64,000 bases of DNA, taken from positions 1-64,000 of the forward strand of contig JAKSKN010000003.1 in assembly GCA_024401695.1 (NCBI GenBank). Direction: 5' to 3'. The translations under genes and the position numbers were made by a program. The notes beneath the pieces were generated by a model. The model searched no databases. It was not told where the DNA came from and saw nothing but the letters and a program-made list of their open reading frames with translations. Shown one piece after another: positions 1 to 64,000 of the stretch. Position 1 is the stretch's first letter. Every line of letters starts with the position of its first letter. The DNA comes from Bacteroidales bacterium (GTDB lineage Bacteria > Bacteroidota > Bacteroidia > Bacteroidales > UBA932).

Positions 1-55
1 TCCTGCGACTCCCTGATTATGAGTCAGGTGCTCTAACCAACTGAGCTATGGGACC
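1..55 (-). tRNA. tRNA-Met (CAT), 3' part outside window
   Basis: Reading the minus strand from 55 gives the acceptor 5' strand, a D arm with AGCTCAGTTGGTTAGAGC and an anticodon stem CCTGA/TCAGG around the loop CTCATAA, so the anticodon is CAT. The T arm is only begun when the window ends. The loop and stem look like an elongator methionine tRNA; a TilS-modified tRNA-Ile cannot be excluded. It lies 28 nt downstream of rpsJ on the same strand. Confidence 0.9.
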
Positions 56-59
56 AGAA

Positions 60-79
60 GGGCGGTCTTAATACCGCCC
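60..79 (-). terminator. possible hairpin between rpsJ and tRNA-Met
   Basis: GGGCGGT and ACCGCCC form a perfect 7-bp stem with a 6-nt loop just after the rpsJ stop. On the minus strand it is followed by only two T residues, so it is a weak intrinsic terminator at best; it may instead be an mRNA 3' end or a tRNA processing boundary. Confidence 0.4.
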
Positions 80-83
80 GGTA

Positions 84-389
84 TCAGACTTTGATCTCTA
101 CCTCAACACCTGAAGGCAACTCGAGTTTCATAAGAGCATCAACGGTCTTGGCGTTGCTGTCCTCGATGTCGAGAAGTCTGCGGTATGAATCGAGCTCGAA
201 CTGCTCACGAGCCTTCTTGTTGACGAAGGTTGAGCGGTTGACTGTGAAGATCTTCTTGTTGGTAGGAAGAGGAATTGGACCATTCACCTTCGCGCCTGTA
301 GCCTTCACGGTCTCAACGATCTTAGCTGCTGACTTGTCAACGAGCATATGATCGAAAGACTTGAGTTTAATTCTAATTTTTTGGCTCAT
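84..389 (-). CDS. rpsJ: 30S ribosomal protein S10
   Basis: A 101-residue protein matching S10 in length and sequence from start to end (N-terminal [12 protein letters not shown], internal [14 protein letters not shown]). S10 is part of the 30S head and also the NusE partner in antitermination. It is the last gene of the minus-strand run rpsL-rpsG-fusA-rpsJ, 21 nt after fusA. In Bacteroides this gene is normally followed by rplC and the rest of the S10 operon; here the next gene is a tRNA-Met, so the usual join is broken or displaced beyond the window. Confidence 0.97.
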
Positions 390-410
390 ATTAACTGTTT
401 TTTACAATTT

Positions 411-2534
411 CTATTCGTCGATTGATTTGCCGAATCCTGAAAGGCCGTGTTTCTCTACGATATCCTTTGTCATAGAACCGGGAACCTGCTCATAATGATC
501 AAATGTCATTGTGCTGGTTGCACGTCCTGAAGACAGGGTGCGGAGCACGGTCACATAACCGAACTGCTCTGCGAGAGGAACAAATGCCTTGATGATCCTT
601 GCTCCGTTTGCAGTGGAATCCATTGAGACAATCTGACCGCGGCGGCGGTTGAGGTCGCCTACGATTTCGCCCATATAGTCCTCAGGGGTGACAACCTCGA
701 GGCTCATCACAGGCTCAAGAATGACTGGATTGCACTTCGTACAGGCGTGACGGAATGCCATACGGGCTGCAAGTTCGAAAGAAAGCTGGTCTGAATCCAC
801 CGGATGGAAAGAACCATCGATGAGAGTGACCTTGAGCGCCTGGACCGGGAAGCCTGCAAGCACGCCGTTGGCGAGAGCTGACTCGAATCCCTTCTGTACG
901 CTCGGGATGAATTCCTTTGGAACGTTGCCACCCTTGACTTTGTCTTCGAACTGAAGTCCGTTGACACCTTCGTCTGCCGGGGCGATCTCTACAAGGATAT
1001 CCGCGAACTTACCGCGACCGCCGGTCTGCTTCTTGAATACCTCGTGATGTTCTGTAGATGAAGTAATAGCCTCTCTGTAGTTGACCTGAGGAGCACCCTG
1101 GTTGATCTCTACGCCGAATTCACGACGGAGACGGTCAACGATGATGTCGAGATGGAGCTCACCCATACCGCTGATGACGGTCTGGCCGGTTTCGGCATCA
1201 GACTTGACGGTGAAGGTAGGGTCCTCTTCGGACAGCTTTCCGAGTGCAACTCCGAGTTTATCAAGGTCCTGCTGGGTCTTTGGCTCAACCGCGATTCCGA
1301 TAACCGGATCAGGGAATTCCATTGACTCAAGTGCAAAACGATGGCTCTCGTCGCAGATGGTATCACCCGTGCGGAGCTCCTTGAAACCAACCGCTGCGCA
1401 GATGTCACCAGCCTCGACGAACTCGATAGGGTTCTGATGGTTGGAGTGCATCTGGTAGAGGCGGGCTACACGCTCCTTCTTGCCGGAGCGGGTGTTGAGC
1501 ACGTATGAACCAGCGTCAAGATGACCGGAATAAACTCTGATGTAAGCCAGACGTCCGACATAAGGATCCGTTGCAATCTTGAATACAAGACCGCAGAATG
1601 GAGCGTCGGCAGCCGGCTTGAGAGCCACCTCCTGGTTGTTATGGGCATTGGTAGCCTTTGTGTCGCCAATGTCAAGAGGAGACGGCAGATAACGCATTAC
1701 TGCATCCAGCAGGAACTGGACACCTTTATTCTTGAAGGAAGAACCACAGCAGGCAGGAACGATCTGCATTGAAATCGTGCCCTTGCGAAGAGCCGCGATG
1801 ATCTCGTCTTCCGTAACGGACTCCGGATCCTCGAGGTACTTGTCAAGAAGTGCATCGTCGCACTCTGCTGCTGCTTCGACCAGTTTGTCACGCCAAAGGG
1901 CAACTTCGTCCTGCATATCAGCCGGGATTTCAGCGATCTCGTAATTTACGAGCTCATCACCGGCCTTGTAGACGATAGCCTTTTTGGCGATCAGGTCAAC
2001 GATACCCGTGAAGTTCTCTTCTGCACCGATAGGGAGGCAGATAGGAACTGCGGTTGCACCGAGCTTTGCCTTGATCTCCTCGACACAGGCGAGGAAGTCG
2101 GCGCCGACACGGTCCATTTTGTTGACGTAGGCAATCTTAGGCACCCTGTACTTGTCGGCCTGGCGCCAAACAGTCTCAGACTGAGGCTGAACGCGGCCAA
2201 CTGCGCAGAATGTTGCGATTGTCCCGTCGAGAACGCGGAGAGACCTTTCCACCTCCACCGTGAAATCCACGTGGCCCGGAGTATCGATCAGGTTGATCTG
2301 ATAAGTCTGTCCGGCATAATGCCAGAAAGCGGTCGTGGCAGCGGAAGTGATGGTGATACCTCTCTCCTGCTCCTGGACCATCCAGTCCATAGTTGCCGCA
2401 CCCTCGTGCACCTCGCCGATCTTGTGGGTCTTGCCGGTGTAGTAAAGGATACGTTCAGATGTAGTGGTCTTACCGGCATCGATGTGTGCCATGATGCCGA
2501 TGTTCCTTGTATATTTAAGATCTCTTTTTGCCAT
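411..2534 (-). CDS. fusA: translation elongation factor G
   Basis: A 707-residue EF-G, the GTPase that drives ribosomal translocation. The G domain is intact: P-loop [15 protein letters not shown] near residues 17-31, the switch [15 protein letters not shown] near residue 90 and NKMD near residue 144. Domains II to V follow and the length is normal. The ATG at 2534 is preferred over a TTG one codon upstream, since it gives the standard [14 protein letters not shown] start. It lies between rpsG (19 nt upstream) and rpsJ in the str operon and is transcribed from the rpsL promoter as far as can be seen. Confidence 0.98.
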
Positions 2535-2553
2535 CAATCAAACACCAATCTAA

Positions 2554-3030
2554 CTAAAAGCGGAAATGGGCGAATGCCTTGTTGGCCTCTGCCATTCTGT
2601 GCATATCTTCTTTACGCTTGAATGCACCACCTTCGTTGTTATAAGCGGCACAGATCTCTGCGCAGAGTTTCTCTGCCATTGAACGGCCGGAACGCTTGCG
2701 GGCGAAGTTCACCATATTCTTCATAGAAAGTGAAACCTTCCTCTCAGGGCGCAACTCGGTAGGCACCTGGAAGTTGGCACCACCGATACGACGTGACTTG
2801 ACCTCAATCTGAGGGGTAACGTTCTCGAGCGCCTTCCTCCAAATATCTAGAGGAGCCTTGTCAGAATCTTTCATCTTCTCGCCTACCAAATCAATGGCAT
2901 CGTAAAAAATAGAATACGCGATACTCTTCTTCCCCTGCAACATAAGATTGTTCACGAAACGGGTAACCTCGACGTCGTGAAACTTAGGATCAGGAAGTAG
3001 AATCCTCTTCTTAGGCTTTGCTTTTCTCAT
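2554..3030 (-). CDS. rpsG: 30S ribosomal protein S7
   Basis: A 158-residue S7 beginning MRKAKPKKR, with the conserved block [15 protein letters not shown] and the C-terminal helix region ending [13 protein letters not shown]7 nucleates assembly of the 30S head by binding the 3' domain of 16S rRNA. Second gene of the str operon, 38 nt downstream of rpsL and 19 nt upstream of fusA. Confidence 0.98.
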
Positions 3031-3068
3031 TGTTTTGAAAAATTAAAAGTTTAAACCATCCTTCAGCA

Positions 3069-3440
3069 TTACTTAGGCCTCTTGGCGCCATAGAGGGAAC
3101 GTGACTGAGTACGACCCTCGACACCAGCGGTATCCAAAGCTCCTCTAAGGATGTGGTAACGTACACCTGGAAGGTCCTTTACACGACCGCCACGAACGAG
3201 CACGATTGAGTGCTCCTGGAGGTTGTGACCCTCGCCAGGGATGTAGGCATTGACCTCTTTGCTGTTTGTAAGACGTACACGGGCAACCTTACGCATTGCT
3301 GAGTTAGGTTTCTTAGGAGTCGTTGTGTAAACTCTAAGGCATACGCCACGCTTCTGAGGACAAGCATCCAACGCACGGGACTTGCTGGTTGTTTCAGCAG
3401 CCTCGCGTCCTTTGCGAACCAATTGTTGAATTGTTGGCAT
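3069..3440 (-). CDS. rpsL: 30S ribosomal protein S12
   Basis: A 123-residue S12 with the decoding-site segments [19 protein letters not shown] and [13 protein letters not shown] intact. S12 lies at the A site and controls decoding accuracy; the lysine in the PKKPNS loop is the classical streptomycin-resistance position and is wild type here. First gene of the str operon; its promoter lies immediately upstream at 3490-3520 and overlaps the terminator of the preceding gene. Confidence 0.98.
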
Positions 3441-3468
3441 AAATGGTTGTTAATAAATAAATTATAAA

Positions 3469-3488
3469 AGCCCCAAAAATTTGGGGCT
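3469..3488 (-). terminator. terminator-like hairpin between the OmpA-like lipoprotein gene and rpsL
   Basis: AGCCCCAAA and TTTGGGGCT form a perfect 9-bp inverted repeat with a 2-nt centre, followed on the minus strand by TTTT. It lies downstream of the lipoprotein stop at 3533. Because the rpsL promoter box (3490-3497) abuts it, it would also fall at the very 5' end of the str operon mRNA. Confidence 0.7.
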
Positions 3489-3489
3489 G

Positions 3490-3520
3490 CAAAAATAGTT
3501 AAAAAATATTAATTATCAAA
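3490..3520 (-). promoter_or_regulatory. str operon promoter (TTTG-N19-TAnnTTTG)
   Basis: On the minus strand TTTG at 3517-3520 and TATTTTTG at 3490-3497 are separated by exactly 19 nt, a full match to the Bacteroidales -33/-7 promoter consensus. The box ends 49 nt before the rpsL ATG. Confidence 0.75.
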
Positions 3521-3532
3521 AACTAAGCGGGA

Positions 3533-5176
3533 CTAAAGAACTTTTGAAAGCTCGATGTCCTTGGCCGCTCTGGTCTTGAAAGAAGGGTCCTTGGCTGCGG
3601 CAGACGCGAGATAGTTCTTCGCTGCGGTGGCATTGCCGGCACGCGCGGACGCAATCGCGCGTATATAGTCGGCACGGGCATCGTCTCCGGCAACAGCCGA
3701 AGCCGCCTTTGCATTCTGCCCTGTCAGGAGATATGCCACGGCCTCGTTGGAAGCACCTGTTCCGGCAAGGTTCCTGGCAGCCGCCTCATAGTCACCCTGA
3801 AGGATGTTGACGGTCCCGAGATTGGCATTCGCCTCACTGGTGCCAGACTGCTTGAAAAGCTTGGCGGCCTCGTCGAGATCGCCCTTCTGGAGAGCGCAGA
3901 CGCCCTTTGCGTTGAGCACGTCGGCATCAGGTCTCTTGATTCCGTTAAGGTATGAAAGTGCAGAATCGGGATTGTTGTCGTCGAGAGAGAGGACTGCGAG
4001 GTTGAATCGTGCCTTGTCGGAGCCGAAATCCTTGACGGCACGGTTGTAAAGTTCTTCCTTGCGTGCCTTGCTGGTGGAATTTGCGGCCACACGGAGAAGT
4101 CCTTCCTCGTCAAGCATATTGATGGCCTTCCGGGAGAGTTCCTCGAGCTCCTCGTCGGAGAAGTTCTGGTAGTCGACGTCGGCTATGAAACGGGCGCGAC
4201 GGAGTTCAGGGAACACCTTGTCGTTGATTTCGGAGTATACCTGGGACATGTTGCGGATCTCGCGTTCACGGACCGCCGGGTCGCTGTACATCGACAGGAC
4301 GCGGAGAATGAGGTCCTTGTCTTCGATGTTGGACTCCTGCACGGCCTCCTGGAAGCCGTCCCAGTCCTGGCCTATGCTCTTGACCTGGACATCATCGATG
4401 TCGATGTCCTTGGAAATCTTGTCCCAGGCCTTCTGGGCAGAGGATGCGCGCTTGTCGGAAAGCTTTGCGTTGTAGTCCTGGCCGCCTTCCGGTGAAGCAT
4501 ACGCCACGATCTGGGTGTTCTTGACCGTGTAGCGTGGATCCTTCGTGATCTCTGCGAGCGCCGCCTTGAGGTCGTTGATGGACGAAGAGCGCAGCTGGCT
4601 TGTCTTGACGTCAGCGGAATTCTTGTCGTAGAGGATCTGACCCTCGGTCGTGCTTGAGATCACTGACTGGTATTCATCGGCCTTGAAAGAGTAGTAGCCG
4701 TCGGTGTCGGCAAGTCTGGAAGTCGTGATGAGGCCGTCGGCAACCTTGATTGCAGGCACCTCGATGCGCTTCTTGCCATAGAAAACCGTAGTGCGGAGTT
4801 CGAGATGAGAAGTCTCCATACCCGGTCTGTAGGTAAACTGGTAGCTTTCCTTCACGGTGCCTCCGTCGGCCGGGATGACCCAATTATTGTCCTTGACCTT
4901 CTCGCCCTGGTAAATCTTTGACTTGAGCGCCTGCTCTCCGCCTTCATAGACGAGGACGGGGGTGACTGTGACGATGGCGGTCGGAGCGAAATAACCGGCA
5001 GGGTAGGTGACAGTCACATCGGCGGGGATCTTGTCGCCCACGAGGGCGAGGACTTCAGGGTTGCAGGTTATCTTCAGGTTTTCGGCCATAGCCATCTGCT
5101 TGGCACGGGAAGCGCCGCAGGATACGGCCACTGCGGCCATGGCCACAAGCGCAAGTATTTTAAATGTCTTCATCAT
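3533..5176 (-). CDS. OmpA-domain and TPR-repeat outer-membrane lipoprotein
   Basis: A 547-residue predicted lipoprotein. The signal peptide ends in the lipobox AVSCG at about residues 18-21. An OmpA-C-like peptidoglycan-binding region runs from about residue 175 to 275, with GQILYDKNSADV and the signature NAKLSDKRASSAQKAW (fits NxxLSxxRAxxV). The C-terminal part from about residue 370 is helical and Ala-rich with TPR-like repeats. It probably anchors the outer membrane to peptidoglycan and offers a TPR docking surface; the partner is unknown. It is divergent from the sigma54 regulator and ends in the hairpin at 3469-3488. The first of two adjacent ATG codons is used; the second, three bases later, is equally possible. 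Confidence 0.8.
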   Translation of the reverse strand: MMKTFKILALVAMAAVAVSCGASRAKQMAMAENLKITCNPEVLALVGDKIPADVTVTYPAGYFAPTAIVTVTPVLVYEGGEQALKSKIYQGEKVKDNNWVIPADGGTVKESYQFTYRPGMETSHLELRTTVFYGKKRIEVPAIKVADGLITTSRLADTDGYYSFKADEYQSVISSTTEGQILYDKNSADVKTSQLRSSSINDLKAALAEITKDPRYTVKNTQIVAYASPEGGQDYNAKLSDKRASSAQKAWDKISKDIDIDDVQVKSIGQDWDGFQEAVQESNIEDKDLILRVLSMYSDPAVREREIRNMSQVYSEINDKVFPELRRARFIADVDYQNFSDEELEELSRKAINMLDEEGLLRVAANSTSKARKEELYNRAVKDFGSDKARFNLAVLSLDDNNPDSALSYLNGIKRPDADVLNAKGVCALQKGDLDEAAKLFKQSGTSEANANLGTVNILQGDYEAAARNLAGTGASNEAVAYLLTGQNAKAASAVAGDDARADYIRAIASARAGNATAAKNYLASAAAKDPSFKTRAAKDIELSKVL

Positions 5177-5209
5177 AATTGGTTAAAGATTATTAGATTT
5201 CCTCAGACA

Positions 5210-5217
5210 CAAAGATA
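5210..5217 (-). promoter_or_regulatory. promoter box for the OmpA/TPR lipoprotein gene
   Basis: TATCTTTG on the minus strand fits TAnnTTTG and ends 33 nt before the start codon. No clear -33 TTTG is seen. Confidence 0.5.
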
Positions 5218-5231
5218 TGTAATTTTTTTGT

Positions 5232-5239
5232 TAACTTTG
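5232..5239 (+). promoter_or_regulatory. promoter box for the sigma54 activator gene
   Basis: TAACTTTG fits TAnnTTTG and ends only 7 nt before the ATG at 5247, so the mRNA would have almost no leader. It is interleaved with the divergent box at 5210-5217. Confidence 0.55.
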
Positions 5240-5246
5240 CGAAAAT

Positions 5247-6443
5247 ATGGACGCACAGGACCTTCAACGCATAAAAAACAAGTTCGACATCGTCGGTAAC
5301 GACTCCTCGCTCAACCGGGCGATAGAGACGGCCGTCGCCGTGGCACCTACGGACCTCACCGTCCTCATCGCCGGCGAGAGCGGTGTCGGCAAGGAAGTCC
5401 TGCCGCAGATCATACATCAGTACAGCAAACGCCGTACCGGAAAATATCTCGCAGTCAATTGCGGCGGCATCCCGGAAGGTACGGTCAACGCAGAGCTCTT
5501 CGGACACGAAAAGGGCGCCTTCACCGGCGCAATCGGCGAACGCAAGGGCTATTTCGAGGAAGCAAACGGCGGCACCCTCTTCCTTGACGAGATCGGAGAA
5601 CTGCCGAAAGACACCCAGGCCCTCCTCCTCCGCGTCCTGCAGAACGGCGAATACATAAAGGTCGGATCCTCCAAGGTCGAGAAGACCGATGTCCGCATAA
5701 TCGCGGCGACCAATGTCAATCTCGCCTATGCCGTCGCCACCGGCAAATTCCGCGAAGACCTGTACTACCGCCTGACCGGCATCCAGATTTCGATGCCGTC
5801 GCTGCGTGACCGCAACCGCGACGACGTATATCTGCTTTTCCGCAAGTTCTCAACGGACTTCGCCGAGAAGAACGGACTCTGCAAAGTCAGCCTCACCCAC
5901 GAGGCAATCAACATCCTCACCAACTACCGCTGGCCGGGCAACATCCGCCAGCTCAAGAACATAGCCGAGGCCATCACAGGCATCGAGTCATCCCCTGTCT
6001 CCAGAAGCGCCGAGCGCATTGAAATCAATGCAGAGACGCTCCGCAGATACCTTCCGGACGAAAAAGACACCCTCCTCCCTGCGGCAGTCGCCGGCAATGG
6101 CGGAGGCAGTATGAACGACGCCGACAAGCAGGTCTTCATCAAAGCCATCTTCGACCTCAGCCAGAGGGTTGACAGGCTGGAGCGAATCGTCGGAAGCCGC
6201 GAGGAAGCGCCGGCGGCAACCCAGCCTCAGATAATGGATTACTCCCGCCGGGAAGAACCGGAGGAACAGATGGGCGAGCCCGAGGAGCAGAACCTTATGT
6301 CGATCCGGAAGACCAATGACGAACTCATCGCCAGATGCCTTGCAAAGCACTCCGGCAACATCAAGAAGGCCGCCGCGGAACTCGGCATCTCCGAGAGGAC
6401 CATATACCGCAAACTGAAGGACAGCAAACTGAACGGCAAATGA
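5247..6443 (+). CDS. sigma54-dependent transcriptional activator (AAA+, Fis-type HTH)
   Basis: A 398-residue bacterial enhancer-binding protein. Walker A GESGVGKE near residue 42, the sigma54-contacting loop GAFTGA near residue 91, Walker B LFLDEIGE near residue 111, and a C-terminal Fis-type helix-turn-helix near residues 370-392 (KKAAAELGISERTIYRKL). No receiver or sensor domain precedes the AAA+ core, so activity is probably set by level, a partner protein or a diffusible signal. It remodels closed sigma54-RNA polymerase complexes by ATP hydrolysis. It heads a tight cluster with lptE-like, an unknown gene and secG; its stop overlaps the next start (ATGA). Linkage with lptE and secG suggests a link to envelope functions, which is inference. 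Confidence 0.9.
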   Translation: MDAQDLQRIKNKFDIVGNDSSLNRAIETAVAVAPTDLTVLIAGESGVGKEVLPQIIHQYSKRRTGKYLAVNCGGIPEGTVNAELFGHEKGAFTGAIGERKGYFEEANGGTLFLDEIGELPKDTQALLLRVLQNGEYIKVGSSKVEKTDVRIIAATNVNLAYAVATGKFREDLYYRLTGIQISMPSLRDRNRDDVYLLFRKFSTDFAEKNGLCKVSLTHEAINILTNYRWPGNIRQLKNIAEAITGIESSPVSRSAERIEINAETLRRYLPDEKDTLLPAAVAGNGGGSMNDADKQVFIKAIFDLSQRVDRLERIVGSREEAPAATQPQIMDYSRREEPEEQMGEPEEQNLMSIRKTNDELIARCLAKHSGNIKKAAAELGISERTIYRKLKDSKLNGK

Positions 6444-6940
6444 AAAAACTGATCCTTTTCATAGCTGCCGCACTCGCTGTTTCATCCTGCGGCATCTACT
6501 CGTTCTCCGGCACGTCCATCCAGCCGGACGTCAACACCATTGCCATCAACTATTTCGAATACACCGCCCAGAAGGTCAACCCGACTCTTGCCAATGACAT
6601 AACGGAAGCTCTGCGCGACCAGTTCCGCAAGATGACCAGGCTTGAGCAGGTTGAAACCGACGGCGACCTTGACATATCCGGAGAGATCACCGGATATAAT
6701 GTGTCCGCCACCGCCATCACCGCGCAGGAGACGGCCGCGATGAACCGCCTGACCGTCACCGTAAGGGTCGATTTCACCAACGAGAAGCATCCCGAGGACA
6801 ATTTCGAAAGCAAAAGCTTCTCGGCATACGCCGATTTCGCATCGGATGTTCTCCTGGATGCAGTCGAGGGTGATCTCTGCCGGGAAATCATCGAAAAGAT
6901 CAACGAGGATATTTTCAACGCAACCGTAGCACAATGGTAA
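6440..6940 (+). CDS. lptE: LptE-like lipoprotein
   Basis: A 166-residue lipoprotein starting MKKLILFIAAALAVSSCG, with lipobox VSSC. The body (NTIAINYFEYTAQKVNPTLANDITEALRDQF... then ISGEITGYNV) matches the LptE family pattern in Bacteroidetes. LptE plugs the LptD barrel that inserts lipopolysaccharide into the outer membrane. The ATG at 6440 gives the signal peptide and overlaps the upstream stop by 4 nt; an in-frame upstream extension lacks a signal and is rejected. Its last codons overlap the start of the next gene (ATGGTAA). The assignment rests on length, signal and context more than on strong motifs. Confidence 0.75.
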   Translation: MKKLILFIAAALAVSSCGIYSFSGTSIQPDVNTIAINYFEYTAQKVNPTLANDITEALRDQFRKMTRLEQVETDGDLDISGEITGYNVSATAITAQETAAMNRLTVTVRVDFTNEKHPEDNFESKSFSAYADFASDVLLDAVEGDLCREIIEKINEDIFNATVAQW

Positions 6941-7503
6941 ACCCTATCGACATCCACAAACTGACGTTTGAAGAGCTGACCGGAGTGGTCAGCCTGTACC
7001 CCTGGTACGGCGCGGCCAGGATGGAACTTTGCCAGAGAATGTCCGCGATGGGCGCACTCTCGGAGACTCAGATTGCCGACACCGCGCTCCGGATCGGCTC
7101 CAGGAAAATCCTGTCTGACCTTGCCAACGACAAGGGGCAGGTGGACTGCACCGACGCCAATGCACAGAAGCTCGTGGAGGCCTTCCTCCCGTCCGAAGAC
7201 GGATCCAAGAGGCAGGTGTTCGTGGTCGGAGGTGACTATTTCACCCAGAACCAATATGATTCCGTACGCAACGCCGAAGACAGCGTCTTTGCGAAAATAG
7301 CACGGGGGACCGGCAGCGCAAACTATCAGGAACCGGAGGCCAGGGGCGCAGAAGATTTTTGCACAGAAGCACTTGCGAAAATTTATCTGGAGCAGGAATA
7401 TCCGGACGAAGCTATCGCTATTTATTCGAAACTTAGTTTGTTATATCCGGAAAAAAGTGTTTACTTTGCAGCCCTTATCGAGAAAATAAATAAAAATAGA
7501 TAG
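6934..7503 (+). CDS. conserved protein of unknown function between lptE-like and secG
   Basis: A 189-residue soluble protein without signal peptide or membrane segment. The N-terminal third (DIHKLTFEELTGVVSLYPWYGAARMELCQRM) and a C-terminal TPR-like stretch (TEALAKIYLEQEYPDEAIAIYSKLSLLYPEKSVYFAALIEKI) suggest a helical protein-interaction role. It overlaps the lptE-like gene by 7 nt and ends 2 nt before secG, so it is translationally coupled to both. No specific function can be assigned. Confidence 0.75.
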   Translation: MVNPIDIHKLTFEELTGVVSLYPWYGAARMELCQRMSAMGALSETQIADTALRIGSRKILSDLANDKGQVDCTDANAQKLVEAFLPSEDGSKRQVFVVGGDYFTQNQYDSVRNAEDSVFAKIARGTGSANYQEPEARGAEDFCTEALAKIYLEQEYPDEAIAIYSKLSLLYPEKSVYFAALIEKINKNR

Positions 7504-7505
7504 AA

Positions 7506-7853
7506 ATGAACGCAGTATTTACAATTTTGACCGTTCTCATCGTGATCGCAGCAATTCTCCTCGTTCTCGTGGTATTGCTTCAGAACGGCAAGGGTGAGGG
7601 TCTTGCAAGCAACTTCGTTGCCGGCAACCAGACCTTTGGTGTACGCCAGACAGCAGACATCCTTGAGAAGATCACCTGGGGTCTCGTAGCATTCATCGTG
7701 ATCGTATCAATCGCAGCTTCCTTCACAATGGGAACCAACGGTGCCGATATGGACGTAACCAACAAGATCGAGAACACCACCAACAACGCCCAGCCGGCAT
7801 TCCCTACCGCTCCTATCCAGCAGAATGCCCCTACAGCTGAGGACGCTGAGTAG
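7506..7853 (+). CDS. secG: preprotein translocase subunit SecG
   Basis: A 115-residue SecG. Two transmembrane segments, near residues 3-25 and 55-73, flank the conserved cytoplasmic loop LLQNGKGEGLASNF and the segment GVRQTADILEKITW. A polar Asn/Thr/Pro-rich tail of about 35 residues follows, as is common in this phylum. SecG assists SecYE channel opening during SecA-driven export. Last gene of the four-gene cluster, terminated at 7901-7936. Confidence 0.93.
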   Translation: MNAVFTILTVLIVIAAILLVLVVLLQNGKGEGLASNFVAGNQTFGVRQTADILEKITWGLVAFIVIVSIAASFTMGTNGADMDVTNKIENTTNNAQPAFPTAPIQQNAPTAEDAE

Positions 7854-7900
7854 TCTCTCTGCACGCTGACATTTTGTCAGTGGAATACAATTTGACTTAC

Positions 7901-7936
7901 AGTCGTTTGCCCGGTTTCGGGCAGACGACTTTTTTA
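7901..7936 (+). terminator. Rho-independent terminator after secG
   Basis: AGTCGTTTGCCCG and CGGGCAGACGACT pair over 13 positions with one T-G wobble around a GTTT loop, followed by six T residues. It ends only about 12 nt before the ClpB start codon. A smaller hairpin CTGACA/TGTCAG lies just upstream. Confidence 0.9.
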
Positions 7937-7947
7937 TTATATATGTT

Positions 7948-10005
7948 ATGGAACAGAAATATGAATTCTTGAGCAAGTACGCCATAGACCTCAACGAGGC
8001 TGCGGCCAAAGGCAAGCTCGACCCCGTCATTGGCAGGGACGATGAGATAAGAAGGGTTCTGCAGATTCTGTCTCGTAGGACCAAGAACAACCCGATCCTC
8101 GTGGGCGAGCCCGGTGTGGGCAAGACCGCCATATCCGAGGGGATTGCGACCAAGATAGTGAACGGACAGGTTCCGGAAAACCTGAAAAACCGCAAGGTAT
8201 TCTCTCTTGATATGGGTGCGCTCATCGCCGGTGCCAAATATCAGGGCGAATTCGAGGAACGTCTGAAGGGCGTGGTGAAAGAAGTGGTGGAGTCTGACGG
8301 CGACATCATCCTCTTCATAGATGAGATACACACCCTCGTGGGCGCAGGACGCAGCACAGGCGCGATGGATGCATCCAACATCCTGAAACCCGCTCTGGCG
8401 CGCGGCGAACTGCGCACCATAGGTTCAACGACACTGGACGAGTATCAGAAATACTTCGAGCAGGACAAGGCCCTCGAACGCCGCTTCCAGAAGGTTATGG
8501 TGGACGAACCGTCGCCGGCGGAGAGCATCGCGATCCTGCGTGGTCTGAAAGAAAAATACGAAACCCACCATCGCGTGTCCATAGAAGACGACGCCCTGAT
8601 TGCAGCGGTCAACCTTTCCCACCGCTACATCAACAACCGGTTCCTGCCGGACAAGGCCATCGACCTTGTGGACGAGGCTGCATCCAAGCTCCGCCTCGAA
8701 ATGAATTCCGTGCCGGAGCCGATTGACGAATTGAACAGCCGCATACGGCAGCTGGAAATCGAGAAGGAAGCTATCAAACGCGAGGGCGCGAGCCTGAAAA
8801 GCGAACGCATCGATGAAGAGCTGGCCAGGGCGAAAGCCGAGCACGAAGCCCTCAGCAAGCGCTGGAATGAAGAAAAGGGTATCGTCACCGAACTGAACGA
8901 CCTCCGCCAGAAGGTAGAAGAATATAAGCGTGAGGCTGAGATAGCAGAACGCTCCGGCAACTATGGGAAGGTGGCCGAGATCCGTTACGGCAAGCTCGCC
9001 GACACGCTCAAACGCATAGAAGAACTCGGGGAGCGGCAGGCCTCCATCAAGGATCCCATCATCACGGAAGCAGTGACACCAGAAGACATCGCCGAGATCG
9101 TCGCACGATGGACGGGAATTCCCGTCAACAGGATGCTTGAAAGCGAGAAGGAGAAACTTCTCCGTATGGAGGAGGCCCTCCACAAGCGCGTCGTAGGCCA
9201 GGACAAAGCCATAACTGCCGTGTCCGACGCAGTCCGCCGCAGCCGTGCAGGATTGAGTAACGAGCACCGGCCGATCGGTTCATTCCTCTTCCTCGGCACT
9301 ACCGGTGTGGGCAAGACAGAACTTGCCAAAGCCCTCGCGGAATTCCTCTTCAACGACGAGACAATGATGACCCGCATCGATATGAGCGAATATCAGGAAA
9401 GCCATACCGTCAGCCGTCTCATCGGCGCGCCTCCGGGATATGTCGGCTACGACGAAGGCGGCCAGTTGACCGAGGCGGTACGCCGCAAGCCTTACTCGGT
9501 CGTACTCCTTGACGAAATCGAAAAGGCGCACCCGGACGTATTCAACATACTTCTCCAGGTTCTTGACGACGGCCGCCTGACCGACAACAAGGGCCGCACC
9601 GTGGATTTCAAGAATACCATACTGATAATGACCTCGAACCTGAAAGAGGAGGAGCTTCGCCTGCGGATGCGTCCCGAATTCCTCAACAGGATCGATGAGA
9701 TCGTGGTGTTCGACGCTCTCGGCAAGGATGACATCCGCGAGATCGTGCGCATCCAGATGGAGATTCTCCGGAAGAAACTGGAGGAGGACAATGTGGTCCT
9801 TTCATTCACCGGGGCTTTCGAAGATGATATGGTGGAAAACGGGTATGACCCCGTCTATGGCGCCCGCCCTGTCAAAAGGCTTATCCAGCGCGAACTCGTG
9901 AACAGACTGGCCCGCGAGATACTTGAGGGCAAGATTCACAAGGACTCTGCGATCAGCGTTGATGTCCGGGACGGACAGACGGTGCTGGAGAACGTTAAAG
10001 GATAG
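7948..10005 (+). CDS. clpB: ClpB-type disaggregase lacking the N-terminal domain
   Basis: A 685-residue double-AAA+ protein. The first module has GEPGVGKT near residue 53, Walker [14 protein letters not shown] and the arginine-finger region ALERRFQKV; a coiled-coil M-domain has the ClpB-type motif [16 protein letters not shown]; the second has GTTGVGKTE near residue 450, [12 protein letters not shown] and GARPVKRLI. ClpB is usually about 860 residues: the roughly 150-residue substrate-binding N-domain is absent, with no room for it in the 94 nt upstream. Between MTSNL and [10 protein letters not shown] there are only 9 residues against about 29 in E. coli ClpB, so the second module is also trimmed. 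The M-domain argues for ClpB over ClpC. Its 3' end overlaps the convergent SGNH gene by 11 nt. Confidence 0.85.
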
Positions 10006-10708
10006 CTTCCAGCTGGGCGGCAATCTGGCGCATACCCGCATTTGACGGGTGCCCCCACTGCTTGTCGATATCCTTCAACTGCAGATATTCAACACCGAAT
10101 ATGCGGCTGGCCTCAGCAAGGCCGGCCGTTGTCGTTTCGTCCAGTTCGGAATTGATGATGACGATGATCCTGGTGTCTGGAAGTTTCTCAGTCAGATAGC
10201 CGAGCATATAGGATATCGCAGGAAGGGATTTGTCCAGATCCGCCTCGCGCCAGTCGTCCTTCCCGAGCAGTTCTCCCTTTGGTGACTGCGCCCAGCTGTC
10301 ATTTGTTCCGGCGAGAATGAAGATGATGTCCGGCCGGGCACCGCACAGGTATTCTCCCTCCTCTGAAACGATGTCGCGTTTCATACGGGTGACAAAAGAC
10401 CTCTCGGTATAATCCTTTCCCTCATAGCCGGTATTGCATATCGTCGCGCCGCTGTAGCTGGTGTTGAGCAGCAATTCATAACCCTTGTCGGCGACCACGC
10501 GTCTCCACCAGGTCGAGTCCAGGGAATGACAGTCGTTCTCATATTGAGAGTCGATGAAATACCAGCACTCGTATCCTTCGGGAATGTTCCCTTCGAAAGT
10601 GCTGTATGAATCGCCGAAAATCACCACCTTCTGTGGTTCAGAAGCTTTCACGCTACATCCTGTCACTACTGCTGAAAACAGGAAGACTGATAAAAATACG
10701 TTTTTCAT
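9995..10708 (-). CDS. SGNH/GDSL-family hydrolase lipoprotein (paralogue 1)
   Basis: A 237-residue protein with a signal peptide ending in lipobox VVTGC. The SGNH serine block is [13 protein letters not shown], the block III asparagine is in LAGTNDSW and the C-terminal His is in WGHPSNAGM. Such enzymes are esterases or acyl/acetyl hydrolases; the substrate is unknown, with sugar O-acetyl or acyl groups the likeliest given the hydrolases nearby. Clearly paralogous to the gene at 21061 (shared GDSYSTF, CNTGY/CTTGY, GTND, INSEL/LNSEL, GHPS). The two stop codons with clpB overlap tail to tail. Confidence 0.85.
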
Positions 10709-10802
10709 GTGATACTATCGTCTGGATGCCAGTTCTTCTGTGGAAATCTGTTTGTCAAGGATGACCATAATGAACCTGTTTTAGCGCTTTACGTAATAAA
10801 AA

Positions 10803-10835
10803 ACGCCTTGTATGTGTTCACAAGGCGTTTTTTTG
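10803..10835. terminator. bidirectional terminator between tRNA-Gly and the SGNH gene
   Basis: ACGCCTTG and CAAGGCGT form an 8-bp stem with a 10-nt loop, flanked by an A run on the left and seven T residues on the right, so it can terminate on either strand. On the minus strand it ends tRNA-Gly. Confidence 0.85.
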
Positions 10836-10908
10836 AGCGGAAAACGAGGCTCGGACTCGCGACCTCAACCTTGGCAAGGTTGCGCTCTACCAACTGAGCT
10901 ATTTCCGC
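10836..10908 (-). tRNA. tRNA-Gly (GCC)
   Basis: On the minus strand the 7-bp acceptor GCGGAAA/TTTCCGC, a D arm with AGCTCAGTTGGTAGAGC, an anticodon stem CAACC/GGTTG with loop TTGCCAA (anticodon GCC) and a T arm with GCGAGTCCGAGCCTCG are all present. The 3' CCA is not encoded. Confidence 0.95.
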
Positions 10909-10919
10909 GATTGGGATTG

Positions 10920-10950
10920 CAAATATACGGCAAAAAATCTGTTTTGCAAA
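10920..10950 (-). promoter_or_regulatory. tRNA-Gly promoter (TTTG-N19-TAnnTTTG)
   Basis: On the minus strand TTTG (10947-10950) and TATATTTG (10920-10927) are separated by exactly 19 nt, the same layout as the str operon promoter. The box ends 11 nt before the tRNA 5' end. Confidence 0.8.
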
Positions 10951-10982
10951 TTTTTTACAGAATATTTTATCCAAAACAACCC

Positions 10983-12020
10983 CTATATCTCTATCGCAGT
11001 GCCGAATTCCTCGAGGAAACGCATATCGTTCTCAAAATAATGGCGGAGGTCATTGACTCTCCACTTGAGCATCGCGATGCGCTCAAGACCCATTCCGAAA
11101 GCGAAACCGCTATACTTCTTCGAGTCTATGCCACTTGCTTCAAGGACATTCGGGTCCACCATACCGCAGCCGAGGATCTCGAGCCAGCCGGTGCCCTTGC
11201 ATATATTGCAGCCCTTGCCGTGGCAGATGTTGCAGCTGACGTCAACCTCTGCAGAAGGTTCTGTGAACGGGAAGTACGACGGGCGCATACGGATCTCGGT
11301 CTCGGGACCGAACATCTCGCGGGCGAAAAGCAGGATGGCCTGCTTGAGGTCGGCGAAGGTTACGTTCTCATCGACATAGAGTCCTTCCACCTGATGGAAT
11401 ATGCAGTGCGCGCGTGCGCTTATGGCTTCATTGCGGAATACGCGGCCGGGGCAGATGACACGGATAGGGACCTTCATCGATTCCATTGCGCGCACCTGTA
11501 CGCTGGATGTATGCGTTCTGAGAAGAAGCGGGTTGGGATGACCTGCAGACACGAAGAAAGTGTCCTGCATATCGCGTGCAGGGTGGTTCGGAGGGAAGTT
11601 GAGCGCCTCGAAGACGTGGTGGTCATCTTCAACCTCAGGGCCTTCGGCAACATCGTAGCCGAACTTGCGGAAAATGTCCACAATCTCCTGACGGACGATG
11701 GAAACCGGATGACGGGAACCGAGTTCGAACGGATCGCCCGGCATCGAAAGGTCCTGCTTCGGACCGTCCTGGCCACCTTCATCCGCAACGCTTTCCTTCA
11801 GTTCGTCTATCCTGGCCTGGGCAGCCTGCTTGAGCTCGTTGAGCGGACGGCCGAACTCCCTCTTCTGATCCTTGTCCACGTCGCGGAACTCTTCAAAGAG
11901 AGCCGTGATGGAACCTTTCTTTCCGAGGAAGCGGACACGGGCATCCTCTACATCCTTCTGTGACTTGCATTCGAGCTGCTGGAGCTCTGCAAGAATCTTG
12001 TCTATATCTTCTCTTTTCAT
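10983..12020 (-). CDS. pheS: phenylalanyl-tRNA synthetase alpha subunit
   Basis: A 345-residue class II synthetase alpha chain. The N-terminal coiled coil (about residues 1-85) contains RVRFLGKKGSITALFEE; the catalytic domain contains HPNPLLLRTHTSSVQ, the motif 2 region PIRVICPGRVFRNEAISARAHC and motif 3 FAFGMGLERIAMLKW. The block CNICHGKGCNICKGTGWLEI is a Cys-rich insertion seen in some PheS. The ATG at 12020, two bases after the upstream stop, is preferred; the in-frame extension to 12077 overlaps that gene. pheT is not adjacent. Cotranscribed with the small exported protein upstream. Confidence 0.95.
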   Translation of the reverse strand: MKREDIDKILAELQQLECKSQKDVEDARVRFLGKKGSITALFEEFRDVDKDQKREFGRPLNELKQAAQARIDELKESVADEGGQDGPKQDLSMPGDPFELGSRHPVSIVRQEIVDIFRKFGYDVAEGPEVEDDHHVFEALNFPPNHPARDMQDTFFVSAGHPNPLLLRTHTSSVQVRAMESMKVPIRVICPGRVFRNEAISARAHCIFHQVEGLYVDENVTFADLKQAILLFAREMFGPETEIRMRPSYFPFTEPSAEVDVSCNICHGKGCNICKGTGWLEILGCGMVDPNVLEASGIDSKKYSGFAFGMGLERIAMLKWRVNDLRHYFENDMRFLEEFGTAIEI

Positions 12021-12021
12021 A

Positions 12022-12423
12022 TTACTGATTTCTCTTCTCGGCCCTCTTGTCGCGTGACTTCTTGTCCTTTGCGGCACCGGACTTCAGGTATTTGTTCCAC
12101 TGCTTTTCGTCCAGAATCTTGTGAAAGGCCTGATAGGTGGCTTCCATCCATTTGTCATCGACACGCTGGTATGCATCGTTGACGGTCACTTTCGACGCCT
12201 GAAGTTCAAGCAGTTCGTCTCTTCTGTGGATGGAGTTGTACGTCAAAATCGAATCTACATAAAAAGTCTGCCAATCCTCAAGATCGTAGGATCTCTCCAT
12301 ATCCTCGACACTCTGCTCAATCTTTTCGCGGAATTCCTTCTCAGCCTTTTCATCGAGCTGCGGGGCCTGTGCAAAAGCGCAGACTGACACGAGCAACATT
12401 GTGGTGATAGCGAAAATTTTCAT
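12022..12423 (-). CDS. small exported protein of unknown function
   Basis: A 133-residue protein with a clear signal peptide (MKIFAITTMLLVSVCAFAQ, cleavage after AFA). The mature part is charged, helical and ends in a Lys/Arg-rich tail (KDKKSRDKRAEKRNQ). It has no recognised catalytic motif. The ATG at 12423 is chosen for its signal peptide; an ATG at 12441 is possible. It shares an operon with pheS (stop and start one base apart) and has its own promoter box at 12446-12453. Confidence 0.65.
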   Translation of the reverse strand: MKIFAITTMLLVSVCAFAQAPQLDEKAEKEFREKIEQSVEDMERSYDLEDWQTFYVDSILTYNSIHRRDELLELQASKVTVNDAYQRVDDKWMEATYQAFHKILDEKQWNKYLKSGAAKDKKSRDKRAEKRNQ

Positions 12424-12445
12424 TAGATTTGTATTTATCATCCTG

Positions 12446-12453
12446 CAAATGTA
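12446..12453 (-). promoter_or_regulatory. promoter box for the exported protein-pheS operon
   Basis: TACATTTG on the minus strand fits TAnnTTTG and ends 22 nt before the ATG at 12423, or 4 nt before the alternative ATG at 12441. Confidence 0.5.
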
Positions 12454-12469
12454 GTAAAGAAAACATAAA

Positions 12470-14161
12470 ATGAGAAAATTAATGCCCATAGTGTTGGCTC
12501 TCGCCTTGCTTTCAGCAAGCCGCGCTGATGCCTGCACCAACGTAATCATCACCGCAGGCGCCAGCGCAGACGGCTCCTGTATGGTTTCCTATGCAGCTGA
12601 TTCACATTGGCTGTTCGGAGAATTATACTTCCGCCCGGCTGCCAACCACAAGGCAGGGAGCACCCTTGCAATCCGCGAGTGGGACACCAACAGGCCTCTC
12701 GGCAAAATCGCACAGGTTCCTCACACATTCCAGACCGTCGGCAATATGAACGAGCATCAGCTCATCATCGGCGAGACCACCTGGGGCGGCCGCGAAGAGC
12801 AGATGAACGAAGACGGCATAATGGATTACGGCTCGCTCATCTACATCACCCTCCAGCGCGCCACGACTGCACGCGAAGCCATCCAGACCATAGTTGATCT
12901 GGCAAACGAATACGGTTATCCTTCCGAAGGCGAGACCTTCTCCATCGCCGACACGAAGGAGGCGTGGATAATGGACCTTGTCGGCAAAGGCAAGGAAAAA
13001 GGCATCGTCTGGGTCGCCCGCCGCATACCCGACGGATACATCTGCGCCCACGCCAACCAGGCCCGCATCACCCGTTTCCCTCAGAACGACCCTGAGAACT
13101 GCCTGTTCGCACCGGACGTGGTCAGCTTTGCCCGCGAACAGGGATGGTACAGCGGCAGCGACGAGGATTTCAGCTTCCGCGAAGCATACTGCCCGCTTGA
13201 TTTCGGCACCGTCCGTGGTTGCGACGCGCGTGTGTGGTCGGCATTCAACATTCTCTGCGACGGCGTGTTCACATTTGAGCACGATGGCATAGAGAGTTCC
13301 CGCCCTTCCGGCGAATGGCTGGAGTACGCGATGGGGTATGACCTGGCCGGCGAGATGCCTCTCTTCGTGAAGCCGCTCCGCAAAATCACTATGAAGAATG
13401 TCGCCGACGTGATGCGCGACCACTTCGAAGGTACGCCTATGGATATGACGGTGGATGTGGGAGCTGGCGGAAACGCCCTGCCATACCGCTGGCGTCCGAT
13501 GGAATTCCAGTGGGACGGGAAGACCTATGTCAACGAACGCGCGATTGCGACCCAGCAGACCGGATTCTGGTTTGTGGCCCAGGCCCGCGGCTGGCTCCCT
13601 GACGAAGCCGGAGCGCTCCTCTGGTTCGGCTGCGACGATGCCGCGACATCTTATCTGACCCCTGTCTACGTGAATACGAAGAAAGTCCCGGACTGCCTTC
13701 GCGAAGGCAACGGCGACCTTCTCCACTATTCCGCCACCTCCCAGTTCTGGATGTGTAACCGTGTTGCCAATGCCTGCTACAAGATGTACAATCATATGGC
13801 TCCGGTGGCCCGCGAAGCGGCTGACAGGTTCGAACTTGACCAGCAGGACAACGCCGTCCCGGCACTTGACGCCAGACTTTCGAAGCTCCTCCAGAAGGGA
13901 CGTGTGCGCAAGGCAAGGAAGCTGCTCACCAAATTCACCGTCAGCACAGCACAGAAGCAGTTCAAGGACTGGGTGAAACTGGAAGAGCTGCTGCTCGTCA
14001 AGTTCATCGACGGCAATGTGAAGGCGCAGGACGAGAAAGGTGCCTTCAGGCATACGGAATACTCCGACGGCATCCCTGACGGCCTCACACAGCCGGGTTA
14101 CACTGACCGCTGGAAAGCGGCGGTCGCAAGGGACAACGGCGATATCCTTGAAGTGAAATGA
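12470..14161 (+). CDS. exported C69-family dipeptidase
   Basis: A 563-residue peptidase of family C69 (PepD type). A signal peptide precedes Cys22, in ADACTNVIITAGASADGS; these N-terminal-nucleophile enzymes use that Cys once it becomes the new N-terminus. The downstream blocks IIGETTWGGREEQ, MDYGSLIYITLQRATTAREAI and GETFSIADTKEAWIMDLVGKG are characteristic. The length is usual for the exported Bacteroidetes form. It probably releases amino acids from dipeptides in the periplasm. Its stop overlaps the GH92 start (ATGA), implying an operon of exported hydrolases. Long minus-strand frames across it are shadows. Confidence 0.88.
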   Translation: MRKLMPIVLALALLSASRADACTNVIITAGASADGSCMVSYAADSHWLFGELYFRPAANHKAGSTLAIREWDTNRPLGKIAQVPHTFQTVGNMNEHQLIIGETTWGGREEQMNEDGIMDYGSLIYITLQRATTAREAIQTIVDLANEYGYPSEGETFSIADTKEAWIMDLVGKGKEKGIVWVARRIPDGYICAHANQARITRFPQNDPENCLFAPDVVSFAREQGWYSGSDEDFSFREAYCPLDFGTVRGCDARVWSAFNILCDGVFTFEHDGIESSRPSGEWLEYAMGYDLAGEMPLFVKPLRKITMKNVADVMRDHFEGTPMDMTVDVGAGGNALPYRWRPMEFQWDGKTYVNERAIATQQTGFWFVAQARGWLPDEAGALLWFGCDDAATSYLTPVYVNTKKVPDCLREGNGDLLHYSATSQFWMCNRVANACYKMYNHMAPVAREAADRFELDQQDNAVPALDARLSKLLQKGRVRKARKLLTKFTVSTAQKQFKDWVKLEELLLVKFIDGNVKAQDEKGAFRHTEYSDGIPDGLTQPGYTDRWKAAVARDNGDILEVK

Positions 14162-16806
14162 GAATCCTCACAATAATACTGGCCTCTCTGCTGGGCTACG
14201 TCAACCCGTTCGTCGGGACCGACTGGAACGGGCACACCTTCCCGGGCGCAACCTATCCGTTCGGGATGGTGCAGCTGAGCCCCGATACCCGACCGCGCGC
14301 AGGCGACTGGGACGGCTGCAGCGGGTATCATTACCGCGACAGCGTGATCTATGGTTTCAGCCACACCCATCTCAGCGGCACCGGCTGTGACGACCTCTGC
14401 GACATCCTGCTGATGCCTGTCGTGGGATTCAACTCTCCGGAAATCAGCCCGGACGACTACAAGTCAGGCTTCTCGCACTCCCGCGAGAAGGCATCTCCGG
14501 GCTACTACGAAGTTTTCCTGGACAAGCCGCAGGTGCTTGCGCAGCTCACAGTCGGGGAGCGGTGCGGCGTACACCGGTATGTGTTCCCGAAAGGCGTGGC
14601 GCCGCAGGTTGTACTTGACCTGCGCCATCGCGACCATCTCACCGGCTATTCAATCAAAGTTGAAGGGAACAGCATTTCCGGCTACAGGACCTCATCCAGC
14701 TGGGCACAGGACCAGAATGTGGCTTTCTCCATATTCTTCTCCCGCGACATCCTGTTCAAGCAGGAGGTTGACGGGGCGGTTGTGGTCACGTTCAAGCCCA
14801 AGAATGTTGACAATGTCCTTGTAGTGTACACCGGTATCTCGTCAACAGATGCAGACCAGGCCGCCATCAACCTCAGGGAAGAAATGCCAGAGGGCGGATT
14901 CGACTATGTAAAGTTGGAGGTGGAAAGGGAATGGGAGGCCTTCCTGTCCACGCTAGACTGTCCTTTCGAAGACGAAGGCTCCAGGAAGATATTCTATACG
15001 GCACTGTACCATACGGCCATACATCCTTCACTTTATTCGGATGCTGCGGGCACTTACCGGGGCATCAACGGAAAGACCTATCTTGCCGAAGACCACGACA
15101 GGTACACCATCTTCTCGCTATGGGACACGTTCCGTGGGCTCCACCCGCTTCTCAGCGAGATCTCACCCGAACTGACCCTGAACTTCATCAAGTCATTCAT
15201 GGGCATTTTCCTCGAAGGCGGGAAACTGCCGGTTTGGGAACTGTGGGGATACGAGACGAACTGTATGATAGGGTACCACAGCGCACCCGTCATCGCGGAT
15301 GCGCTGGTGCGTGGCATTGACGGCTTCGACGTCAACCTGGCCCTGTATATGCTTGTCGAAACTGCGAACAAGACGGACTTCGGAATGGACAGTTTCCGCA
15401 GGAATGGAGTCGTGCTGGCCGACGACGAACACGAGAGCGTGTCAAAGACACTCGAGTACGCCTACGACGACTGGTGCGTCGCGCAGGTCGCCGACTGGCT
15501 GCTGAACCACCCGGACCGCTCTACCATCAAGGAAGAAGACCTTCTCAAGGTAAAGGAGGATTTCCTGGCAAGTTCACAGTACTGGCGCAATGTGTTCGAC
15601 CCTTCGACCGGCTTTGTACGCCCCCGCCTGAACGGCCGCTGGCTTACCCCGTTCGAGCCTCGCGAGGTCAACAACCATTTCACGGAAGGCAATTCCTGGC
15701 AGTATAGTTTCTTCGTGCCGCACGACGTTGTCGGACTTATGCGCGCGATGGGCGGGCCGACAAAATTCGTGGCAAAGATAGATTCCCTGTTTGCGGCTCC
15801 TTCGCAGACCACGGGGCGCACACAGGCCGACCTCACCGGGATGATAGGGCAATATGCACACGGCAATGAGCCGAGCCATCATATCCCATATCTCTACGCC
15901 CTGGCCGGACGGCCGGACAAGACGGAAGCCGCCGTGAAGAGGATTATGAACTCCCTTTATTCAAGCAGGCCGGACGGGCTTTGCGGCAATGACGACTGCG
16001 GACAGATGTCGGCGTGGTACGTACTCAGCGCCCTCGGCCGCTACCCTGTCTGTCCCGGCGCTCCTCTCGGCAGACTCACCTACGTGCCGAAGACCATCGT
16101 GGTCAATCCGGTATTCGAGATGGAAAAGGACATCTTCGAAGACTCGTTGAAAGTGTCGATAGCCAATGTCGATACCGGCTGCCGTGCGTTCTACCGTGTT
16201 GGAGACGGCGAATTTGTACCATACAGCGGGCCTTTCACCGTCACGGAGTCCTGCCGTCTCGAATGTTATTCAGAAAATTATTCCGGCAAAAGGAGTTTCG
16301 TCACCGGAAGCGAAGTGCGCAAGGTCCGTAACGACATAAAAATCACCTTGGGCGCAAAGTATAATCCACAGTACAGCGCCGGAGGGCCGCAGGGTCTTGT
16401 GGACGGCATACGCGGAAAGCTGAACTGGCGCACAGGCGGCTGGCAGGGCTATCAGGACACCGATTTCTCCGCAATCATCGATCTGGGCGGGATTCAGGAC
16501 ATCACGCAGATCGGAGCGGGATTCTGCCAGGATGCCCGTTCGTGGATATGGATGCCGCGCTATGTGGAATTCTTCGTTTCCAACGATGGCGAGAACTTCA
16601 AGAAGCTGGCCCATATCGACAATACGGTCGGCGAACAGGATATGGAAGTCCAGACCATCGACTATGCGGCGAACGTAAGGGAAGACAAAGTGGTCAAGGC
16701 ACGATTTGTGAAGGTTTTTGCAAAGAATTTCGGCACAATTCCGGACTGGCATCCGGGCGCCGGTGGCGAAGGATTCATTTTTATTGACGAATTTTGGGTC
16801 AAATAA
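14158..16806 (+). CDS. GH92 alpha-mannosidase
   Basis: An 882-residue GH92 enzyme. The family opens with YVNPFVGTDWNGHTFPGATYPFGMVQLSPDT-type sequence right after a very short signal-like N-terminus of about 13 residues. Further family blocks are GFSHTHLSGTG, YTALYHTAIHP, the catalytic-region GNEPSHHIPYLY and CGNDDCGQMSAWYVLSALG. GH92 enzymes are calcium-dependent inverting exo-mannosidases acting on N-glycans and mannans. From about residue 720 a discoidin-like (F5/8 type C) domain is added (RGKLNWRTGGWQGYQ..., YVEFFVSNDGENFKKLAH), which accounts for the extra length. Translationally coupled to the C69 peptidase. Confidence 0.93.
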   Translation: MRILTIILASLLGYVNPFVGTDWNGHTFPGATYPFGMVQLSPDTRPRAGDWDGCSGYHYRDSVIYGFSHTHLSGTGCDDLCDILLMPVVGFNSPEISPDDYKSGFSHSREKASPGYYEVFLDKPQVLAQLTVGERCGVHRYVFPKGVAPQVVLDLRHRDHLTGYSIKVEGNSISGYRTSSSWAQDQNVAFSIFFSRDILFKQEVDGAVVVTFKPKNVDNVLVVYTGISSTDADQAAINLREEMPEGGFDYVKLEVEREWEAFLSTLDCPFEDEGSRKIFYTALYHTAIHPSLYSDAAGTYRGINGKTYLAEDHDRYTIFSLWDTFRGLHPLLSEISPELTLNFIKSFMGIFLEGGKLPVWELWGYETNCMIGYHSAPVIADALVRGIDGFDVNLALYMLVETANKTDFGMDSFRRNGVVLADDEHESVSKTLEYAYDDWCVAQVADWLLNHPDRSTIKEEDLLKVKEDFLASSQYWRNVFDPSTGFVRPRLNGRWLTPFEPREVNNHFTEGNSWQYSFFVPHDVVGLMRAMGGPTKFVAKIDSLFAAPSQTTGRTQADLTGMIGQYAHGNEPSHHIPYLYALAGRPDKTEAAVKRIMNSLYSSRPDGLCGNDDCGQMSAWYVLSALGRYPVCPGAPLGRLTYVPKTIVVNPVFEMEKDIFEDSLKVSIANVDTGCRAFYRVGDGEFVPYSGPFTVTESCRLECYSENYSGKRSFVTGSEVRKVRNDIKITLGAKYNPQYSAGGPQGLVDGIRGKLNWRTGGWQGYQDTDFSAIIDLGGIQDITQIGAGFCQDARSWIWMPRYVEFFVSNDGENFKKLAHIDNTVGEQDMEVQTIDYAANVREDKVVKARFVKVFAKNFGTIPDWHPGAGGEGFIFIDEFWVK

Positions 16807-16808
16807 AC

Positions 16809-16816
16809 TATATTTG
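16809..16816 (+). promoter_or_regulatory. promoter box for alkaline phosphatase
   Basis: TATATTTG fits TAnnTTTG, follows the GH92 stop directly and ends 7 nt before the ATG at 16824. This supports the later start and a very short leader. Confidence 0.6.
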
Positions 16817-16823
16817 CATCATT

Positions 16824-18020
16824 ATGAGAAAAACACTAGTACTTTTAGCCGCACTGCTTTCATCAGCAGTCTTATTTGCACAGGAACCACAACAGAACGA
16901 ACAGCCTCAGCAGCAGGCGCCTCCTGCACCTATGATGCACAGAAGGCCGCAATTGATGCCGGGTCAGTATCTCGGATTCTCTGGCCAGACCACCGTTACG
17001 CCTCAAGGCTCATATACTCCTGATTTCAAGATTGACGGCTCAAAGGCCAAGATCAAGAATGTGATTCTCCTTATCGGTGACGGTATGGGACTTGGTGCCG
17101 TGACTTCCGCAATGTTCGCCAACGGCAATGAGCTCACGATGACAAACCTGCAGACCATCGGTTTCGTAAGGACCCAGTCTGTAAGTGACTTCACCACCGA
17201 CTCAGCCGCTTCAGGCACCGCCTGGGCCACAGGTCACAAGACCAACAACGGTTATGTAGGCGTGGATCCTGATGGCAACAGGCTCACAAACATCCCTGAG
17301 GCAATCGCTCCGCTCGGTTATGCCTGCGGCGTCGTTTCCACCGACGGCCTTGCCGGCGCAACTCCGGCAGCGTTCTACGCTCATCAGTCCGCCCGCGGTG
17401 AGTCCGCAGCAATCTGGGGCGACATCCCAGGCTGCAGCCTCATTTTCCTCGCAGCCGGAAGCAAGAAGGAATTCGAGACACTTCCTCTTTCAACACAGGA
17501 TGCAATCAAGGGTCAGTATACTGTAATGTACGAACCGGACGCTGATGCAGTCGCAAACGCCGAGAAGATCTGCTACCCTGCAGTCAACGTCGGAAACGGC
17601 CGCGGTGACTGGCTTCCAGCCACAACCCAGATGGCCATCGATTTCCTCAAGGCCCGCACTAAAAAAGGCTTCTTCCTGATGGTTGAAGGTGCTCACATCG
17701 ACCACGAGGCCCACGCCAACAAGCCGACCCTCGTTCAGGAAACCCTTGATTTCGACAAGGCAGTCGAGACAGCTGTCCGTTTTGCCGAGAAGGACGGTCA
17801 TACCCTCGTCATCGTCAGTGCAGACCACGAGACCGGAGCCGTTGTAGTGCGCAAGGGCAACTTCGAAGAGAATTCCGTTGAGATGACCTTCGCATCAAGA
17901 GGACACTCCCCGATGATGGTTCCGCTCTTCGCATACGGTCCAGGCTCAAAGCAGTTCGCCCGCGTCCAGGAAAACAGCGATGTGAGCAATTTGATCCGCA
18001 AGATTCTCATCGGTAAGTAA
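16824..18020 (+). CDS. alkaline phosphatase (PhoA superfamily), exported
   Basis: A 398-residue alkaline phosphatase. A signal peptide (MRKTLVLLAALLSSAVLFAQ) is followed by a Gln/Pro-rich linker. Metal and catalytic motifs are complete: IGDGMGLG, the nucleophile serine in TTDSAASGTAWATG near residue 126, VEGAHIDHEAHAN, SADHETGA and RGHSPMMVPLFAYG. It hydrolyses phosphomonoesters in the periplasm with two zinc and one magnesium ion. The ATG at 16824 is chosen because a longer frame starting at 16794 would begin inside the GH92 gene and bury the signal peptide. Confidence 0.93.
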   Translation: MRKTLVLLAALLSSAVLFAQEPQQNEQPQQQAPPAPMMHRRPQLMPGQYLGFSGQTTVTPQGSYTPDFKIDGSKAKIKNVILLIGDGMGLGAVTSAMFANGNELTMTNLQTIGFVRTQSVSDFTTDSAASGTAWATGHKTNNGYVGVDPDGNRLTNIPEAIAPLGYACGVVSTDGLAGATPAAFYAHQSARGESAAIWGDIPGCSLIFLAAGSKKEFETLPLSTQDAIKGQYTVMYEPDADAVANAEKICYPAVNVGNGRGDWLPATTQMAIDFLKARTKKGFFLMVEGAHIDHEAHANKPTLVQETLDFDKAVETAVRFAEKDGHTLVIVSADHETGAVVVRKGNFEENSVEMTFASRGHSPMMVPLFAYGPGSKQFARVQENSDVSNLIRKILIGK

Positions 18021-18021
18021 T

Positions 18022-18052
18022 ATTGCATAATACGATTTTTATCGTATATTTG
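18022..18052 (+). promoter_or_regulatory. tRNA-Ser promoter
   Basis: TATATTTG at 18045-18052 fits TAnnTTTG, with ATTG (one mismatch to TTTG) 19 nt upstream at 18022-18025. It lies 34 nt before the tRNA. Confidence 0.65.
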
Positions 18053-18086
18053 CAGTCCCGTTTGGACAACCGGACAGGAAGGATCA

Positions 18087-18174
18087 GGAGAGGTGGGTGA
18101 GTGGCTGAAACCACCAGTTTGCTAAACTGACGTACTCGATTAGGGTACCACGAGTTCGAATCTCGTCCTCTCCG
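18087..18174 (+). tRNA. tRNA-Ser (GCT)
   Basis: Acceptor GGAGAGG pairs with CCTCTCC; the anticodon stem CAGT/ACTG encloses the loop TTGCTAA (anticodon GCT), followed by a long variable arm typical of tRNA-Ser and a T arm with CGAGTTCGAATCTCG. CCA is not encoded. Confidence 0.95.
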
Positions 18175-18181
18175 CTGATAT

Positions 18182-18211
18182 ATGGCTCTGAGTTATCTCA
18201 GGGCCATTTTT
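18182..18211 (+). terminator. Rho-independent terminator after tRNA-Ser
   Basis: ATGGCTCTGAG and CTCAGGGCCAT pair over 11 positions with one T-G wobble around a TTAT loop, followed by five T residues. Confidence 0.88.
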
Positions 18212-18304
18212 CGTTTATAGTGTGCCAAAAAGTTTTTGGGGTAAACTTTTTCAGGACGGCACAAAGACCGTTCTGAGCAAGTTGCTATAATTCAATAAAA
18301 TAAA

Positions 18305-18341
18305 CGAAATGACCCCCACGAAATTCAGAGGGGTCATTTCG
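18305..18341. terminator. 12-bp perfect inverted repeat, possible second terminator
   Basis: CGAAATGACCCC (18305-18316) and GGGGTCATTTCG (18330-18341) pair perfectly around a 13-nt loop. On the minus strand the stem runs into TTTATTTTATTG, which supports a terminator in that direction. Confidence 0.55.
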
Positions 18342-18424
18342 CGTAATTATTGTTATATCAGTTACTTCCACAGAACACAAGTGAGCAGAGCCTCGCAGCG
18401 GCAGCAGGGCGTGATGGAGGCAGG

Positions 18425-18477
18425 GTCAAAAGAAGTCGGAGACTTTGCTATCTGGCAAAATCTCCGACTCTTTTGAC
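18425..18477. terminator. long hairpin terminator downstream of GH95
   Basis: A 17-bp stem (GTCAAAAG.AGTCGGAGA with one bulged A) is extended inward by TTTGC/GCAAA around a 6-nt loop. The stem foot carries a T-rich strand in both directions. It lies 14 nt beyond the GH95 stop on the minus strand. Confidence 0.75.
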
Positions 18478-18491
18478 TCCCAAGGACCTGC

Positions 18492-20933
18492 TCAGAAGAT
18501 TATTTCGATCTGTGCAGTCTCGCCTGCCTTGAATGTGTACTGTATATGGTCGCCGTCCTTGGCCAGTTCCTTGCCATTCACAAAGATGCGGCAGCCTTCC
18601 CGACGGTTGCGAAGCGTCAGGGTCTGGGCCTGATTGGATGTGATGGAGGCACGGATGCCCTTCTCATCCCAGTCCATATGATTAAGCTTGGCGAAGGTAT
18701 ACAGCCAGACGCCGTCAATGGAGCCGTGCATCAGGTTGGCAGGCATTGCCGGCAGGAATTCCACAGTGCCGGGCTCGCTGAATACGCTCATCTCCACAAG
18801 GAACGCCGGGACAGCACCCGTCAGATCAGGGAACACACCCCTATATGGGAAGTGGCTGGTCTGCAGCGTGCGGCGGACGAAGCCGTGGTTGAGCAGCTGG
18901 CTCAGGTTCTGCTCGGTTTCTTCCATATCCTTCAGGCGTATGGCTGAGAAGGCACGGTGGATGATGCCATGGGCAGAGTCATCCTGCTGGGCGCGCTTGC
19001 GGTTGGAAATCTTGATTGCTTCAGCAAGTGCCGGATCCTTTTCAGGTGTGACCGCACGGCCAGGCCATAAGTCATAGTGGTGAGATACGTGGCGGTGGTT
19101 GTAGTTCTCCTCGATAGTTGGCCAGGCCCATTCCTTGAGGCCGCCGTCCAAATCAAGAAGATAGGTTGGAAGGGATGCGAGCTGTGCCTCCCAATGTGGG
19201 ATGTTCTCCTCCTCGATACCCAGGGTCTTGCAGCCATCGATCAGGTTCATCAGGATCTCGCGGCAGATGGCGATGTCCATTACGGAGTTGATTCGTGTTG
19301 GATTCCTGTCTCTGCTGGTGACTGTCTCATAGCCAGGGTTAGGTGTCGGGTTCTCCGGAGAGAAGGACGGATAGAAGATGACCTTGCCGTCCGGGCCACG
19401 GTCGCATGCGTAATCCTCGTAGAACAGGGCCATTTCCTTGTAGGCCGGGATCACGCGGGTACGCAGGAATTCCTTGTCTCCTGAGACGAGGTAGTAGCCC
19501 CACAATTCGTTGTAAACCCAGCCCAGAACGCCCGTGAAGCCGTAATGAGGATAGGTGTGGGAGAAATGATAGTACAAGCCGGAATTCGGGTCACAGTGGA
19601 CGCTGGCCAGCACTCCGCGGGCGCCGTAGAGCAGCTGTGCGTTGGTGCGGAAGTCATCGAACTTCGTCTCGTAATACTTGAAATACACGTCCATCTCGTC
19701 GAAGAGACCCGTGTTGTTTCCCGCACAGACCTGCAGGTTGGTGTTGATATTGTGCTGGCCTGTGAAAGGAGGGATATTCTTACCTGTTTCGTAGATCTGG
19801 AAGAAACGGCCCATATCATAGAGTTTCTCCAGCAGGGTGGGATCCAGCTCGTTCTTGCTGTGGGCGCGGCGGAGAAGTTCCTCGCCTGAAAGCAGCAGGT
19901 CTTCGTCGGAGCTCAGATGGATACGGGAGCGGTCCATGCGCTCACCGATGTACTTTTCGTTACCCTTGAGCATCTTGTCGAAATCGACCTTCATTGCCAT
20001 CAGTCTGTCACGGACCGGCTTGACGCATTCAAAGGTGAAGTCGTTTTCGAACCTCTCGATCTTCGAAACGACCATCAGGCCGTCCGCGCCGGAAATCTGC
20101 ATTCCTTTTTCGGTCTTTTTCATAGTGCCGCCTTTTGGCAGGAAGCGGATGACAACGACGTAGCCTATGTGGCCGAATTCCGGATTGTATGCGGTGGCAA
20201 GAGTGATCACACCGTTCTCGATCTTAAGCTCATGGGTGCTGTCTGCCAATCTAGGAAGCAGTATCTCCACGTCCAGGTCCAGCTGTCCCTTCGGCGCAAT
20301 GAAGCGGTTCACGGTGACGTCCCCGTCATAGGCGCAGAAGCTTTCGTTCCTGAAAGAGCCGCGCGCATCGGTCCACATTGAGGTGATCATACCGTTCTGC
20401 ATATCCAGGAATCGCAGATAGTCCCTGGTATCGGGCTGTTCCGGACGGCGGAAGGTGAGCGTGAAGGCTGTGTGTCTCGATGGCCCTCCTACCGGATACA
20501 GAATATTGTTGTCGAAATTCATGTACTTTTCGAATCCGGCCTTTTTCTGTGCTTCGTCCACCAGGGCATTCGCCTCATTGGCCTTGCCCTCCAGCAGCAG
20601 CTGGCGTATGCGGGGCAGGACAGGGCGCAGGTCTGGTGGAAGGGGAGTCTCCGCCCACTTCGGCGCATAAAGATCCTCCTGAGTATAGGTCATCACTTCG
20701 TTATAGGGCTGACCGGAAGCCTGCATACGCAGGGTACCGTTGCCGGTGATGAAATAGTCCGAAGGCTCTCCCGCAGGGGCGATGGAGCAGATATTGTGCT
20801 CCGGAAGGATGCCGGAGCGCTCCTCCACCGGAATATACGGGATGGGATATTCGAGTTTTTTAGTGTCTATCTTGGCGCTGGCGACCCCCGCCGCAAGGCA
20901 CAGAAATGCGAAAAATGCTACAGACTTTTTCAT
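18492..20933 (-). CDS. GH95-family glycoside hydrolase (alpha-L-fucosidase/galactosidase type)
   Basis: An 813-residue exported enzyme (signal peptide MKKSVAFFAFLCLAAGVASA). Family GH95 features: an N-terminal beta region with GNGTLRMQASGQ, an Asn-containing segment HNINTNLQVCAGNNTGL, and the catalytic-region block GGLKEWAWPTIEENYNHRHVSHHYDLWPG. The C-terminus (GTVEFLPAMPANLMHGSIDGVWL, then TLRNRREGCRIFVNGK) also matches GH95 architecture. The family includes 1,2-alpha-L-fucosidases and alpha-L-galactosidases; the exact sugar cannot be read from sequence. The usual WAEALPLGNGRLG opening is diverged (EPSDYFITGNGTLRM), so this is a distant branch. It has its own promoter box and stands alone on the minus strand. 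Confidence 0.8.
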   Translation of the reverse strand: MKKSVAFFAFLCLAAGVASAKIDTKKLEYPIPYIPVEERSGILPEHNICSIAPAGEPSDYFITGNGTLRMQASGQPYNEVMTYTQEDLYAPKWAETPLPPDLRPVLPRIRQLLLEGKANEANALVDEAQKKAGFEKYMNFDNNILYPVGGPSRHTAFTLTFRRPEQPDTRDYLRFLDMQNGMITSMWTDARGSFRNESFCAYDGDVTVNRFIAPKGQLDLDVEILLPRLADSTHELKIENGVITLATAYNPEFGHIGYVVVIRFLPKGGTMKKTEKGMQISGADGLMVVSKIERFENDFTFECVKPVRDRLMAMKVDFDKMLKGNEKYIGERMDRSRIHLSSDEDLLLSGEELLRRAHSKNELDPTLLEKLYDMGRFFQIYETGKNIPPFTGQHNINTNLQVCAGNNTGLFDEMDVYFKYYETKFDDFRTNAQLLYGARGVLASVHCDPNSGLYYHFSHTYPHYGFTGVLGWVYNELWGYYLVSGDKEFLRTRVIPAYKEMALFYEDYACDRGPDGKVIFYPSFSPENPTPNPGYETVTSRDRNPTRINSVMDIAICREILMNLIDGCKTLGIEEENIPHWEAQLASLPTYLLDLDGGLKEWAWPTIEENYNHRHVSHHYDLWPGRAVTPEKDPALAEAIKISNRKRAQQDDSAHGIIHRAFSAIRLKDMEETEQNLSQLLNHGFVRRTLQTSHFPYRGVFPDLTGAVPAFLVEMSVFSEPGTVEFLPAMPANLMHGSIDGVWLYTFAKLNHMDWDEKGIRASITSNQAQTLTLRNRREGCRIFVNGKELAKDGDHIQYTFKAGETAQIEIIF

Positions 20934-20978
20934 GGCTGGTGTATTAGTTTATAGAAGTATTGATTTTGACTTATATCC

Positions 20979-20986
20979 CAAAGTTA
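20979..20986 (-). promoter_or_regulatory. promoter box for the GH95 gene
   Basis: TAACTTTG on the minus strand fits TAnnTTTG and ends 45 nt before the GH95 ATG. Confidence 0.5.
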
Positions 20987-21020
20987 GCATTTTATTCTCA
21001 CACCGGGAATAATAATTTAC

Positions 21021-21028
21021 TACATTTG
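21021..21028 (+). promoter_or_regulatory. promoter box for the second SGNH hydrolase
   Basis: TACATTTG fits TAnnTTTG and ends 32 nt before the ATG at 21061. Divergent from the GH95 box 35 nt away. Confidence 0.5.
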
Positions 21029-21060
21029 TAAACACTAATTGCAAACAAGAACACAAAACG

Positions 21061-21720
21061 ATGAAAAGAATCATTACAGCGGCATTGATATTTGCCATTA
21101 CCCTCGTTTCTTCAGCACAGACTAAAAAGGTGTCCATCCTTGGCGACTCATATTCAACCTTCAAGGATTGCAATCCGGAAGGATACGCACCGTTCTATCC
21201 TAACGACAGGAACGACGTCACCGACCCGTCCCAGACCTGGTGGAGCCTTTACATCAAGGCCAACGGCTACCAGCTTGAAGAAAACAATTCCTGGGGCGGC
21301 ACAACGGTATGTACTACCGGATACGGCGGATGGGACACTTCCAAGTCATCCTTCCTCTCACGCATCGATATGCTCGGAAACCCTGACATCATCTTCGTTT
21401 TCGGCGGCACCAACGATGCCTGGGCCCATTCACCTATAGGAGAATATAAATATTCCGACTGGACAGCCGACGACTGCAAAGCCCTCAGGCCGGCACTCGC
21501 CTGCCTCCTCGACGGACTCAAGAAGAAGTATCCGGAGGCTGTGGTATATGCGATCCTGAATTCAGAACTTCAGGAAGAGGTCAATGTCTCTTTCCGCGAG
21601 GTCTGCAAGCACTGCGACGTACAGCTCATCGAACTCTACGACATCGAGAAGCAGAACGGTCACCCTTCAATCAAGGGAATGCAGAGCATCTGCCAGCAGC
21701 TCATCGATGCAATAAAGTGA
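21061..21720 (+). CDS. SGNH/GDSL-family hydrolase, exported (paralogue 2)
   Basis: A 219-residue exported protein with a cleavable signal peptide (MKRIITAALIFAITLVSSAQ) rather than a lipobox. Catalytic blocks are VSILGDSYSTF (serine), FGGTNDAW (asparagine) and QNGHPSIKGMQ (histidine). It aligns along its whole length with the lipoprotein at 9995-10708, but ends free in the periplasm instead of anchored. The substrate is unknown; a sugar or polysaccharide ester is plausible. Its 3' end overlaps the convergent HAD phosphatase by 20 nt. Confidence 0.85.
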   Translation: MKRIITAALIFAITLVSSAQTKKVSILGDSYSTFKDCNPEGYAPFYPNDRNDVTDPSQTWWSLYIKANGYQLEENNSWGGTTVCTTGYGGWDTSKSSFLSRIDMLGNPDIIFVFGGTNDAWAHSPIGEYKYSDWTADDCKALRPALACLLDGLKKKYPEAVVYAILNSELQEEVNVSFREVCKHCDVQLIELYDIEKQNGHPSIKGMQSICQQLIDAIK

Positions 21721-22342
21721 CGCAGTCCTTCACCTCTGTCAGGTGATACTTTGCAGGAATGCCCTGCATACCGCGATGGCTCCAGTCAGCCAGGGCGAAA
21801 TCGATCCCTGCCGATGCGGCGCATTGGTAATCGTGCATCGTGTCGCCGATATAGATGCACTCCCTCAGGTCAATCCTGCTGCCCTGTGCCTCCTCGGCAA
21901 GGGAGATATACTTGAGCAGCGGGTCGGGATTCGGTTTGTGAAGGACAGTGTCCTCCGCGCAGACCGTGTGGTCAAGGAAGTGCAGAAGCTTGGCAAGATG
22001 TATGTCCTTGTTGAATTCGAAACGGTTGCGGGAGGTCGCGCAGCCTGTACCGCGACCGGCGGCCTTGATCGCAGCAAGCATTTCCGCGACGCCGTCGAAC
22101 GGCTTTATCATATCGGAAAGGCGGATGAAGTTCTGTTCCCACACCTCGCCGAAGTCCTTTGCACCCCTGTAACCCAGGATATCGCCAACCTTTGAACTGG
22201 GGATACCGAAGAACTTATATGCTTCGGCATACGGCATATCCTTTCCCATCAGATCCCTGACAGTATCGATAAGGGAAAGAACCCCTGTTTTTTCGGTATC
22301 TATGAGAGTGCCGTCTATGTCGAAAACTATGTGTCTGTACAT
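21701..22342 (-). CDS. HAD-superfamily phosphatase (phosphoglycolate phosphatase-like)
   Basis: A 213-residue HAD hydrolase. Motif I FDIDGTLID near residues 7-15 gives the nucleophile and acid Asp; motif II is CATSRNR; the motif III Lys is in HKPNPDPLL; motif IV is YIGDTMHDYQCA. An alpha-helical C1-type cap lies between motifs I and II. Cytosolic, probably acting on a small sugar or nucleotide phosphate. Its promoter box ends 7 nt before the ATG. Confidence 0.88.
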   Translation of the reverse strand: MYRHIVFDIDGTLIDTEKTGVLSLIDTVRDLMGKDMPYAEAYKFFGIPSSKVGDILGYRGAKDFGEVWEQNFIRLSDMIKPFDGVAEMLAAIKAAGRGTGCATSRNRFEFNKDIHLAKLLHFLDHTVCAEDTVLHKPNPDPLLKYISLAEEAQGSRIDLRECIYIGDTMHDYQCAASAGIDFALADWSHRGMQGIPAKYHLTEVKDCVTLLHR

Positions 22343-22349
22343 TCCACCG

Positions 22350-22357
22350 CAAAGGTA
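22350..22357 (-). promoter_or_regulatory. promoter box for the HAD phosphatase
   Basis: TACCTTTG on the minus strand fits TAnnTTTG and ends 7 nt before the ATG at 22342, consistent with a near-leaderless mRNA. Confidence 0.55.
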
Positions 22358-22411
22358 GGAAATTTATCGTACAGTATATTCCGACACATCCGGCGAGGAC
22401 TTCGGCACCGC

Positions 22412-22529
22412 GACGAATTTGGCAGAAGCCTGGAAAACCGTATGAGGTTTATGCAGATGGTCATCCGCAAAGTGCTGGAAGTTGCGGGCGATGACCTGGG
22501 AGTCATCGTCAAGATGAATATGCACGCAG
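22412..22529 (+). pseudogene. remnant of an old-yellow-enzyme (NADH:flavin oxidoreductase) gene
   Basis: An isolated reading of about 39 codons gives DEFGRSLENRMRFMQM and then GDDLGVIVKMNMHAG. This matches the internal FMN-binding block of OYE-family oxidoreductases (YGGSLENRxRF ... VGxDxxVxVKxN). No flanking parts of a TIM barrel are present on either side, so it is a fragment of a decayed gene. Confidence 0.6.
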
Positions 22530-22530
22530 G

Positions 22531-22809
22531 CACCCTGAACTGCACGTGAACGTCGCAGACCCCGGCATAGTCAATTCGAATATGATCAGTATGGGCCGCT
22601 GGTTCGACCCGCTGGCCGATATTTTCTTCCGTCCGTTCTGCAAATCACCGGAGAAAGGTGTCGCCCCGGCACTCCGGGCCCTGGACGCTGATTGCACCGG
22701 AAGGCTTTTTATCGGCAGCAAAATCAAGGACATCCCTGCAAAATACAATAAGCCGTCAGAAGCCTGCTGGCTTTGGGATGAAACCATCAAACTGTGCCAT
22801 TGCCGGTGA
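22531..22809 (+). pseudogene. remnant of a short-chain dehydrogenase C-terminus
   Basis: In another frame directly after the OYE-like piece, about 92 codons read LHVNVADPGIVNSNMIS, then FDPLADIFFRPFCKSPEKG and a tail ending WLWDETIKL. This is the C-terminal third of an SDR oxidoreductase (after the YxxxK site, the PGxVxTxM segment and cap). The Rossmann nucleotide-binding half is missing. It is not a copy of the intact SDR at 28175, which has a different C-terminus. Confidence 0.6.
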
Positions 22810-22827
22810 TTTTTTCGAAGATTATGT

Positions 22828-22835
22828 TAATTTTG
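22828..22835 (+). promoter_or_regulatory. promoter box for the GH9-type gene
   Basis: TAATTTTG fits TAnnTTTG and ends 32 nt before the ATG at 22868. Confidence 0.45.
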
Positions 22836-22867
22836 TAAGACATATAGTCCACTAATACACAACCAAT

Positions 22868-25303
22868 ATGAGAAAAACACCAATTATTGCAACGCTGCTG
22901 CTTCTTGCAGCCTGTACAGCACCGGACAAAGATCTGAAAATCAACGACCTGGAGTATTATCAAGCCAGGGGCGTCAATGTCCTTGTGTACAGCAACAGCT
23001 TCGACGGCGGTTTCAATGACGAGAAAAATTCGGGCATCGAAATAATCCAGCACGGAGTCCGCTCGGTCCAGGGAGGCGCAATACGTCTCTGCAACACCCC
23101 CGAGCAGTGGGACCTCGTGCCTAAGATGACCAAGCGCGAAGTCAACCGCGAGGACAACAGCATTGAAGTCGGGCTCCGTTATGAAGATTACGATTTCGAC
23201 TCCCGCATCATCGTCACCGGGGAAGGCGGATCCTTCCGCATCGATGTCTATCTTGACGAGCCTGTCCCTGAATTCCTTGTCGGCAAAGCCGGTCTGAACC
23301 TGGAATTCCTGCCTTCGAAGTATTGGCAGAAGACCTATACGATGGATGGCCGCCTGAACAGGTTCCCGCGCTACACCGCAAGCGAGACGACAGTTCGTCC
23401 GAACAGCGAGAAGCCACGCCAGTTCAAGGGCTATGTCACCTACGACGACCGCGGCACCGGCAAGTTCGTGGATGCCCTCCCGCTTGAAACCGGCCACAAG
23501 ATCATTATGGCACCGGAAGACCCGGAGCATATGGTGACAGTCAGTTCGGAGAATGAACTCAACCTCTTCGACGGACGTGTCATCGCCCAGAACGGCTGGT
23601 ATGTGCTCCGCACCTACCTTCCGGCAGGCCAGACCGGAAAGGTCGTCAGCTGGACCGTCACCCCGAATACCATCGAGAACTGGGTAAGGGAGCCGAACAT
23701 CGGATTCTCCCAGGTCGGATATGTCCTTGACCAGCCGAAGGTTGCGGTCATCGAACTCGACCCGAACGACAAGGTCTGTGCGACTGCTTCCCTCTACAAG
23801 GTGGGCGAAGATGGCAAGGAGACAAAGGCATTCACGGCAAAAACCAAGGTCTGGGGCCGTTACTACAAATACAATTACGCAAAATTCGATTTCAGCGAAG
23901 TCAGGGAGCCGGGTGTGTACTACATCAAGTATGGCGACAGCAAGACCGGCAACTTCATCATCGACGACAGCGTTTACGACAAGATCACCGATGCCACCAG
24001 CGACGTCTGGATCCCTATCCATATGAACCATATGCTCGTGAACGAAGGCTATCGCGTATGGCACGGTGAGCCTTTCAAGGAGGGATATCTCCAGGCTCCG
24101 GCTCCTACCGACCATTTCGACCTTCACGGACAGGGCCCGACCACCGATACGAAATACAAGGCTCTCGAGCTTATCCCTGGCCTCAACGTCGGTGGCTATT
24201 TCGATGCAGGCGACTTCGACATCGAGACCGGATCCAACATCAGCGTGATCCAGAGCCTGATCGTATATTGGGATCTGTTCAAGCCTATGCGCGACGAGAC
24301 CTTCGTCGATGAAGATATGCGCATCGTTGACCTGCACCGCCCGGACGGTATTCCAGACATTATCCAGTACATCAAGCACGGTACTCTCAACATCGTGGCC
24401 CAGGCAACTCAGATAGGTCATATGTCGCAGACTCTCTCCAACTCCGTGCTCTTCAACTACCATCATCTCGGCGACGCCGCAGCCATCACTGACGGACGTC
24501 ACTACGACCCGAGGCTCAAGCCTTATCAGATCTCCGCAGACGGAAAGTCAAGCGGCACACCGGATGATATGTGGGCATTCACCAGCCGCAACCCGGGTCT
24601 CGACCTCCGCGCAGCAGCTGTCCTCGAAGATGCTGCACGCGTGCTCGCAGGCTATGATGACGCTCTCGCGGCCAAGGCCGGCAAGGAAGGCGCAAGGCTT
24701 CGCAAGGAAGCGACGGAACTTATGAAGAATATGCCTCGCAGGGCTCCTCGCGGCAACAATAACAACTGGCAGGGCAACTATGTTGACATCCGCTCAGCCC
24801 TCGATTCCATCCCGTTCCAGGATGAGGCGTTCAAGGAAAGCCTCCGCCCGAGAGTTGAGAAATACAACGACTATCTCAAGAGCCTCGAAGAAGATAATCC
24901 TTACGGTGTCACCATCGGACTTGGCAACTGGGCCGGCAGCGGTTCCGTAGTCAGCCTCGGCACAACCGCGGCACTCGCCAACAAGTACTTCCCGGACATC
25001 ATTTCAAAGGATGCAGCCTACAGAGCCGCCGCCTATATGTTCGGCTGTCACCCATACCACAATTACTCTCTGGTAGCCGCCGTGGGCGCCGCCCGTCCGA
25101 AGGCCGTCTTCTATGGCAACAACCGCGCCGACTTCTCATTCATTCCGGGCAACGTGGCTCCGGGCGTCCTGTTCAGAAAGCCTGACCATTTCGAGAACTT
25201 CGACGACTGGCCGTTCCTGTGGGGACAGAACGAAGGTACCATCGCCGGAAATGTGGGCTATCTCACATTCGGCGCTGCATTCAAGGATATGGTGGCCAAC
25301 TAG
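22868..25303 (+). CDS. GH9-type glycoside hydrolase lipoprotein
   Basis: An 811-residue predicted lipoprotein (MRKTPIIATLLLLAACTAP, lipobox LAAC). The N-terminal roughly 250 residues form a beta-rich module; an Ig-like CelD_N domain follows (FSQVGYVLDQPKVAVIELDP...); then a GH9 (alpha/alpha)6 barrel whose hallmark GGYFDAGDFDIETG near residue 440 carries the catalytic-base Asp pair. The C-terminal end has MFGCHPYHNYSLVAAVGAARPK in place of the usual GxNPxxxSYVxGxG block, so the enzyme is divergent. Family members cut beta-1,4-glucans or related beta-glycans; specificity is not readable. It faces no SusC/D pair. Its stop is 1 nt from the convergent CYTH gene. Confidence 0.78.
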   Translation: MRKTPIIATLLLLAACTAPDKDLKINDLEYYQARGVNVLVYSNSFDGGFNDEKNSGIEIIQHGVRSVQGGAIRLCNTPEQWDLVPKMTKREVNREDNSIEVGLRYEDYDFDSRIIVTGEGGSFRIDVYLDEPVPEFLVGKAGLNLEFLPSKYWQKTYTMDGRLNRFPRYTASETTVRPNSEKPRQFKGYVTYDDRGTGKFVDALPLETGHKIIMAPEDPEHMVTVSSENELNLFDGRVIAQNGWYVLRTYLPAGQTGKVVSWTVTPNTIENWVREPNIGFSQVGYVLDQPKVAVIELDPNDKVCATASLYKVGEDGKETKAFTAKTKVWGRYYKYNYAKFDFSEVREPGVYYIKYGDSKTGNFIIDDSVYDKITDATSDVWIPIHMNHMLVNEGYRVWHGEPFKEGYLQAPAPTDHFDLHGQGPTTDTKYKALELIPGLNVGGYFDAGDFDIETGSNISVIQSLIVYWDLFKPMRDETFVDEDMRIVDLHRPDGIPDIIQYIKHGTLNIVAQATQIGHMSQTLSNSVLFNYHHLGDAAAITDGRHYDPRLKPYQISADGKSSGTPDDMWAFTSRNPGLDLRAAAVLEDAARVLAGYDDALAAKAGKEGARLRKEATELMKNMPRRAPRGNNNNWQGNYVDIRSALDSIPFQDEAFKESLRPRVEKYNDYLKSLEEDNPYGVTIGLGNWAGSGSVVSLGTTAALANKYFPDIISKDAAYRAAAYMFGCHPYHNYSLVAAVGAARPKAVFYGNNRADFSFIPGNVAPGVLFRKPDHFENFDDWPFLWGQNEGTIAGNVGYLTFGAAFKDMVAN

Positions 25304-25304
25304 G

Positions 25305-25775
25305 CTACCAGTTCTTGAACGGGTTCTTCGACAAGTGGGAATTATAATACCGGCGGTCGCCGGTGACTTCTTCGCCAAGCCATTCAGGCTTGGCGAATTT
25401 TTCGTCCTCCGAGCCAAGTTCTATCTCGGCAACGATGAGTCCGTCGTTTTCGCCGTGGAACTCATCAACCTCCCAGATATGGCAGCCATCGGTGTTTTTG
25501 ACAAGGTAGCGCGTCTTGTCGATGATGCCGGGCTCGGCGATATCCAGAAGCTGCAGGGCGTCTTCCACGGGAATTTCCTTTTCCCATTCAAAACGGGAGA
25601 GACCGGCTGCGTCGGACGGGCCTTTTATTGTCAGGAACGCAGTGTCACCCCAGGTGCGCACACGCACGGTCCTGCCCGTTGAGCACAGATAGCCCTGACG
25701 GATGCGTATTTTGTCGTATGCTTCAGGTTTGAAGTCGCCTTTGACCAGGAATTTCCGCTCTATCTCTATCATCAT
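25305..25775 (-). CDS. CYTH-domain protein (triphosphate tunnel metalloenzyme family)
   Basis: A 156-residue single CYTH domain. The signature ExExK is MIEIERKFLV at the N-terminus; other tunnel-lining residues appear in KIRIRQGYL, TVRVRTWGD, FLTIKG, RFEWEKEIP, KTRYLV and WEVDEFHGENDGLIVAEIEL. Family members act on tripolyphosphate, ATP or cAMP-related substrates; in most bacteria the single-domain form is an inorganic triphosphatase. Its start overlaps the stop of the AraC-type gene (ATGA), so the two are cotranscribed and translationally coupled. Confidence 0.88.
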   Translation of the reverse strand: MMIEIERKFLVKGDFKPEAYDKIRIRQGYLCSTGRTVRVRTWGDTAFLTIKGPSDAAGLSRFEWEKEIPVEDALQLLDIAEPGIIDKTRYLVKNTDGCHIWEVDEFHGENDGLIVAEIELGSEDEKFAKPEWLGEEVTGDRRYYNSHLSKNPFKNW

Positions 25776-26917
25776 TTAAGATTCTTGTTCATCCATTCGG
25801 TCGGGGAATAACCTGTGAACAGTTCGAAATTCCTGTAAAAAGATGATGATGATGCATAGCCGCTCTCCGTGGCAATCTGTTTCAGGACAATATTCTCTCT
25901 CGGCATAATCTGCATAAGTTCCAGAGAATGACGGATGCGCTGGCTGTTGACATAGTCGGAGAAGGAAACACCGTAGGTCTCGACAATTGCTTTCTGAACA
26001 TAGGTACGGTTGGTGCCCATTGTCTTTGCAAGAGATACAAGTGAGATATCCGGGTCAAGACATATGCCTTCATCGGTAAGCTGCTTCAACTTGACTTTCA
26101 GACTCTCGAACGTGGTCAGGGGACCGGTGTGCTGGCCATCCTCCTCCATAAGTTCCAGAAGGTCTTCGGCCGTGTAGCATATCCTGAATGCGTATATGAC
26201 TATCAGTAAAATCAACAGACATTCAAGACCTATCATCGTCCAGACAATCTTGTCGGGAACCTCCGCATTGATCGGAACGAAAGTCAGGAATACGGCGACA
26301 GGAAGCATCAGAAGGACACATATATTGATGATATGGCTGGCATATACCGACTTCCCTTCATTGGAGGCATAATAGTCATCGATAAGCCTCTTGTACTTGT
26401 TCAGCTTGTTCTCGGCCCAGGCAAGCGAAAGGGCGATTTCGAGAGGGAGGCCCACCCCGAAAATAGTGTATCCGACCAGCGTCATCACCTCATAAGCCTT
26501 GGTGGCCCCGGCAGAATACCCGGCTCCGTGGGTGATATTCATCACATACGCCAGATTGTCCTCCGGCGTCATGAATATCTCGATGACATACACCGTAATG
26601 GCATATACCATTGGAACGATGAACAGATGCCAGGTCTTGTTGGTAATGCCCCTTGTGGAGGTCAGATTAATGACGAACATACAGAACAGGGGTGCGCAGA
26701 ACGGCGCCGTAGCCGTGTATATCAGGTCAAACCATATGCTGTTTGCGTTCGGTGCATCAAAATACATCGCGTACATAAATGCCGCGATGCTCATTGTAGC
26801 AAGAAGTATAGCCATTGAACGCTGAGCCTTGTTCCCCGTCCTTGATTTTATGAAGAGAACAATTGCCCCGATAAGTGCGAAGGCAGCCGGTATGGAATAC
26901 CCAAATACAAAGTTCAT
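25772..26917 (-). CDS. membrane-anchored AraC-family transcription regulator
   Basis: A 381-residue protein with about seven hydrophobic segments in residues 5-250 and an AraC/XylS double helix-turn-helix at about residues 285-378 (LAKTMGTNRTYVQKAIVETYGVSFSDYVNSQRI and QIATESGYASSSSFYRNFELFTGYSP). There is no cytosolic sugar-binding domain, so the signal is probably sensed in or at the inner membrane. Upstream of the cotranscribed CYTH gene, and divergent from the HI0933-type flavoprotein with 69 nt between them. An inverted repeat ATTACAA/TTGTAAT in that gap is a possible operator. Its target genes are unknown. Confidence 0.85.
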   Translation of the reverse strand: MNFVFGYSIPAAFALIGAIVLFIKSRTGNKAQRSMAILLATMSIAAFMYAMYFDAPNANSIWFDLIYTATAPFCAPLFCMFVINLTSTRGITNKTWHLFIVPMVYAITVYVIEIFMTPEDNLAYVMNITHGAGYSAGATKAYEVMTLVGYTIFGVGLPLEIALSLAWAENKLNKYKRLIDDYYASNEGKSVYASHIINICVLLMLPVAVFLTFVPINAEVPDKIVWTMIGLECLLILLIVIYAFRICYTAEDLLELMEEDGQHTGPLTTFESLKVKLKQLTDEGICLDPDISLVSLAKTMGTNRTYVQKAIVETYGVSFSDYVNSQRIRHSLELMQIMPRENIVLKQIATESGYASSSSFYRNFELFTGYSPTEWMNKNLK

Positions 26918-26935
26918 GATACAGAACCGTCAGTA

Positions 26936-26964
26936 ATTACAAAAATAGTAAAAATTCTTGTAAT
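26936..26964. promoter_or_regulatory. inverted repeat ATTACAA-N15-TTGTAAT between divergent genes
   Basis: A perfect 7-bp inverted repeat (26936-26942 and 26958-26964) covers the minus-strand promoter box of the AraC-type gene and ends 8 nt before the plus-strand box of the flavoprotein gene. Its place suggests an operator for the AraC-type protein or another dimeric regulator. Confidence 0.4.
26940..26947 (-). promoter_or_regulatory. promoter box for the AraC-type regulator
   Basis: TATTTTTG on the minus strand fits TAnnTTTG and ends 22 nt before the ATG at 26917. Confidence 0.5.
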
Positions 26965-26972
26965 CTCTTTTC

Positions 26973-26980
26973 TATATTTG
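26973..26980 (+). promoter_or_regulatory. promoter box for the HI0933-type flavoprotein
   Basis: TATATTTG fits TAnnTTTG and ends 6 nt before the ATG at 26987. Confidence 0.6.
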
Positions 26981-26986
26981 TGCAAT

Positions 26987-28162
26987 ATGCCGAAAACGAT
27001 TATCATCGGTGCCGGCGCCGCCGGTTGTTTCTGCGCCATCGAACTGAAGCGCAGACGGCCTGATATGGATGTCACCATCTATGAAGCCGGCGCAAAACCG
27101 TTGGCGAAAGTCGCTGTCACGGGAGGTGGCAGATGCAATCTGACTAACTCCTTTGCCGCCATTTCCCGCCTTGCGGAAGCCTATCCCCGCGGCGAACAGG
27201 TGATGAAACGGGCCCTGCGGGCGTTCAGCCAACAGGATACGATGGAATGGTTCGAGAGGGAGGGAGTGGCGCTGCTGACTCAGGACGACGAGTGTGTCTT
27301 CCCTGTCAGCCAGGATGCGATGCAGATCGTACGCACGCTGGAGCGCCTGATGCGCGAACTGGGCGTGAAGCTGGTCTGCAACAAGAAAATCACCAGCCTC
27401 TCGGAACTGGACGCCGACTGCATTGTAGTGACCGCGGGGGGTAACAGCAAGGCAGCCCTTCAGGCTATGCTTCCGCCGGATATCGGGATAACCGACACCG
27501 TCCCGTCTCTGTTCACCTTCAAAATCGCTGACGAGAGTCTCAGGTCCCTGATGGGGACCGTTGCGGAAAATGTCGCACTCAGCCTCGCAGGCACGGCATT
27601 CCGCTCTCACGGCACACTTCTGGTCACAGACTGGGGCGTCAGCGGACCGGCCACCTTGAAGCTCAGCTCCTACGCTGCAAGGTATCTTGCCGACAACGCT
27701 TATCGCGCCACGATGCTGGTGAACTGGCTGGACCGTCCGGAGTCCGAAGCGCGGCAGCTGCTGGACGACTGCATTTCCGGCAACGGGAAGAAATTCGTGG
27801 CAAACGCGCACCCGGAAGGGATAACGGAACGGCTCTGGCAACACCTGCAGCAACGGGCAGGCTTGAGGGGCGACCTGCGCTGGCAGGAACTCGGGAGCAA
27901 GGGTTTCAACAAACTCGTGAGCACGCTCACAGCAGACAGCTACCAGATAACGGGACGTGCGCGCTTCAAGGAAGAATTCGTGACCTGCGGCGGTGTCGAT
28001 CTGGCCGGCATTGACCTCAACACCCTGGAAAGCAAGACGCATCCGGGACTGTTCTTCGCCGGAGAAGTTCTGGACATTGATGCAGTCACGGGAGGATTCA
28101 ACCTTCAGGCCGCCTGGTCAACCGGTTACGTCGTCGCCTGTACAATCGCATCTGAAAAATAG
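26987..28162 (+). CDS. HI0933/BaiN-type FAD-dependent oxidoreductase
   Basis: A 391-residue flavoprotein. The dinucleotide-binding motif is TIIIGAGAAGCFCAIELKRR at the N-terminus, followed by the family block KPLAKVAVTGGGRCNLTNS near residues 37-55. The C-terminal FAD-contacting part contains VTCGGVDLAGIDLNTLESK, GLFFAGEVLDIDAVTGGFNLQAAWSTG. Members are cytosolic FAD-binding enzymes of mostly unproven substrate, including BaiN-type bile-acid reductases. The ATG at 26987 is preferred over one nine bases earlier because the promoter box ends at 26980. The next gene starts 12 nt after its stop but has its own promoter box. Confidence 0.92.
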   Translation: MPKTIIIGAGAAGCFCAIELKRRRPDMDVTIYEAGAKPLAKVAVTGGGRCNLTNSFAAISRLAEAYPRGEQVMKRALRAFSQQDTMEWFEREGVALLTQDDECVFPVSQDAMQIVRTLERLMRELGVKLVCNKKITSLSELDADCIVVTAGGNSKAALQAMLPPDIGITDTVPSLFTFKIADESLRSLMGTVAENVALSLAGTAFRSHGTLLVTDWGVSGPATLKLSSYAARYLADNAYRATMLVNWLDRPESEARQLLDDCISGNGKKFVANAHPEGITERLWQHLQQRAGLRGDLRWQELGSKGFNKLVSTLTADSYQITGRARFKEEFVTCGGVDLAGIDLNTLESKTHPGLFFAGEVLDIDAVTGGFNLQAAWSTGYVVACTIASEK

Positions 28163-28170
28163 TATATTTG
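28163..28170 (+). promoter_or_regulatory. promoter box for the SDR gene
   Basis: TATATTTG begins directly after the upstream TAG stop and ends 4 nt before the ATG at 28175. Confidence 0.6.
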
Positions 28171-28174
28171 CAAT

Positions 28175-28969
28175 ATGATCATCTTCATCACTGGCATCAC
28201 TTCCGGCTTTGGCAAGGCTATGGCTGAAAGACTTTCTGCTGACGGGCATACCGTTTACGGCACCCACAGGAGCGCCAGAGACTTCATCCCCGGAGTAACA
28301 TACATCAAGGCCGACGCAACTTCCGACGAGGATGTGGAGGCCGCAGTCAAGCAGGTTGTCGATGCGGAAGGACGCATCGACGTGTTCATCAACAACGCAG
28401 GTATGGGCATCGGCGGTCCGCTCGAGTTCACAAGCATTGCCCAGGCGCAGAGGCAGATGGACGTGAACTTCATGGGTATGGTCCGGTTCCTGCACCACGT
28501 AGTTCCTGTAATGAGGAAACAGGGCTTCGGAACGATAATCTGCTTCAGCTCCATCGCCGGAAAGCTTGGGCTGCCGTTCCAGGGCTTCTATTCTGCTTCC
28601 AAGTTCGCGATCGAGGGTTACTGTGACGCGTTGAGGCTCGAAGTCAGGCAATTCGGCATCAAGGTGGTCGTAATCGAGCCCGGCGATTTCGCCACCGGTT
28701 TCACAGGCTCGCGCAAAAAGGTTGAAAGCGAAGAGGCATACGAAGCATACCCATCCTACAAGGCTTCCATCGAAGGTATGGAAAACGATGAAAGGACAGG
28801 GTTGAAACCCGAATATCTTGCGGGTGAGATTTCCAGGATCGTGATGAAGAAGAACCCGAAGTGCAGTTACACCATCGCGACTTTCGTTCAGAAAATGTCC
28901 ATTCCGCTGAGCGTGATTCTCCCGAAGAAGCTCTGGAACAGGATTTTCGCAAGCTGGTACGGGCTCTAG
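28175..28969 (+). CDS. short-chain dehydrogenase/reductase
   Basis: A 264-residue classical-type SDR. The NAD(P)-binding motif is TGITSGFGKAMA at residues 6-17, NNAGMGIGG is near residue 74, the catalytic serine lies in CFSSIAGKLG, the YxxxK pair is YSASK, and the PG segment is IEPGDFATGF. Basic residues after the second strand (GTHRSAR) suggest NADPH preference. The substrate is unknown. Its stop overlaps the convergent LytTR gene by 4 nt. Confidence 0.92.
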   Translation: MIIFITGITSGFGKAMAERLSADGHTVYGTHRSARDFIPGVTYIKADATSDEDVEAAVKQVVDAEGRIDVFINNAGMGIGGPLEFTSIAQAQRQMDVNFMGMVRFLHHVVPVMRKQGFGTIICFSSIAGKLGLPFQGFYSASKFAIEGYCDALRLEVRQFGIKVVVIEPGDFATGFTGSRKKVESEEAYEAYPSYKASIEGMENDERTGLKPEYLAGEISRIVMKKNPKCSYTIATFVQKMSIPLSVILPKKLWNRIFASWYGL

Positions 28970-29667
28970 CGGGCAAGCCAGGCAAGAAAAGCGTCAACCC
29001 TCGAACGGGCGACAACCATATTGAGGCCGAGCGCCGGGTGGACCTCCACCACGTAGCGTCCGGCCTTTTTCTTTGCGCTGTCGATTGCGGACAGCGCCAC
29101 GATGCTTCCTCTGTTGATGCGGAAGAATGCTGCGGGGTCCAGGTCACGCTCAATCGATTCTATCGTGGAGTCGATAAGATATTTGTTGCCGTCGTCGGCA
29201 ACGAGATAATTGCTCTTGTTTTCAGAGAAGAAATAGGCTATCTGCTCCGTCTTGACAGGCACGATGCGGTCGTTGAGGTGTACAATCCATCTCTGCCTGA
29301 AATTCTGCCGCTCCTTGCGCCCCTTGCTGAGGAGATTCATCACGAATTCGAAAGAGAAGCCCAGCACCAGGGTGGTGACAAAGGTGGAAGTGGCATAGAC
29401 CCACACCGTCTCGCCCATCAGCGGGGTCAGCAGTTTCGGGAGGGAATTGCCGGTCAGATATGCCATCACGTTGACGATGATGACAGCCGATATCATGGAG
29501 AAAATCTTCATTTCGCGCCAATAGCACAGAATGAAGATCATTGCGATGGTAAGCAATGTCAGAACGTGCTCATCTGCAACCTTTAACGCTCTGCAGGAGA
29601 TGCAGCAGAAGAAATGGAGGGCCGCAAAGACCAGAATGAGCCAGACGTGAATATTCTTTACTTTCAT
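28966..29667 (-). CDS. membrane-anchored LytTR-domain transcription regulator
   Basis: A 233-residue regulator. Four hydrophobic segments (about residues 6-25, 35-51, 54-72 and 88-112) precede a LytTR DNA-binding domain from about residue 130 (IVHLNDRIVPVKTEQIAYFFSENKSNYL, then FFRINRGSIVALSAIDS). No receiver domain, so it is probably a membrane sensor that binds DNA itself. The ATG at 29667 is chosen: the frame continues upstream to a TTG at 29745, but a promoter box (29692-29699) lies inside that extension and the ATG gives a clean membrane-protein N-terminus. It is divergent from the alpha-glucan utilisation locus and is the nearest regulator to it. Confidence 0.82.
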   Translation of the reverse strand: MKVKNIHVWLILVFAALHFFCCISCRALKVADEHVLTLLTIAMIFILCYWREMKIFSMISAVIIVNVMAYLTGNSLPKLLTPLMGETVWVYATSTFVTTLVLGFSFEFVMNLLSKGRKERQNFRQRWIVHLNDRIVPVKTEQIAYFFSENKSNYLVADDGNKYLIDSTIESIERDLDPAAFFRINRGSIVALSAIDSAKKKAGRYVVEVHPALGLNMVVARSRVDAFLAWLAR

Positions 29668-29691
29668 CAAAAATAGCAGTCGATAACGGTA

Positions 29692-29699
29692 CAAAGTTA
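29692..29699 (-). promoter_or_regulatory. promoter box for the LytTR regulator
   Basis: TAACTTTG on the minus strand fits TAnnTTTG and ends 24 nt before the ATG at 29667. The 21-bp repeat array lies immediately upstream. Confidence 0.55.
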
Positions 29700-29700
29700 G

Positions 29701-29751
29701 CAATTCGTCGCTAAATTCTTCAATTTCGTCATAAAATTCAAGCAATTTGTC
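29701..29751. promoter_or_regulatory. three 21-bp-spaced direct repeats, candidate LytTR operator
   Basis: On the plus strand CAATTCGTC, CAATTTCGTC and CAATTTGTC end at 29709, 29730 and 29751, so the shared GTC recurs at exactly 21 bp (two helical turns); AAATTC also recurs between them. LytTR-domain proteins typically bind two roughly 9-bp direct repeats separated by about 12 bp, i.e. the same 21-bp period. The array sits between the LytTR gene promoter and the start of the alpha-glucan locus. Confidence 0.5.
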
Positions 29752-29818
29752 ACGCGCATATAAATGATATCGTTGATTTGCCTATCTTGCGGCTGTTTCG
29801 AAACACTAGACATTAACC

Positions 29819-31159
29819 ATGGCCAACAACCACAGACTATCTTTTTGGCAGCTCTTCAACCTGAACTTCGGATTCTTCGGAGTGCAGATTGCATACGCCC
29901 TGCAAAGTGCAAACATCAGCCGCATATTCGCAACTCTCGGTGCCGACCCGCATCAGTTGAGTTTCTTCTGGATACTTCCTCCTCTCATGGGAATGATTGT
30001 ACAGCCGCTCATCGGCAAATGGTCCGACAAGACCTGGTGCCGCATGGGCCGCAGAAAGCCCTATCTGCTTGTCGGCGCCATAGTGGCGGTCGCCGTAATG
30101 ATGCTCCTGCCAAACGCCGGCAGCTTCAATCTTGGAAAGGCATACCTTTTCCTCGGTCTCAATGCCGCAATGTGGTTCGGTCTCTTCTCGCTCATCTTCC
30201 TCGACACTTCCATCAACGTGGCAATGCAGCCGTTCAAGATGATGGTCGGCGATATGGTGTGCGAGGAACAGAAGGCGAAGGCATACTCTATCCAGAGCTT
30301 CCTGTGCAATGCAGGCAGCCTCGTCGGATACCTGTTTCCTATATTCTTCACCTGGATCGGCCTGGCCAACACGGCGCCTGAGGGCGTGATTCCGGATTCC
30401 GTGATCTGGAGCTTCTACTGCGGCGCGGCCATCCTTATATTGTGTGTTCTCTTTACATTCTTCAAGGTAAAGGAGATGCCGCCGAAGGAGTATGCCGAAT
30501 TTCACGGGCTCGATGCCTCGGGAACGGCCAAAGAAGATAATCCCGGATTCATCAGGCTCCTCAAGCGCGCCCCGAAGACATTCTGGACGGTCAGCCTCGT
30601 GCAGTTCTTCTGCTGGGCCGCGTTCCTTTTCCTGTGGACATACACCAACGGAGCCATCGCCGAAACCTGCTGGGGAACCACTGATGCCGCCTCGTCAGGC
30701 TACCAGGCCGCAGGCAACTGGGTCGGCGTCCTCTTTGCCGTCGAGGCCATAGGCGCGATGCTGTGGGCCTTTGCCATTCCGCGCTTCAAGACCCTCCGCC
30801 GGGCATACACTGCCAGCCTTATGATAGGAGCCGCGGGGTTCCTGTCAGTGTTCTTCCTGCACAACCAGTATCTCCTGATTGTCAGCTTCCTTCTTATAGG
30901 TGTCGTCTGGGGGGCGATGCTTGCCATTCCGTTCACTTTCGTGACCAACGCCCTTTCCGACCATATCGGGACCTATCTCGGACTGTTCAACTGCGCAATC
31001 TGCCTTCCGCAGATCATTGCCGCCGCTTTTGGAGGACTCATCCTCAACCTGGTTGGCGGAACGCAGGTGAATATGTTCATCGTCGCGGCGGTTCTGCTTG
31101 TCTGCGGCGCATTTGCGACCATTTTCGTGAAAGAACACGAACAATCCATAAATAATTAA
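29819..31159 (+). CDS. inner-membrane sugar transporter (MFS, SLC45/maltose type)
   Basis: A 446-residue polytopic protein with about 12 membrane segments. The N-terminal FWQLFNLNFGFFGVQIAYALQ and the loop between segments 2 and 3 (PLIGKWSDKTWCRMGRRKPYLL) are typical of the SLC45-like/GPH-type transporters found in Bacteroidetes starch loci, where they import maltose or glucose from the periplasm. It is the first gene of the alpha-glucan locus, 22 nt before susC-like, in the place expected for uptake of the products of the periplasmic glucosidases. Confidence 0.88.
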   Translation: MANNHRLSFWQLFNLNFGFFGVQIAYALQSANISRIFATLGADPHQLSFFWILPPLMGMIVQPLIGKWSDKTWCRMGRRKPYLLVGAIVAVAVMMLLPNAGSFNLGKAYLFLGLNAAMWFGLFSLIFLDTSINVAMQPFKMMVGDMVCEEQKAKAYSIQSFLCNAGSLVGYLFPIFFTWIGLANTAPEGVIPDSVIWSFYCGAAILILCVLFTFFKVKEMPPKEYAEFHGLDASGTAKEDNPGFIRLLKRAPKTFWTVSLVQFFCWAAFLFLWTYTNGAIAETCWGTTDAASSGYQAAGNWVGVLFAVEAIGAMLWAFAIPRFKTLRRAYTASLMIGAAGFLSVFFLHNQYLLIVSFLLIGVVWGAMLAIPFTFVTNALSDHIGTYLGLFNCAICLPQIIAAAFGGLILNLVGGTQVNMFIVAAVLLVCGAFATIFVKEHEQSINN

Positions 31160-31181
31160 CTATTTCTTAACCACAATTCTA

Positions 31182-34100
31182 ATGAAAAGAATCCTAACCA
31201 TTCTTGCGGGCATCGTTCTCTCAGCAGCGATGTCTGTAAACGTATCCGCCCAGGGCAGATACGAGGTAAAGGGTACGGTGGCCGACCAGTCGGGACCTGT
31301 CATTGGAGCCACTGTTGCTGAACAGGGCACGACCAATGGCACCGTTACCGGACTCGACGGCGACTATTCACTCCAGGTTTCCTCTGCAGATGCCATCATC
31401 GAAGTCAGCTGCATTGGATATGCCACCGTCACTTACAAGGCATCAGAGATGCCATCCAACATCGTTCTCGCAGAGGATGCAGAATTCCTCGACGAGGTCG
31501 TTGTAATCGGTTATGGTACTGTCAAGAAAAGCGACCTTACAGGCAGCGTGTCTTCCGTCAAGGCAGACCAGTTGAACAAGGGTATCGCCACATCACCAAC
31601 CGACCTGCTTCAGGGCAAGTCAGCCGGTGTCGTCATAACCTCGGGTGATGGCGCTCCGGGCTCAGCCTCCACAATCAGAATCCGCGGCGGCTCTTCACTC
31701 AACGCCTCCAACGACCCTCTCATCATCATCGACGGTCTCCCGGTTTCAAATGACGGCATCAGCGGAACAAGCAACGCCCTCGCCTCCATCAACCCGAGCG
31801 ATATCGAGAATTTCACCGTCCTCAAGGACGCTTCCGCTACCGCAATCTACGGTTCCCGCGCATCCAACGGTGTCATTATGATCACCACCAAAAAGGGACA
31901 GAACAGCGGCAAGGTTCCTCACATCGACGCAGATTTCACGGCCTCCCTGAGTCAGAACGCCAAGTACGTTGACGTCCTGGATGCAGACGGTCTCCGCGAC
32001 CTCGTCGGCAAGATGTACGGACAGGGCAGCGACATCTATACCGGTCTCGGCTCAGCCAACACCAACTGGCAGAAGGAAATCTTCCAGCTTGCCCAGACCT
32101 ATGACGCAAACATCGCGATCTCCGGAAAGGGCGGCAATGACAAATGGAGCCTTCCTTACCGCGTGTCTGTCGGCTTCCTCGACAACAACGGAACCCTGAA
32201 GACCTCCAGGATGAGGCGCGAGACCATCGCATTCAACCTCAATCCTTCCTTCCTCGACAACCATCTCACCGTCAGCCTCAACGGCAAAGGCATGAATATG
32301 GACACCCGCTTCGCAAATACAGGAGCAATCACACAGGCCGTCCAGTATGACCCGACCCGTCCGGTTTATGACGCAAACGGTCTGAACGGCTACAGCTGGT
32401 GGAACTACGGCAAGGGTACCTTCACCGTTGACAACTGCAACACAATGGCAAACCAGAACCCTGTGGCTCTCATCAACGACAAGAAGGACATCAGCAATGC
32501 AAAGCGTTTCCTCGGCAACGTGCAGATCGACTATAAGATTCACGGACTGGAAGACCTTCGCCTCAACCTCAACCTCGGTCTGGACTACACACATTCCAAC
32601 GGAACAGTGGACGTGGCTCCTGACACCGAGCAGAGTATGCACTCAACCAACCAGCAGGCCAACAACCACGCTTCCGGTTATCATACGAATTACAACCAGA
32701 CCAAGATCGACCAGACTCTCGAACTCTACGCCGACTACAGCCACACCTGGGCCGAGAAGCACAACTTCGAGGCTATGGCAGGTTATAGCTGGCAGCACTT
32801 CTACAGCGAATCATTCAATGAGACCTACAAGGCCGACAGCACCCCTAAGACAGACGCAAGCTATTATCTCAGCAGCCCTGTCACGAACAAGGGCGAACTG
32901 TTCCTCGTCTCATTCTTCGGCCGTCTGAACTACAACTACGACAACCGCTATCTCCTCACGGCGACCTTCCGCGCTGACGGTACATCCCGCTTTGCAAACA
33001 ACAAATGGGGTCTGTTCCCTTCATTCGCATTCGGTTGGAACGTAAAGAATGAGGAATTCCTGAAGTATTCCAATTCTGTCTCAACCCTGAAGCTGCGTCT
33101 GTCATACGGTCAGACCGGCCAGCAGGATCTTGGCAGCGGTTACTATCCGACCCTCGCCACCTATGTCTATAACACCAACGCCTGTATGTATCCTTTCGGA
33201 GCCGGCTTCGTACAGCCGATTACGGCAAAGGGTTACAACGCCGACCTCAAGTGGGAGACCACCATCACATGGAACGCAGGTATCGACTACGGCTTCCTCG
33301 GCGACAGAATCTTCGGTAGCATCGACTTCTACAAGCGTTTCACCAAGGATCTCCTCAACTACACCCCGGTTGCTGCGGGCGCAAACCTCTCCAACTACCT
33401 GAACGCCAACATCGGTGACCTTGAGAACACCGGTGTCGAGTTCGAAATCAATGCCATTCCTGTCCAGACCCGCGACTGGTCCTGGACCATCGGCTTCAAC
33501 GCCGCCTGGAACAAGACCCTCATCACCCGCCTCACCAACGAGGATGAAAGCGCAAATTACCACGGAGTTGATACCGGCGGCATCAGCGGCGGTACCGGAA
33601 ACACCGTCCAGGTACACCAGACCGGCCAGGCACCTAACTCGTTCTTCGTTTACCAGCAGGTCTATGACACCGCAGGCAATCCTATCGAAGGTGTCTATGT
33701 AGACCGCAACGCTGACGGTGTCATCAACACCAACGACAAATACTGCTTCCACAAGGCTGCTCCGGACTGGACCTTCGGCTTCAACACCAAGGTTTCATAC
33801 AAGGCCCTCACCCTTGCGATGAACGCGCACGCCAACGTAGGCAATTATGTCTATAACAATGTGATGAGCAACGGTGACCTCCTTACGGACCTCAGCACCA
33901 ACAGCTTCATCAACAACCGTTACACAACCGCAGAAAAGCACAACTTCCAGAACTTCGCGCAGTACTGGTCAGACATGTATGTCACCGACGCTTCTTTCCT
34001 GAAGATCGACAACATCACTCTCAGCTACTGCTTCAAGCTCGCTGAAGTTGCCGGACGCGATATGAATCTCAACGTATTCGGAACGGTACAGAATGTCGCC

Positions 34101-34208
34101 ACCATCACGGGATACAAGGGTATCGACCCTGAAATCTTCTCCGGCATCGACAACAATATGTATCCTAGACCACGCACCTATATCCTCGGTGTGAAGTTCA
34201 ATTTCTAA
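31182..34208 (+). CDS. SusC/RagA-type TonB-dependent outer-membrane transporter
   Basis: A 1008-residue SusC-family transporter. A signal peptide ends at NVSAQ; a carboxypeptidase-regulatory-like domain follows (EVKGTVADQSGPVIGATVAEQGTTNG-type sequence); the TonB-box region is EVVVIGYGTVKKSDLTGSV; the plug contains DLLQGKSAGVVITSGDGAPGS and PLIIIDGLPVS, AIYGSRASNGVIMITTKKG; the rest is a 22-strand barrel ending in the aromatic strand YILGVKFNF. It imports oligosaccharides captured by its SusD lid at the cost of proton-motive force via TonB. Here the substrate is inferred to be maltooligosaccharides from the neighbouring enzymes. Confidence 0.97.
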   Translation: MKRILTILAGIVLSAAMSVNVSAQGRYEVKGTVADQSGPVIGATVAEQGTTNGTVTGLDGDYSLQVSSADAIIEVSCIGYATVTYKASEMPSNIVLAEDAEFLDEVVVIGYGTVKKSDLTGSVSSVKADQLNKGIATSPTDLLQGKSAGVVITSGDGAPGSASTIRIRGGSSLNASNDPLIIIDGLPVSNDGISGTSNALASINPSDIENFTVLKDASATAIYGSRASNGVIMITTKKGQNSGKVPHIDADFTASLSQNAKYVDVLDADGLRDLVGKMYGQGSDIYTGLGSANTNWQKEIFQLAQTYDANIAISGKGGNDKWSLPYRVSVGFLDNNGTLKTSRMRRETIAFNLNPSFLDNHLTVSLNGKGMNMDTRFANTGAITQAVQYDPTRPVYDANGLNGYSWWNYGKGTFTVDNCNTMANQNPVALINDKKDISNAKRFLGNVQIDYKIHGLEDLRLNLNLGLDYTHSNGTVDVAPDTEQSMHSTNQQANNHASGYHTNYNQTKIDQTLELYADYSHTWAEKHNFEAMAGYSWQHFYSESFNETYKADSTPKTDASYYLSSPVTNKGELFLVSFFGRLNYNYDNRYLLTATFRADGTSRFANNKWGLFPSFAFGWNVKNEEFLKYSNSVSTLKLRLSYGQTGQQDLGSGYYPTLATYVYNTNACMYPFGAGFVQPITAKGYNADLKWETTITWNAGIDYGFLGDRIFGSIDFYKRFTKDLLNYTPVAAGANLSNYLNANIGDLENTGVEFEINAIPVQTRDWSWTIGFNAAWNKTLITRLTNEDESANYHGVDTGGISGGTGNTVQVHQTGQAPNSFFVYQQVYDTAGNPIEGVYVDRNADGVINTNDKYCFHKAAPDWTFGFNTKVSYKALTLAMNAHANVGNYVYNNVMSNGDLLTDLSTNSFINNRYTTAEKHNFQNFAQYWSDMYVTDASFLKIDNITLSYCFKLAEVAGRDMNLNVFGTVQNVATITGYKGIDPEIFSGIDNNMYPRPRTYILGVKFNF

Positions 34209-34225
34209 TTTAACACTATAGAGAT

Positions 34226-35821
34226 ATGAAAAAGATTAATTTTATAGCATCAGCACTCGCGGCAGTAATTGTTGCAGGCTTCACATCCTCTTGTGTTAAA
34301 GACCTCGACGTTACTCCTATCGACCCGAATACCGTACTTCCTGAAGACGTCCTCAATTCAGACGAGGCCTTCGGCCAGTTCCTCGCAAAATGTTATCAGG
34401 GCCTCTGCTCATCAAGTTCATACGGTGAGAACGGCGGTCCGGACATCGACGGCGTGGACGGCGGTTATGGCCAGTATTTCCGTGCAGTCGTAAACCTTCA
34501 GGAGCTCACTACAGACGTAATGACCTGCTGCTGGAACGACGGTACCCTCTTCGATCTGCACAACCTCTGCTGGAACTCTTCCAATGAGTTCGTGTTCAGT
34601 ATGTATATGCGTATATTCTTCCAGATCAGCCAGTGCAACGAATTCATCCGCAGGTCAAACAACTCCACAATCAACGGTTATGACCACAAGGAGCAGTACA
34701 TTGCAGAGGCTCGCGCCCTCAGGCTCCTCAGCTACTATCACGCCATCGATATGTTCGGCAACGTTCCGTTCTCGACAGAAGAAGACAGCGTGGGCTCAAA
34801 TCCTCCTCAGCAGAAAATGCGCGGCGACCTCTTCGACTGGATGGTTGAAGAAGCCAAGGACCTCATCGACAACGCTTCTCTCCGCTCACCGGGTGCTGCC
34901 GAGTACGGCCGCGCCGACAAGGGCCTCGTGATGATGATTCTCGCCAAGCTTTACCTCAACGCAGAAGTCTGGAAAGGCCAGGCAATGTATAAGGAATGTG
35001 CAGAGGTCTGCGACGGTCTCATACCGTTCTATGCTCTCCACGAGAATTACAAGGACCTCTTCTGCGCCGACAACCATCTGTGCACAAGCAACTCTACCTT
35101 CTTTGGAGACGAGATTATCTTCGTCGCACCTCAGGACGGCAACCAGCTGCACTCTTACGGCTCAACCAACTTCCTTGTTTTCGCCAGCACGTTCTCCGTC
35201 ACCGGAAAGCCGGAAAAGACTATGGACGTTGCCCAGGTGGGTATTTCTTCAGGTTGGTCAGGCCTCAGCCTCACCGGCGCTTTCACAAGCAAGTTCGAGG
35301 AGAACGATGCTCGCGCAATGTTCTTCAAGGGCGGCTTCAGCCAGTACATCAGCGAGCTGCGTGATGCCGACGGCGCATCAGAAGGTTGGAAATCAATGAA
35401 ATTCTCCAACATCAACCACGACGGCAGCGCCGCTCAGGCTCAGGGTTTCGTGGACACCGACTTCCCTGTATTCCGCTTCGCCGACGTCCTCCTGATGTAT
35501 GCTGAATGCGCAGCCCGCAATGCGGCCAACGCTTCAGACGGACAGAGCTACTTTGACGAAGTCCGCGAACGTGCAGGCCTCGGCCATCTCGCCCTCACTC
35601 TTGAAAATGTCATCGATGAGCGCGGACGCGAACTCTATCTGGAAGGATTCCGCCGCCAGGACCTTATCCGCTTCGGTCTCTTTACAACCGACAAGTACCT
35701 TTGGGAATTCAAGGGCGGCGCCAAGGATGGAACCGCGGTTGACAGCAAATTCAACCTCTTCTCCATCCCTTCAGCCGACCTCAACTCAAATGGCAACCTC
35801 AAACAGAACCCAGGTTATTAG
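34226..35821 (+). CDS. SusD/RagB-type surface glycan-binding lipoprotein
   Basis: A 531-residue lipoprotein (lipobox TSSC near residue 23). The SusD fold is shown by the TPR-rich N-terminal half, including QYIAEARALRLLSYYHAIDMFGNVPF and ADKGLVMMILAKLYLNAEVW, and by the C-terminal FRFADVLLMYAECAAR, YFDEVRERAGL and DERGRELYLEGFRRQDLIRFG. It closes over the SusC barrel and binds the incoming oligosaccharide. It starts 17 nt after susC-like. Confidence 0.96.
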   Translation: MKKINFIASALAAVIVAGFTSSCVKDLDVTPIDPNTVLPEDVLNSDEAFGQFLAKCYQGLCSSSSYGENGGPDIDGVDGGYGQYFRAVVNLQELTTDVMTCCWNDGTLFDLHNLCWNSSNEFVFSMYMRIFFQISQCNEFIRRSNNSTINGYDHKEQYIAEARALRLLSYYHAIDMFGNVPFSTEEDSVGSNPPQQKMRGDLFDWMVEEAKDLIDNASLRSPGAAEYGRADKGLVMMILAKLYLNAEVWKGQAMYKECAEVCDGLIPFYALHENYKDLFCADNHLCTSNSTFFGDEIIFVAPQDGNQLHSYGSTNFLVFASTFSVTGKPEKTMDVAQVGISSGWSGLSLTGAFTSKFEENDARAMFFKGGFSQYISELRDADGASEGWKSMKFSNINHDGSAAQAQGFVDTDFPVFRFADVLLMYAECAARNAANASDGQSYFDEVRERAGLGHLALTLENVIDERGRELYLEGFRRQDLIRFGLFTTDKYLWEFKGGAKDGTAVDSKFNLFSIPSADLNSNGNLKQNPGY

Positions 35822-35830
35822 CAGAAGAAT

Positions 35831-38401
35831 ATGAAAAAGATATTTATAACATCTCTCTTAGCTCTTGCAGGGCTGTTCGCGACATCCTGTGTCCAGGAGC
35901 ATATCGATGTTATCTACGATCCTGCAAACGTGACGGTGCAGACCCTCGGCGAATTCGCCGGAGGTGCACTGTCAGAGGACGGATCGCCTATAACAGCACA
36001 GTATAACGCAGCGAACTTCAATGTCACCGTTCCCGTTTCCTATACCCTGTTCGTGAATGCGGAAGGCGCGGATTTCGAGAATGCAAAGAAGGTCGATGCT
36101 ACCATCGGTGACGGCAAGATTTCCATCGAACAGCCGAAGCTCAACAAGCTCCTCGGCAACCTCGGCGCCACGCCGAACGAGGAATTCGCCGTTGAATTCA
36201 GACTTGACGCCTTCATCATGAACGAGAAAGGCGCTGTCGAGAGCACCAGGAAGAGCTCCAATCTCGTAAGAGCCGTTTACACTCCTTACGAGACCGAGAA
36301 GGTCCTCGACGTCTGCGACGTTCCTGGCGACTACCAGGGCTGGGCGCCTTCAGATTACCCGAAGCTCTTCAACTATTCCGGCGACGGCACCATCTACCGC
36401 GGCGTCATCGACTTCCAGTGCAAGAACGAAAGCGGCAGTGCAGCCAACGGCTTCAAGATCACCTACGGCGGCAACTGGGATAACGACTCAGGCAACTGGG
36501 GAAGCGCAAGCCAGGGCGAAGCTGCCGAAGCTGCAAGCGTACAGCTCATCAACGGCGACGGATCACAGAACATCATCTGCTACGGCGAGAAGAGATACTA
36601 TCTGTTCTCATTCAACAAGGATCAGCTTGTCCTGACAAAGCTCATGTCATTCGACAAGGTCGGAGTAATCGGTCTCAACGGAGACTGGGACAACGATATC
36701 GAGATGACCTACAATATGTACAAGGGACGCTTCTGGGCTGATGTTGACGCAGCATCCGCAACAGAATTCAAGTTCCGTCTCGACGGTGCCTGGGACAACA
36801 ACTGGGGCGGCAGCCTCGACAATCTCGCAGGCGGTGGCGACAACATCGCCATCGAGGCCGGTCAGTACCGTATATACTTCTATATGAATGACGAAGTGCT
36901 CACTGCAACTGTCGACGCTACAATGTACGGACAGGAAGAGCCTACCATCGACGAGCCGGAGCCGGAGCCAGTCACATACGAGGGCTGGGGCATCATCGGC
37001 GACTTCAATGAGTGGGCAACCGACGTGGAAATGACCGAGAAGGACGGCGTCTGGACAGGTTACTTCAATGTCGCTGCAGACCAGGGCTGGAAACTCCGCA
37101 AGGATGCCGGCTGGGATGAGAATGTCGGCGGAACATTCACCGCGTTCGGCACCCCGTTCGAGGCCGTTGCCGGAGGTGACAACATCGTCATCGGACAGGA
37201 CGGCTTCTTCAAGGTTGTCTATGACACCAATGCGGGTACCATCACCGTTTCCGAAGGCAATGTATGGTCAATCATTGGCGACTTCAACGAATGGGCCGGC
37301 GATATTGATATGGAAGAAGTTGACGGAAAGTGGATTGCACGCGACATAGCTCTCTCCGGTGGATGGAAGCTCCGCTATAACCACGGCTGGGATGAAAACC
37401 GCGGCGGTACCTTCGAGGCTCTCGGAACACCGTTTGCCGTAACGAACGGCGGTGACAACATCAACTGCGGCGAAGGCAAGTTCGTCATCACCTACGACCC
37501 TGCGGCAGAGACTCTCCTTGTAGAGAATTCAATGCCGTCAGATACCTGGAGTCTCATCGGCGTGAACGGCGACTGGGAGAACGACATCTGGATGACCGAG
37601 ATACGTCCGGGAGTCTGGGCGAGCCCGAAGACTGCCATCAACGGCGAATTCAAGATCCGTTTCAACCACGACTGGGCGGTTAACCGCGGAGGCGAAGACC
37701 TCACAGTCGGAACCGTGAGCGAAGCTGTTCCGGATGGTCGGAACATCAACGTTGCGGACGGCAGCTACATCGTCATCTATGACGCCAATGAAGAGATCAT
37801 TTATCTTCAGGGCTGGTCACTCATCGGAACGATCGACGGCACCAGCTGGGATGCCGACATCCCTATGATCCCTACCCAGACAAGCGAGGGATCTTCCGAT
37901 ATCGTGTGGATGAGCTACGTTTTCAAGACTGACGCCGCCTGCGAATTCAAGGCCAGGTTCGACGCCAACTGGGACGTGAACCGCGGAGGAACCTTCACGG
38001 ATTTCTGCGAGCCGTTCGACGTAACGAACAATGGTGACAATATCGCCCTCCCTGATGCCGGCTACTACTTTGCAATCTACTACCCGGCCCTTGAAAAGAT
38101 GGGTGTGGGCCGTGCAGACTGGGGCGTAATCGGCGGTTTCAACGATTGGAACGGTGATGTCGTGATGCTTGAAAGCGAGTCCAAGGGCATTTATACTGCA
38201 TTCGTCAGCTTTGCCGAGGATACCGAATTCAAGATCCGTCAGAACCGTGCCTGGAATAATGACCGCGGAGGCACCCTGGGCGCTCTCGGCACAGCATTCA
38301 CTGCCGAAGCCGGAGGTGCCAACATCCAGTGCGCTGCAGGTAATTACCTGATCACCTATGATTCCAATGCCGAGACCATTACGGTCACAGCCGACGAATA
38401 A
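35831..38401 (+). CDS. SusE/SusF-like surface protein with about seven starch-binding-type repeats
   Basis: An 856-residue lipoprotein (lipobox ATSC). After an N-terminal SusE-type Ig-like domain (about residues 25-155), one diverged and six clear repeats follow. Each clear repeat has the form W-x-I-I-G-D-F-N-E-W near its start, a K-x-R aromatic strand, W-D-x-N-x-G-G-T and a final G-G-D-N-I; starts lie near residues 275, 383, 476, 570, 660 and 755. SusE has two such starch-binding domains and SusF three, so this protein has roughly twice as many. It should act as a long multivalent surface tether for starch. It lies 9 nt after the susD-like gene and is followed by a terminator. Confidence 0.85.
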   Translation: MKKIFITSLLALAGLFATSCVQEHIDVIYDPANVTVQTLGEFAGGALSEDGSPITAQYNAANFNVTVPVSYTLFVNAEGADFENAKKVDATIGDGKISIEQPKLNKLLGNLGATPNEEFAVEFRLDAFIMNEKGAVESTRKSSNLVRAVYTPYETEKVLDVCDVPGDYQGWAPSDYPKLFNYSGDGTIYRGVIDFQCKNESGSAANGFKITYGGNWDNDSGNWGSASQGEAAEAASVQLINGDGSQNIICYGEKRYYLFSFNKDQLVLTKLMSFDKVGVIGLNGDWDNDIEMTYNMYKGRFWADVDAASATEFKFRLDGAWDNNWGGSLDNLAGGGDNIAIEAGQYRIYFYMNDEVLTATVDATMYGQEEPTIDEPEPEPVTYEGWGIIGDFNEWATDVEMTEKDGVWTGYFNVAADQGWKLRKDAGWDENVGGTFTAFGTPFEAVAGGDNIVIGQDGFFKVVYDTNAGTITVSEGNVWSIIGDFNEWAGDIDMEEVDGKWIARDIALSGGWKLRYNHGWDENRGGTFEALGTPFAVTNGGDNINCGEGKFVITYDPAAETLLVENSMPSDTWSLIGVNGDWENDIWMTEIRPGVWASPKTAINGEFKIRFNHDWAVNRGGEDLTVGTVSEAVPDGRNINVADGSYIVIYDANEEIIYLQGWSLIGTIDGTSWDADIPMIPTQTSEGSSDIVWMSYVFKTDAACEFKARFDANWDVNRGGTFTDFCEPFDVTNNGDNIALPDAGYYFAIYYPALEKMGVGRADWGVIGGFNDWNGDVVMLESESKGIYTAFVSFAEDTEFKIRQNRAWNNDRGGTLGALGTAFTAEAGGANIQCAAGNYLITYDSNAETITVTADE

Positions 38402-38414
38402 TTCACGATAAAGT

Positions 38415-38452
38415 AAGCGCCGGTGTGGATCTGCCCTGCCGGCGCTTCTTTT
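38415..38452 (+). terminator. terminator after the SusE/F-like gene
   Basis: AAGCGCCGG (38415-38423) and CCGGCGCTT (38439-38447) form a perfect 9-bp stem followed by CTTTTT. It separates the binding/transport genes from the enzymes, so it probably lowers expression of the enzymes relative to SusCDE unless a second promoter lies in the remaining 17 nt (only TATCTTTA, one mismatch to the box, is seen). Confidence 0.8.
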
Positions 38453-38469
38453 TCATTATCTTTATGACC

Positions 38470-40416
38470 ATGAAAAGATTCCCTCTGATCTTCCTCACCC
38501 TGGCCGTCCTGCTGGCCGGATGTAAAACCAATGAACCCGACAGACCGGATCCGGTGAAGCCGGACCCCGTTGACCCCGTCAAGCCGTCGCGTACAGGTGA
38601 ATCAGGCATCAGCTACCAGCTCCTGGTTTATTCGTTCTGCGACTCGGACGGTGACGGAACCGGCGACTTCAAGGGAATCGAAAGCAAACTTGATTATCTC
38701 AAGGAGATGGGGGTGCAGGCCGTATGGCTCTCGCCTGTCCATCCTGCAACATCCTACCACGGTTATGACGTGGAGGACTACAGCGCAGTCAACCCCGCCT
38801 ACGGCACGGAGGCGGATTTCGAGGCAATGCTCAAGGCAGCGCATTCGAAAGGCATCAAGGTTTATCTTGATTTCGTGCTCAACCACTCATCAAAAGAACA
38901 CCCGTGGTTCATCCAGGGTAAAGCCGACCCGGACAGCAGGTACCGCGGTTACTACCATTTCTCCACCACAGCAAAATCCGGGTATTCCCAGACCGTTTCG
39001 GGAACGGACCCGGGGAAGATCAACGTCAAGTTCACCCTCAAGTGCAACTCTTCCGGCACTCCGCAGACACTGAAGGCCGAAAGGGTGGAGAGCGCCGCCA
39101 ACGACGGGACACCAGGCTCCGGGAAATACCTCTGGTATGGTTCCGTGACCGAAAGCACTATGCCGGAATTCTATTCTGCCGGCAATGACACATACACCCT
39201 TGCTGTCGAGGGTTTCGAAACATCCTGGGGCGTGCTCGTACGCACCAGCAAGACAGAATGGGGCACCAGAAAGTTCGGTGCCGCCTCCACGAACGCCCAG
39301 ACTCTGGTCTGGGGCGTTCCGCTCAATCTGAAATCGAATTCCGACTACGACATCCTGATGCCCTGGATGGGCAGTATCTGGTATCAGTCCGTATTCGGCT
39401 CATATATGCCCGACCTCAACTACGGCCCGGCTGCAAGCTGCGAGGACTCCGAGGCCTTCAAGGATGTCTGCGCCGCTGCCGACAAATGGATAATGATGGG
39501 CGTCGACGGATTCCGTCTTGACGCTGTCAAGCATATCTATGACAACGAGAATTCCGACGAGAACCCGACCTTCCTGAAGAAATTCTACGACCACTGCAAT
39601 GCCACATACAAGGCCGCAGGCCACTCCGGCAACATATATATGGTCGGCGAACAGTGGAACGAGCCTAACTACGTCACGCCTTATTACAAGGGCCTCAACG
39701 CGTTCTTCGAATTCGCCTTCTGCTGGCGTCTGACCGAAGCAATAAACGGATCGAAGGGGGCCGGCTTCGCCGCCACCATTGATGGTTACCACAAAAAGTA
39801 TACTGCAACGCGCTCCGATGCCATAGCCGCGACAAAGCTCTCCAACCACGACGAGGACCGCATTGCCTCCACGCTGGGCCGGAACACCGGCAAATTGAAG
39901 CTCGCGGCGGCAGTGCTCCTGACATCTGGAGGCGAACCATACATCTATCAGGGCGAGGAACTGGGTTACTGGGGGACAAAAGCCAACGGCGACGTGTATG
40001 TGCGTACACCGATAATGTGGACAAAAGATGCTGGCAGCGCAGCTTCAGCAGCGCTTGACGGCAATGTGGACAAGAATATGCTGACGCCGGACATCTCTGT
40101 CGAAGCCCAGGCGGCCGACCAGAATTCAATGCTTGCCCTGTATCGCAGCTTCGGCCTGCTGCGGGACTGCTACCCGGCTCTCGCCAAAGGAAGCTTTGAG
40201 GAAAAGACCGGACTCAGCAACAGTGCCATCGGCGCCTGGTATCGCGAATACAACGGACAGAAGATACTCGTGGTTCACAATTTTTCCGCTGCAACTGTCT
40301 CTTTCAGCCCGTCCGGAGACAAGCTTTCAGCCATGATAGGCTCAAACGGAAGCGCGACGGTAAAGAACGGTAACTTGACCCTCGGAGGGTACGCCTCCGC
40401 GCTTTTCCTACAATAG
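38470..40416 (+). CDS. SusG-like GH13 alpha-amylase lipoprotein
   Basis: A 648-residue surface amylase. Lipobox LLAGC is followed by a Pro/Asp-rich linker of repeated PDPV units. GH13 regions are complete: DFVLNHSS (I), DGFRLDAVKH (II, nucleophile), VGEQWNEPNY (III, acid/base) and LSNHDEDR (IV). An insertion at about residues 177-285 in domain B sits where SusG carries its CBM58, but contains GVLVRTSKTEWGTRKFG and no obvious CBM58 motif. A C-terminal beta domain follows. It should cut starch at the cell surface for uptake by SusC/D. Start: ATG at 38470 gives the shortest standard lipoprotein signal; ATG at 38464 is also possible. Confidence 0.93.
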   Translation: MKRFPLIFLTLAVLLAGCKTNEPDRPDPVKPDPVDPVKPSRTGESGISYQLLVYSFCDSDGDGTGDFKGIESKLDYLKEMGVQAVWLSPVHPATSYHGYDVEDYSAVNPAYGTEADFEAMLKAAHSKGIKVYLDFVLNHSSKEHPWFIQGKADPDSRYRGYYHFSTTAKSGYSQTVSGTDPGKINVKFTLKCNSSGTPQTLKAERVESAANDGTPGSGKYLWYGSVTESTMPEFYSAGNDTYTLAVEGFETSWGVLVRTSKTEWGTRKFGAASTNAQTLVWGVPLNLKSNSDYDILMPWMGSIWYQSVFGSYMPDLNYGPAASCEDSEAFKDVCAAADKWIMMGVDGFRLDAVKHIYDNENSDENPTFLKKFYDHCNATYKAAGHSGNIYMVGEQWNEPNYVTPYYKGLNAFFEFAFCWRLTEAINGSKGAGFAATIDGYHKKYTATRSDAIAATKLSNHDEDRIASTLGRNTGKLKLAAAVLLTSGGEPYIYQGEELGYWGTKANGDVYVRTPIMWTKDAGSAASAALDGNVDKNMLTPDISVEAQAADQNSMLALYRSFGLLRDCYPALAKGSFEEKTGLSNSAIGAWYREYNGQKILVVHNFSAATVSFSPSGDKLSAMIGSNGSATVKNGNLTLGGYASALFLQ

Positions 40417-40422
40417 TACAAT

Positions 40423-41487
40423 ATGAACAGATTCCTTTTATTTGCAGCTGTGCTGCTTTCGCTGTCCGCCTGCCAGACAAAGAAGGATACGGAGCCTAAG
40501 ACGGATCCGGAACCGCCTGTAAAGACCTTCTTCGCCAAAGGCGCGGATCTCGGCTGGGTGACCGAAATGGAAAGCAGGGGGTACAGGTTTTATTCGCCGC
40601 AGGGCGTTGAGATGGAATGCACGGAGCTGCTGCACGGAATCGGCTTCAACGCCGTCCGTCATCGCGTGTGGGTGGATCCCGCCGACGGCTGGTGCAACAA
40701 GGAGGATGTCCTGGTCAAGTGCAAGCGCGCGCAGGCGCTGGGAATGAAGATAATGATTGACTTCCATTACGGTGACAGCTGGTGCGACCCGGGCAAGCAG
40801 CCTGTTCCGGCTGCCTGGAAGGGGCATAACGCCGACCAGCTTGCCAAAGACGTTTCCGGCCATACGGAGGAGGTGCTCTCCCTTCTGAAAAGCAACGGCA
40901 TCGATGTCGCCTGGGTGCAGGTGGGCAACGAAGTGACCAACGGAATGTTGTGGGAGACCTGCCGCGTCAAGGGCTCTGAAGCGGGAAATTTCATCAAGGT
41001 ATTCAATGCTGGAGCTGCAGCGGCCAGAAAAGTTTATCCTGAGACCACCATCATCCTCCATATCGCCAACGGCTGGGAGCCGGACACCGTCCAATGGTAT
41101 TTCGACCTCGTGGGCGGCAAGGCGGATTACGATATGATGGGATTTTCACTCTACCCAGCCTATTGGGACAACTCCATCGGCGGATATCCGGACTGGAAAC
41201 CCAAGACACAGTGCTTTGTGGACAATCTCGGCGCTTTCCATACAAAGTATAAGAAGCCGATCATGCTCTGCGAGTTCGGAATGCCGGCAACACAGCCGGA
41301 ACAGTCAAAGGCCGCTCTCCAATTCCTTCTCGACAACACAAAAGACAAAGAATATTTTATGGGCATCTTCCTTTGGGAGCCTGAATCAGAGCCTTCACGC
41401 AATGGCTATGACCAGGGCGCATTCTCAAACGGAACCCCGACACTGGCACTCTCTCCTTTCAACGATTCAATAGCATCAAATGAATAG
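40423..41487 (+). CDS. GH53 endo-beta-1,4-galactanase lipoprotein
   Basis: A 354-residue lipoprotein (lipobox LSAC). GH53 hallmarks: FFAKGADLGWVTEMESRG, NAVRHRVWVDPADGWCNKEDVL, IMIDFHYGDSWCDPGKQ, the acid/base Glu in VQVGNEVTNGM near residue 169, and the nucleophile Glu in MLCEFGMP near residue 283. GH53 enzymes cut beta-1,4-galactan side chains of pectin. It lies between amylase genes, 6 nt after the SusG-like gene and overlapping the next gene by 8 nt, so it is part of the same transcript although its known substrate is not starch. Confidence 0.93.
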   Translation: MNRFLLFAAVLLSLSACQTKKDTEPKTDPEPPVKTFFAKGADLGWVTEMESRGYRFYSPQGVEMECTELLHGIGFNAVRHRVWVDPADGWCNKEDVLVKCKRAQALGMKIMIDFHYGDSWCDPGKQPVPAAWKGHNADQLAKDVSGHTEEVLSLLKSNGIDVAWVQVGNEVTNGMLWETCRVKGSEAGNFIKVFNAGAAAARKVYPETTIILHIANGWEPDTVQWYFDLVGGKADYDMMGFSLYPAYWDNSIGGYPDWKPKTQCFVDNLGAFHTKYKKPIMLCEFGMPATQPEQSKAALQFLLDNTKDKEYFMGIFLWEPESEPSRNGYDQGAFSNGTPTLALSPFNDSIASNE

Positions 41488-44323
41488 AATAGCATTAGCA
41501 CTCGCCGCGGTCCTGGCATTGGCCGGCTGCGCGCAAAAAGAACAGACCGTCAAGACCGCCGACTGGAGCAAATCCGTCGTGTACGAGTTCAACACACGCC
41601 AGTACACCCCCGAAGGGACATTTGCGGCAGCGGCCGAACAGCTGCCCCGCCTGAAAGAGCTGGGCGTGGACATCGTGTGGGTAATGCCACTTTATCCTAT
41701 CGGAGAGAAGGAGCGCAAGGGTTCGCTCGGTTCGTACTACTCAATCAGGGATTACTGCAACGTCAACCCTGAATTCGGCACCCTTGCCGATTTTGACGCA
41801 TTCGTCGCGAAGGCTCACAAGTGTGGCCTGAAGGTCATCATCGACTGGGTCGCCAACCATACCTCCCCGGACCACCCGTGGGTGACTGAAAAGCCGGCGG
41901 ACTGGTATGTGCGCGACGCCGAAGGCAACACCATCGTCGAATACGACTGGACCGACATAGCGAAACTCAATTTTGACAATGCGGACATGCGCAAGGCGAT
42001 GCAGGAAGCGATGCTGTTCTGGCTTGACCGCGGCATCGACGGATTCCGCTGCGACGTGGCATATCAGGTGCCGCAGGATTTCTGGACGCCGACCATCGCG
42101 ATGCTGCGCGAGCACGCGGACAAGCCGCTCTATTTCCTCGCGGAGGGCGAGGAAGCCTGGCTTCACGAAGCCGGTTTCGATGCAACCTACGCCTGGAAAT
42201 TCCACCATCTCCTGAATGACATCGCACAGGGGAAAGCGGGAGAGAAGGAGCTCGAAGAATACTACAAATGGAATGAGGAAACCTTCCCCGAAGGCGCCTT
42301 GAGGCTTGTTTTCACTTCAAACCACGACGAAAATTCCTGGTCCGGCACCGAATTCGAACGTATGGGTGACAAGTGGCAGGAGATGACGGCGCTCTGCTTC
42401 TCGCATCCTGGCGGACAGCCTCTTCTCTACACCGCACAGGAAATAGGTTACGACCATAGGTTCCAGTTCTTCGAAAAAGACCCCGTGCCTGCGTGGGAGG
42501 AGAATTCCACCACCCTTTTCTACAAGCAGCTGATCGACAGCTTCCACAAGCAGCCTGTCAGGCATATCGAGCCTCTCTGCTGGTGGGTTGGGATGAAAAC
42601 TCCGCTTCAGCTTATGATCAACGGCACTGAAATCGGAAGCTACGATGTCACCATCAGCGGGGGCAAGGGTGTCACCGTCACAGACACCCACAAGGCCGAA
42701 AGCCCGAACTACATCTTCGTCGACGTCGCCATTGCGGCGAATGCCGCTCCCGGCACATATATGCTGGAATTCAGCCGCGACGGCAGCAGCTTCAGCATCC
42801 CTTACGAAATCGGCGCCCGCCGCGAAGGTTCCGCCACACGCCGGAGCTTCAGCACTTCGGATATGATTTACCTCATTATGCCGGACCGCTTCGCAAATGC
42901 AGACCCCACCAACGACAACACCTTCGACACGCTCGAAGATGCCGACTATGAGGCCTTCTTCGGCCGTCACGGCGGCGATCTGCAGGGCATTGTCGACCGC
43001 CTCGACTATATCGCCGACCTGGGCGCCACAGCCATCTGGCTGAACCCGGCTCTCGAAGACAACGAGCCGGAATCAAGCTACCACGGCTATGCCTGCACGG
43101 ATTATTACAAGATAGACTCCCGCTTCGGCGGCAATGACAAATACCGCGAATTCGTGAATGAATGCCACGCCCACGGCATCAAGGTCATAATGGACATCGT
43201 CACCAACCACGCGGGCGACAGGCACTGGTGGATGAAGGACCTCCCGTTTGCCGACTGGATCCACCAGTGGCCGGACTATACCCACTCGAACTGCGCCTTC
43301 TCCGCACAGAACGACCCTTACTGCTCGGCTCTTGACAGCAAGAACATGCAGGAGGGATGGTTCGACACCTCGATGGTGGATATGAACCTCGACAACCCTT
43401 ATCTGCTTCAGTATTTCAAGCAGTGGGCGGCCTGGTGGATAGAGTGGGCCGATCTGGACGGCTTCCGCGTGGATACCTATCCTTACAACGAAAAATATCC
43501 TATGTCGGAATGGTGCAAGGCCGTCCGCGAGGAATACCCCAACTTCAACATCGTCGGCGAAGTATGGTCGAACAATGTTCCGCAGGTTGCTTACTGGCAG
43601 GCCGGGAACCCCAACAGGGACGGTTTCAACTCCAATCTTCCGACCGTTATGGACTTCTGCCTCCAGTCCGCGATGTGCAACAGCTTCAATACTCCGTATG
43701 AAAACTGGGACGAAGGAATAACCAAGGTTTACGACAGCATTGCAAATGACGTTTATCTCTATGACGTCGAGAACCTTATGGTGTTCTCAAGCAATCACGA
43801 CCAGGACCGTATCGCGGACATCTTCGGAGAAGACCCGCGGAAGGTCAAGCTTGTGATGACGCTTGTGGGTACAGTACGCGGCATCCCTCAGATCTACACC
43901 GGCGACGAACTTCTGCAGACTTCCCGCGACCGCAGCCAGGGCCACGGCGGCCTGCGGCGCGAATTCCCGGACAACTGGTCGGAGAACGCGGCCGCAAAGG
44001 ACGTCCACGACTTCACGCGCGCACTCTTCCAGTGGCGCAAGGGCTCCGATGCCGTACAGCACGGAAAGACCCTCCATTTCCTCTCAAGACAGAACACATA
44101 CGCATATTTCCGATACACAGGCAGCGACGCTGTGTTTGTATTCCTCAACAACAACGTTGACCCGGTCAGGATCCCTTGGGCCGACTATGCGGAATTCACG
44201 GAATCGCATCCCGGTGAATGGAGAAACGTGATTACTGGAGAAATCGTAGAAACTGATAACCTTACAATAAATGAAAAGAGCAGCATTATTCTTGAGCTTT
44301 GCCCTTCTGGCAGCGTGCAATAG
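41480..44323 (+). CDS. double GH13 fusion: alpha-amylase-like domain joined to a SusA-like neopullulanase
   Basis: A 947-residue lipoprotein (lipobox LAGC). The first GH13 barrel spans about residues 30-355: DWVANHTS, DGFRCDVAY, LAEGEEAW and TSNHDENSW. It has no C-terminal beta domain of its own and runs straight into a SusA-type N-terminal beta domain starting near residue 362 (IEPLCWWVGMKTPLQLMING), then a second complete GH13 barrel: MIYLIMPDRFAN, DIVTNHAG, DGFRVDTYPY, IVGEVWSN and SSNHDQDR, and a C-terminal domain. SusA alone is about 617 residues. It should degrade imported maltooligosaccharides in the periplasm, with two active sites in one chain. Its last 53 nt overlap the GH97 gene. 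Confidence 0.9.
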   Translation: MNRIALALAAVLALAGCAQKEQTVKTADWSKSVVYEFNTRQYTPEGTFAAAAEQLPRLKELGVDIVWVMPLYPIGEKERKGSLGSYYSIRDYCNVNPEFGTLADFDAFVAKAHKCGLKVIIDWVANHTSPDHPWVTEKPADWYVRDAEGNTIVEYDWTDIAKLNFDNADMRKAMQEAMLFWLDRGIDGFRCDVAYQVPQDFWTPTIAMLREHADKPLYFLAEGEEAWLHEAGFDATYAWKFHHLLNDIAQGKAGEKELEEYYKWNEETFPEGALRLVFTSNHDENSWSGTEFERMGDKWQEMTALCFSHPGGQPLLYTAQEIGYDHRFQFFEKDPVPAWEENSTTLFYKQLIDSFHKQPVRHIEPLCWWVGMKTPLQLMINGTEIGSYDVTISGGKGVTVTDTHKAESPNYIFVDVAIAANAAPGTYMLEFSRDGSSFSIPYEIGARREGSATRRSFSTSDMIYLIMPDRFANADPTNDNTFDTLEDADYEAFFGRHGGDLQGIVDRLDYIADLGATAIWLNPALEDNEPESSYHGYACTDYYKIDSRFGGNDKYREFVNECHAHGIKVIMDIVTNHAGDRHWWMKDLPFADWIHQWPDYTHSNCAFSAQNDPYCSALDSKNMQEGWFDTSMVDMNLDNPYLLQYFKQWAAWWIEWADLDGFRVDTYPYNEKYPMSEWCKAVREEYPNFNIVGEVWSNNVPQVAYWQAGNPNRDGFNSNLPTVMDFCLQSAMCNSFNTPYENWDEGITKVYDSIANDVYLYDVENLMVFSSNHDQDRIADIFGEDPRKVKLVMTLVGTVRGIPQIYTGDELLQTSRDRSQGHGGLRREFPDNWSENAAAKDVHDFTRALFQWRKGSDAVQHGKTLHFLSRQNTYAYFRYTGSDAVFVFLNNNVDPVRIPWADYAEFTESHPGEWRNVITGEIVETDNLTINEKSSIILELCPSGSVQ

Positions 44324-46448
44324 CGTACCAAAGGCTGTTGGAAGCATAGATCTCACCTCTCCCGACGGCGCAAACAGGATGACCTTCATCCTTACCGAAG
44401 CAGGAGGTCCGATGTACAGCCTGGACCACAAGGACATCTCCGTCCTCGAGCCCGGAGTCCTCGGCTTCGAACTCCGCGGAACCGTGAAATACCAGGGCCT
44501 CGTGTACAAGGGGGACAAGATTGAGAAACCGGACGAAGTGCCGCCTTATATGTTCACCGAAGGTTTCGAAATCATTGGCACCGAGACAGCAAGTTCCGAT
44601 GAGACCTGGGAACCTGTATGGGGTGAGGAATCAAGCATACGCAACCACTACAACGAACTGCTCGTCAAGCTCCGCCACAAAGCCGACGGGAAACTGATGG
44701 ACATCCGTTTCCGCTGTTTCAACGACGGACTCGGATTCCGTTATGAATTCCCTGACGGCCAGCCTCTCGTCCACTTCGTCATCAAGGAAGAGATGACTGA
44801 GTTCAACTGCGCGCAGGACAACACCGCCTGGTGGATTCCGGGAGACTATGACTCTCAGGAATACCAGTATGCTTGCACCACCCTCACAGGAATCCCCGCT
44901 GAATTCAAGAAACACACCAACCAGTACAACTCCAGCACGACCCTTTACAGCACATCCTGTGTCCAGACAAGCCTTCAGATGAAGACGCCGGAAGGTCTGT
45001 ACGTCAACATCCACGAAGCAGCCCTTGTAGACTACTCCTGTATGCATCTTGTAGCCGACGGGAAGAAGCTCCGTGCCCACCTCACCCCTGATGCTCAGGG
45101 TTGGAAGGGCCGTCTTGAGACCCCTTGCGTCACCCCCTGGCGCACCGTCCAGGTGGCTGAGAGCGCGGAAGAGCAGCTTGCAAGCCGCCTCGTGCTGAAC
45201 CTCAACGAACCTTGTGCCCTCGAGGATGTGAGCTGGATCCATCCCGTCAAATATATGGGCGTCTGGTGGGAGATGATCGCAGGAGCCGGCAACTGGCACT
45301 ACACCGATGCCGCTTCCGTCAAGCTTGACGACTTCGACTATTCCACCGCAACGCCGAACGGCAGGCACAGCGCAAACAACGACAACGTGCGCAAATACAT
45401 TGACTTCGCCGCCGGAAACGGATTTGACGCCCTGCTCGTGGAGGGTTGGAACATCGGATGGGAGGAATGGGCCAACTGCAACAAGGACTATGTATTTGAC
45501 TTCGTCACCCCATATCCCGACTTTGACATCGACGCACTCAACGGATACGCCCATTCAAAGGGTATCCGTCTCGTGATGCACCACGAGACATCCTCAAGCG
45601 TCCGCAATTACGAGCGCCATATGGAAGAAGCGTACACTCTGATGAACAGATATGGCTATGACGCCGTGAAATCAGGTTATGTCGGCGACATCCTGCCTAT
45701 CGGCGAGCATCATTACGGTCAATGGATGAACAACCATTATCTCTATGCCGTGACTGAGGCTGCAAAACATCACATCATGGTCAATGCCCACGAAGCGGTA
45801 CGTCCTACAGGTCTCTGCAGGACTTATCCGAACCTTATCGGCAACGAGAGCGCGATGGGTACGGAATATCAGGCCTTCGGCGGAATCGCTCCGGGCCACA
45901 CGGCCATACTGCCGTTCACCCGCCTGAACGGCGGACCGATGGACTATACTCCCGGCATCTTCGAGCAGAACCTCAAGGAGTGGTGCGGGAACGACAGCCA
46001 CGTAAATTCCACCATATGCGGCCAGCTGGCTCTCTATGTGACGATGTACTCCCCTCTGCAGATGGCCGCAGACACGCCTGAGCACTATTCCAGGTTTATG
46101 GATGCCTTCCAGTTCATACGCGACGTCGCCATCGACTGGAGCGAAAGCCGCTACCTTTATGCGGAACCGCAGGATTATCTCGTGATTGCCCGCAAGGACA
46201 AGAATTCCGACAGCTGGTTCCTTGGCGGTGTCACCGACGAGCAGACCCGTACCTTCAGCGTGGCCCTCGACTTCCTCGAGGAAGGCAGAAACTATGAGGC
46301 GACCATCTACAAGGATGCCCCTGATGCTGATTGCTATGAGAACCCGCAAGCCTACGCAATTGAAAAGAGTGTCGTATCTTTGCAGGACAAGCTGGAACTG
46401 ACAATGGTTCCTGGCGGCGGTTTCGCCGTATCATTCAAGGCTCTTTAA
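44271..46448 (+). CDS. susB: GH97 inverting alpha-glucosidase, SusB-like
   Basis: A 725-residue lipoprotein (lipobox LAAC). The catalytic and calcium residues fall at the same residue numbers as in Bacteroides thetaiotaomicron SusB: His437 and Glu439 in MHHETSSS, Glu508 in NAHEAVRPTG, Glu526 in GNESAMGTEY and Glu532 in the same block. This marks the inverting, calcium-dependent branch of GH97 rather than the retaining alpha-galactosidases, which have an Asp nucleophile. It removes terminal glucose from maltooligosaccharides in the periplasm. The signal peptide requires the start at 44271, inside the preceding gene. It is followed 12 nt later by GH77. Confidence 0.95.
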   Translation: MKRAALFLSFALLAACNSVPKAVGSIDLTSPDGANRMTFILTEAGGPMYSLDHKDISVLEPGVLGFELRGTVKYQGLVYKGDKIEKPDEVPPYMFTEGFEIIGTETASSDETWEPVWGEESSIRNHYNELLVKLRHKADGKLMDIRFRCFNDGLGFRYEFPDGQPLVHFVIKEEMTEFNCAQDNTAWWIPGDYDSQEYQYACTTLTGIPAEFKKHTNQYNSSTTLYSTSCVQTSLQMKTPEGLYVNIHEAALVDYSCMHLVADGKKLRAHLTPDAQGWKGRLETPCVTPWRTVQVAESAEEQLASRLVLNLNEPCALEDVSWIHPVKYMGVWWEMIAGAGNWHYTDAASVKLDDFDYSTATPNGRHSANNDNVRKYIDFAAGNGFDALLVEGWNIGWEEWANCNKDYVFDFVTPYPDFDIDALNGYAHSKGIRLVMHHETSSSVRNYERHMEEAYTLMNRYGYDAVKSGYVGDILPIGEHHYGQWMNNHYLYAVTEAAKHHIMVNAHEAVRPTGLCRTYPNLIGNESAMGTEYQAFGGIAPGHTAILPFTRLNGGPMDYTPGIFEQNLKEWCGNDSHVNSTICGQLALYVTMYSPLQMAADTPEHYSRFMDAFQFIRDVAIDWSESRYLYAEPQDYLVIARKDKNSDSWFLGGVTDEQTRTFSVALDFLEEGRNYEATIYKDAPDADCYENPQAYAIEKSVVSLQDKLELTMVPGGGFAVSFKAL

Positions 46449-46460
46449 CATTTTTCGATT

Positions 46461-48314
46461 ATGAAAACGACTTTCAAGATAGAATACTGGACCAGATGGG
46501 GTGAGAGCATCTCTCTGGTCATCAAGGACAAGAAACACCCCATGCAGTGGGGCGAAGGCAATGTATGGAGCGTCACCGTCGACGTTAAGGCCTCCGACCT
46601 CAAGGATTACACGTACGTCCTGATGCAGGACGGTCTGATACTCAGGACCGAATGGACCCACCATACCGCAAAGCCGGAGGCATTGATCGTCGACAGCTGG
46701 ATGGACTGCCCTGTTGCCGGATGTCCGTTCCCGCGCAGGCATCAGGCCTCGATCTTCGACCAGCCGGGATTCCGCGGGACAGGTACCGCGGTTCCGGTAT
46801 TCTCCCTCCGCACGGCGGATGACTTCGGCATCGGTGAATTCCGTGACCTGCGTCCGCTTGTCGACTGGGTTGCCGCCTCGCACCAATGCATCATCCAGCT
46901 TCTGCCGGTGAATGACACCACCCGCAAGGGTGAATGGAAGGACTCTTATCCATACAGCCCTATCTCCACGTTTGCCCTGCACCCGCTGTATATGCATCTG
47001 CAGGACCTTGGGATCAAGGAAACCCCTTCCTTCAAGAGAAAGCAGGCCGAACTGAACGCACTTCCGGAACTTGACTACCCGCGTGTGTTCAAGGCAAAGA
47101 TGGCCCTCATCCGCAAGGCATTCCTCCAGAACGGTGCAAAGGATATGGCTACGGCCGCCTTCAAGAAATTCGTCAAGGAAAACAACTACTGGCTCAAGGA
47201 ATACTGCGAGTTCTGCGCAAGACGCGACTCCCTGGAACCGGAATATTTCCAATGGATGCAGTGGCATCTCGAGAAGCAGTTTGCCGAAGAGGTCGCCTAT
47301 GCGCACAGCAAAGGCGTCTTCCTGAAGGGAGACCTGCCTATCGGCGTCAGCGCAGACAGCGCGGAGGCGTACTGGCATCCTGAACTGTTCAACCTTGACT
47401 CCTCTACCGGCGCACCACCTGATTTCTTCAGCACCGACGGACAGAACTGGGGGTTCCCGACCTACAACTGGGAAGAGATGGCCAAGGACGACTTCGCCTG
47501 GTGGAAATCCCGCCTGCGCAAGATGAGTCAGTTCTTCGATGCGTTCCGAATCGACCATATACTTGGATTCTTCCGCATCTGGGAAATCCCGGCAGAATAT
47601 TCCAGCGGACTTATGGGGCACTTCAATCCGGCTATGCCATACAGCGCAGAAGAAATCAGCAATATGCAGCTGCCGCTCGAAGGGCTCTTCCACGAGGACC
47701 CGCGCCATCCGGGAATGTTCCAGCCGCTGATCACTCCGGCATCACAGAACCTGCCGCAGTGGCAGCAGGAGCGTTTCGGTGCGTTATACAACGACTTTTT
47801 CTACCACCGCCACGATGAATTCTGGCGCAGGAATGCCGAGAGGAAACTTCCGGAGCTGCTTGACGCTACGGGGATGCTCGCCTGCGGTGAAGACCTCGGA
47901 ATGGTTCCGGACTGCGTTCCGGGTGTGATGGACCACTGGAAGATCCTGTCTCTCAAGATGCGCGGGATGGAGCACGAGGGCGAGTGGAAATATCTGAGCG
48001 TATGCGCGACTTCAAGCCACGATATGGAAACACTCCGTATGCAGTGTCAGAACGACCCGGAGCCTTGGGAGGTCCGCAGGATGCTGCAGGAATTCCTCAA
48101 CTCGCCATCAATGCTGGCCATCTTCCCTCTGCAGGACTGGGTGGCGCTCGATGCAGGGTTGCGCCGGCCTGAAAGAGACTTGGAAAGAATCAACCAACCT
48201 GCTGATTCCAACCATCATTGGCGTTACCGCGTCCACTTTGACTTGAACAGACTTACTGAATTCACGGAACTCAGGGACATAATCATCGGGCTGCTTCGCG
48301 AGTCTTCCAGATAA
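46461..48314 (+). CDS. malQ: GH77 4-alpha-glucanotransferase, compact form with one CBM20-like domain
   Basis: A 617-residue cytosolic enzyme. Residues 1-105 resemble a single CBM20 starch-binding domain. The GH77 barrel follows: GTAVPVFSLRTADDFGIGEF, FLKGDLPIGVSADSAEAYW, STGAPPDFFSTDGQNWGFPTYNW, the nucleophile Asp in FDAFRIDHILGFFRIW, the acid/base Glu in ACGEDLGMVPD and CATSSHDMETLR. Bacteroidetes and plant DPE2 homologues are usually near 900 residues with two CBM20 domains and a long insertion in the barrel; both are reduced here. It disproportionates maltodextrins in the cytoplasm. Last gene of the alpha-glucan locus. Confidence 0.93.
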   Translation: MKTTFKIEYWTRWGESISLVIKDKKHPMQWGEGNVWSVTVDVKASDLKDYTYVLMQDGLILRTEWTHHTAKPEALIVDSWMDCPVAGCPFPRRHQASIFDQPGFRGTGTAVPVFSLRTADDFGIGEFRDLRPLVDWVAASHQCIIQLLPVNDTTRKGEWKDSYPYSPISTFALHPLYMHLQDLGIKETPSFKRKQAELNALPELDYPRVFKAKMALIRKAFLQNGAKDMATAAFKKFVKENNYWLKEYCEFCARRDSLEPEYFQWMQWHLEKQFAEEVAYAHSKGVFLKGDLPIGVSADSAEAYWHPELFNLDSSTGAPPDFFSTDGQNWGFPTYNWEEMAKDDFAWWKSRLRKMSQFFDAFRIDHILGFFRIWEIPAEYSSGLMGHFNPAMPYSAEEISNMQLPLEGLFHEDPRHPGMFQPLITPASQNLPQWQQERFGALYNDFFYHRHDEFWRRNAERKLPELLDATGMLACGEDLGMVPDCVPGVMDHWKILSLKMRGMEHEGEWKYLSVCATSSHDMETLRMQCQNDPEPWEVRRMLQEFLNSPSMLAIFPLQDWVALDAGLRRPERDLERINQPADSNHHWRYRVHFDLNRLTEFTELRDIIIGLLRESSR

Positions 48315-48340
48315 CTGATAGTCAAAAACCCGGCTTAAAA

Positions 48341-48371
48341 TTTCTTTCTTTTAAGAAAAATACTAACTTTG
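48341..48371 (+). promoter_or_regulatory. secDF promoter
   Basis: TAACTTTG at 48364-48371 fits TAnnTTTG, with TTTC (one mismatch to TTTG) 19 nt upstream at 48341-48344. The box ends 37 nt before the ATG. A weak CTTAAAA/TTTTAAG inverted repeat overlaps the upstream element. Confidence 0.65.
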
Positions 48372-48408
48372 CGCACTATTTTGGAAATAATTTTTAAAAT
48401 CCATAATT

Positions 48409-51400
48409 ATGCAAAGTAAAGGTGCTATCAGACTTGTGGCAATTTTGCTTCTCATCGCCTGCTTCTGGCAGCTGTCGTTCACTGCTGTGACCGCCATCCA
48501 GAACAAGAAGGCTGAGGATCGTGCAGAAAAGATTGCTGAGCAGATTCAGCAGACAGCCACATTCGCAAACGTTCCGGAAGCTGACCGCGCGTTTTTCCTC
48601 GATTCACTCAAGAAGAACGAGACACGTCGCTACACAGATTCAATCTCTTCAGAGAAAATCTATTTCGGACAGACATTCAAGGATGTTCAGAGCAAGGAGA
48701 TCAACCTCGGCCTCGACCTCAAGGGCGGTATGAACGTTATGCTCCAGGTGCAGCTCGAGGACCTCGTGAAAGCTCTCGCAGGCAATAACCAGACTCCTGA
48801 GTTCAAGCAGGCTCTCGCTCTTGCCAAGGAGCGCAGCGTGAACTCCCAGTCAGACCTCATCACCCTCTTCGCCGACGCGTGGAAAGAGGTTTCAGGCGGC
48901 AAGCGTCTCGCACAGATATTCGGTACATACGAAATGCGTGACCGCATCAAGCCGGAGTCCACAGACGACCAGGTCGTCTCCATCATCAAGGAAGAGGCGG
49001 AGAGCGCAGTTGCGAACTCATTCAACGTCCTCCGCAACCGTATCGACCGTTTCGGCGTCACCCAGCCTTCAATCCAGAAGATCGGCAACACCGGACGCAT
49101 CCTTGTCGAGCTCCCGGGTGTAAAGGAACCTGAGCGTGTCCGCAAACTCCTCCAGGGCACCGCATCCCTCGAGTTCTGGACAACCTACGACTGCACTGAA
49201 ATCCTTCCGTTCCTCATTGAGGCCAACAGCGTGCTCGCAGAGCTCAACGCCGCCGGTATTGAAGAGGTAGCCGCTGCTGAAGAAGTTTCCGCAGAGGAGG
49301 ATCTCGTAGCCCAGGAAATCAAGGCTCAGGACAACAGCGATGAAAATCTCGATGCCTACAAGAAGGCCAACCCTCTCTTCGGCATCTTCTCGCCTAACCA
49401 GAACCGCGGTACCGCCTGCATCGGTTATGCAGCAGCAGCCGACACAGCACTTATCAACAAGTATCTCCGCATGGATCAGGTTGCCAGCCTCTTCCCTGCA
49501 GAATTCCGCCCTATGTGGAGCGTCAAGCCGTCTCCATACGTAGCCGGCGACAATATCTACGAACTCGTTGCCATCAAGGCCAGCAGCCGCGACGGCAAGG
49601 CTCCTCTTGACGGCGGCTGCGTCACTGACGCCCGCGTCGAGTATGACAACCGCAAGGGTGGCGAGCCGAGCGTCTCAATGTCAATGAACGCCGAAGGCGC
49701 CAACATCTGGGCACGCCTCACCAAGGAGAACATCGGCAAGCAGATTGCAATCGTTCTCGACGGTACCGTCTACTCTTACCCTAACGTACTTTCAGAGATT
49801 ACCGGAGGTTCTTCTTCAATCACCGGCAATTTCGATATCGAAGAGGCAACCGACCTTACCAACGTCCTCAAGTCAGGTAAGCTTCCTGCACCTGCAACAA
49901 TCGTCCAGGAGCAGGTCGTAGGTCCTTCACTCGGTGCCGAGTCCATCCGTGCAGGTCTCATCTCATTCGTGATCGCATTCATCTGCGTTCTCGTCTATAT
50001 GATTCTCTTCTACACGGGCGCAGGTGTCGCAGCTGATATCGCACTTCTCTCCAACGTCGTTCTCCTCTTCGGCACTCTCGCAGCATTCGGAGCAGTCCTC
50101 ACCCTGCCTGGTATCGCCGGTCTGGTATTGACATTGGGTATGGCGGTGGATGCCAACGTAATCATCTACGAGCGCATCAAGGAAGAGCTCAAGTCAGGCA
50201 AGGGCCTCAGCAAGGCTATCCACGATGGTTACAGCAACGCTTACAGCGCCATCATCGACGGCCAGGTTACAACCCTCCTCACCGGTCTCGTACTCTTCTT
50301 CTTCGGTACCGGTCCTATCAAGGGCTTCGCAACCACCCTCATCATCGGTATCATCACATCGGTTCTCACCTCCATATTCATCACACGCCTCATCTTCGAG
50401 GACCGCGTGAAGAGAGGCAAGAACATCACCTTCGAGAACAACTTCTCAAAGAACTTCCTCAAGAACACCAACATCAACTTCCTTGGCGGACGCAAATACT
50501 CCTACATCATCTCAGGTGCCCTCATCGTCATTGCAATCGCTTCAATGTGTTTCAAGGGCTTTACCTACGGTGTTGACTTCACCGGTGGCCGCACATACGT
50601 CGTACGCTTCGACCAGCCTGTCACCGCAGAGAGTGTCCGTAGTGCAGCTGAGGCGGTATTCAATGCAGCTGACCCTGAGTCTTCTGTCGAGGTCAAGCAG
50701 TTCGGTGGCGACAGCCAGATGAAGATCACCACTTCATACAAGTACAAGGAAGAAGCTTCAAGCGTTGACGCTGAAATCGAGGGTATGCTCTATGAGTCAT
50801 TGAAGGGACTCTTCGCAGAGGATCTCTCACTCGCCGAGTTCACTTCAACCCTTGACAACCCTAACGGTATCATATCATCCGACAAGGTGGGCGCCTCAAT
50901 CGCAAATGACATCAAGCGCAACGCCATCATCTCAATCATCCTCGCCCTCATCGTAATCTTCGGTTACATCGCAATGCGTTTCAAGGGCTGGAACTGGGGT
51001 CTCGGCGGCGTCGTTTCACTTGCCCACACAGCAATCATCATCATCGGATTCTTCTCTCTGTTCAGCGGTATCCTTCCGTTCAACCTCGACGTTGACCAGA
51101 CGTTCATCGCAGCTATCCTGACCATCATCGGTTACGCTATCAACGATAACGTGGTTATCTTCGACCGTATCCGTGAGAACCTCGGCCTGCATCCGAATGA
51201 CAATTTCAAGGACACTGTCAACAAGTCACTCAACCAGACATTGACACGTACCGTCAACACCTCGGTTTCTACACTCCTCCCTATGCTCACAATCGCTTTC
51301 TTCGGCGGTGAGTCCATCAGAGGTCTTTCCGTAGCACTCTGCCTCGGTGTCATCATCGGTACCTATGCATCCATCATGATCGGTACTCCGATTATGTACG

Positions 51401-51444
51401 ATTCAACAATGGCTGCCGAGAAGAAAAAGGTTCTCAAGAAATAA
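48409..51444 (+). CDS. secDF: fused SecD-SecF protein translocase subunit
   Basis: A 1011-residue fusion. The SecD half begins with a membrane segment (residues 7-25), a large periplasmic region with NLGLDLKGGMNVMLQV and LRNRIDRFGVTQPSIQKIG, then five membrane segments with GMAVDANVIIYERIKEEL. The SecF half starts near residue 700 with YGVDFTGGRTYVVRF and ends with IGYAINDNVVIFDRIREN. SecDF uses proton flow to pull exported proteins out of the Sec channel. An Ala/Glu-rich insertion near residues 285-305 is lineage-specific. Own promoter; terminated at 51470-51498. Confidence 0.97.
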   Translation: MQSKGAIRLVAILLLIACFWQLSFTAVTAIQNKKAEDRAEKIAEQIQQTATFANVPEADRAFFLDSLKKNETRRYTDSISSEKIYFGQTFKDVQSKEINLGLDLKGGMNVMLQVQLEDLVKALAGNNQTPEFKQALALAKERSVNSQSDLITLFADAWKEVSGGKRLAQIFGTYEMRDRIKPESTDDQVVSIIKEEAESAVANSFNVLRNRIDRFGVTQPSIQKIGNTGRILVELPGVKEPERVRKLLQGTASLEFWTTYDCTEILPFLIEANSVLAELNAAGIEEVAAAEEVSAEEDLVAQEIKAQDNSDENLDAYKKANPLFGIFSPNQNRGTACIGYAAAADTALINKYLRMDQVASLFPAEFRPMWSVKPSPYVAGDNIYELVAIKASSRDGKAPLDGGCVTDARVEYDNRKGGEPSVSMSMNAEGANIWARLTKENIGKQIAIVLDGTVYSYPNVLSEITGGSSSITGNFDIEEATDLTNVLKSGKLPAPATIVQEQVVGPSLGAESIRAGLISFVIAFICVLVYMILFYTGAGVAADIALLSNVVLLFGTLAAFGAVLTLPGIAGLVLTLGMAVDANVIIYERIKEELKSGKGLSKAIHDGYSNAYSAIIDGQVTTLLTGLVLFFFGTGPIKGFATTLIIGIITSVLTSIFITRLIFEDRVKRGKNITFENNFSKNFLKNTNINFLGGRKYSYIISGALIVIAIASMCFKGFTYGVDFTGGRTYVVRFDQPVTAESVRSAAEAVFNAADPESSVEVKQFGGDSQMKITTSYKYKEEASSVDAEIEGMLYESLKGLFAEDLSLAEFTSTLDNPNGIISSDKVGASIANDIKRNAIISIILALIVIFGYIAMRFKGWNWGLGGVVSLAHTAIIIIGFFSLFSGILPFNLDVDQTFIAAILTIIGYAINDNVVIFDRIRENLGLHPNDNFKDTVNKSLNQTLTRTVNTSVSTLLPMLTIAFFGGESIRGLSVALCLGVIIGTYASIMIGTPIMYDSTMAAEKKKVLKK

Positions 51445-51469
51445 TTCTTAAAAGTTATCAACAATAATG

Positions 51470-51498
51470 CGCCCGGCCTTCCTAAGGTCGGGCGTTTT
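51470..51498 (+). terminator. Rho-independent terminator after secDF
   Basis: CGCCCGGCCTT and AAGGTCGGGCG pair over 11 positions (one G-T) around a CCT loop, followed by TTTTATTT. The dnaE promoter box begins 4 nt after it. Confidence 0.88.
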
Positions 51499-51501
51499 AT
51501 T

Positions 51502-51509
51502 TATCTTTG
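51502..51509 (+). promoter_or_regulatory. dnaE promoter box
   Basis: TATCTTTG fits TAnnTTTG and ends 5 nt before the ATG at 51515. It sits directly behind the secDF terminator. Confidence 0.6.
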
Positions 51510-51514
51510 TCCAT

Positions 51515-54500
51515 ATGTCATTAGTTCACCTTCACGTCCATACGCAGTATTCCATCCTGGATGGCTTTTCAGCCATTCCGAAGCTGTTTGACAGGGCGGA
51601 GGAGCTCGGTATGCCTGCACTCGCCATCACCGACCACGGCAACCTCTACGGCGTGAAGGAATTTTTCAAGTACGCGGGCAAGCACCCCGGCATCAAGCCC
51701 ATCATCGGATGCGAAATCTACGTCACGCGCCACTATGACCACCGCCTGAAAGACAATGAGCACCGAGGTTACTACCACCTGATTCTTCTTGCGAAGAACT
51801 ATGACGGTTACAAGAACCTTATGAAGATCGTGTCAACCGGGCACATCGAAGGAAAATACTACGACAAGCCAAGGGTCACCCACGAAATCGTGGAACAATA
51901 CCACGAGAACCTCATATGCTGCTCTGCCTGCCTTGCCGGCGAGATTCCGAAGTGTATCATGGCAGGCGACCTTGACGGTGCCAGGAAGGCCATAGAATGG
52001 CATAAGAGCGTCTTCGGTGACGACTATTATCTCGAGGTCATGCTCCACGAGACACAGGTTTCCGGCATCCCCGCCGAAAGTCTGGAGAAAATCAGGGAGG
52101 TCGGTGACAGCCAGAAAATTGTAAACAAGGAAATCTTCAAGCTTTCCGAAGAGATGGGCGTTCCGGTGGTCGCAACCAATGACGTCCATTTCATACGCAA
52201 GGAGGACGGCCCCGTCCACGACCGGCTCATCTGCCTGACGACCAACGCCAACATAGACGACCCGAAGCGTCTGCGCTATACCCAGCAGGAGTTCCTTAAG
52301 AGCCGGGAAGAGATGGAAGAGCTGTTCCCGGGGCATCCTGAGGTTCTTGACAACACCCTCAAGGTTGCCGACAAGATAGAAGCCTATTCCATCGACCGCG
52401 ACCACGTCCTTCCGAAATACGAGATAGACAAGGATTTCCTTGCCGACATCGAATCACATCTCGAAAAATACAGGAGCGTGATCGAGGAAGGCAACTACAC
52501 AATCAAGAAAGACAAGAAGACCGGCGAAGTCATTTCCAGGACATATCGCGGCGACGAATTCTGCAGCTCGGTCGCCTATCTGTGCCACCTTACTTACGAA
52601 GGCGCCAGGAAACGTTACGGCGAAACCCTGAACGACGAGCAGGCGGAGCGTATCGATTTCGAGCTCAAGACCATCTGCCGAATGGGCTTCCCCGATTACT
52701 TCCTCATAGTTCAGGATTATATTGCCGCATCGAGGAAAGAAGGCTTCATGGTCGGGCCGGGACGTGGCTCGGCAGCCGGCTCCGTCGTCGCTTATTGCCT
52801 GGGCATCACCAACCTCGACCCTATCCGGTACAATCTCCTGTTCGAGCGTTTCCTCAATCCGGACCGAATCAGTATGCCGGATATCGATGTCGATTTTGAA
52901 AACCTCCTGGCCGCTCACGAATATGTAGAGAAGACCTATGGCTCAGACCACGTCTCCCGTGTCATCACCTTCGGCACAATGGCAGCCAAGAGCGCCATCA
53001 AGGATGTAGCCAGAATAAGCAACGTGAGCATCGACGAGTCGAACCGCCTCACCAAGATGGTTCCCGACCGCCTGAGTGAGAAGATTGAGAAGGAATATCC
53101 GTTCAACCCGAAACTTGACGAACTCAAGTCCGGTTTCAAGATGATAGAAAAGGATGTAGAGATTGACGACCCTGACAATCCTGAACAGAAGATTACCGTA
53201 AAGAAAACTTTCCAGAAGGGTATGGAAGACACCGATGTCAAGATTACCCTGAAGAACTGCTACCGTCTGGTGCCTGAGTTCAAGGAGGAGCTTGCCAATG
53301 GCCCGGAGATCAACAAGGAAGTCCTGTATTATGCGCAGCAGCTCGAAGGCAGCATCCGTCAGGTGGGAATGCACGCCTGCGCCACGATCATCGGCCGCGG
53401 CAACCTCACCGACTACATCCCGATCTGCCTTTCCACCGATAAGGAAACCGGCCAGCAGGTCTGGACCTCCCAATACGACGGCCATTACATCGAGGACGTG
53501 GGAATGCTCAAGATGGACTTCCTCGGACTCATAACCCTGCAGATCATCAAGGAATGCCAGAAGAACATAAAGCTCCGCTGGGGCAGGGAATTCGACATTG
53601 AGAACATTCCTATCGATGACAAGGAAGTTTTCGAACAATACGGCCGCGGCGACACCACGAGCGTGTTCCAGTTTGAATCCGGAGGTATGCGCGAATGGCT
53701 GCAGAAACTGCACCCTGAGCGCTTTGAGGACCTCATCGCGATGAATGCCCTTTACCGTCCGGGGCCGATGGACTATATTCCAGATTTCGTGGAACGCAAG
53801 CTCGGACACCAGAAGATTGAATACGACCTTCCGGAAATGGAAGAATTCCTGGCTGAGACCTATGGCGTCACTGTATATCAGGAGCAGGTGATGCTTCTCA
53901 GCCGCAAGCTTGCCAACTTCACCAAGGGCGAAGCCGACAAGCTGCGCAAGGCGATGGGAAAAAAGCAGATTGCAGTGATGCAGGAGCTCAAGGAGAAGTT
54001 CATGAAGAACGGAATGGGCAACGGCCATCCTGAGAAGACCCTCGACAAGATCTGGAAGGATTGGGAGAAGTTTGCCCAGTACGCTTTCAACAAGTCCCAC
54101 GCCACCTGCTATGCCTGGGTGAGCTATCAGACCGCCTGGCTCAAGTGCCATTACACTGCCGAGTTCCTCGCGGCCAACCTTTCGTGCAACCTTTCCAATA
54201 TGGAAGAGCTGAAGAAGGTTATGGCTGACTGCAAGCTGCACAAGGTCAAGGTTCTGAATCCGGATGTCAACGAAAGTCTTTCCCATTTCACGGTAAACAA
54301 GAGCGGAGAGATCCGCTTCGGTCTCGGCGGTCTCAAGGGCTTCGGCGACAACGTAGTCGAGGCGCTTCTGAAGGACCGCGAGGAAAACGGACCATTCTCC
54401 GATGTATGGGACTTTATGGAACGCCTCTCCGGCAGCGTGAACCGCCGTGCACTGGAGACGCTGGTATGTTCGGGAGCGTTTGATTCCTTCGGCTGCAAGC

Positions 54501-55363
54501 GCAGCCAGTTCTTCTCACCCTGCAAGGACGGAGAACTGTTCATCGATGCCCTGGCACACTACGCCGACCTCTACCGCAACGACACTATGGACAGCGCATC
54601 GTCTCTGTTCGGCGAGATGGAGGAGATGAAGCCGGTCCGTCCGGAAATGCCTGAATCCTCAGGGGAGGAAGACATCCTCGCACTCCTCCAGCAAGAGAAG
54701 GAATATGTCGGGATGTATCTTTCCTCACATCCTCTCGACCGCTACCGTTTCGAGATCGAGACCTTCACCGACTGCTCTCTGGGCGGTCTTCAGATTGCAA
54801 TTGATGAATGTGAGCGCGAGAAGAAGGGACGCAAGGTCAAGGTTGCCGGTATGATCACCGACATCAAGAACATCACGACAAAGTCCGGCTCCCCGGGTGC
54901 CAAAGTCATCATCGAAGATTACGACGGACCTTACGAGATCGCCCTCTTCGGAAAGGACTACCAGGCATACCTGCCGTTCATGCAGCTTCACGCCAACCTT
55001 TACATCGACGGCGAGATAGGTGAAAAGTATTACATCAAACCGGAAGACCGCGCCCAGGGCAAAACCGCCCCTTACGGCTTCAAGATCAAGAAAATCGACC
55101 TTCTCGGGAATGTCGCGCAGACATATGTCACCGGAATGACGGTCAACCTGGACACGTCAATGCTTTCTCCGGAATTCCGCAAGAAGCTCGTTTCTGTCCT
55201 GAAGAGCTCGAAGGGCGGCACGCAATTGACTCTGCACCTCATCGACAAGGAGACGGGCTATGCCCTGGATTTCTATTCCAAGAAATTCCCGGTAGACGTC
55301 AACGCCGACTTCCTGGACTCCATCAGGCAGCTCGGCCTCAGCTACTCGGTCAGCAGAAAATAA
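51515..55363 (+). CDS. dnaE: DNA polymerase III alpha subunit
   Basis: A 1282-residue replicative polymerase of the DnaE type. The N-terminal PHP domain starts HLHVHTQYSILDG; the polymerase core has GPGRGSAAGSVVAYCLGI and the catalytic Asp pair in MPDIDVDF near residue 455; then the fingers with RPGPMDYIPDFVERK, the YQEQVMLL and FNKSHATCYAWVSYQTAWLK blocks; tandem HhH and an OB-fold near the C-terminus (VKVAGMITDIKNITTKSGSPGAKVIIEDYDG-type region). The ATG at 51515 starts at the PHP domain, just behind the promoter box, and is preferred over a longer frame from 51467 that runs through the secDF terminator. Confidence 0.97.
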   Translation: MSLVHLHVHTQYSILDGFSAIPKLFDRAEELGMPALAITDHGNLYGVKEFFKYAGKHPGIKPIIGCEIYVTRHYDHRLKDNEHRGYYHLILLAKNYDGYKNLMKIVSTGHIEGKYYDKPRVTHEIVEQYHENLICCSACLAGEIPKCIMAGDLDGARKAIEWHKSVFGDDYYLEVMLHETQVSGIPAESLEKIREVGDSQKIVNKEIFKLSEEMGVPVVATNDVHFIRKEDGPVHDRLICLTTNANIDDPKRLRYTQQEFLKSREEMEELFPGHPEVLDNTLKVADKIEAYSIDRDHVLPKYEIDKDFLADIESHLEKYRSVIEEGNYTIKKDKKTGEVISRTYRGDEFCSSVAYLCHLTYEGARKRYGETLNDEQAERIDFELKTICRMGFPDYFLIVQDYIAASRKEGFMVGPGRGSAAGSVVAYCLGITNLDPIRYNLLFERFLNPDRISMPDIDVDFENLLAAHEYVEKTYGSDHVSRVITFGTMAAKSAIKDVARISNVSIDESNRLTKMVPDRLSEKIEKEYPFNPKLDELKSGFKMIEKDVEIDDPDNPEQKITVKKTFQKGMEDTDVKITLKNCYRLVPEFKEELANGPEINKEVLYYAQQLEGSIRQVGMHACATIIGRGNLTDYIPICLSTDKETGQQVWTSQYDGHYIEDVGMLKMDFLGLITLQIIKECQKNIKLRWGREFDIENIPIDDKEVFEQYGRGDTTSVFQFESGGMREWLQKLHPERFEDLIAMNALYRPGPMDYIPDFVERKLGHQKIEYDLPEMEEFLAETYGVTVYQEQVMLLSRKLANFTKGEADKLRKAMGKKQIAVMQELKEKFMKNGMGNGHPEKTLDKIWKDWEKFAQYAFNKSHATCYAWVSYQTAWLKCHYTAEFLAANLSCNLSNMEELKKVMADCKLHKVKVLNPDVNESLSHFTVNKSGEIRFGLGGLKGFGDNVVEALLKDREENGPFSDVWDFMERLSGSVNRRALETLVCSGAFDSFGCKRSQFFSPCKDGELFIDALAHYADLYRNDTMDSASSLFGEMEEMKPVRPEMPESSGEEDILALLQQEKEYVGMYLSSHPLDRYRFEIETFTDCSLGGLQIAIDECEREKKGRKVKVAGMITDIKNITTKSGSPGAKVIIEDYDGPYEIALFGKDYQAYLPFMQLHANLYIDGEIGEKYYIKPEDRAQGKTAPYGFKIKKIDLLGNVAQTYVTGMTVNLDTSMLSPEFRKKLVSVLKSSKGGTQLTLHLIDKETGYALDFYSKKFPVDVNADFLDSIRQLGLSYSVSRK

Positions 55364-55375
55364 ACTAACCACGAT

Positions 55376-57163
55376 ATGCTTTCTTTCATACTCGCAGCGG
55401 CCATCGGTGTTCTCCAGCCGCAGATAATCAATATCCAGGACCGTACGCAGACCTCGCTTGACGGGGATTGGGACTACCTTGTCGACCAGTTTGCCAACGG
55501 TTACCTGGACTATCGCCAGAATCCTATGCCCGCAGGCAACACCTTTTTCGCCGACAGGCATTTCTTCACTGACCAGACACGTCTGGTCGAATATGACTTT
55601 GACGCCGCTGAAAAAATGAAAGTGCCGGGCGACTGGAACACGCAGGGCGACAAATTCTATTATTTCGAGGGCACGATCTGGTTCCGACGCGTGTTCGAAG
55701 CTGATCCCCAGCCTGGAAAACGCTATTTCATACACTTCGGCGCAGTGAATTACGAAGCTGTCGCCGGCCTCAACGGCAAGATTCTCGGCACACACAAGGG
55801 CGGATTCACCCCTTTTGACCTTGAAGTCACAGGACTTCTGAAGAAGGGCAGCAACTCCCTTATCGTCAGAGTCGACAACACCCGCCACCCGGATGGAGTA
55901 CCGATGCAGAACTTCGACTGGTGGAACTACGGCGGCATCACCCGCAGCGTCTGTCTCGTGGAAGCTCCAGAAACCTTTGTGCGGGATTATTTCGTCCGTC
56001 TCTCTGCCGACGGCAAGGGGGTCGAAGGCTGGGTACAGCTTGACGGGGCCAGCAGGGAGGCTGTCGCATCCGTTGAGATTCCGGAGCTTGGCATCCGCAC
56101 GGAAACAAACGCTGACGGCATCTCCGGCAAGGCCACATTCTGCGCACAGTTCAAGAAAAAGAAGCAGCCGGAACGCTGGAGCCCGGAAAATCCACGGCTT
56201 TATGAAGTGAAAATAGCCTCCGGCGAAGATTCCATCACCGACAGAATCGGCTTCCGTACCATAGAGACAAAAGGCTGCAAGATCCTTATCAACGGGAAAG
56301 AAACCTTCCTTAAGGGGGTTGCCATCCACGAAGAGATACCTTTCGCTCCGTCCGGCAGGGCATTCAGCGAAGAGCACGCCCGCATCACGCTCGGCCTCGC
56401 CAAGGAGATGGGCTGCAATTTCGTACGTCTAGCCCACTACCCTCACAACGAGAATATGGTAAGGGTGGCCGAGGAGATGGGAATTATGGTCTGGGACGAA
56501 ATCCCGGTCTATTGGGCTATCGACTGGAGCAACCGGGAAACCTATGAAAACGCCGAGAACCAGCTGGCCGAGATGATCACGCGCGACAAGAACCGCGCAA
56601 ATGTCATTATCTGGTCCGTATCGAACGAAACGCCGCGTTCAAAGGCAAGACTGGACTTCCTTACCGGTCTGATCGCAAAGGCCCGTGAAATGGACCCTAC
56701 GCGCCTTGTTTCGTCCGCAATGGAAAAGGACGAACCGGAACCCGGACATATGACAGTCAAGGACGACCTCATCGACTACGTTGACCTCATCAGCTATAAC
56801 CAGTATGTCGGATGGTACGACGGCGATTTCGAGAAATGCGACCGCGTTTACTGGACATTCCCTGTGGAGAAGCCCGTCATCATCACGGAATTCGGCGGAG
56901 GCGCCAAATTCGGCCGCCACGGCGCAGTCACAGACCGCTTTACTGAAGAATACCAGGCAAAACTGTACGAGAAGAACATAGAGATGCTCTCGCGCATTCC
57001 CGAACTTGCCGGCGCATCGCCCTGGATCCTGAAGGATTTCCGGTCGCCGCGACGCCAGCTGAACGGTATCCAGGATGAATTCAACCGCAAGGGACTGGTC
57101 TCCGAGAACGGTGAAAAGAAGAAGGCTTTCTTCATCATGCAGGAATGGTACAGCAGGAAATAA
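55376..57163 (+). CDS. GH2 beta-glucuronidase
   Basis: A 595-residue GH2 enzyme with sugar-binding, Ig-like and TIM-barrel domains. The acid/base Glu is in IIWSVSNETP near residue 416 and the nucleophile Glu in PVIITEFGGGA near residue 503. The segment EFNRKGLV near residue 569 has the N-x-K pair that contacts the carboxylate in beta-glucuronidases and is absent from beta-galactosidases, so glucuronidase is the best call. A hydrophobic N-terminus of about 13 residues may be a short signal peptide. No long active-site loop of the E. coli type is evident. It starts 12 nt after dnaE and is followed by an oxidoreductase, perhaps cotranscribed. Confidence 0.88.
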   Translation: MLSFILAAAIGVLQPQIINIQDRTQTSLDGDWDYLVDQFANGYLDYRQNPMPAGNTFFADRHFFTDQTRLVEYDFDAAEKMKVPGDWNTQGDKFYYFEGTIWFRRVFEADPQPGKRYFIHFGAVNYEAVAGLNGKILGTHKGGFTPFDLEVTGLLKKGSNSLIVRVDNTRHPDGVPMQNFDWWNYGGITRSVCLVEAPETFVRDYFVRLSADGKGVEGWVQLDGASREAVASVEIPELGIRTETNADGISGKATFCAQFKKKKQPERWSPENPRLYEVKIASGEDSITDRIGFRTIETKGCKILINGKETFLKGVAIHEEIPFAPSGRAFSEEHARITLGLAKEMGCNFVRLAHYPHNENMVRVAEEMGIMVWDEIPVYWAIDWSNRETYENAENQLAEMITRDKNRANVIIWSVSNETPRSKARLDFLTGLIAKAREMDPTRLVSSAMEKDEPEPGHMTVKDDLIDYVDLISYNQYVGWYDGDFEKCDRVYWTFPVEKPVIITEFGGGAKFGRHGAVTDRFTEEYQAKLYEKNIEMLSRIPELAGASPWILKDFRSPRRQLNGIQDEFNRKGLVSENGEKKKAFFIMQEWYSRK

Positions 57164-57181
57164 CACAAAAACAATAGCACA

Positions 57182-58171
57182 ATGAAATACACTAAATTTA
57201 GAATCGGCATCATCGGCGCAGGATGGATTGCCGACAAGATGGCCGAAACCCTTACCGGCCTCGCTGGAGATTACGAAAAATATGCGATTGCTTCCCGTGA
57301 CCTCGACAAGGCCCGGGCCTTTGCCTCACAATGGGGATTCACCAAGGCATACGGATCCTATAAAGAACTTGTCGAGGACCCTGAGGTTGACCTTGTCTAC
57401 ATAGCCACCCCGCATTCCCACCATCTGGAGCACGCCAGCCTCGCCATCGAAGCAGGCAAGCCAGTTCTCTGCGAGAAGGCCTTCACCGCCAACGCCCGCC
57501 AGGCGGAGCAGCTGCTCGACCTTGCACATAAGAAGGGTGTGTTCATCACCGAAGCAATATGGACGAGATATATGCCTCTTTCCCTGAAAGTCCGGGAAAT
57601 CATTGAAAACGGTACCATAGGAGAGCCTTTGCAGCTGTCGGCAAGCCTCTGCTACCCTATGATGGAGAAGCCGCGCATAGTGCGCCCGGATCTGGCCGGA
57701 GGTGCATTGCTTGACCTCGGAGTATACTGCATCCACTTCGCAAGGATGTATTTCGGCAGTGACATCGAGCAGACCGTCTCTTCCTGCCGGCTTCTTGAAA
57801 GCGGTATGGACTATTACAACCAGGAAACCCTCTACTACAGGGACGGACGCGTGGCCAACCTTCAGTCAAGTGCAATGTCGCGCTGCAACAGGCAGGGACT
57901 TATCACCGGCAGCAACGGATTCATCGTCGTCGACAATGTGAACTGCCCGGAAGGTGTGCACGTTTACAACCTTGACTATCAGCTTACGGCGGAGTACTTC
58001 CCACCGAAAGGGCAGGTTACAGGATATGAGTACCAGGTCATCGCCTCACGCGAAGCCATTCAGGCCGGCCTGCTTGAATCGCCGTTCATCACGCATAACG
58101 AAACACTCGACGTGATGAGGCAGATGGATGCCCTTCGCGCCGAGTGGGGTGTCAAATATCCTTTCGATTAG
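57182..58171 (+). CDS. Gfo/Idh/MocA-family NAD(P)-dependent oxidoreductase
   Basis: A 329-residue protein with an N-terminal Rossmann motif IGIIGAGWIADKMAE and the family Lys in GKPVLCEKAFTAN near residues 95-107, which corresponds to the EKP motif (EKA here). A C-terminal alpha/beta substrate domain carries DLAGGALLDLGVYCIHFARMYFG. Such enzymes oxidise or reduce sugar-like substrates and include trans-1,2-dihydrobenzene-1,2-diol dehydrogenase relatives. It lies 18 nt after the beta-glucuronidase and could act on a released sugar or uronic acid; that link is inference. Its stop is 6 nt from the convergent glyS stop. Confidence 0.9.
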   Translation: MKYTKFRIGIIGAGWIADKMAETLTGLAGDYEKYAIASRDLDKARAFASQWGFTKAYGSYKELVEDPEVDLVYIATPHSHHLEHASLAIEAGKPVLCEKAFTANARQAEQLLDLAHKKGVFITEAIWTRYMPLSLKVREIIENGTIGEPLQLSASLCYPMMEKPRIVRPDLAGGALLDLGVYCIHFARMYFGSDIEQTVSSCRLLESGMDYYNQETLYYRDGRVANLQSSAMSRCNRQGLITGSNGFIVVDNVNCPEGVHVYNLDYQLTAEYFPPKGQVTGYEYQVIASREAIQAGLLESPFITHNETLDVMRQMDALRAEWGVKYPFD

Positions 58172-58177
58172 GAATCT

Positions 58178-59716
58178 CTACAGATTGCGGAGGAGGATGT
58201 TCAGATCCACCTTCTTGCGGATCATCTCCTTAAGTTCTGCGATCGGGACGCGCTGCTGCTGCATCGTGTCGCGGTCGCGTACGGTTACGCAGCGGTCGGT
58301 GAGTGAATCGTGGTCAACGGTTATGCAGAACGGTGTTCCGATTGCATCCTGACGGCGATAGCGCTTGCCGATGGAGTCCTTCTCTTCATACTGGCAGTTG
58401 AAGTCGTACTTGAGGTCATTCATTATCTCCTGTGCGAGTTCAGGAAGGCCATCCTTCTTGATAAGCGGCAGAACGGCAGCCTTGACCGGTGCGAGAGGGG
58501 CAGGGATGCTGAGAACCACGCGGCTTTCGCCGTTTTCAAGCTGTTCTTCCTTGTATGAGTTGCTCAGAACGGCAAGGACCATACGGTCAACGCCGATGGA
58601 AGTCTCGATTACATATGGGGTGTATGCAGCATTCTCTTCAGGATCGAAGTATTCGATCTTCTTGCCTGAGAACTTGGCGTGATTGCCAAGGTCGAAGTTG
58701 GTGCGGCTGTGGATACCTTCAAGCTCCTTGAAGCCGAACGGGAACTTGAACTCGATGTCGGTAGCGGCATTTGCGTAGTGGGCAAGTTTCTCGTGGTCGT
58801 GGAAACGATAGTTATCCGCACCCATTCCGATATTGACGTGCCACTTCATTCGAGTTTCCTTCCACTTTGCGAACCAGTCGAGCTCGGTGCCCGGCTTGAT
58901 GAAGAACTGCATCTCCATCTGCTCGAACTCACGCATACGGAAAATGAACTGGCGGGCAACGATCTCATTGCGGAACGCCTTGCCGATCTGTGCGATACCG
59001 AAAGGAATCTTCATACGGCCGGTCTTCTGGACATTGAGATAGTTCACGAAAATACCCTGTGCGGTCTCAGGACGGAGATAGATCTTGTTCTCGCCGTCTG
59101 ATGTGCTGCCCATTGATGTGCTGAACATAAGGTTGAACTGGCGCACGTCAGTCCAGTTGCAGGTGCCGCTGATAGGGCATACGATATTGCAATCGTAGAT
59201 GATTTTGCGGTACTCTTCGAAATCCGACGCCTGCTCGGCTTTCACGTAGCGGTCGTGAACCTCGTCGTACTTGGCCTGCTCGCGGAGGACATTTGGATTT
59301 GTTGCACGGAACTGCGCTTCGTCGAAATTCTCGCCGAATTTCTTGCGGCCCTTCTCTACTTCCTTCTCGACTTTTTCCTCGAGCTTTCCAAGATAGTCCT
59401 CGATGAGGACGTCGGCGCGATAGCGCTTCTTTGAATCCTTGTTGTCGATGAGAGGGTCGTTGAAGGCGTCAACGTGTCCGGATGCCTTCCAGATTGTAGG
59501 ATGCATGAATATGCAGGAATCTATGCCCACGATATTCTCGTTGAGGCGAGTCATTGCATTCCACCAATACTGCTTGATGTTGTTCTTGAGCTCCGAACCC
59601 ATCTGGCCGTAATCATATACAGCTGCGAGACCGTCATAGATTTCACTGGATGGGAAAATGAAGCCGTACTCCTTGCAGTGTGCAACAAGTACCTTGAAAA
59701 GTTCGTCCTGTGTCAT
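58178..59716 (-). CDS. glyS: glycyl-tRNA synthetase (dimeric, single-chain type)
   Basis: A 512-residue class II synthetase of the eukaryote/Gram-positive-like homodimeric form. Recognisable blocks are AVYDYGQMGSELKNNIKQYWW, LRPETAQGIFVNYLNV, FGIAQIGKAFRNEIVARQFIFRMREFEQMEMQFF (motif 2 region) and VIETSIGVDRMVLAVL (motif 3), followed by an anticodon-binding domain. It charges tRNA-Gly in the cytosol; a tRNA-Gly gene lies elsewhere in the window. Own promoter box 37 nt upstream, divergent from the ThiL-like gene. Confidence 0.96.
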   Translation of the reverse strand: MTQDELFKVLVAHCKEYGFIFPSSEIYDGLAAVYDYGQMGSELKNNIKQYWWNAMTRLNENIVGIDSCIFMHPTIWKASGHVDAFNDPLIDNKDSKKRYRADVLIEDYLGKLEEKVEKEVEKGRKKFGENFDEAQFRATNPNVLREQAKYDEVHDRYVKAEQASDFEEYRKIIYDCNIVCPISGTCNWTDVRQFNLMFSTSMGSTSDGENKIYLRPETAQGIFVNYLNVQKTGRMKIPFGIAQIGKAFRNEIVARQFIFRMREFEQMEMQFFIKPGTELDWFAKWKETRMKWHVNIGMGADNYRFHDHEKLAHYANAATDIEFKFPFGFKELEGIHSRTNFDLGNHAKFSGKKIEYFDPEENAAYTPYVIETSIGVDRMVLAVLSNSYKEEQLENGESRVVLSIPAPLAPVKAAVLPLIKKDGLPELAQEIMNDLKYDFNCQYEEKDSIGKRYRRQDAIGTPFCITVDHDSLTDRCVTVRDRDTMQQQRVPIAELKEMIRKKVDLNILLRNL

Positions 59717-59753
59717 ATCTAACTGATTTTTTTACTTTCTAGCCTAGGAAGTG

Positions 59754-59761
59754 CAAAGTTA
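59754..59761 (-). promoter_or_regulatory. glyS promoter box
   Basis: TAACTTTG on the minus strand fits TAnnTTTG and ends 37 nt before the glyS ATG. Confidence 0.55.
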
Positions 59762-59791
59762 ACAAAAGTTCGTTAATGTGTTCTCTTTTAC

Positions 59792-59799
59792 TATCTTTG
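59792..59799 (+). promoter_or_regulatory. promoter box for the ThiL-like gene
   Basis: TATCTTTG fits TAnnTTTG, with TTCG (one mismatch) 19 nt upstream at 59769-59772. It ends 4 nt before the ATG at 59804. Confidence 0.6.
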
Positions 59800-59803
59800 T
59801 ATC

Positions 59804-60775
59804 ATGCAAAAGACATTCGCAGACCTCGGCCGCGTGGCGGCCGTCAAAGAACTTTTCGAGGGAACGGGCTATCAGCCTTTCAACGAGCCCCTTTTCACAG
59901 ACACCGCAAAGGCGGGTTATGCCACCACTTCCAACAAAGTCCTGCTTGAGGGCATCGACTTCAATCTCGAGTATTTCCCGCTCAAGCATCTCGGCTACAA
60001 GAGCGTCCTCGCGGCCACCGGAGAGCTTTATGCCGTCCGATCAACCCCGAAAACGCTTGCGGTTGTCCTCGGAATATCGGCAAAACTCGATTTCGAACAG
60101 GTCAAGGAGCTCTGGAGCGGAATCGTGACTGCAGCAAAGGAGCACTGCTACGAAAGTCTCAGCCTCGAACTCCAGCCGTCGAAGAACGGACTTTGCATCA
60201 GCGTCACCGCCACAGGTGTGGAGCCGGCCGGAATCAGCCGTCCGAAAGCTCAGAGTATGGACATCATCTGCGTCAGCGGACGCCTCGGCGCAGCCTATCT
60301 CGGCCAGCAGGTACTGGAGCACAAGCCCGATGAACTTGAAAAATACAAGATGATGCTGGCAGCATACCTCAAACCCGAACTTGAAGCGCAGCTGCCGCAG
60401 CAGCTCACCGATGCCGGAGTTAACCCTTCTTTCGGCTATTTCGTGGGCAGGGGCCTGTCAGACGCCGTCCTGCGCCTCAACCGCGACAGCGGCTTCGGCG
60501 TGAAAATATACGCCGACAAGATTCCTTTCGAGGGCAACAGTTTCTCTCTCGGCAAAGAAATGAACATCGACCCGATCTCAGCCGCTATGAACGGCGGAGA
60601 CGACTATGTGGTTCTATTTGTGATTCCAAGCGCCGAATATGAGAAATTCAGCAGGGAATTCAAGACTTTCGAGGCTGTCGGCCACCTTGCGCAGCCGGAA
60701 GTCGGTGCAGTTCTTGTCTCCCCTGACGGTCTCGAGCATCCCGTATCTGCTCCGGGGTGGAACACGGAAGACTAG
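59804..60775 (+). CDS. ThiL-like/AIR-synthase-fold protein with lost kinase motifs
   Basis: A 323-residue protein aligned with thiamine-monophosphate kinase over its length: LLEGIDFNLEYFPLKHLGYKSVLAATGELYAVRSTP, then SMDIICVSGRLGAAYLGQQVL, GRGLSDAVLRLN and MNGGDDYVVLFV. However, the N-terminal GxGDDA metal/ATP motif is absent (FTDTAKAGYATTS stands there), the SD of NxSDxxAMG is GE, and no GGDT follows the second domain. These Asp residues bind the magnesium ions of ThiL. It is therefore a ThiL relative that may not be a kinase. No thiamine genes are adjacent. It overlaps the convergent folK by 116 nt. Confidence 0.7.
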   Translation: MQKTFADLGRVAAVKELFEGTGYQPFNEPLFTDTAKAGYATTSNKVLLEGIDFNLEYFPLKHLGYKSVLAATGELYAVRSTPKTLAVVLGISAKLDFEQVKELWSGIVTAAKEHCYESLSLELQPSKNGLCISVTATGVEPAGISRPKAQSMDIICVSGRLGAAYLGQQVLEHKPDELEKYKMMLAAYLKPELEAQLPQQLTDAGVNPSFGYFVGRGLSDAVLRLNRDSGFGVKIYADKIPFEGNSFSLGKEMNIDPISAAMNGGDDYVVLFVIPSAEYEKFSREFKTFEAVGHLAQPEVGAVLVSPDGLEHPVSAPGWNTED

Positions 60776-61178
60776 ACAGAAGTTCCTTGACATATGGACG
60801 CGTCAAGATTTGAGGATGAGGAATTGTAAGCGTTTGAGTGTCAACCACCGTCCTTCCGTACAGAAGGATGTCTATGTCGATTATCCTGTCGTGGAAAACC
60901 CTGTTGCCACCGCTGTCATATTCAGGGACGTCAGTCCGGCCCATCAGAGCCTCGATCTGCTTGCAGATTTTCAAGATGGTATATGGGCGTTTCCGACTTT
61001 CATAGACAACGACGCAATTCAAAAAGTCGGGGCCGTCAAAGCCGCAGGCTTCTGTATTGATTGTGGGTGATTGGGCAAAACGGGGGCCGAAGGAGGCATC
61101 AAGCAGCGAGAGGGCCTGTTCAATGTTGCCCTCTCTGTCACCAAGATTGGTTCCAAGTGCCAGAAACAGTTTTGCCAT
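60660..61178 (-). CDS. folK: HPPK, 6-hydroxymethyl-dihydropterin pyrophosphokinase
   Basis: A 172-residue FolK: LALGTNLGDREGNIEQAL at the N-terminus, FLNCVVVYESRKRPYTIL, and the catalytic region NRVFHDRIIDIDILLYG with the two magnesium-binding Asp residues, then IPHPQILTRPYV. The HPPK core ends near residue 140; the last roughly 30 residues are polar, Arg/Gln-rich and encoded antisense to the ThiL-like gene, so they look like an accidental extension. It catalyses pyrophosphorylation in folate synthesis. Last gene of the sufS-sufE-DUF59-folK run, 9 nt after the DUF59 gene. Confidence 0.92.
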   Translation of the reverse strand: MAKLFLALGTNLGDREGNIEQALSLLDASFGPRFAQSPTINTEACGFDGPDFLNCVVVYESRKRPYTILKICKQIEALMGRTDVPEYDSGGNRVFHDRIIDIDILLYGRTVVDTQTLTIPHPQILTRPYVKELLSSLPCSTPEQIRDARDRQGRQELHRLPAAQGGRQPRKS

Positions 61179-61187
61179 TAAGTGTGA

Positions 61188-61547
61188 CTAAATTTCTTCG
61201 GGATCCATACCGAGGGCTACACGAGCCTCATCGGAAAGGAGGCTTTGGTCCCAGGCGGGTTCGAACACGAGGTCGATGTTGCATCCGGTGATGCCGGGAG
61301 TATCCAGAACACTTGTCCGTACATCATTCATCACTTCATCTGCCATAGGACAGTTGGGGGCCGTGAAGGTCATTTTGATATAAACCTCGTGAGCCTTGTT
61401 GATGTTCAACTCATAAATCAGCCCGAGATCATAAATGTTCACGGGGATTTCCGGGTCATAAACCTGCTTGAGCGCCAGGATTACATCCTCGTATAAAGGC
61501 GCAAGTGCCTTCACGTCTTCGGGCGTAAGAACTTCTTTGCTTTCCAT
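61188..61547 (-). CDS. DUF59/MIP18-family iron-sulfur assembly factor
   Basis: A 119-residue protein of the PaaD/SufT-like DUF59 family: LKQVYDPEIPVNIYDLGLIYEL, the Cys-containing MTFTAPNCPMADEV and VFEPAWDQSLLSDEAR. Members help assemble or deliver Fe-S clusters. The position directly after sufE, with overlapping TAATG stop/start, supports a role in the SUF pathway. Confidence 0.92.
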   Translation of the reverse strand: MESKEVLTPEDVKALAPLYEDVILALKQVYDPEIPVNIYDLGLIYELNINKAHEVYIKMTFTAPNCPMADEVMNDVRTSVLDTPGITGCNIDLVFEPAWDQSLLSDEARVALGMDPEEI

Positions 61548-61960
61548 TACAGATTCTCCTCCGCTGTTCTTTTTATTGTCGAAATCATACTGGCCAGGCC
61601 GTTCGCCCTGGTTGGAGAAAGATTCTCCTTGAGGCCGAGTTCGTCAATGAAAGAAAAGTCATCTTCTGAAATTTCCTTCGGAGTGCGACCGGAATATACG
61701 CCCACAAGCAGAGATATGATGCCCCTGGTGATTATCGCATCGCTGTCGGCGCTGAACCAGAGCAGCCCGTCCTCCATTTTACAATCAAGCCAAACTCTTG
61801 ACTGACAGCCCTTTATAAGTCTGTCTTCAGTTTTTGACTCTTCCGGAAAAGGCTTAAGGTTCTTGCCTAGTTCAATCAGATATTCATATTTGTCGAGCCA
61901 CTCGTCGAACATTGAAAAATCTTCGACTATCTGCGCCTGGACTTCTTTCAAACTGCCCAT
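61547..61960 (-). CDS. sufE: SufE sulfur-acceptor protein
   Basis: A 137-residue SufE with its sulfur-accepting Cys52 in IKGCQSRVWL and the helix NLSPTRANGLASMI. It takes persulfide sulfur from SufS and passes it to the SufBCD scaffold. Start and stop overlap with both neighbours as TAATG, so sufS-sufE-DUF59 are translationally coupled. sufBCD are not in the window. Confidence 0.95.
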   Translation of the reverse strand: MGSLKEVQAQIVEDFSMFDEWLDKYEYLIELGKNLKPFPEESKTEDRLIKGCQSRVWLDCKMEDGLLWFSADSDAIITRGIISLLVGVYSGRTPKEISEDDFSFIDELGLKENLSPTRANGLASMISTIKRTAEENL

Positions 61961-63156
61961 TACACCAACATACTTATCGCCTTTTCCAGCGAATCAATAA
62001 AATACTCCGCTTCCTGAAGCGTGTTATACTGTGCGAACGACGCACGCACCATCCCGGTCACACCGAATCTGTCCATCAACGGTTCGGCGCACATCTGTCC
62101 GGAGCGGACTGCGATGCCCATCTTGTCCAATATCAAGGCGAGGTCTTCGTGATGGGCGCCTTCGACAGTGAATGAGAAAAGAGGAACTTTCTTGAATTCA
62201 CCGCCGGGAATACCGAAAAGTCTGATTCTGTCATTGCGGCTCAGTGCATCAAGTACAAAGTCACGGACATCGTCATTATCGTTTGCCCGAAGTTCCGCGG
62301 CTATTTCAAGAGCAGGCTTGAGCGTCGGGACGCCGGCCATATTCTGAGTCCCCGCTTCGAACTTCTGAGGCAGCGGAGCGTATGTCGTGCCTGCCCAGCT
62401 GACGGTTCCTATCATCTCGCCGCCGCCCATGAACGGAGGCATCTTCTCAAGCAATTCCCTGCGACCATAAAGAACGCCTGTCCCCGGTGCGGAAAAAACT
62501 TTATGTCCGGAGAACGCATAGAAGTCACAGCCAAGGTCACGGACATCGACAGCCTCGTGAACTATGCCCTGAGCACCATCGGCAAGAACATAGCAACCCT
62601 TTGAATGACAAATATTTACAATCTTCTTGATTGGATTTGTCAAGCCCAGTACATTTGAGATGTGTGACACACAGACAAGCTTTGTCTTCGGTGTGATCAT
62701 AGTCTCAAGTTCACCGTATTTCAAATGGCCGTTATCATCAACTTCAAGGTGCTTCAGAACAGCATTCTTTCTTTTGCAGAGCATCTGCCATGGAACTATG
62801 TTGGAATGATGCTCGGCCTCCGTGACAATTATTTCGTCTCCTTCCTTGATGAACGCCTCTCCAAAGGAAAACGCAACAAGATTAATGGAAGCGGTAGCTC
62901 CGGATGTGAATATTATTTCTTCGCGGGAGTCTGCATTAAGATACTGCCTGACCGCATCTCTTGTCGTTTCGTACTCTTCAGTTGCAACGGCCGCAATATG
63001 ATGGACCGCCCGATGCAGATTGGCATTTTTACGAGAGGAAAGTTCTTCCCAAAGATCGATGACACGCTGTGGGCGCAACGAAGTTGCAGCGTTGTCAAGA
63101 TAGACAAGCTGCTTTCCGTAAACCTTCTCGGACAGCTGTGGAAATTGATCTCTCAT
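61960..63156 (-). CDS. sufS: SufS cysteine desulfurase
   Basis: A 398-residue PLP enzyme of the class II (SufS) desulfurases. The PLP Lys is in FSGHKVFSAPGTG near residue 220, the cofactor-stacking His in TEAEHHSNIVPW, the cofactor Asp in ADGAQGIVHEAVDV and the catalytic Cys in VRSGQMCAEPLM near residue 355. It converts cysteine to alanine and gives persulfide to SufE. First gene of a four-gene minus operon; its promoter box is 7 nt before the ATG, and it shares a 38-nt divergent region with ruvA. Confidence 0.96.
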   Translation of the reverse strand: MRDQFPQLSEKVYGKQLVYLDNAATSLRPQRVIDLWEELSSRKNANLHRAVHHIAAVATEEYETTRDAVRQYLNADSREEIIFTSGATASINLVAFSFGEAFIKEGDEIIVTEAEHHSNIVPWQMLCKRKNAVLKHLEVDDNGHLKYGELETMITPKTKLVCVSHISNVLGLTNPIKKIVNICHSKGCYVLADGAQGIVHEAVDVRDLGCDFYAFSGHKVFSAPGTGVLYGRRELLEKMPPFMGGGEMIGTVSWAGTTYAPLPQKFEAGTQNMAGVPTLKPALEIAAELRANDNDDVRDFVLDALSRNDRIRLFGIPGGEFKKVPLFSFTVEGAHHEDLALILDKMGIAVRSGQMCAEPLMDRFGVTGMVRASFAQYNTLQEAEYFIDSLEKAISMLV

Positions 63157-63163
63157 CGGACTG

Positions 63164-63171
63164 CAAATTTA
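63164..63171 (-). promoter_or_regulatory. sufS operon promoter box
   Basis: TAAATTTG on the minus strand fits TAnnTTTG and ends 7 nt before the sufS ATG. Confidence 0.6.
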
Positions 63172-63182
63172 GTATTTTTTCC

Positions 63183-63190
63183 TATTTTTG
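63183..63190 (+). promoter_or_regulatory. ruvA promoter box
   Basis: TATTTTTG fits TAnnTTTG and ends 4 nt before the ATG at 63195. It is 11 nt from the divergent sufS box. Confidence 0.6.
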
Positions 63191-63194
63191 TGAT

Positions 63195-63788
63195 ATGGTC
63201 AATTACATTTCAGGCAGGATTGCGGAACTCACTCCGACCTACGTCGTTATTGATAATAACGGCATCGGATATCTGATGGAGATATCACTCCAGACTTATG
63301 GTAGCCTCGAAGGCAAGGGCGACGCCAGGATTTTTGTTCAAAGCCAGGCGAACCCTCGGGAAGGAACAACGGTGGAATATGGTTTCGCTTCGCAAGAAGA
63401 GCGCACATTATTCCGCCACATAACCAGCGTTTCCGGGATGGGATCGTCTTCCGCCAGGATGATTCTGTCTTCACTGACAGCCGACGAGCTGAGGGAGGCA
63501 ATTCTTGCCGAAGACGTGGCAAGGCTGAAATCGATCAAGGGAATCGGGTTGAAAACAGCTCAGAGAATGGTGCTCGAACTGAAGGATAAGATTGTGAAGG
63601 GAGAAGAAGTCAGTGCCGACTCACTGTTCCGCCAGGATACGAATGCTGCAGCAGATGAAGCAGCAAGCGCTCTTCAGCAGCTTGGGTTCAGCAAGCCGAA
63701 CATTTCCAAAGCAATTCAAGCCATACTTAAGAAAAATCCTGCGGCAAGCGTCGAACAGATTATCAAAGCTGCCCTCCAGATGTTGTAG
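63195..63788 (+). CDS. ruvA: Holliday junction DNA helicase subunit RuvA
   Basis: A 197-residue RuvA. The N-terminal OB fold is MVNYISGRIAELTPTYVVIDNNGIGYLMEIS; two helix-hairpin-helix motifs follow (FRHITSVSGMGSSSARMILS and LKSIKGIGLKTAQRMVLELKDK); the C-terminal RuvB-binding three-helix domain ends in AASVEQIIKAALQML. It binds four-way junctions and loads RuvB. The ATG at 63195 is certain: the longer frame from 63069 begins inside the divergent sufS gene. ruvB and ruvC are not adjacent. Confidence 0.96.
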   Translation: MVNYISGRIAELTPTYVVIDNNGIGYLMEISLQTYGSLEGKGDARIFVQSQANPREGTTVEYGFASQEERTLFRHITSVSGMGSSSARMILSSLTADELREAILAEDVARLKSIKGIGLKTAQRMVLELKDKIVKGEEVSADSLFRQDTNAAADEAASALQQLGFSKPNISKAIQAILKKNPAASVEQIIKAALQML

Positions 63789-63804
63789 TGTTCCACGTGG
63801 AACG
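63789..63804. promoter_or_regulatory. parS-like palindrome between ruvA and mnmG
   Basis: The 14-bp perfect palindrome GTTCCACGTGGAAC (63790-63803), with T at 63789, matches the bacterial parS consensus TGTTNCACGTGNAACA at every position but the last. It lies in the 18-nt gap between the convergent ruvA and mnmG stops. It has no loop and no T run, so it is not a terminator. Confidence 0.65.
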
Positions 63805-63806
63805 CT

Positions 63807-64000
63807 TTATCTTCCGAAATAAACCAACAGAACGGAGATGTCTGCTGGAGAAACACCCGAGATCCGAGATGCCTGTGCTATCGTTCTCGGGTTATATCTT
63901 TTCAGCTTCTGGCGACACTCTATGGTCAATCCGGAAACCTTTTCAAAATCAAAACCCTCAGGAATTTTAAGAGATTCGAGACGGGAAAGCTTCTCGACAA
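63807..64000 (-). CDS. mnmG: tRNA uridine-5-carboxymethylaminomethyl modification enzyme MnmG, C-terminus only
   Basis: The last 64 residues of MnmG (GidA) are read on the minus strand to the stop at 63807-63809: [18 protein letters not shown], then [18 protein letters not shown] and [14 protein letters not shown]. This is the conserved MnmE-interacting C-terminal helical domain. With MnmE it modifies the wobble uridine of several tRNAs. The rest of the gene lies beyond the window. Confidence 0.93.

What the first reader, a model, noticed from the sequence alone, without database searches (positions are those of the whole stretch)
29668..29818. Three direct repeats at exact 21-bp spacing between a LytTR regulator and an alpha-glucan locus
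CAATTCGTC, CAATTTCGTC and CAATTTGTC recur so that their GTC ends fall at 29709, 29730 and 29751. LytTR-domain proteins (AgrA, ComE and relatives) bind roughly 9-bp direct repeats separated by about 12 bp, which is this period. The array is beside the promoter box of a membrane-bound LytTR regulator and upstream of a starch-type locus that has no SusR-like regulator. It suggests that a membrane LytTR sensor, rather than a SusR or hybrid two-component system, controls the locus and itself. Caveat: 21 bp is also seven codons, and a TTG-started extension of the LytTR frame would read these repeats as a heptad-like peptide.
Basis: partly seen in the sequence, partly recalled or inferred. Interest (0 to 1): 0.72.

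Follow-up and report, generated by a model that had tools for sequence, protein, structure and literature searches.

The report
LytTR operator surviving kinase loss
Three evenly spaced DNA repeats beside a starch-use operon look like the docking site of a membrane-bound gene switch, and related species suggest that this switch arose, apparently more than once, by stripping the kinase and receiver from a two-protein sensor while keeping the same docking site and target.

Summary
The three repeats are real: CAATTCGTC 29701-29709, CAATTTCGTC 29721-29730, CAATTTGTC 29743-29751, 21-bp period. Alone they are weak evidence; comparison makes them strong. On the regulator's strand the motif is GAYGAATT. 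Three copies recur in all 11 orthologous loci found in two genera; the upstream reading frame has stops in 7 of 11, so the coding alternative fails. In 60 of 89 congeneric transporter loci examined, the same place holds a complete two-component system (membrane histidine kinase plus receiver-LytTR regulator), and the array is there too: 63 of 69 LytTR-adjacent loci against 1 of 17 without LytTR; 20 of 22 in a second set. The transporter's -7 box lies 31-33 nt from the array in 47 of 63 arrays. The window's 233-aa protein corresponds to the kinase's membrane domain plus the regulator's LytTR domain, kinase and receiver gone. Such forms fall in three separate clades (single origin rejected, p-AU 0.00026). 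Best reading: an operator by which a membrane-tethered LytTR regulator activates the transporter-Sus operon and perhaps represses itself. Binding, direction and signal remain untested.

The parts
29701..29709 (-). Repeat proximal to the regulator promoter (GACGAATTG on the minus strand)
   Evidence: in 11 of 11 orthologs a GAYGAATT ends two bases before a TAnnTTTR box
29721..29730 (-). Middle repeat (GACGAAATTG on the minus strand)
   Evidence: spacing to the regulator-proximal repeat is 21 bp in 11 of 11 orthologs
29743..29751 (-). Repeat proximal to the transporter promoter (GACAAATTG on the minus strand)
   Evidence: spacing to the middle repeat 21 bp in 4 of 11 and 22 bp in 7 of 11 orthologs
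29692..29699 (-). Candidate -7 box of the LytTR gene (TAACTTTG)
   Evidence: Matches Bacteroidales TAnnTTTG; inside the pattern match 29692-29730
29783..29790 (+). Candidate -7 box of the transporter-Sus operon (TATCTTGC, two mismatches to TAnnTTTG), 31 nt from the nearest repeat
   Evidence: boxes with at most one mismatch lie 31-33 nt from the array in 47 of 63 arrays
28966..29667 (-). Membrane-bound LytTR regulator, 233 aa: four predicted transmembrane helices, then LytTR domain; no kinase or receiver domain found
   Evidence: Pfam LytTR E 1.7e-14; helices at residues 6-27, 33-50, 55-84, 88-116; similar to kinase N-terminus and regulator C-terminus of congeneric two-component systems
29819..31159 (+). 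MFS sugar transporter, first gene of the operon
   Evidence: Pfam MFS_1 E 2.6e-25; NCBIfam GPH_sucrose E 1.9e-21, below its cut-off
31182..34208 (+). SusC-like TonB-dependent transporter
   Evidence: gap 22 bp
34226..35821 (+). SusD-like protein
   Evidence: gap 17 bp
35831..38401 (+). SusE-like protein with CBM48-like region
   Evidence: gap 9 bp
38425..40416 (+). SusG-type alpha-amylase with CBM58
   Evidence: gap 23 bp
40423..41487 (+). GH53 protein
   Evidence: gap 6 bp
41480..44323 (+). GH13 cyclomaltodextrinase-like protein
   Evidence: overlaps the previous gene
44271..46448 (+). GH97 glycosidase
   Evidence: overlaps the previous gene
46461..48314 (+). GH77 4-alpha-glucanotransferase, likely last gene of the operon
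   Evidence: gap 12 bp
28175..28969 (+). Short-chain dehydrogenase; convergent neighbour that marks the far edge of the reduced locus
   Evidence: In the 8 two-component loci where it was found within the fetched stretch, its 3' end lies 2015-2079 bp from the transporter start; here 852 bp

Best explanation
The repeats are the operator of the adjacent LytTR regulator, three sites on one DNA face every two helical turns. LytTR copies bind the sites (inferred). From there they activate the divergent transporter-Sus-amylase operon, the nearest site ending 31 nt before its -7 box (geometry shown, activation inferred). The regulator-proximal site fills the space just before the regulator's own -7 box, so occupancy should repress the regulator (inferred, weakest part). 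The regulator corresponds to the membrane domain of an ancestral histidine kinase joined to the LytTR domain of its response regulator; kinase and receiver were lost while operator and target were kept (homology, synteny and tree shown; direction of change inferred). The four-helix membrane domain presumably still senses the signal and now acts on the LytTR domain directly rather than through phosphate (inferred).
For: Motif, spacing and position kept in 11 of 11 orthologs in two genera while spacer and frame diverge. GAYRAA pairs at 20-22 bp with at most one mismatch in 63 of 69 LytTR-adjacent loci against 1 of 17 without LytTR, Fisher p = 1.2e-11; exact GAYGAA pairs 51 of 69 against 1 of 17. 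Controls for the one-mismatch rule: 4.15 of 69 on average after dinucleotide resampling, 3 of 69 on the other strand. Exact-box pair spacings of 8-59 bp: 77 at 21 bp, 27 at 42, at most 4 at any other. A second set taken through the kinase, with the rule already fixed: 20 of 22 loci, one in another genus. Transporter -7 box 31-33 nt away in 47 of 63 arrays. Reduction: kinase, receiver and membrane hits in all 60 two-component loci, no kinase or receiver hit in the 8 one-ORF loci; kinase N-terminus and regulator C-terminus both match the window protein; single origin of the one-ORF form rejected, p-AU 0.000255. Divergent transporter and SusC in 11 of 11 orthologs. Pattern in 6 of 400 genomes, the 6 with the ortholog (the pattern was shaped on them, so the news is its absence in the other 394).
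Against: No binding, transcription or start-site data. The window's own transporter -7 box is poor (two mismatches). TTTG at the -33 position is rare in array loci (3 of 51) but also in loci without LytTR (1 of 17), so it says nothing about activation. Six of 60 two-component loci show no array by the rule used, and 2 of 22 in the second set. The rule was formed after looking at loci of the first set. With one mismatch allowed, pairs at 8-13 and 29-34 bp are also common in array loci (27-33 of 69). One locus (G135) has an array with no LytTR gene within the 3.3 kb fetched, though its genome holds close receiver-LytTR homologs, two on the same contig. The regulator-side -7 box is not at a fixed distance outside the window's clade. 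Loci are related by descent, so p-values overstate independence. The motif is not the published LytTR consensus as I recall it.
Confidence: 0.77

Rival explanations
1. The repeats are coding: a TTG-started N-terminal extension of the LytTR protein reads them as heptads (DKLLEFYDEIEEFSDELL).
For: The frame is open through the repeats in the window and in 3 further orthologs (L038, L039, L041). In the wider set it is open in 17 of 62 array-bearing loci, among them the one-ORF loci G085 and G121, in phase. 21 bp is seven codons.
Against: In 7 of 11 orthologs the LytTR frame has stops between the repeats and the membrane domain, the repeats sit in all three phases, and spacing 1-2 is 22 bp in 7 of 11. 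In the wider set the frame is stopped in 45 of 62 and the phases are 23, 16 and 23.
Confidence: 0.03
2. The array is the operator of a different regulator (AraC-, SusR- or other type) that happens to control the same operon.
For: No binding data exist. SusR-like and hybrid two-component regulators also use direct repeats (PMC3878776, passages). A protein with an AraC-like C-terminal region, all matches below cut-off, is encoded at 25772-26917.
Against: Presence tracks the LytTR gene (63 of 69 against 1 of 17) although the transporter is present in both groups. SusR motifs are reported at 67 or 77 bp, not 21. Period and placement match LytTR sites.
Confidence: 0.1
3. The LytTR regulator acts as a repressor of the transporter-Sus operon, like CoxC, relieved by the signal.
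For: CoxC is a membrane LytTR protein that represses through three direct repeats 18-21 bp apart (PMC11347149, passages).
Against: CoxC sites overlap the -35 box; here the sites end 31-33 nt before the transporter -7 box in most arrays, where activators sit. Bacteroides LRS-like repeats, 11 + 4 + 19 = 34 bp before the -7 box, were presumed activating by their authors (PMC6193735, passages).
Confidence: 0.18
4. The array serves only the regulator gene (autoregulation), and the Sus operon is not a target.
For: In the window's clade one repeat ends two bases before the regulator's -7 box in 11 of 11.
Against: Across the genus the near-fixed distance is to the transporter box, not to the regulator box.
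Confidence: 0.07

Closest known systems
CoxC of Afipia carboxidovorans, MHYT-LytTR membrane regulator (PMC11347149, passages incl. part of the abstract seen)
   Same: Membrane domain fused to a C-terminal LytTR domain; three direct repeats 18-21 bp apart; target operon close by
   Different: Sensor is a seven-helix MHYT domain that responds to CO; repeats overlap the -35 box and CoxC represses; no two-component ancestor mentioned in the passages seen
LytTR Regulatory Systems, especially Bacteroides LRS-like operons (PMC6193735, passages seen)
   Same: Membrane-spanning LytTR regulator in Bacteroidia; 11-bp repeats with 11-bp spacer (22-bp period), 34 bp before a TATCTTTG box
   Different: LRS are two-gene operons with a membrane partner (NfeD/DUF2154 in Bacteroides); here no partner gene; target is a sugar operon on the other strand; repeat sequence differs
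Transmembrane transcription regulators, with Neisseria Rsp (PilS membrane part plus PilR DNA-binding part) named as a chimera (PMC10269533, passages seen)
   Same: DNA-binding domain tethered to a former kinase's membrane domain; that paper raises the possibility that such regulators evolved from two-component systems
   Different: Here two-component and reduced forms occupy the same locus in sister species with the same operator and target, with apparently three or more separate reductions
SusR and hybrid two-component systems of Bacteroides (PMC3878776, passages seen)
   Same: Control of polysaccharide operons; direct-repeat motifs
   Different: Different protein families; SusR repeats reported 67 or 77 bp apart; SusR has a periplasmic sensor
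LytS/LytR-type two-component systems (His_kinase PF06580 plus Response_reg-LytTR)
   Same: The common form at this locus has these domains in the example scanned
   Different: The window's protein has neither kinase nor receiver

Membership tests
LytTR family of DNA-binding proteins | LytTR domain PF04397 above cut-off | tested here: met
   54.2 bits, cut-off 22.6
LytTR family of DNA-binding proteins | Direct repeats of about 9 bp with about 12-bp spacers near the target promoter | tested here: met
   9 + 12 = 21 bp period
LytTR family of DNA-binding proteins | Binding of the protein to the repeats | not testable with these tools
   Needs gel shift or DAP-seq
LytTR Regulatory System (LRS) | Two-gene operon with a membrane inhibitor protein | tested here: not met
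   One neighbour is the divergent transporter, the other a convergent dehydrogenase overlapping by 4 bp
LytTR Regulatory System (LRS) | Repeats just upstream of the regulator's own promoter, positive feedback | tested here: inconclusive
   One repeat lies inside the regulator's promoter, two bases before the -7 box, in 11 of 11 orthologs; the sign of feedback cannot be tested here
Canonical two-component system | Histidine kinase and receiver domains | tested here: not met
   No such Pfam match in the window protein, no kinase or receiver hit at its locus; present at 60 congeneric loci
Hybrid two-component system | Kinase, receiver and DNA-binding domain in one protein | tested here: not met
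   233 aa, four predicted helices plus LytTR only
Transmembrane transcription regulator (one-component) | DNA-binding and transmembrane segments in one protein | tested here: met
   Four helices modelled with high confidence plus LytTR domain; membrane insertion itself is predicted, not shown
SusR regulon | Direct repeats 67 or 77 bp apart | tested here: not met
   Period 21 bp; figure from PMC3878776
SusR regulon | SusR homolog in the genome | not tested
   No genome-wide SusR search was run

The most novel reading that the evidence does not exclude
Within one gut-bacterial genus the same two-component system has been reduced independently at least three times to a single membrane-tethered DNA-binding protein that dispenses with phosphate transfer altogether, while operator, promoter geometry and starch operon stayed in place. 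The four-helix membrane domain would then be a self-sufficient sensor able to drive either a kinase or a DNA-binding domain, a natural series showing how transmembrane transcription factors arise.
Probability: 0.7. Interest if true: 0.75.

Novelty: new variant of a known kind. Interest (0 to 1): 0.64.

Why it matters
How DNA-binding proteins held in the membrane evolve and work is an open question; an origin from two-component systems has been raised as a possibility with Neisseria Rsp as an example (PMC10269533, passages). Here the two-component and the reduced form sit at the same place, with the same kind of operator and the same target, in sister species, with several apparently separate reductions. 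That makes the question directly testable by swapping regulators on one promoter. It also points to LytTR systems as regulators of Sus-type starch operons in Bacteroidales and gives a concrete operator sequence.

Tried and rejected
Coding extension of the LytTR frame: rejected (stops in 7 of 11; stopped in 45 of 62 in the wider set). SusR-type site: rejected on spacing. Single-window statistics: not decisive. Regulon elsewhere in the genome: the exact pair pattern had no second match; looser sites were not searched genome-wide. A -33 element for the transporter promoter does not discriminate (3 of 51 against 1 of 17). An early alignment used four loci in the wrong orientation and was discarded; redone. 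One search ended in a script error after printing most rows; of it only the table of 11 orthologs is used, its array scores are superseded. One search scanned a poorly placed stretch and was redone.

Circularity to know of: the block in which column identity was measured was anchored on the motif itself; the unanchored alignments show the same conserved columns. The GAYRAA rule was formed after seeing loci of that set; one search used it unchanged on other genomes.

Rows dropped: of 91 transporter-bearing genomes (of 151 searched, E <= 1e-120) 89 upstream regions were fetched; G042 and G091 (hits at contig ends) were not. In the 69 against 17 comparison G056 (short contig), G025 (other orientation) and G095 (LytTR farther off) were set aside; all three have a pair by the one-mismatch rule. 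In one search, 63 of 66 arrays had a box with at most one mismatch between 15 and 70 nt and were counted; for the window the script chose another box at 16 nt. In one search, 30 of 52 places had loci; 7 from genomes already used and L223 (no transporter hit) were left out. The 2 misses were G386 and G394.

Paper searches for this arrangement in print. No title or abstract start in those listings named a LytTR system controlling a Sus operon in Bacteroidota; most listed papers were not opened. PMC13384398 was seen as outline and abstract, PMC9239204 as passages.

Full report
Observation. On the strand of the LytTR gene they read GACGAATTG, GACGAAATTG, GACAAATTG. On this window alone the evidence is modest: a loose pattern with two mismatches gave 2 matches, but 25 of 100 shuffles also reached 2. 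A stricter pair pattern has one match in the whole genome, here, and none in the reversed control.

Surroundings. The regulator gene (28966-29667, minus) encodes 233 residues: four predicted transmembrane helices (6-27, 33-50, 55-84, 88-116, block confidence 81-95 over most of them) and a C-terminal LytTR domain (E 1.7e-14), without kinase or receiver. The divergent operon starts with an MFS sugar transporter and continues with SusC, SusD, a SusE-like protein, a SusG-type amylase with CBM58, GH53, a GH13 cyclomaltodextrinase-like protein, GH97 and GH77, with gaps of 6-23 bp or overlaps. GH53 is the one member that, from general knowledge of the family, does not look like alpha-glucan work.

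Orthologs. A search of 400 congeneric genomes found 6 with a relative at E <= 1e-40, the window's included; a profile search of 299 genomes of the family added 5 in a sister genus. In 11 of 11 the transporter and SusC follow divergently. All 11 carry three repeats; spacing 2-3 is 21 bp in 11 of 11, spacing 1-2 is 21 bp in 4 and 22 bp in 7. Mean column identity is 93% in repeats 2 and 3, 66% in the spacer between them, 90% in the -7 box and 48% just downstream (that block was anchored on the motif, but the free alignments agree). The LytTR frame contains stops between array and membrane domain in 7 of 11, and the repeats lie in all three phases relative to it. Over 62 array-bearing two-component and one-ORF loci the frame is stopped in 45 and open in 17, with phases 23, 16 and 23. 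The heptad reading is therefore a coincidence of an open frame.

Co-occurrence of the narrow pattern. Two boxes plus TAnnTTTR were found in 6 of 400 congeneric genomes, exactly the 6 with the LytTR ortholog, with no control match. The pattern was shaped on those orthologs, so the match among the 6 is by construction; what counts is its absence from the other 394.

The older form. The first search showed that many congeners hold two hits near each other: a membrane part in a longer protein and a LytTR part in one of about 255 residues. I located the transporter gene in 91 of 151 congeners and fetched the region upstream of it in 89. In 60 the neighbour is a divergent two-component system with membrane, kinase, receiver and LytTR hits; in 8 a single ORF with membrane and LytTR parts and no kinase or receiver hit; in 1 a bare LytTR domain; in 17 no LytTR; 3 fall outside these classes. 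The example pair scanned carries His_kinase PF06580 and Response_reg-LytTR. In the 8 two-component loci where the same dehydrogenase was found on the far side its 3' end lies 2015-2079 bp from the transporter start; in the window 852 bp. The window's protein thus looks like the outcome of a loss of roughly 1.2 kb that joined kinase N-terminus to regulator C-terminus.

The operator is older than the reduction. With the core GAY(G/A)AA and at most one mismatch per pair, 63 of 69 LytTR-adjacent loci have a pair at 20-22 bp within 260 bp of the transporter start, against 1 of 17 without LytTR (Fisher p = 1.2e-11); with exact GAYGAA 51 of 69 against 1 of 17 (p = 2.9e-7). Among exact boxes 77 pairs are at 21 bp, 27 at 42 bp and at most 4 at any other distance from 8 to 59; exact pairs on the opposite strand 0 of 69. 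With one mismatch allowed the opposite strand gives 3 of 69, and resampled sequences 4.15 of 69 on average; distances of 8-13 and 29-34 bp are also raised on the regulator strand, 27-33 of 69. A second set reached through the kinase, with the rule unchanged, gives 20 of 22 (15 with exact boxes), one of them in another genus and 12 of the 22 beside a transporter only 36-42% identical to the window's. Loci are related by descent, so these p-values overstate independence. The exception G135 has an array but no LytTR within the 3.3 kb fetched; its genome has four close receiver-LytTR homologs (E <= 1.7e-54), two on the same contig.

Geometry. Of 66 arrays, 63 had a TAnnTTTG box with at most one mismatch between 15 and 70 nt; the transporter box starts 31-33 nt beyond the array in 47 of 63 and 42-44 nt in 8; the regulator-side distance varies. 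In the window the transporter box is TATCTTGC at 31 nt, with two mismatches. A TTTG at the -33 position is present in 3 of 51 arrays and in 1 of 17 loci without LytTR, so it does not discriminate. The Bacteroides LRS-like operons of PMC6193735 have 11 + 4 + 19 = 34 bp between repeats and the -7 box (passages). I read this as activation of the transporter-Sus operon. In the window's clade one repeat ends two bases before the regulator's -7 box in 11 of 11, from which I infer self-repression; this part is the least certain.

Several reductions. A tree of 79 rows on membrane plus LytTR columns places the 17 one-ORF forms in three well supported clades: the window's (11 rows), G045/G085/G121, and G051/G054/G057; the bare LytTR of G089 lies apart from all three. 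Holding the 17 together costs 38.7 log units, p-AU 0.000255. The group was set by domain content before the tree was built. Long branches (G109, G030, G009 and others) and possible gene transfer leave some doubt. That the two-component form is ancestral is inferred: it is the common form, and kinase and receiver are homologous across loci.

Known systems. CoxC (PMC11347149, passages) shows that a membrane LytTR protein can bind three repeats at 18-21 bp, there as a repressor. LRS differ by a partner gene. PMC10269533 (passages) raises a two-component origin of membrane regulators, with Neisseria Rsp as example. SusR sites have 67 or 77 bp between repeats (PMC3878776, passages). The LytTR consensus and the Bacteroidales promoter consensus used for orientation are partly recalled; the LRS paper cites the latter's sources.

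Verdict. The finding is confirmed and extended. Comparative evidence points to a LytTR operator; binding and direction need the bench.

Noticed in passing
L139 514-864 (genome G089): A bare 116-aa LytTR domain without membrane, kinase or receiver part stands beside the transporter, with two repeats still in place: a further reduction.
   Followed up: partly
window 29752-29757 and the spacers: A CGCG element between the transporter-proximal repeat and the -7 box in 24 of 51 loci, odd in an A+T-rich intergenic region; possibly a second factor's site. No chance expectation was computed.
   Followed up: no
arrays: GAYRAA-like pairs with one mismatch are also frequent at 8-13 and 29-34 bp on the regulator strand (27-33 of 69), suggesting a weaker half-site on the intermediate helical turn.
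   Followed up: no
window 40423-41487: A GH53 protein (usually endo-galactanase, recalled) is embedded in an otherwise alpha-glucan operon, in the window and in four relatives (L047, L048, L049, L050).
   Followed up: no
G135 C28: Array upstream of the transporter without a neighbouring LytTR gene; two close receiver-LytTR genes lie about 22-24 kb away on the same contig, perhaps acting in trans.
   Followed up: partly
One-ORF forms have three repeats in 8 of 8 loci by the one-mismatch rule, two-component forms in 36 of 60; tethered regulators may need more sites, but the loci are related.
   Followed up: no
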